Positions 1 to 15,827 of a DNA stretch of 15,827 bases are shown here, in pieces. The notes below the pieces were generated by a model. That model did not search any database. It saw only the letters and a program-made list of their open reading frames with translations, and had not been told where the DNA came from. The translations under genes were made by a program, and so were the position numbers. Position 1 is the stretch's first letter; each line of letters opens with the position of its first letter. Source of the DNA: Promethearchaeota archaeon (GTDB lineage Archaea > Asgardarchaeota > Lokiarchaeia > Sigynarchaeales > SOKP01); the NCBI GenBank assembly GCA_016839425.1, contig JAEOUI010000191.1, forward strand, positions 1 through 15,827, written 5' to 3'.

Positions 1-3000
1 AATGAATTCCCCTACTGTTAAAATCTATCAGATTGTCGTGTATTTTGTGGTAATTTGCCCATTGCATTCTGATTCCGTCTTGACCGTTATTGACAATAAT
101 GCTCTCTAAGATAGTATTATTGTTGCAATAATAGAAGTAGACTCCATGTTGGAAGTTGTAAGAGGCGTTGTTATTGGATAACAAGTTATAGCTCGAATCG
201 TAAATGTAAATTCCGTGTTGAATGTTATAACAAGCTTCGTTTTCTGATATTATATTATTTTCGTTGTAATGGTATAAATATATGCCATTATAGCCATTAC
301 CATTGGCGATATTGTCTTCTAAAAGATTATTATCACAATAATCTTGTAATTCTATCCCATATCGGGTGTTGTTGCAGGCAATATTGTTTGTTATGTTATT
401 ATCAAAACTGTATTGATACAAGTAAATACCAATCGCGTTGTAGCTAACATTATTATGCGAGACTGCAATGTTTTGAGAATTAAACAAATAAATACCGTAG
501 TAATTATGCGTTGCGTCGATTTCAATTACTTCGACTTGATTGCAATAATACAAGGCCACACCAATGGAAGCTTTACTGAGATCAAAGTTGGATACATGAC
601 AATTGCTACAATTTATTAACATGATTTGTCCAGGGTTAAAGAAATATCCCTCTCCAAGACCGTTCATGTTCACGCAATAGTACAATGTTCTGCCGTTAAC
701 CTCATTCGAATTATCAATGTCGTAAGATTGCAGGTTAAATAGATCTGCTCTTATACCCAATCCGGAGTCCCACATCTCGTTATTTAAAACTGCATGATCC
801 GTACCGTAGTAAATGTAAATGGCATATTCCCTATTGCCCGTGAGAAAGTTCCCAAGTATATCGTCATATTGCCCTCCATTCAAGTATATGCCGTATTGAT
901 CGTTGTAATCGACATTATTTCCCATGATCGTTGTATTCAAGCAATAATTAAATGAAATTCCCCTCACTTGATTGTAGCTTATTATATTTCCTTCAATATC
1001 ACTATAATCACAATGATAGAGATACAAGCCCGTGTAATTATTATGACTAAAATCGTTATCAAAAATGTAGACGCGCTCACAATAATTATCAAAATACGCC
1101 CCGTAATCTCCATTATAATAAGCAACATTTGATATTAAATCGTTATCGTCGCTATTATACAAGTAGATTCCCATGTTATCGTTAAAATTAGCGTTATTCT
1201 CCAAGATGGTCAGGTTATGGCTATAACGAATGTAAATGCCGTAATCGTTGTAATACACATCATTGCTAAAGATCGTGTTATTAATGGAATATATCATATA
1301 TATTCCATAGGTGGCTTGATACATTATAGTATTATGTGAAATGTTGTTGAAGTTAGAGCTTTGAATGTATATGTGTTCTTCAAGATTAAATGTAAAGATA
1401 TTTCTCGTCACGATGTTATTATCTGCAGTCATAAAGTAAAGGCCTTCATCTTCGTTATAACTGATGTTATTTCCTAATACGATGCAAAATTCGGAATTAT
1501 ATACGAATATACCTCTCTCAACGGTATTGCTGATGTTATTGTAAAAAAGCTTAGTAAAATCGCAATCGTTATTGACATATATTCCAACATACCCATTATA
1601 TCTCACAAAGTTATAGGAGAATGTATTGTTTTCACAGGCTCCGTTTTCACCGTACATATATATTCCTACATAGCTATTATTAATGTTGTTTCTTAGAACA
1701 TAGTTGTTATTTGTATATTTCTCTATATTAATGCCAAAGTGATTATCGTGTAAAATATTGTCCGAAATGTTGTTGTAATTGCTGTTTGTCTCCAAGATAA
1801 TGCCAACAAATCGATTTAAGTTGGCGTTGTTCCACGAGATCGTATTGTTAGTCGATTCGTATAAATAGATTCCGTAATAATTGTTCTCAACCGTGTTAAA
1901 CGATGCGTTTACTTGAGAACAATACAAGAGATATATGCCAAAAGATGACCATGAAATATTTAGACCCGAAATCATGGAATCGCTACAATTAACTAATATG
2001 ACTTGACCCGCGTTAAAAAAAGAAGTGTCATTTAAACCCGTGTTATTGGTATAATAATAAACGAACTTCCCATTAATGTGGTTTGAAGTATTAATATCGT
2101 GACTGAGTAAGTCTATTAAATCCCCGACCACGCCTACTCCACAATAACGCATTTCATTATCGCGCAATGTAGCGTTAATGCATTTGTAGATCTGGATGCC
2201 ATATCTTGAATTATTTAACACGATGTTTTTTGATACATTAACATTATGTGAAACTTCTAACCAAACTCCATCTCTATTGAAGCTGGCGTTGTTCCCAAAA
2301 ATAATGCTATTTTTTGAATCGTAGAGTAAAAGACCATATAGATCGCTACCACTAATAGTGTTATTCAAAACTTTCGTATTTGCAGAGCTAGAGAGCCAAA
2401 TCCCTCGATCTTGATTGAATGTATCATCACTTACTATATTCTCAGAGACTGTATTATTATTACTCGCCGATAAGAGTATTCCACAATTGGTATTATCGCT
2501 CACTCTATTATTAAGAATCTTATTTTTATGGCTATCGTACATATAAATTCCACGAGATCTAACATGTAAATCGTCGCTGATGATGTTTCCAGAAACCGTG
2601 TTATTATCGCAATAATATAATGCAATACCCTGTAAAGTGTTATCTCTTATTCTATTATTAAGAATCTTATTTCCATTTGAATCCTGCATGTAGATTCCAC
2701 GTTGTTGTGTGTGCGTATTGTCGCTGATGGTGTTTCCAGAAACAGTGATATTAGTGGAACTCCACATCGCTATTCCAAGTTCGGTGCTATCGCTCACTGA
2801 ATTATTGATAATCATATTATTATTGCAACTATCTATGTGAATTCCTCGTGGATGGGTATGCGTGCTATCGCTTATGATATTTTCCTGAATTAGATTGTTA
2901 TTACTAGACGAGGCCATGTAAATTCCGCGTGCTTGGTTGTCACGAATAGTATTGTTTAGAAGAATATTATTTTCAGATCCACTTGTAAAGTAGATTCCAT

Positions 3001-5341
3001 AATTATTGTAATAAATATCATTTTTAATCAGATGACAACTATCGCAATTAGCAAAAGATATCCCCTCATAGGTATTATGGGAAATATTATTGAGTGTAGC
3101 GTTGATAAAATTTGAAACTCTGGCGTCAATTCCTCTATTTAAGTTCCCTTCTATATTATTTTCGTATAAATTCGAATGATCTGAGTCATACATGTAAATT
3201 CCATAATAAGTATTGTGGTTCGCTTTGTTTGAAACGATGTTATTATTGTTTGAATAACGTACAACTATTCCGCGCTGTGCATTATAGCTGGCGTTATTAT
3301 TTATTATTGTATTATTGTCGCAATAATATAATTGAATTCCGTAATAAGTTTGAGTGTGCCCTGCCTCGTTTGAGATGATATCGTTATTGTCCGAATAGCG
3401 CAGATATATTCCATATTGGGTATTATAGCATATCCTATTGTCTATTATAGTAGTATAATTGCAATTATTAAAGTACGCTCCATAATCGTTATAATCAATA
3501 TTACAATTAATTAACCTGTTGCCATCGCAATTATCAAAAAATGCACCGTAATTAGCCGATGTTCCATAATTATTGTTAGTTAAAGTATTATTTATAAGAG
3601 CGTTACCATCGCTATTTTCAATATATATTCCGTGTTGATTAAAAGTAACTGTATTATTGGTTAATAGGTTGTTATTAGCTTGCTCGCCTAAATAAATTCC
3701 TTCTCCTTGATTAAATCTAACCCAATTTTTTGAGAGGACGTTGTTGCTTGCTTGATATAAGGTAATTCCTCGATAATTATTATCGGTCTTAGTTGTTGAT
3801 ACATTTATTCGTTCACAAAATAGCAAGGAAATTCCCGTGGTTGCCCAAGAAGTATCCAATCCTGATAGCTCCGAATCGCTACAATTTACTAAAAACACTT
3901 GACCTGCACTGGAAAAATTTGCTAAATCAAGTCCGATCTCATCAATGTAATAATATACGAATTTTCCATTGACTTGGTTTGAAGTATCGATATCAAAAGC
4001 TTTCAATTGAGTAAGATTACCACTCACGATTAATCCACAATAAAACATTTCATTATTTCTTAATTTATTACTGAAACAATCTTGAAGCTGAATGCCGTAG
4101 CGAGAATTGTTTATAATTTTATTATCAAGAATCTGGCCATAATCTGACTCAATTACGATAATTCCATCTTGGTTAAATGAAACATTATTTCCAATAATCG
4201 AATGATTGTTTGAATTGGAAAGAGAAATACCATATTGAACTTTACCAATAATCGTATTATTAAGCACTCTAGCGCCATCGCATGAGTTGATATAAATTCC
4301 TTTTTGTTGGCTTGTATCGTCTTCTTCTAATAAATTTCTGGAAATTGTGATATTTTCAGAATTATACAAGTACATGTTGTTTTCGCTGTTTATCCGAAAT
4401 GTATTATTTACTACTTGAAAATTATAACACCCCGACGAGTAAATCCCGTATCTGTTACTGACAAACTCGTTTAAATTGACATAAGTATCGTTCGAATTTA
4501 TAACATATAATCCATAATCCCTAATTCCTATCGCGTCATTGTCCATTAAAACAATGTTCCAGCTTTCTGATATATAATACCCGTAAGATCCTAAATTTGA
4601 ACAATAACTTACATTATTATTAATTATACTACAATCAGTACAATTATTCATATATAATCCATATTGATAGAACTGAGTAAAATTATTCGCTGATATGTTA
4701 ATATTATTACAATTCGAAATAAGTGCTCCATACAAGCAATCGTATTTGACTACGGAATCTACAATTTCGATATGATCACAATTTGTAATTGTCAATCCAT
4801 GAATACTGTTGTGGTTTAAACGGTTTCCAATTATAGTAATATTCGCAGTTTTTTGCTCGATCACAATCCCTCGGTAGTTATAGGAGCAATTATTGCCAAT
4901 GAGCTGACCGTTCGAAACATTTACGATCCTGATACCTGCATCGTAATCAAAAAAAACACCTTCTGAAGCGTTAAAAAGGGTGCAATTTCTCACGATGAAA
5001 TGCGCCCTGGAATTATTAATGTAAATGCATGAATTCAAGCCCAATCCGTCAATTGCGATATTTTCAATAATATAAGGACTATCAATAGTGCCGTTTCCGG
5101 TTAACCACGTGACTCCAGCGTCCTTGTAAGATTGCCAAGTGGTGCTTAAATTTTTTTCATCTATAAAAATGGGCGCAATTACTGTATAATCAGAAATCTT
5201 TACTTTGTTAGCGTCTACTTGTAATATATCTTCGCTTTTAGTATCTTCCAAAAACATTGGAAGAACAAAAAATAATCCTATAGCCAAGGTGCTCAACAAA
5301 ATTATCAAGCGACCCCGACTTGTTTTCTCAATTAATTTCAT
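1..5341 (-). CDS. Giant secreted right-handed parallel beta-helix (NosD-like) protein, 3' end outside window
   Basis: Reading from the ATG at 5341-5339 gives 1,780 codons with no stop before the left edge, so the C-terminus is missing. Residues 1-12 are basic (MKLIEKTSRGR) and about 13-30 are hydrophobic, which fits a signal peptide or N-terminal anchor. A short linker leads to the typical entry into such proteins (GNGTIDSPYIIENI, about residues 83-96). The rest is rung after rung of about 22-26 residues with patterns such as N-N-x-I/V-S-x-N and Y-G-I-Y-L, the signature of NosD/pectate-lyase-like parallel beta-helices. Sequons (N-x-S/T) are very frequent and many rungs carry Cys at the same place (YYCDNN, NNCD). 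Three 99-residue modules break the array. No catalytic site is recognisable. Likely a surface or S-layer-associated protein; binding partner unknown. No Shine-Dalgarno precedes the ATG. Confidence 0.9.
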   Translation of the reverse strand, partial: MKLIEKTSRGRLIILLSTLAIGLFFVLPMFLEDTKSEDILQVDANKVKISDYTVIAPIFIDEKNLSTTWQSYKDAGVTWLTGNGTIDSPYIIENIAIDGLGLNSCIYINNSRAHFIVRNCTLFNASEGVFFDYDAGIRIVNVSNGQLIGNNCSYNYRGIVIEQKTANITIIGNRLNHNSIHGLTITNCDHIEIVDSVVKYDCLYGALISNCNNINISANNFTQFYQYGLYMNNCTDCSIINNNVSYCSNLGSYGYYISESWNIVLMDNDAIGIRDYGLYVINSNDTYVNLNEFVSNRYGIYSSGCYNFQVVNNTFRINSENNMYLYNSENITISRNLLEEDDTSQQKGIYINSCDGARVLNNTIIGKVQYGISLSNSNNHSIIGNNVSFNQDGIIVIESDYGQILDNKIINNSRYGIQLQDCFSNKLRNNEMFYCGLIVSGNLTQLKAFDIDTSNQVNGKFVYYYIDEIGLDLANFSSAGQVFLVNCSDSELSGLDTSWATTGISLLFCERINVSTTKTDNNYRGITLYQASNNVLSKNWVRFNQGEGIYLGEQANNNLLTNNTVTFNQHGIYIENSDGNALINNTLTNNNYGTSANYGAFFDNCDGNRLINCNIDYNDYGAYFNNCNYTTIIDNRICYNTQYGIYLRYSDNNDIISNEAGHTQTYYGIQLYYCDNNTIINNNASYNAQRGIVVRYSNNNNIVSNKANHNTYYGIYMYDSDHSNLYENNIEGNLNRGIDARVSNFINATLNNISHNTYEGISFANCDSCHLIKNDIYYNNYGIYFTSGSENNILLNNTIRDNQARGIYMASSSNNNLIQENIISDSTHTHPRGIHIDSCNNNMIINNSVSDSTELGIAMWSSTNITVSGNTISDNTHTQQRGIYMQDSNGNKILNNRIRDNTLQGIALYYCDNNTVSGNIISDDLHVRSRGIYMYDSHKNKILNNRVSDNTNCGILLSASNNNTVSENIVSDDTFNQDRGIWLSSSANTKVLNNTISGSDLYGLLLYDSKNSIIFGNNASFNRDGVWLEVSHNVNVSKNIVLNNSRYGIQIYKCINATLRDNEMRYCGVGVVGDLIDLLSHDINTSNHINGKFVYYYTNNTGLNDTSFFNAGQVILVNCSDSMISGLNISWSSFGIYLLYCSQVNASFNTVENNYYGIYLYESTNNTISWNNANLNRFVGIILETNSNYNNISDNILHDNHFGINIEKYTNNNYVLRNNINNSYVGIYMYGENGACENNTFSYNFVRYNGYVGIYVNNDCDFTKLFYNNISNTVERGIFVYNSEFCIVLGNNISYNEDEGLYFMTADNNIVTRNIFTFNLEEHIYIQSSNFNNISHNTIMYQATYGIYMIYSINNTIFSNDVYYNDYGIYIRYSHNLTILENNANFNDNMGIYLYNSDDNDLISNVAYYNGDYGAYFDNYCERVYIFDNDFSHNNYTGLYLYHCDYSDIEGNIISYNQVRGISFNYCLNTTIMGNNVDYNDQYGIYLNGGQYDDILGNFLTGNREYAIYIYYGTDHAVLNNEMWDSGLGIRADLFNLQSYDIDNSNEVNGRTLYYCVNMNGLGEGYFFNPGQIMLINCSNCHVSNFDLSKASIGVALYYCNQVEVIEIDATHNYYGIYLFNSQNIAVSHNNVSYNAIGIYLYQYSFDNNITNNIACNNTRYGIELQDYCDNNLLEDNIANGNGYNGIYLYHYNENNIISENEACYNIQHGIYIYDSSYNLLSNNNASYNFQHGVYFYYCNNNTILESIIVNNGQDGIRMQWANYHKIHDNLIDFNSRGIH
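542..838 (-). repeat. 99-residue beta-helix module, copy 3
   Basis: Third copy, also 297 bp, from GNREYAIYI to LYYC. It keeps NNEM, DIDNSNEVNGR-x-LYYC, GL, GQIMLINCS and the closing Cys, but has lost the C-G pair after NEM (it reads WDSG). It starts 1,377 bp (459 codons) after copy 2, so the rung block between copies 2 and 3 is 173 codons shorter than the block between copies 1 and 2. Confidence 0.75.
1919..2215 (-). repeat. 99-residue beta-helix module, copy 2
   Basis: Second copy of the module, again exactly 297 bp, from NNSRYGIQI to LLYC. It shares NEMRYCG, DINTSNHINGKFVYYY, GQVILVNCSDS and GIYLLYC with copy 1. It starts 1,896 bp (632 codons) downstream of copy 1 in gene order. Copies 1 and 2 resemble each other more than either resembles copy 3. 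Confidence 0.8.
2357..2944 (-). repeat. Four tandem 147-bp (49-codon) units inside the beta-helix gene
   Basis: Units at 2798-2944, 2651-2797, 2504-2650 and 2357-2503 are in constant phase. Two near-identical DNA blocks recur at a spacing of 147 bp: a 17-base block at 2504 and 2651, and a block beginning tcgctgatg at 2574 and 2721, which encodes S-G-N-x-I-S-D. Each unit encodes one long rung with an insertion before R-G-I (THTHP, THTQQ, LHVRS, TFNQD) and one ordinary 23-residue rung. The two central units are the most alike at DNA level, so this is recent internal duplication rather than only protein-level similarity. Confidence 0.75.
3815..4111 (-). repeat. 99-residue beta-helix module, copy 1 (N-terminal)
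   Basis: Runs from NNSRYGIQL to LLFC. Key positions shared with the other two copies are R-Y-G-I, N-N-E-M-x-Y-C-G, D-I-D-T-S-N-x-V-N-G-K-x-V-Y-Y-Y, G-L, A-G-Q-V-x-L-V-N-C-S and a closing C. The module is exactly 297 bp. In NosD-type archaeal surface proteins similar segments (VNGK-PxYY ... GQ-x-x-LVNCS) recur between rung arrays; I infer a structural insert or cap that separates rung blocks. Confidence 0.8.
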
Positions 5342-5410
5342 ATTTTAAAAATTATAATTTTTTAGACTTCAAAAGTGTCAAAGATAGTAGTTTTCTTTAA
5401 AAAGACACAT

Positions 5411-5418
5411 CATATAAA
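5411..5418 (-). promoter_or_regulatory. Possible TATA box of the beta-helix gene
   Basis: On the minus strand the region reads TTGGTTTTATATGATG, with the TATA-like core 70 bp upstream of the ATG at 5341. Transcription about 25 bp downstream would leave a leader of roughly 45 nt. The 219-bp gap 5342-5560 is otherwise very AT-rich with no ORF. A short inverted repeat GTGTC/GACAC (5375-5379 and 5404-5408) flanks the likely start point and could be an operator or a 5' hairpin. In such AT-rich DNA a TATA match can arise by chance. Confidence 0.35.
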
Positions 5419-5538
5419 ACCAATTGGCATAAAAGTGGAATATACAAACTTGACAAAAACTAAATGATGTTTAAATCCAATATTAAATGTCAAGAAAAAT
5501 ATTTTTATTGTTAATATATATTCAATATTACAAATCTC

Positions 5539-5572
5539 GAATCAAGAAATTTAAAAAACTTTAGCTTGATTC
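5539..5572 (-). terminator. Hairpin around the stop codon of the COG3580-type gene
   Basis: GAATCAAG (5539-5546) and CTTGATTC (5565-5572) form a perfect 8-bp inverted repeat with an 18-nt loop. The loop holds the TAA stop at 5561-5563 and, on the minus strand, a run of six T. Archaeal termination usually relies on T-runs, so the T6 inside the structure fits termination or 3'-end processing before the separately promoted beta-helix gene. The long AT-rich loop makes a classical intrinsic terminator less certain. Confidence 0.4.
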
Positions 5573-6613
5573 TATTTTAGTTCCTTTGGAGAGCTCAAGT
5601 TTTCGCTTTTTTCGCTTGATCATTTCAGTAAAGCTTTCTATCCTCGTTAGCAGTCCCGCCTCTCCCGAATGTTCGTCCATGATGATGTCAAGGAATGGTA
5701 TGCCCACAACTTTCATGTCTCGCATAATGAGCTCGGAAATGATGCTGTCTGGACCACAAGCAAAACTAATGAGGAAGATAACGCCATCAATCTCATCCCT
5801 ACCTTCAGTGAGGAAATACCTGATAGCCTGCATGATCTCCTCTTCGTGCCTCCAATAATTTCTGAGTTTCTGGTTTACGATGACCGGTACTTTGAACAGT
5901 TTCTTGGGAAGGTTTTCAAGCGTGATGACTTCGACTCCTTGGTTTTCGAGTTTTTTCTGGAAGTCAAGGTTAATATAGGTATCAAAAACATTGTATCCGT
6001 GCCCTAATAACAAGAAACGAATGTCGTTTTTTTTCGACTTTTTAGGAAGCGTGAAAGGTCTGTCTCGTACGACGAGTCTTAGAGCGTGAACGACCGAAGC
6101 ACCTTTTCTCAAGAATTCGTGGTATTCCTTGAAATACTTTTTTGCTGCAGCGTATGCTTCTAACGAAGTCGCTTGGCTCTTGCCCAGTTGCTTGCCAAGC
6201 TCGATAACCGATGTGGATAATGGGAACTCCTTTACATTTACTTCAAAATTCAAGAGCTTCGGACAATCTGGAAGAATTTTCACAATGTCCGGAAGGGACA
6301 AGAACTTAGGGCAGAAATATGCGTCCTTGACCTCGCTCACATAGCGTGGAACGAAGATGTAATCCAAGTCCGGGTGCTCTTGTATGAGCTGGAGCATATG
6401 ACCGTAATAAATCTTGATGGGAATGCAAAGTTCTCCGAAACCGTGTCGAACGCCTTCCTCTACAATCTTCTTGTTTGTGGGCGTACTTAACACGATTTCG
6501 ACATTGAGCTTTTCCAAGAGTTGTTTCCAAAACGGAAAATAACGATAGTAATGAAGTGCTCTTGGAATACCAACTTTTGGCTTTGGTAGTTGTTTTTTTT
6601 CGAACGCTTCCAG
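5561..6613 (-). CDS. COG3580/DUF2229-type protein (2-hydroxyacyl-CoA dehydratase/activase-related), probable CTG start
   Basis: 350 residues from CTG at 6613. The N-terminus carries the family's usual opening, KVGIPRALHYYRYFPFW at residues 13-29. Then follow CIPIKIYYGH (Cys63), VPRYVS and FCPKFLSLPD (Cys101), GHGYN at 204-208, FACGPDS (Cys286) and DEHSGEAGLLTRIESF at about 313-328. The three cysteines lie in conserved motifs and are plausible [4Fe-4S] ligands, as in 2-hydroxyacyl-CoA dehydratase subunits; this is inference. It stands alone, without the ATPase (HgdC/BcrA-type) domain often fused in bacteria. The first conventional start is TTG at 6517, but that would delete the GIPRAL motif. 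In frame there is a TAA at 6637-6635 and no ATG, GTG or TTG between. CTG follows GAGGAG by 8 nt. Substrate unknown. Confidence 0.8.
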   Translation of the reverse strand: MEAFEKKQLPKPKVGIPRALHYYRYFPFWKQLLEKLNVEIVLSTPTNKKIVEEGVRHGFGELCIPIKIYYGHMLQLIQEHPDLDYIFVPRYVSEVKDAYFCPKFLSLPDIVKILPDCPKLLNFEVNVKEFPLSTSVIELGKQLGKSQATSLEAYAAAKKYFKEYHEFLRKGASVVHALRLVVRDRPFTLPKKSKKNDIRFLLLGHGYNVFDTYINLDFQKKLENQGVEVITLENLPKKLFKVPVIVNQKLRNYWRHEEEIMQAIRYFLTEGRDEIDGVIFLISFACGPDSIISELIMRDMKVVGIPFLDIIMDEHSGEAGLLTRIESFTEMIKRKKRKLELSKGTKIESS

Positions 6614-6621
6614 GGCAAGTT

Positions 6622-6627
6622 CTCCTC
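6622..6627 (-). promoter_or_regulatory. Shine-Dalgarno GAGGAG that supports a CTG start
   Basis: GAGGAG lies 8 nt upstream of the CTG at 6613-6611, a normal archaeal spacing. The TTG at 6517 has no comparable site. A TTG 3 nt after the motif is in another frame and too close. This site is the main argument for the CTG start of the COG3580-type gene. Confidence 0.55.
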
Positions 6628-6685
6628 GTATCTTTTAAAAATTTTTTGATTAATAAGTGCTAATAAAATGAGTAATAAATAAAGT

Positions 6686-8377
6686 TTAAAGTTTGGGGTC
6701 GTCATAAACGACAAGTTCCTTGATTCGTTCCATCAATAAATCCGTAAGCCTCTTGAGCTCTTCGTAATCGGGTATTGGCTTGTCGAAATATTTGGTGTGC
6801 TCCGTAAAAAGGGGACCCATCTTGAAAATACTCATTTTCCCAAAAGTAAACATTTTAGCGTGTTTTGGAAAAGTATTTTCGGTGCCAGTAATGCCAATTG
6901 GAATAATGGGTACTTTTGCTTCGATCGCCAAGCGCACGGCTCCCGTGTGTCCTTCCACCACTTCGGGGCCTCCTACCGTGGTTCCTTCGGGGTAAACCAT
7001 AACAAGCTCGCCTTCTTTCAAGCGTTCTTTAGCAAACCAATAAGAACCCTCGTCATGCTCGCCTCTCATGAGGGGGAACGCCAAGTGCGTCCTGGTCCAC
7101 GCGTTTACGATAGGCATCTGGAATAAAGACTCTTTTGCCATTTGATATAGCCGTCGTCCCTCTTGTTGGCAAGCGACAGCATTAATAATAACATCCCATT
7201 CAGAATTGTGATTCGAACACACGACTGCTGCTCCTGTTTTTGGGAGATATTTATCGTAATCAATTCTTTTGTATGGCATGAACGAGTCGCACATGATTCT
7301 CTGGATAAAATTTCCGTTGAACTGCCAGCACATTAATTCAAATTGTCTCCTGACGCCAAATACTTCGGCTGCTTTAACGAGTGACATCCAACTATCATCA
7401 ATTAATTGAAGGAAACTCTTCCAATAATGCTTTACGAGTTGCATAATGCCCTCTTTTTTATCTTCGGAATTAATCGGAGAGCCTATGGAAAGCCCTTTCT
7501 GTTGCTTTTTAACTTTCTTGGCAAATTCAGTGACGGAATAAGCATATTCGTGCTTTCCTTCTAACAAGTCGAGAACTTCTTGTCGTAACTCATCTGACAA
7601 TTTTCGTATTAGTTCATAAGTAATTTCGTTTGGATCTTGTTGGTTATAAAATATTGGTTTGCCAACACGAACGGTTACCTTTGCGGGTTTAACCCACATA
7701 CTTCCTTTTGGAAGGACTTTTCTCGACCCAATTACCGCTGCGGGTACAATAGGCACACCGCATTCGATGGCCAATCTCACTGCACCGGTTTTGAATTGAC
7801 CGATGGTCCCGTCTATATTTCGAGTAGCTTCGGGGAAAATTCCGATCCACTGACCACTTTCAAGGATCTTTTTTGATTTTTCCCAGGTTTCTTCCAAGTC
7901 GTCCTTATTATGCTCATAAGCGCCTAAATTTGTAAATAAAGTCTTTACAAGAGGCGTGCGGAAATTATCCCGCTTGCTCATCCACTGAATGCGGACATTC
8001 TCGGTTGCAGAACCCACAAAGAACGGGTCGAAGTGACTCTCGTGGTTTGAGATGAGGATACCGCCCTTACCGGCGTTGTTTCCAAATTGTGGAAAAATGT
8101 GCCCTTCTACATTTTGCACATCAATTCTCCATATAAACCTCGTAGCAGCGTGCACATAAATGTTTGCGCCCCACCACTGAAGTTCTTGTTCCTGTTCTTC
8201 GAAATTCATGAGTTTAATGAATTTCCTATAAAGAGCGTTTAATGGATCAATAGGGTTGTACTTGAGAATTTGATTTACGATCTCATTTGATGGTTTTTCA
8301 AAATGCAACTCATCGGCGCTGGGCTTTTCTTCCTGCTCCCATTGTAAGAGGCTCTTGCTTTTTTTTGTATCTTCCAT
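6686..8377 (-). CDS. Tandem lysophospholipid acyltransferase (two PlsC/LPLAT domains)
   Basis: 563 residues with two complete PlsC-type domains. Domain 1, about 100-245, has the catalytic H-x4-D (NHESHFD, His112-Asp117), FPEATR at 181-186 and VPIVPAAV. Domain 2, about 380-525, has NHNSEWD (His390-Asp395), PLMRGE (motif II Arg), YPEGTT at 462-467 and VPIIPIGI. Domain 1 has EHNK where motif II normally has Arg, so substrate binding may differ. The N-terminal 30 residues are charged and low in complexity; a Lys-rich linker of about 135 residues joins the domains. The family transfers an acyl chain from acyl-CoA or acyl-ACP to lysophosphatidate or a related acceptor at the membrane. ATG at 8377 follows GTGAT by 5 nt. 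The next gene begins 72 bp downstream, so the two may be co-transcribed. Unexpected for an archaeon with ether lipids; true substrate unknown. Confidence 0.88.
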   Translation of the reverse strand: MEDTKKSKSLLQWEQEEKPSADELHFEKPSNEIVNQILKYNPIDPLNALYRKFIKLMNFEEQEQELQWWGANIYVHAATRFIWRIDVQNVEGHIFPQFGNNAGKGGILISNHESHFDPFFVGSATENVRIQWMSKRDNFRTPLVKTLFTNLGAYEHNKDDLEETWEKSKKILESGQWIGIFPEATRNIDGTIGQFKTGAVRLAIECGVPIVPAAVIGSRKVLPKGSMWVKPAKVTVRVGKPIFYNQQDPNEITYELIRKLSDELRQEVLDLLEGKHEYAYSVTEFAKKVKKQQKGLSIGSPINSEDKKEGIMQLVKHYWKSFLQLIDDSWMSLVKAAEVFGVRRQFELMCWQFNGNFIQRIMCDSFMPYKRIDYDKYLPKTGAAVVCSNHNSEWDVIINAVACQQEGRRLYQMAKESLFQMPIVNAWTRTHLAFPLMRGEHDEGSYWFAKERLKEGELVMVYPEGTTVGGPEVVEGHTGAVRLAIEAKVPIIPIGITGTENTFPKHAKMFTFGKMSIFKMGPLFTEHTKYFDKPIPDYEELKRLTDLLMERIKELVVYDDPKL

Positions 8378-8440
8378 TTCTTATCACTTCTTGAGTTTAT
8401 TAAAAACATGGAAAAATATTAATAAAAACTAGTTTAATTG

Positions 8441-8446
8441 TATAAA
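8441..8446 (-). promoter_or_regulatory. Possible TATA box of the acyltransferase gene
   Basis: TTTATA on the minus strand, 64 bp upstream of the ATG at 8377, would give a leader of about 35-40 nt that includes GTGAT (8383-8387). The 235-bp gap 8378-8612 holds nothing else I can name, apart from a T6 run in the minus sense (8558-8563) about 50 bp past the MFS stop that could end the upstream transcript. Confidence 0.3.
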
Positions 8447-8612
8447 CATTCGTTTGATAAAAGTAGTAGTTCGATAATGAATTTAAATTTTTACACCCCT
8501 ATTTGATTTTAATTGAAAGATTTTACTATAGGACTAGAATAAATGGAAATTTCAAACAAAAAATCCAAAATTTACACGATTCCTATTTTAAAAGAGTATA
8601 TATTTGTTTTTA

Positions 8613-9791
8613 TTAAAACTTGATAAAATATAGAGGAACCAAGGATAAAAGTTGGAATAGCCCTGCTATTAATATAATCATTTCTCCCGAGATAAAACCA
8701 AATAAAAAAACTCCAAAAGGCGCAAAAATAATTTTGGATAAAATAGTTGCTGAAGCCATTAGTTGGAAGAATAATACTTTTCCGCCAGAAAGCTCAATCA
8801 TAGATGCTAACAATGCTATTAAAAAGAAACCGGAAACAAGCTGAACAATAGACATTAGAATAAAAAATAGAATAATTCCCGAAAGAGGGGCAATAGTTGT
8901 CAAAATACCACTTACAAGTGTCGTGAATATCAAAAGTTTCTTTTTATCTAATCTTTTTGAATACTTTCCAGCAATCAAGAGACTAATTGCATCGAATACT
9001 ATAAAACTTATCATTATGGTTGGAAAAAGTGCTTTAGGTTCCGTTGAAACCGTTCCAAGCTTCTCTATTGCCCAAGGTTCTAAAACCCATTCGTAAAGAT
9101 TAATTCCGTAGACTAAAAAGAGGAAAGCACATATTTTTACGATATGACTATAATTGACCTTTTTTTGTTCTTGAGCGACGGAATCAGATGCAATATTTGA
9201 CGACGAATCGCTGTTTTTTAAAATTAAAATTATTGGAACGAAACAGACTATGGATATGGTACCAACGATGAATAAAGCATTCCAAGAGTTCAAATTTGTT
9301 GGTCTTATTATGAAGAAATATATGTTCGAAACGATAGCACCAATCATTCCTCCTATTTGCATGTAAAACGCATTTTTCTTCCTGATATTATCAGTGCTAG
9401 ATCTTTGTATGATGATCTTATCGATAATAACATCCATGAAGGCTACAAATAAGAAATTTAATCCAAGAAAAACGCTAAACACGACTAAGAAGTTCAAATT
9501 AAAAATAAACAAGGCAAATGATACTACTGCCCCTGAGCTAGCGATAATAAAGACCTTTCTTTCGGTAGAAAAAGGGGTTTTCTTTCCGTCTTTGTTGATA
9601 TAAATGGAAAAAAGTGGTTTAGCAAGCATGAAAGAATAAGATGTGTACAGCACAATTCCAAGGTCGGTACCGTTAATTAAGAAAATTTCGCTAAAGTAAA
9701 TGGGTAAAAAAGCGTTAATGTATACATACATCATCTGGGCAATAAAATAAACCGTAAAAAATACGATTTGATTTCTATTATGAAGTTTCAT
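8613..9791 (-). CDS. Major facilitator superfamily transporter
   Basis: 392 residues, almost all hydrophobic, with about 12 predicted membrane helices in two halves joined by a polar loop at about 192-213 (rich in Ser, Asp and Gln). A short basic loop after helix 2 (NKDGKK, 66-71) sits where MFS motif A is found. Acidic residues D120 and D124 lie in or next to helix 4, and YEWVLEPW is at 233-240 in helix 7. The layout, with charged residues in helix 4 and a G-rich helix 5, recalls the BT1/AmpG-like part of the superfamily, but that subgrouping is weak and no substrate can be given. ATG at 9791 has no Shine-Dalgarno. It has its own TATA-like box and lies in the gap between two gene groups, so it is probably transcribed alone. 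Confidence 0.85.
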   Translation of the reverse strand: MKLHNRNQIVFFTVYFIAQMMYVYINAFLPIYFSEIFLINGTDLGIVLYTSYSFMLAKPLFSIYINKDGKKTPFSTERKVFIIASSGAVVSFALFIFNLNFLVVFSVFLGLNFLFVAFMDVIIDKIIIQRSSTDNIRKKNAFYMQIGGMIGAIVSNIYFFIIRPTNLNSWNALFIVGTISIVCFVPIILILKNSDSSSNIASDSVAQEQKKVNYSHIVKICAFLFLVYGINLYEWVLEPWAIEKLGTVSTEPKALFPTIMISFIVFDAISLLIAGKYSKRLDKKKLLIFTTLVSGILTTIAPLSGIILFFILMSIVQLVSGFFLIALLASMIELSGGKVLFFQLMASATILSKIIFAPFGVFLFGFISGEMIILIAGLFQLLSLVPLYFIKF

Positions 9792-9850
9792 ATGATATAA
9801 TACTTATTTTTTTTAATGTAAATTAGGGAACAAATTATTATTCAATTCGT

Positions 9851-9860
9851 TTTATATAAA
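9851..9860 (-). promoter_or_regulatory. Likely TATA box of the MFS gene
   Basis: TTTATATAAA lies 60 bp upstream of the ATG at 9791. With the usual 25 bp to the start point the leader would be about 30-35 nt. It is the best TATA match in the window's intergenic DNA. The 121-bp gap 9792-9912 contains no ORF. Confidence 0.45.
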
Positions 9861-9912
9861 TAAAAAATTTATGTTGAGATTAATGTGAAAACAAAGATTA
9901 TTTTAGGGAATT

Positions 9913-10383
9913 TTATGTTGAAAAAAACATTAAAAGACCAATTAAAATCATAAATGTTCCAATGAAAACACAAGTGAGGTTTGCAGTCAAATCATCATAG
10001 GGGATTTGGGCGATTCGAATTTTTTTATTAGGTAATATGGGCACCCCCGAGCTGTTCATTGCGTCCAAAAAAATATGGCTTAAAAAAATTACATAGATCA
10101 AAAAGAAAACATATATTCCTAAGAATGGAGATAGGAGGGAAAAAGGTGCTCCCGTAGAAAGAGCAAGTAAAATTAATAAGGGAGATAGCGGTGAATGGGT
10201 CAAGAATTTTCTTTCGTGCTTTAAATACATCTCGTGGTCCAGCCAATCGTTTATTTTACCTGCTAGATATGTCACCATTATTATAAAAAAAAATAAAAAT
10301 CCTAAAGTTTCTACCAAGTTAAAAGTGGCAGTTAAAAGAGATCCTAATCCAAGTGAGAATGAAATATGGGCATATTGTTTCAT
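9913..10383 (-). CDS. DUF1286/YdjM-like membrane protein (putative metal-dependent hydrolase family)
   Basis: 156 residues with about four membrane helices (roughly 10-40, 66-80, 86-106, 135-154). Conserved polar motifs lie at the membrane edges: AHIS near the start, DWLDHE (46-51), HERKFLTHSPL (56-66), HIFLDAMNSSGVPI (103-116) and KKIRIAQIPYDD. The TH-S and H-x3-D motifs are those of the YdjM/DUF1286 group, annotated as membrane-bound metal-dependent hydrolases; activity has not been shown for most members. The ATG at 10383 is 3 bp after the stop of the preceding gene, so it is the last gene of the operon. A gggcg stretch upstream is only a weak ribosome site, and translation may rely on coupling. 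Confidence 0.8.
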   Translation of the reverse strand: MKQYAHISFSLGLGSLLTATFNLVETLGFLFFFIIMVTYLAGKINDWLDHEMYLKHERKFLTHSPLSPLLILLALSTGAPFSLLSPFLGIYVFFLIYVIFLSHIFLDAMNSSGVPILPNKKIRIAQIPYDDLTANLTCVFIGTFMILIGLLMFFST

Positions 10384-10386
10384 AAT

Positions 10387-10725
10387 TCAATTCGCCCCTA
10401 ATCTTTCTTCGATTCTTTTTAATCGAACGCTTGCTTGATTGAGGAGGTCATCCTTTTCCTTGATTTCGTTTTTAAGTTGCTCTTCTATCGCATTACACTT
10501 CGTGTTGTTCGGTGTTTGGTATTGAAGCACCTCGTTGACATAAAAAGGGAATAAATCGCAAATTTCCTTGTATAGACTTGCAAGTACTTCAAGTGCTTGC
10601 TTTTTGGCATTTCTAAGTTCAATATCTCCGGAACTTAGCTGATTTAAAGCGTTCATCACTTTTGTAATATATTCCTCTTTGAAAACCGTACGTTCTAGAA
10701 TTTCCTTGAATAAATCGTCTTTCAA
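10387..10725 (-). CDS. Small helical/coiled-coil protein of unknown function, TTG start
   Basis: 112 residues, no membrane segment and no family I recognise. Predicted helical throughout; residues about 80-110 (NAIEEQLKNEIKEKDD onward) form a likely coiled coil with heptad-like Leu/Ile. The TTG at 10725 is the first possible start after an in-frame TGA nine bases upstream, and GGTGA (10732-10736) stands 6 nt before it. The next Met is at residue 24. It lies 35 bp after the 1,280-residue protein and 3 bp before the DUF1286-like gene. An accessory or adaptor subunit of the membrane ATPase-like protein is possible but unproven; that protein also ends in a coiled-coil stretch. Confidence 0.75.
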   Translation of the reverse strand: MKDDLFKEILERTVFKEEYITKVMNALNQLSSGDIELRNAKKQALEVLASLYKEICDLFPFYVNEVLQYQTPNNTKCNAIEEQLKNEIKEKDDLLNQASVRLKRIEERLGAN

Positions 10726-10731
10726 CTCCTT

Positions 10732-10736
10732 TCACC
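10732..10736 (-). promoter_or_regulatory. Shine-Dalgarno GGTGA that fixes a TTG start
   Basis: GGTGA is 6 nt upstream of the TTG at 10725 and matches the conserved 3' end of archaeal 16S rRNA. The GGAG directly next to the TTG is too close to act. Together with the in-frame TGA just upstream it makes TTG the most likely start. Confidence 0.55.
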
Positions 10737-10760
10737 TTTTTAAAAATTGCTTTTGTGATT

Positions 10761-13700
10761 TTATAAAAACTCTTGAATGCTAATTTGTAATTTTTTAATA
10801 TTTTCGTAAATTGAATTAATCTCTTCATTCTTTTGCTCGATCTTGACTTCAAGCAAACTACATTGATTTAAAATATCGATTGCCAATAGTGCCCAATCAA
10901 TGTTTAAAATAACGCCTAAATATTCAAACAAGGATTCCAAGTCTTGTTCGTTTAGGGAGTTGTCGTTATTCGTTTCACCAATAAATTTCATAAAATTAAG
11001 GATTGTATTTTTTTCGTGTTGGAGGGCATCCTTGAAAGATTTTGCCTTGATCGACCGATATATCGTAAAAACGCCCTGCATTAAAAGCGAAAGCGCGTTC
11101 TTGGCGCGGGTAACATACACGTTACGCTTTCTTTTTTCTTCTAGGTCTTGCTCGTTTTCATGAGGAAAAATAATATCAGGTTCCACATCATTCGAATCAA
11201 CTCTAATCATTTCTGGGACTTCTAATAATGCGGACTCTTTCGCTTCGAAATAATCCTTCAGGGCTCGATCATATTTCTCTCCTACGCTATACGAGGATCG
11301 CAGGGATTCGGTACCACTCGCTTCTAAAGGATGTTGTTCTATTAGATAATCGTGCTGAACCAATATTGAAAACAAATCATCTCTGATCTTGTTTATCTTG
11401 TGTTTAAATTTTCTTTTTTTCACGATTTTAGACGCTTTTGGATATATGAACTTTTTAAGTTCTTCTTTGATTTTTTTTTCGCTCAAGTTCCCTATCTTAT
11501 CAATCGTTTTGAGTGCGTTGAGAAAGGTAACTATTTCTTCAACGAAACCCGAATATATTTCGAAATCTTTCTCAAATAATGTCTTATTTGCTTGCCTTGC
11601 GATGTCTTTTTCTACTAATTCTAAGTCATATCCTTGATTTTTCATGAATTTCGCAATTTTTTCTTGTTTCATTTCTCTTAAATCTACTAATTCGTCTACC
11701 TCTAGCTGGACTGGAAAAGGTTGATCGATATCCGAACGCTTGACAACCATTTCCATGGGATTCATTGTTGATAAATAGTTGATCTGGAATGTTTCGTTCC
11801 GACTCGAGCTATAAATCCCGGATCCGTGAAGTTTTCTACACTTCATTGAATAACCAATATAGGACGCATCGCATTTATTAAAAATTCGAAAAGTTACGAT
11901 GTTCTTGAAAAAAGAAAACGCGTGTTCGTGTAAATTTCTTGCTTTATCAGCCGATGCAATCGTTCCAAAACCAAATTTGAAAAGGGGAGCCAAAAATTTA
12001 ACCATCTTGCTATAATCTCCTATTTTTTTTAAATAATTATCTTCAAAAATTACATCAATGTGAGGGATTACTAATATCTTTTCTCTAATATTTTGTCCTA
12101 TCAAGCTCATTGATTCAGGATGTGCAGCAGCGTGTAGAATCTTAGCAATTATGACGAATGACGCAAAAATTCTTTTTTTAACATCGTTCAAGATGGATAA
12201 ATCGATAATAACCGTTGAGTCGTCATTAATAAAATCTAAAGCTGTAATTCCTCCTGCTTTTTGTTCAGATCTAACGAAAAAAGCCATATCTTGCCCGGCT
12301 AAGTCCTCAAAAAGTGTCCTTAAGGAATCTGTTGCGGGATTGGTATTCCATTCAGGATTTGTTTCAATATCTAATTTTATAGAGTTGATGTCAAAATCTT
12401 TTTCAAGTTTCGATATGGACCTCTTGAACGCTTCCATAATTCTCTCGTCTTTATGGAAGGATAGCGAGTAAGCGTCCGCAACTAGATCCAAATATAAGGG
12501 ATTATCCGTGTCATATGGTAAGTCTGATCTTATCAAATCGATGGTATAGGTTTTACCGAGTTTAAAAAAAGCCAAATTTTCCTCGAATCTTGTATTTTTA
12601 AAATAACTCAGTAATTTTGACCATTCTCCCGTGTGATCAAATACGATGGAAGGTATGCCCCCTTTAACGAGCTGGATAACCGTCTTCATCAATGCTTTTT
12701 CCTTGCTACCGTTAAATCCGTTAAGAAATAAAAGATTGTTCGCTTGATCCAATGTGAATCCCGCATCTACTTCGGACTCTAAGATTTCGGTATTTATGGT
12801 CTTCCCTAAAACGATGAAATTTTCGAGATATAATGGTGTATTGAACTCCGATGCAATTTTTACTTCGAGGCCTTTTTTTAATTGGGGGAAAATATCGATC
12901 AAGTTTGTTAAAGTCTTGCCCTGTTGGATTATATAGAATAAGTTAGAACCGTTAGAACGAAAAAACTTATTTTTCAAGAGCGTCAACATGTACGCGTGAA
13001 TTACCCGATCTCGATTGGCTAATGTTAATCTATAATTTGGAAGACTTGTTTGATACGATTTATTTAATTCTCTTGTTTTCTCATTCAGAGAAATCTCTAC
13101 ATCAAGAGCGCTTCTCACGCTCATTTCAGTGACGTGTTTATAACTACTTACCGATAAAGTAAAAATACACCTCCAAATTCCCCCTCTCATGTTCAAGAAA
13201 GTTTCACGGTCCATTAGAGTTTTTAACGAGAATAAACTCGCTTGAGTCTTTTTATTCAATAAATTCCGTGTTTCAGCTTCAAAACTCTGATACAACATTG
13301 GTGCCACGGTTCCTGTATATGTAAACGGAATTCTTAATGGAATTATTGACTGAAAAAAACTATCTGGACGAGATAATGGCCTGTTCTGAAATCCAAAAAA
13401 CGGTGGATTGGCGCGAGCTATATTGAAGAATTTCGTGCCAATGAGTAGTTTTTTATTCACTAAGGAATAAATAGTACTTGGCGTTCCAGATAACCAATAA
13501 AAAAAAACATCTTGGAACGGATCAATTATGTTTATAGTGGAATCTTGCGAATTTTGACCCGAGAACTTGAAAAAAATTGACTTAAAAAAAACGATAGTAT
13601 GAATAACGCAGATTAGCATTCCAATCGTAATTGATAAATGCAATCCCAATCCGAGCTTCCAAACAAATAATGCGAAGATCAAAAAAACTACGGTTAAATA

Positions 13701-14603
13701 AATACATTTCAAACAAAGTTCCACAATGGTTTGTCCTCGTTCTCGTTTTTTATCATTAGCTGGAGGTATATCCGTCCCAATAAAAAATGTTCTCAGTGCG
13801 TTAATAAGCTCCAGTTCATTCATTTCACTAATTTTAAAATGATGGAAATTCGCTTTAAATCCTGATTTGGCAGTTGACACATATTCGTCTAGCGTATCTA
13901 TTAAATATCTTAGCCTGCGAGAGTTTAAAACGCCCTTTAAATCGTAATAAAAACAGAAATAAATCGAGGTTTTCATCGAAAAAAGAGATTTTGATACTGA
14001 AAAATTCTTTGAAATTGTCGTGCCTTTTACGGGATAGTCGATTAAAGGCGCTTGAACGACCTGATATGTAAAAGGAACATTTGAAGAATTGAGATATTTA
14101 AAAAATCCGTTCATATTTGGATTTACATTTTCGGGAACAACAGCAATCTTAAAGATTTTTAATCCCACGGAGATCAAATCTTTTTGATTAGTATAAAAAA
14201 CGATATCTGATCGCCCTTTTAATTGCCAAAACCTATAATGCTTGAAAGGATCGAGCTTTGAAACAGAACGTAGCTTAAAAGTTGAAAAGAAAGCAAATTT
14301 TACCATCTCGTTTTTAAAAGCCAAGATAAATAGAACAGAGATGATGGAGATAGATGTTAATGTTAACAATAAATCTTCGAATTCTAACCAAAAAAAAACC
14401 GCTATAGTCGTCAATACTCCAATTGTTAAACCCACTTTCTTATAGACGGTCTTTAGATTAACATCAATGAAGTTAGGACTAGTTTTCCAAATATTATAAT
14501 AATTTGTTGGTTCTTCTACTTCATGTTCTCCTTTTTTCTTGCCACTAAAATTATTCTTAGAATCAAAGGAATCTTTTCGAGTTCCAATTATTTTATAAGT
14601 CAA
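10761..14603 (-). CDS. Large membrane protein with duplicated N-terminal domain and degenerate HerA/VirB4-like ATPase core
   Basis: 1,280 residues, TTG start overlapping the previous stop (TTGA), with AAGGAGG 7 nt upstream. Two TM hairpins at about 57-96 and 297-341 are each followed by a related soluble domain. The shared order is DPF (118/361), aromatic-W, a Y-x-x-x-N-x-K-D/K-L-I block, P-F-T-Y (177/426), A-P (185/434) and SLFS-M/L-K (206/456), an offset of about 243-250 residues. Residues about 595-960 follow the HerA/FtsK/VirB4 fold: FLNGFNGSKEKA (627-638) at the Walker A place, IVFDHTGEW (653-661), TVIIDLS (797-803), ILVIPHIDVIF (843-853) at the Walker B place, and GTIASADKARNL (880-891). 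The P-loop Lys-Thr and the Walker B Glu are absent, so ATP hydrolysis is doubtful. Residues 1070-1120 may be a winged helix; 1250-1280 look like a coiled coil. The TM-pair plus domain resembles VirB3-VirB4 fusions; that comparison is inference. Confidence 0.7.
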   Translation of the reverse strand: MTYKIIGTRKDSFDSKNNFSGKKKGEHEVEEPTNYYNIWKTSPNFIDVNLKTVYKKVGLTIGVLTTIAVFFWLEFEDLLLTLTSISIISVLFILAFKNEMVKFAFFSTFKLRSVSKLDPFKHYRFWQLKGRSDIVFYTNQKDLISVGLKIFKIAVVPENVNPNMNGFFKYLNSSNVPFTYQVVQAPLIDYPVKGTTISKNFSVSKSLFSMKTSIYFCFYYDLKGVLNSRRLRYLIDTLDEYVSTAKSGFKANFHHFKISEMNELELINALRTFFIGTDIPPANDKKRERGQTIVELCLKCIYLTVVFLIFALFVWKLGLGLHLSITIGMLICVIHTIVFFKSIFFKFSGQNSQDSTINIIDPFQDVFFYWLSGTPSTIYSLVNKKLLIGTKFFNIARANPPFFGFQNRPLSRPDSFFQSIIPLRIPFTYTGTVAPMLYQSFEAETRNLLNKKTQASLFSLKTLMDRETFLNMRGGIWRCIFTLSVSSYKHVTEMSVRSALDVEISLNEKTRELNKSYQTSLPNYRLTLANRDRVIHAYMLTLLKNKFFRSNGSNLFYIIQQGKTLTNLIDIFPQLKKGLEVKIASEFNTPLYLENFIVLGKTINTEILESEVDAGFTLDQANNLLFLNGFNGSKEKALMKTVIQLVKGGIPSIVFDHTGEWSKLLSYFKNTRFEENLAFFKLGKTYTIDLIRSDLPYDTDNPLYLDLVADAYSLSFHKDERIMEAFKRSISKLEKDFDINSIKLDIETNPEWNTNPATDSLRTLFEDLAGQDMAFFVRSEQKAGGITALDFINDDSTVIIDLSILNDVKKRIFASFVIIAKILHAAAHPESMSLIGQNIREKILVIPHIDVIFEDNYLKKIGDYSKMVKFLAPLFKFGFGTIASADKARNLHEHAFSFFKNIVTFRIFNKCDASYIGYSMKCRKLHGSGIYSSSRNETFQINYLSTMNPMEMVVKRSDIDQPFPVQLEVDELVDLREMKQEKIAKFMKNQGYDLELVEKDIARQANKTLFEKDFEIYSGFVEEIVTFLNALKTIDKIGNLSEKKIKEELKKFIYPKASKIVKKRKFKHKINKIRDDLFSILVQHDYLIEQHPLEASGTESLRSSYSVGEKYDRALKDYFEAKESALLEVPEMIRVDSNDVEPDIIFPHENEQDLEEKRKRNVYVTRAKNALSLLMQGVFTIYRSIKAKSFKDALQHEKNTILNFMKFIGETNNDNSLNEQDLESLFEYLGVILNIDWALLAIDILNQCSLLEVKIEQKNEEINSIYENIKKLQISIQEFL

Positions 14604-15496
14604 GCGTGCCCCTCCTTAAGATACATCAACCAATAAATAAGAAAAGTGAAAACTGCAAGAATAAAAAACAACACGCTCATTCCATTTAAGGCTCCACTGA
14701 TTTCAGGATGTAAAACTATTTGAAATAAAAGAAGTACGAAAAATAAGAGGGAAACAATTGAAGTCCCTAAAAGAAAATATCCAGGAATTTCGGAAGTACT
14801 TCGTTTATATAAAGAGTTAGAGGAAATTTTTTCACTTGATTTAATTCTCTGCTTGTTAGAGTTAATTAGATTTTCCTCGTATGTTTTTAGTTGATACAAA
14901 GTTTCGAAATTTTTTTTATCATAACATTGATCGAGAGATTTTTGTATCCTCAATTCTTTTTGTCTGATTTCTCTGAGGAGGAGGTTTTTAACGACATCAA
15001 TTCTTTCTTTTTTGAAAGAGAATAAAGTAGGTTTATTCTGAGATTGAGTCAAAGATTCAAGCAGGAGCAAGCTTTCTGCCTCTTTCCCTTGAAACAACTC
15101 GCTTCTTGAGTTTAAAAAATTCGGAGCTTCTATCTTTCGCAAATCGTAATATAAACTTACCAATTCTGGGAGGTTATTTATTGGTATTGTATCGTTATTT
15201 TTTTCGAGGACTTGTTCGAATTTCTTTAAATTATCTATCATGATCTCGTTAAAAATTCCCTTTCCAAGCCTAATTTCTATGAGTTCGTTTATTTTTCTCA
15301 TATACATCCACATTTTTATCCTTCGTTCCTCGATTAGGGGTAAAAAACCCATTCTAATTCCCATTTCGTTTAAATGGTTCTTTATCAATCCCATAAATAC
15401 AATGGATAATTTTTTGTTGTTGTTTGTCTCCAAGCATAATTGCACCAAGGTTTTTAACTTTGCATCAAGGAGGTTATAATTTTTTACTACGCTCAC
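14600..15496 (-). CDS. 298-residue protein with C-terminal transmembrane hairpin, unknown function
   Basis: Not a family I recognise. Residues 1-230 are mostly helical and polar, with charged stretches suggestive of helical bundles or coiled coil at about 160-225. Two strong membrane helices, about 239-262 and 271-293, end in a short basic tail, so the large domain is tail-anchored and faces one side of the membrane. The GTG at 15496 overlaps the previous stop (GTGA), with GAGGAG (15503-15508) 6 nt upstream. Its own stop overlaps the TTG of the 1,280-residue gene by 4 bp. The tight coupling suggests a fixed-ratio partner of that membrane protein. Confidence 0.8.
   Translation of the reverse strand: MSVVKNYNLLDAKLKTLVQLCLETNNNKKLSIVFMGLIKNHLNEMGIRMGFLPLIEERRIKMWMYMRKINELIEIRLGKGIFNEIMIDNLKKFEQVLEKNNDTIPINNLPELVSLYYDLRKIEAPNFLNSRSELFQGKEAESLLLLESLTQSQNKPTLFSFKKERIDVVKNLLLREIRQKELRIQKSLDQCYDKKNFETLYQLKTYEENLINSNKQRIKSSEKISSNSLYKRSTSEIPGYFLLGTSIVSLLFFVLLLFQIVLHPEISGALNGMSVLFFILAVFTFLIYWLMYLKEGHA
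14611..14617 (-). promoter_or_regulatory. Shine-Dalgarno AAGGAGG for the 1,280-residue protein
   Basis: AAGGAGG ends 7 nt before the TTG at 14603. It supports TTG as the true start and lies within the 3' end of the preceding gene, so the two genes are probably translationally coupled by the TTGA overlap. Confidence 0.6.
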
Positions 15497-15827
15497 GATT
15501 TACTCCTCTTCCTGTTAAATTTGTTTAAAACACTCGTTGCAAGGTCGTTTTTTTGATTCGTATTTATCAATATTTCTTCTTCAGCGATGAATTTGTCGAT
15601 TGGCAGGTATTTTTGATGTTCTGTGATTGTTTTACATATCATTTCTTCTTTTGTTTCTCTATCTGCTTCAAATCTTTTTATTGTTTGGATCGTAAAAACA
15701 GTGTAAGAGAACATCGCAATAAATGCCATTATTTGAAAACCATATCCAATTCCTATAGTATAGGAAAACATAATATTCGTTTCTAAGTCTACAACTTGAA
15801 GGAACGGAAAAAATAAATCGTCCGAAA
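15493..15827 (-). CDS. C-terminal part of a membrane protein, 5' end outside window
   Basis: The frame ending at the TGA 15495-15493 stays open to the right edge without a stop. Its first visible residues are SDDLFFPFLQVVDLETNI, then the Met at 15771. That Met has no ribosome site upstream, so the gene probably starts beyond the window. One clear membrane helix (GFQIMAFIAMFSYTVFTI) is followed by a charged helical tail of about 65 residues that ends in Lys/Arg. No family recognised. The stop overlaps the GTG start of the next gene, so it belongs to the same operon. Confidence 0.65.
   Translation of the reverse strand, partial: SDDLFFPFLQVVDLETNIMFSYTIGIGYGFQIMAFIAMFSYTVFTIQTIKRFEADRETKEEMICKTITEHQKYLPIDKFIAEEEILINTNQKNDLATSVLNKFNRKRSKS
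15503..15508 (-). promoter_or_regulatory. Shine-Dalgarno GAGGAG for the GTG-started 298-residue protein
   Basis: GAGGAG is 6 nt upstream of the GTG at 15496-15494 and inside the end of the preceding gene. It supports GTG over any later Met. Confidence 0.6.

Follow-up and report, generated by a model that had tools for sequence, protein, structure and literature searches.

The window analysed here, the whole of a 15,827-nt stretch of Promethearchaeota archaeon DNA (GCA_016839425.1, contig JAEOUI010000191.1, positions 1-15,827), carries on its minus strand a coding sequence for 1280 aa, at the position and in the orientation given by the initial annotation (10761..14603). The ORF call is backed by a 73% identical protein, its best relative, which aligns over residues 1-1277 and is encoded at locus L001 (contig JAFGGO010000085.1, a Candidatus Lokiarchaeota MAG). 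Its start codon, TTG, shares bases with the stop codon of the gene before it (TTGA) and is preceded by a GGAGG-type ribosome site. The upstream partner, F1 (298 aa; 14600..15496, minus strand), was found in 17 of the 21 loci with the same single-chain layout, hereafter Loki-type, and a relative of it has a C-terminal TM hairpin by hydropathy. Only the 3' part of F2 (15493..15825, minus strand; 16/21 loci) lies inside the window edge, a full-length relative having 245 aa and 4 TM helices by hydropathy, and downstream of the 1280-aa gene lies F3 (112 aa; 10387..10725, minus strand; 12/21 loci), which is coiled-coil-like by eye. A helix-hairpin-helix TM protein (16/21) and a Hel308-like helicase (13/21) were the other Loki-type partners. 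L001 keeps the order F2, F1, 1280-aa ORF, F3 and the next four genes, and its 10 kb past the window's right edge contain the full F2, the helix-hairpin-helix TM protein, a leucine-rich-repeat protein (by eye), three small ORFs and a divergent Hel308-like helicase. The suggestion that an active HerA/VirB4 paralogue is encoded past that edge is so far unsupported, none being present in these 10 kb.

The predicted protein comprises two TM hairpins, two lobes matching the VirB4 N-terminal domain and a RecA-like core lacking Walker A and the catalytic Glu, all on the minus strand. TM hairpin 1 (residues 50-95, 14319..14456; model helices 50-75 and 78-95, hydropathy 57-75 and 78-96) is followed by lobe 1 (residues ~114-280, 13764..14264), and TM hairpin 2 (residues 289-339, 13587..13739; model helices 289-316 and 321-339, hydropathy 296-314 and 329-347) by lobe 2 (residues ~357-580, 12864..13535), both lobes being delimited by the model, fold comparison and sequence alignment. 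The degenerate HerA/VirB4 RecA-like core (residues ~588-981, 11661..12842) was placed by model, fold comparison and profile match, and the C-terminal region (residues 1001-1280, 10764..11603) is mostly helical where modelled (to 1174). An internal duplication at an offset of about 245 residues had been proposed for the front half, and we measured 243-250: each copy consists of a TM hairpin and a domain with DPF (118/361), PFTY (177/426), AP (185/434) and SLFS.K (206/456) in the same order. Local alignment of the soluble parts (101-289 against 341-560) scored 97, compared with a mean of 34.5 (sd 5.9, maximum 63) in 500 shuffles. Profile-profile comparison agreed, aligning the two halves over 226 columns at 20% identity with E 9.3e-20 (a pairwise value, not that of a database search), the soluble lobes alone with E 3.5e-16 and the TM hairpins alone with E 3.3e-5. 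F1, F2, F9, F11 and F16, members of family operons, gave no convincing match to the lobes or core (best F1, 0.0036 over 21 columns).

Residues 550-1174 were predicted (mean pLDDT 79, pTM 0.72) to adopt the HerA/VirB4/TrwB fold, as had been anticipated, and model and profile match together place the core in the FtsK-HerA superfamily. The front-end model (117-580) superposes on residues 14-404 of 7o41_A, with 326 residues aligned, so that the window protein has the two-lobed VirB4 N-terminal domain. Since both domains jointly span one such domain, the chain corresponds to one VirB4 equivalent with two related lobes, and the earlier description of a doubled VirB3-VirB4 does not hold. Searches with the window protein alone gave a best Pfam match of 0.12 (MgtE), judged meaningless, and, by phmmer against PDB sequences, triosephosphate isomerases only (best 0.027), considered spurious. 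The A1 profile produced two matches at 1.6 among PDB sequences, nothing meaningful, and no NCBIfam model matched the window protein or the 784-aa L048 homologue at E 1e-3.

Loss of the motor motifs

The initial annotation had pointed to NGFNGSKEK at the P-loop and HIDV at Walker B. The former was confirmed at residues 628-636 (12696..12722, minus strand); the latter occupies residues 848-851 within the degenerate Walker B LVIPHIDV (residues 844-851, 12051..12074, minus strand), but the acidic pair of intact relatives aligns with P847-H848, leaving the window protein without the Walker B acid and the catalytic Glu. Homologue searches yielded 74 proteins, the window's own included, 70 of which were aligned after excluding four short partials. 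Walker A (GxxxxGK[ST]) was present in 0/70. Asn was found at position 628 in 64/70 and Gly at 629 in 69/70. The P-loop glycines are mostly absent. The position of the Walker Lys (residue 634) holds Arg in 63/70 and Lys in 4/70, among them the window protein (the Lys of NGFNGSKEK). P847, in the column of the Walker B acid, is invariant (70/70). As judged from the alignment, the motor motifs have been lost across the family, and the loss is not peculiar to the window.

A wider set of 103 cores, 83 without Walker A and 20 intact, gave the same picture. The 83 formed one clan with support 0.949 in a tree that is a single FastTree run with possible long branches, the 20 intact cores being a sample. 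Within the family (70 aligned; 83-core clan) we found no homologue whose P-loop is intact, and the conservation check that the initial annotation had proposed thus speaks for family-wide loss and not mere decay. An internal stop in one relative, the L015 copy, would fit a decaying gene or a sequencing artefact, but this explanation is refuted by the long open frames of most strong matches, by the same motif loss across one clan and by the comparison with L001, where dN of 0.17 against a saturated dS of ~2.1 (ratio ~0.08) indicates purifying selection on the 1280-aa gene.

We also considered a non-canonical nucleotide-driven motor, in which Arg (Lys in the window's clade) would replace the Walker Lys and support an unusual NTP hydrolysis. 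A basic residue is indeed kept at that position in 76 of the 83 clan cores (Arg 74, Lys 2; Lys in 20/20 intact cores). Moreover, F655-D656-x-x-G659, located after the P-loop at what we take to be the position of a motif typical of HerA proteins, is invariant in all 70 aligned sequences, and residue 850, three past P847, is D or E in 69/70. The loss of most P-loop glycines argues against such a motor, as do Glu or Asp in 58/70 at residue 635, the Ser/Thr of the Walker motif, and the low frequency of D/E in the Walker B acid column (39/83, versus 20/20 in intact cores) and of Glu in the catalytic column (10/83 versus 19/20), so that we regard it as quite improbable. The absence of Walker A and of the catalytic Glu would instead predict a VirB4-like motor without ATP hydrolysis. 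Gram-positive VirB4 homologues retain Walker A and B according to a review (PMC12857230), which also reports no ATPase activity for at least one intact VirB4 homologue, ConE; a VirB4 can hence fall silent without losing its motifs.

The family protein might alternatively regulate an intact, unlinked HerA/VirB4 paralogue. In favour of this, other intact HerA/DUF87 genes scored over the cut-off elsewhere in 11/11 genomes searched. Against it, when the ORFs called in the fetched stretches were scanned with the compact-core profile, no family member had an intact HerA/VirB4-type ORF next to it, and a single Loki-type chain already contains both VirB4 lobes in its front end. We consider such a partnership improbable. 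What stands is the proposal of a HerA/VirB4-type membrane pseudo-ATPase whose front end is internally duplicated.

Distribution, layouts and recombination-gene neighbourhood

Homologues were named, among the matches listed, in MAGs labelled Lokiarchaeota, Promethearchaeota, Hodarchaeota, Hermodarchaeota and Thorarchaeota. Alignment-based protein searches gave at least 15 and at least 5 proteins and say little on breadth. The Loki-type profile matched 77 of 227 phylum genomes at E ≤ 0.001, the weak matches of G054, G086 and G163 being intact relatives and not family members. The compact-core profile matched 285 of 392 genomes at the same threshold, ordinary HerA-like proteins included, and 86 at E ≤ 1e-28, all in the phylum set (part of them fetched); the best genome outside that set (3.4e-24) encodes an intact protein. 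At most two candidates per genome were scored with the Loki-type profile and at most three with the compact-core profile, and a non-matching genome is not a proven negative.

Three main layouts were distinguished: (i) the single chain of ~1280 aa that defines the Loki type; (ii) a split form, in which the gene for F4 (TM and one lobe, ~200-360 aa) adjoins that for a core of ~480-535 aa; and (iii) a ~785-aa chain that combines TM, a single lobe and core, with a 198-aa TM protein encoded before it. The F4 family matches the two halves of the window protein's front end (2e-20 and 6e-19), and the N-terminus of the 785-aa class matches both F4 (4e-13) and the second of these halves (7e-5). The 198-aa protein matches the F4 family (E 3.6e-7), with no match to the lobes of the window protein (0.0093, 0.045). 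Further lineages carry other lengths, from ~720 to 1420 aa.

In layout (iii) the genes recur in the order Rad51-like, Zn ribbon, F9, XPD-like helicase, 198-aa TM protein, F11, pseudo-ATPase, Hel308-like helicase, F16 (TM), RadB-like, TM protein and a weak second Rad51-like gene, with an XPG-like gene in 3 of the 23 loci of this operon class, which was chosen by the presence of F9, F11 or the XPD-like gene and whose percentages for these are circular. Pfam and NCBIfam searches on representatives gave Rad51 (2.6e-24), XPG_I (3.7e-20), Hel308 (1.5e-82), RadB (2.6e-7), DEAD_2 plus Helicase_C_2 with rad3 (6.3e-48) for the XPD-like proteins and, in one split locus, RadA (8.7e-100), which exceeded the model's cut-off. 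The rad3, Hel308 and RadB scores fall below the curated cut-offs, indicating relatives and not orthologues. Similarly, a better RadA match elsewhere in the genomes with a listed linked Rad51-like gene (e.g. G181, G219, G222, G079, G076) identifies the linked gene as a paralogue. A loose SWIM-like CxC..CxH pattern was present in 36/36 Hel308-like ORFs above 650 aa, and a loose four-Cys pattern in 23/23 XPD-like ORFs above 600 aa. The P-loops of both helicases are intact where the ORF covers them, so that the VirB4-like protein is the sole dead member among the linked ATPases. PADLOC matches of these helicases (helicase and type IV CRISPR DinG models) were read as general helicase kinship, and PADLOC defence models at E 1e-3 gave 0 matches for the window protein, F1, L048 and L039.

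At least one of five recombination families was present in the fetched stretch of 49 of the 74 family loci (Hel308-like 39, Rad51 26, XPD-like 24, RadB-like 17, XPG-like 6) and none in 25. These loci come from 73 genomes, and two (L064, L066) hold only a partial core without the P-loop. Of 22 loci with an intact HerA/VirB4 protein, 14 outside the phylum set and 8 inside (0/8 with a recombination gene) as assigned from handle numbers, 0 had any of the five (Fisher p 6e-9, a value that is too small, the five having been picked with the family loci already in view and related genomes not being independent). Fetched stretches differ in length, and their genes are ORFs called mechanically with a minimum of 70 aa, as opposed to annotated genes; with stretches of ≤9.1 kb only, the counts were 11/22 family loci versus 0/21 intact loci. 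By sequence, the family forms one pan-Asgard clan associated with recombination genes in many lineages.

Such linkage would also suit a membrane tether for homologous recombination or repair, a dead ring anchoring helicases and Rad51 paralogues with no DNA transport. In its favour, neither a pilin (VirB2/CedA1) nor a VirB6/CedA channel could be recognised among the representative multi-TM partners scanned, which matched no informative family. Pfam and NCBIfam named no VirB3, VirB6, VirB8, VirB10 or NurA among the neighbours scanned, although unnamed TM partners could be diverged versions of the VirB proteins. Against it, several TM partners recur in the operons, and in the front end the VirB4-type N-terminal domain is still complete and accompanied by two TM hairpins, an arrangement seen in known DNA-import ATPases (PMC11868833). 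We deem this nearest alternative to transfer possible, if on the unlikely side.

Putative function and comparison with known systems

We tentatively propose, as a reading with slightly less than an even chance of being right, that the family protein is a membrane-anchored VirB4-type scaffold with a non-hydrolysing motor, acting as the docking and guiding ring of a Ced-like DNA-transfer machine. The pseudo-ATPase would assemble under the membrane, as VirB4, CedB and CedD rings are thought to, and would surround a pore built by the small operon partners. Active linked helicases (Hel308-like with a SWIM-like finger and XPD-like, in many lineages) would move and process DNA, which may then pass to the dedicated Rad51/RadB-like recombinases. 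Transport is the least certain step, with no pilin or channel recognised, and the Loki-type loci, the window's relatives among them, speak against the transfer scaffold in that, of the five recombination families, they link only the Hel308-like one (13/21), Rad51-, XPD-, RadB- and XPG-like genes being linked in 0/21. The 25 of 74 family loci without any linked recombination gene in the fetched stretch also count against it, as do the missing profile match of the lobes to the CedD N-terminal domain and the lack of NCBIfam matches noted above. A more far-reaching version, which we find doubtful, is that a DNA-exchange machine of the VirB4/Ced lineage exists in Asgard archaea. Its VirB4 motor would have been lost a single time, at the root of the family, and turned into a scaffold ring in the membrane, while operon helicases pull the DNA and deliver it straight to a dedicated Rad51/RadA paralogue.

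VirB4, CedB and CedD are generally regarded as ATPases powering DNA transfer. Here, an Asgard-wide clade retains the VirB4 architecture without the motor motifs, often with intact helicases and dedicated RadA-type recombinases as neighbours. If DNA is transferred, the purpose of the VirB4 ring would have to be seen differently, and exchange and recombination in the group nearest eukaryotes would become testable gene by gene; if the DNA-exchange version is true, the archaeal group closest to eukaryotes has a mating-and-recombination apparatus. A second RadA clade was reported in 2025 in Heimdall-, Njord-, Gerd- and, less robustly, Lokiarchaea (PMC12722695).

In its fold, lobes and membrane anchoring the protein is of an already known kind, that of VirB4-type proteins (VirB4/CedB/CedD); new are the motor that is dead throughout the family, the arrangement of two hairpins in a single chain and the recombination operon. 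No Asgard VirB4/HerA pseudo-ATPase was described, by title or start of abstract, among the PMC full-text papers listed. VirB4/TrwK of type IV secretion share the two-lobed N-terminal domain and the RecA-like core, whereas the Loki-type protein has no Walker A or catalytic Glu and bears its own TM hairpin before each lobe. HerA (DUF87) shares the RecA-like core but is soluble and active; DUF87 matched the G001 homologue at 3.6e-4, below the cut-off, and the core of the 785-aa class did not match the one HerA compared (0.022). The Ted system of Thermoproteales is likewise an archaeal VirB4-type DNA-transfer locus with DNA-processing genes (HerA-like, Rad50), and homology to conjugation machines is reported for Ced as well as Ted (PMC9905601); in Ted, however, a VirB2-like pilin and a VirB6-like channel are recognised, unlike among the neighbours scanned here.

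CedB and CedD of Sulfolobales resemble the family in that each has a TM domain, part of a VirB4 N-terminal domain and a HerA-type ATPase domain; both are required for DNA import and their N-terminal parts jointly make the VirB4 N-terminal domain (PMC11868833). The CedD model (NF053655) was matched by 5 of 8 compact members (best 5.4e-12), the best of the eight, L039, reaching 45 bits against a cut-off of 600, with no match for the window protein or L048; by profile, the lobes did not match the CedD N-terminal domain. The CedD found at L119 (708 bits) retains GSTGSGKS. CedB and CedD are two chains, each with an ATPase domain, whereas a single Loki-type chain carries both lobes and one dead motor.

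Other genes of the window and the syntenic Lokiarchaeota locus

Near the pseudo-ATPase gene (10761..14603, minus strand) in the window, a 156-aa membrane protein is encoded on the minus strand at 9913..10383, for which the match to YdjM fell slightly below the cut-off, and the gene order is identical in the syntenic locus L001. Also kept there is a 563-aa acyltransferase-type protein (6686..8377, minus strand) harbouring two acyltransferase stretches (PF01553, E = 3.1e-52, Pfam). The left end of the window is occupied by an open-ended ORF of 1780 aa with many repeated Asn motifs (2..5341, minus strand), which, judged by eye from its sequence, is probably a surface protein with a parallel beta-helix.

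Neighbours and copies of the pseudo-ATPase in other genomes

In four loci (L036, L037, L038 and L041), the genes for an M28-type peptidase with TM helices and for a small TM protein lie between the Rad51-like and TM-lobe genes; the peptidase was assigned by a PF04389 match in L036 and by profile relationship in the others. At L062, the pseudo-ATPase genes are of the split kind, and roughly 2.5 kb upstream of them is a short repeated unit (89-1198, minus strand) that looks CRISPR-like by eye.

Genome G116 carries at least two pseudo-ATPase copies, one interrupted by a TAA codon (L015, contig C23) and a second with an open frame (contig C22). An additional branch of the clan is possibly represented by a 1104-aa protein (L129, 2105-5416, plus strand), whose P-loop is degenerate (VGEPKARR).

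Intact CedD-like ATPases

Intact CedD-like ATPases with a TM-like start were found at L117, L118, L120 and L126, in genomes that their handle numbers place outside the phylum set. Their scores of 137-167 bits were below the cut-off for CedD, the Sulfolobales DNA-import ATPase (600 bits, model NF053655); L119, at 708 bits, exceeded it.
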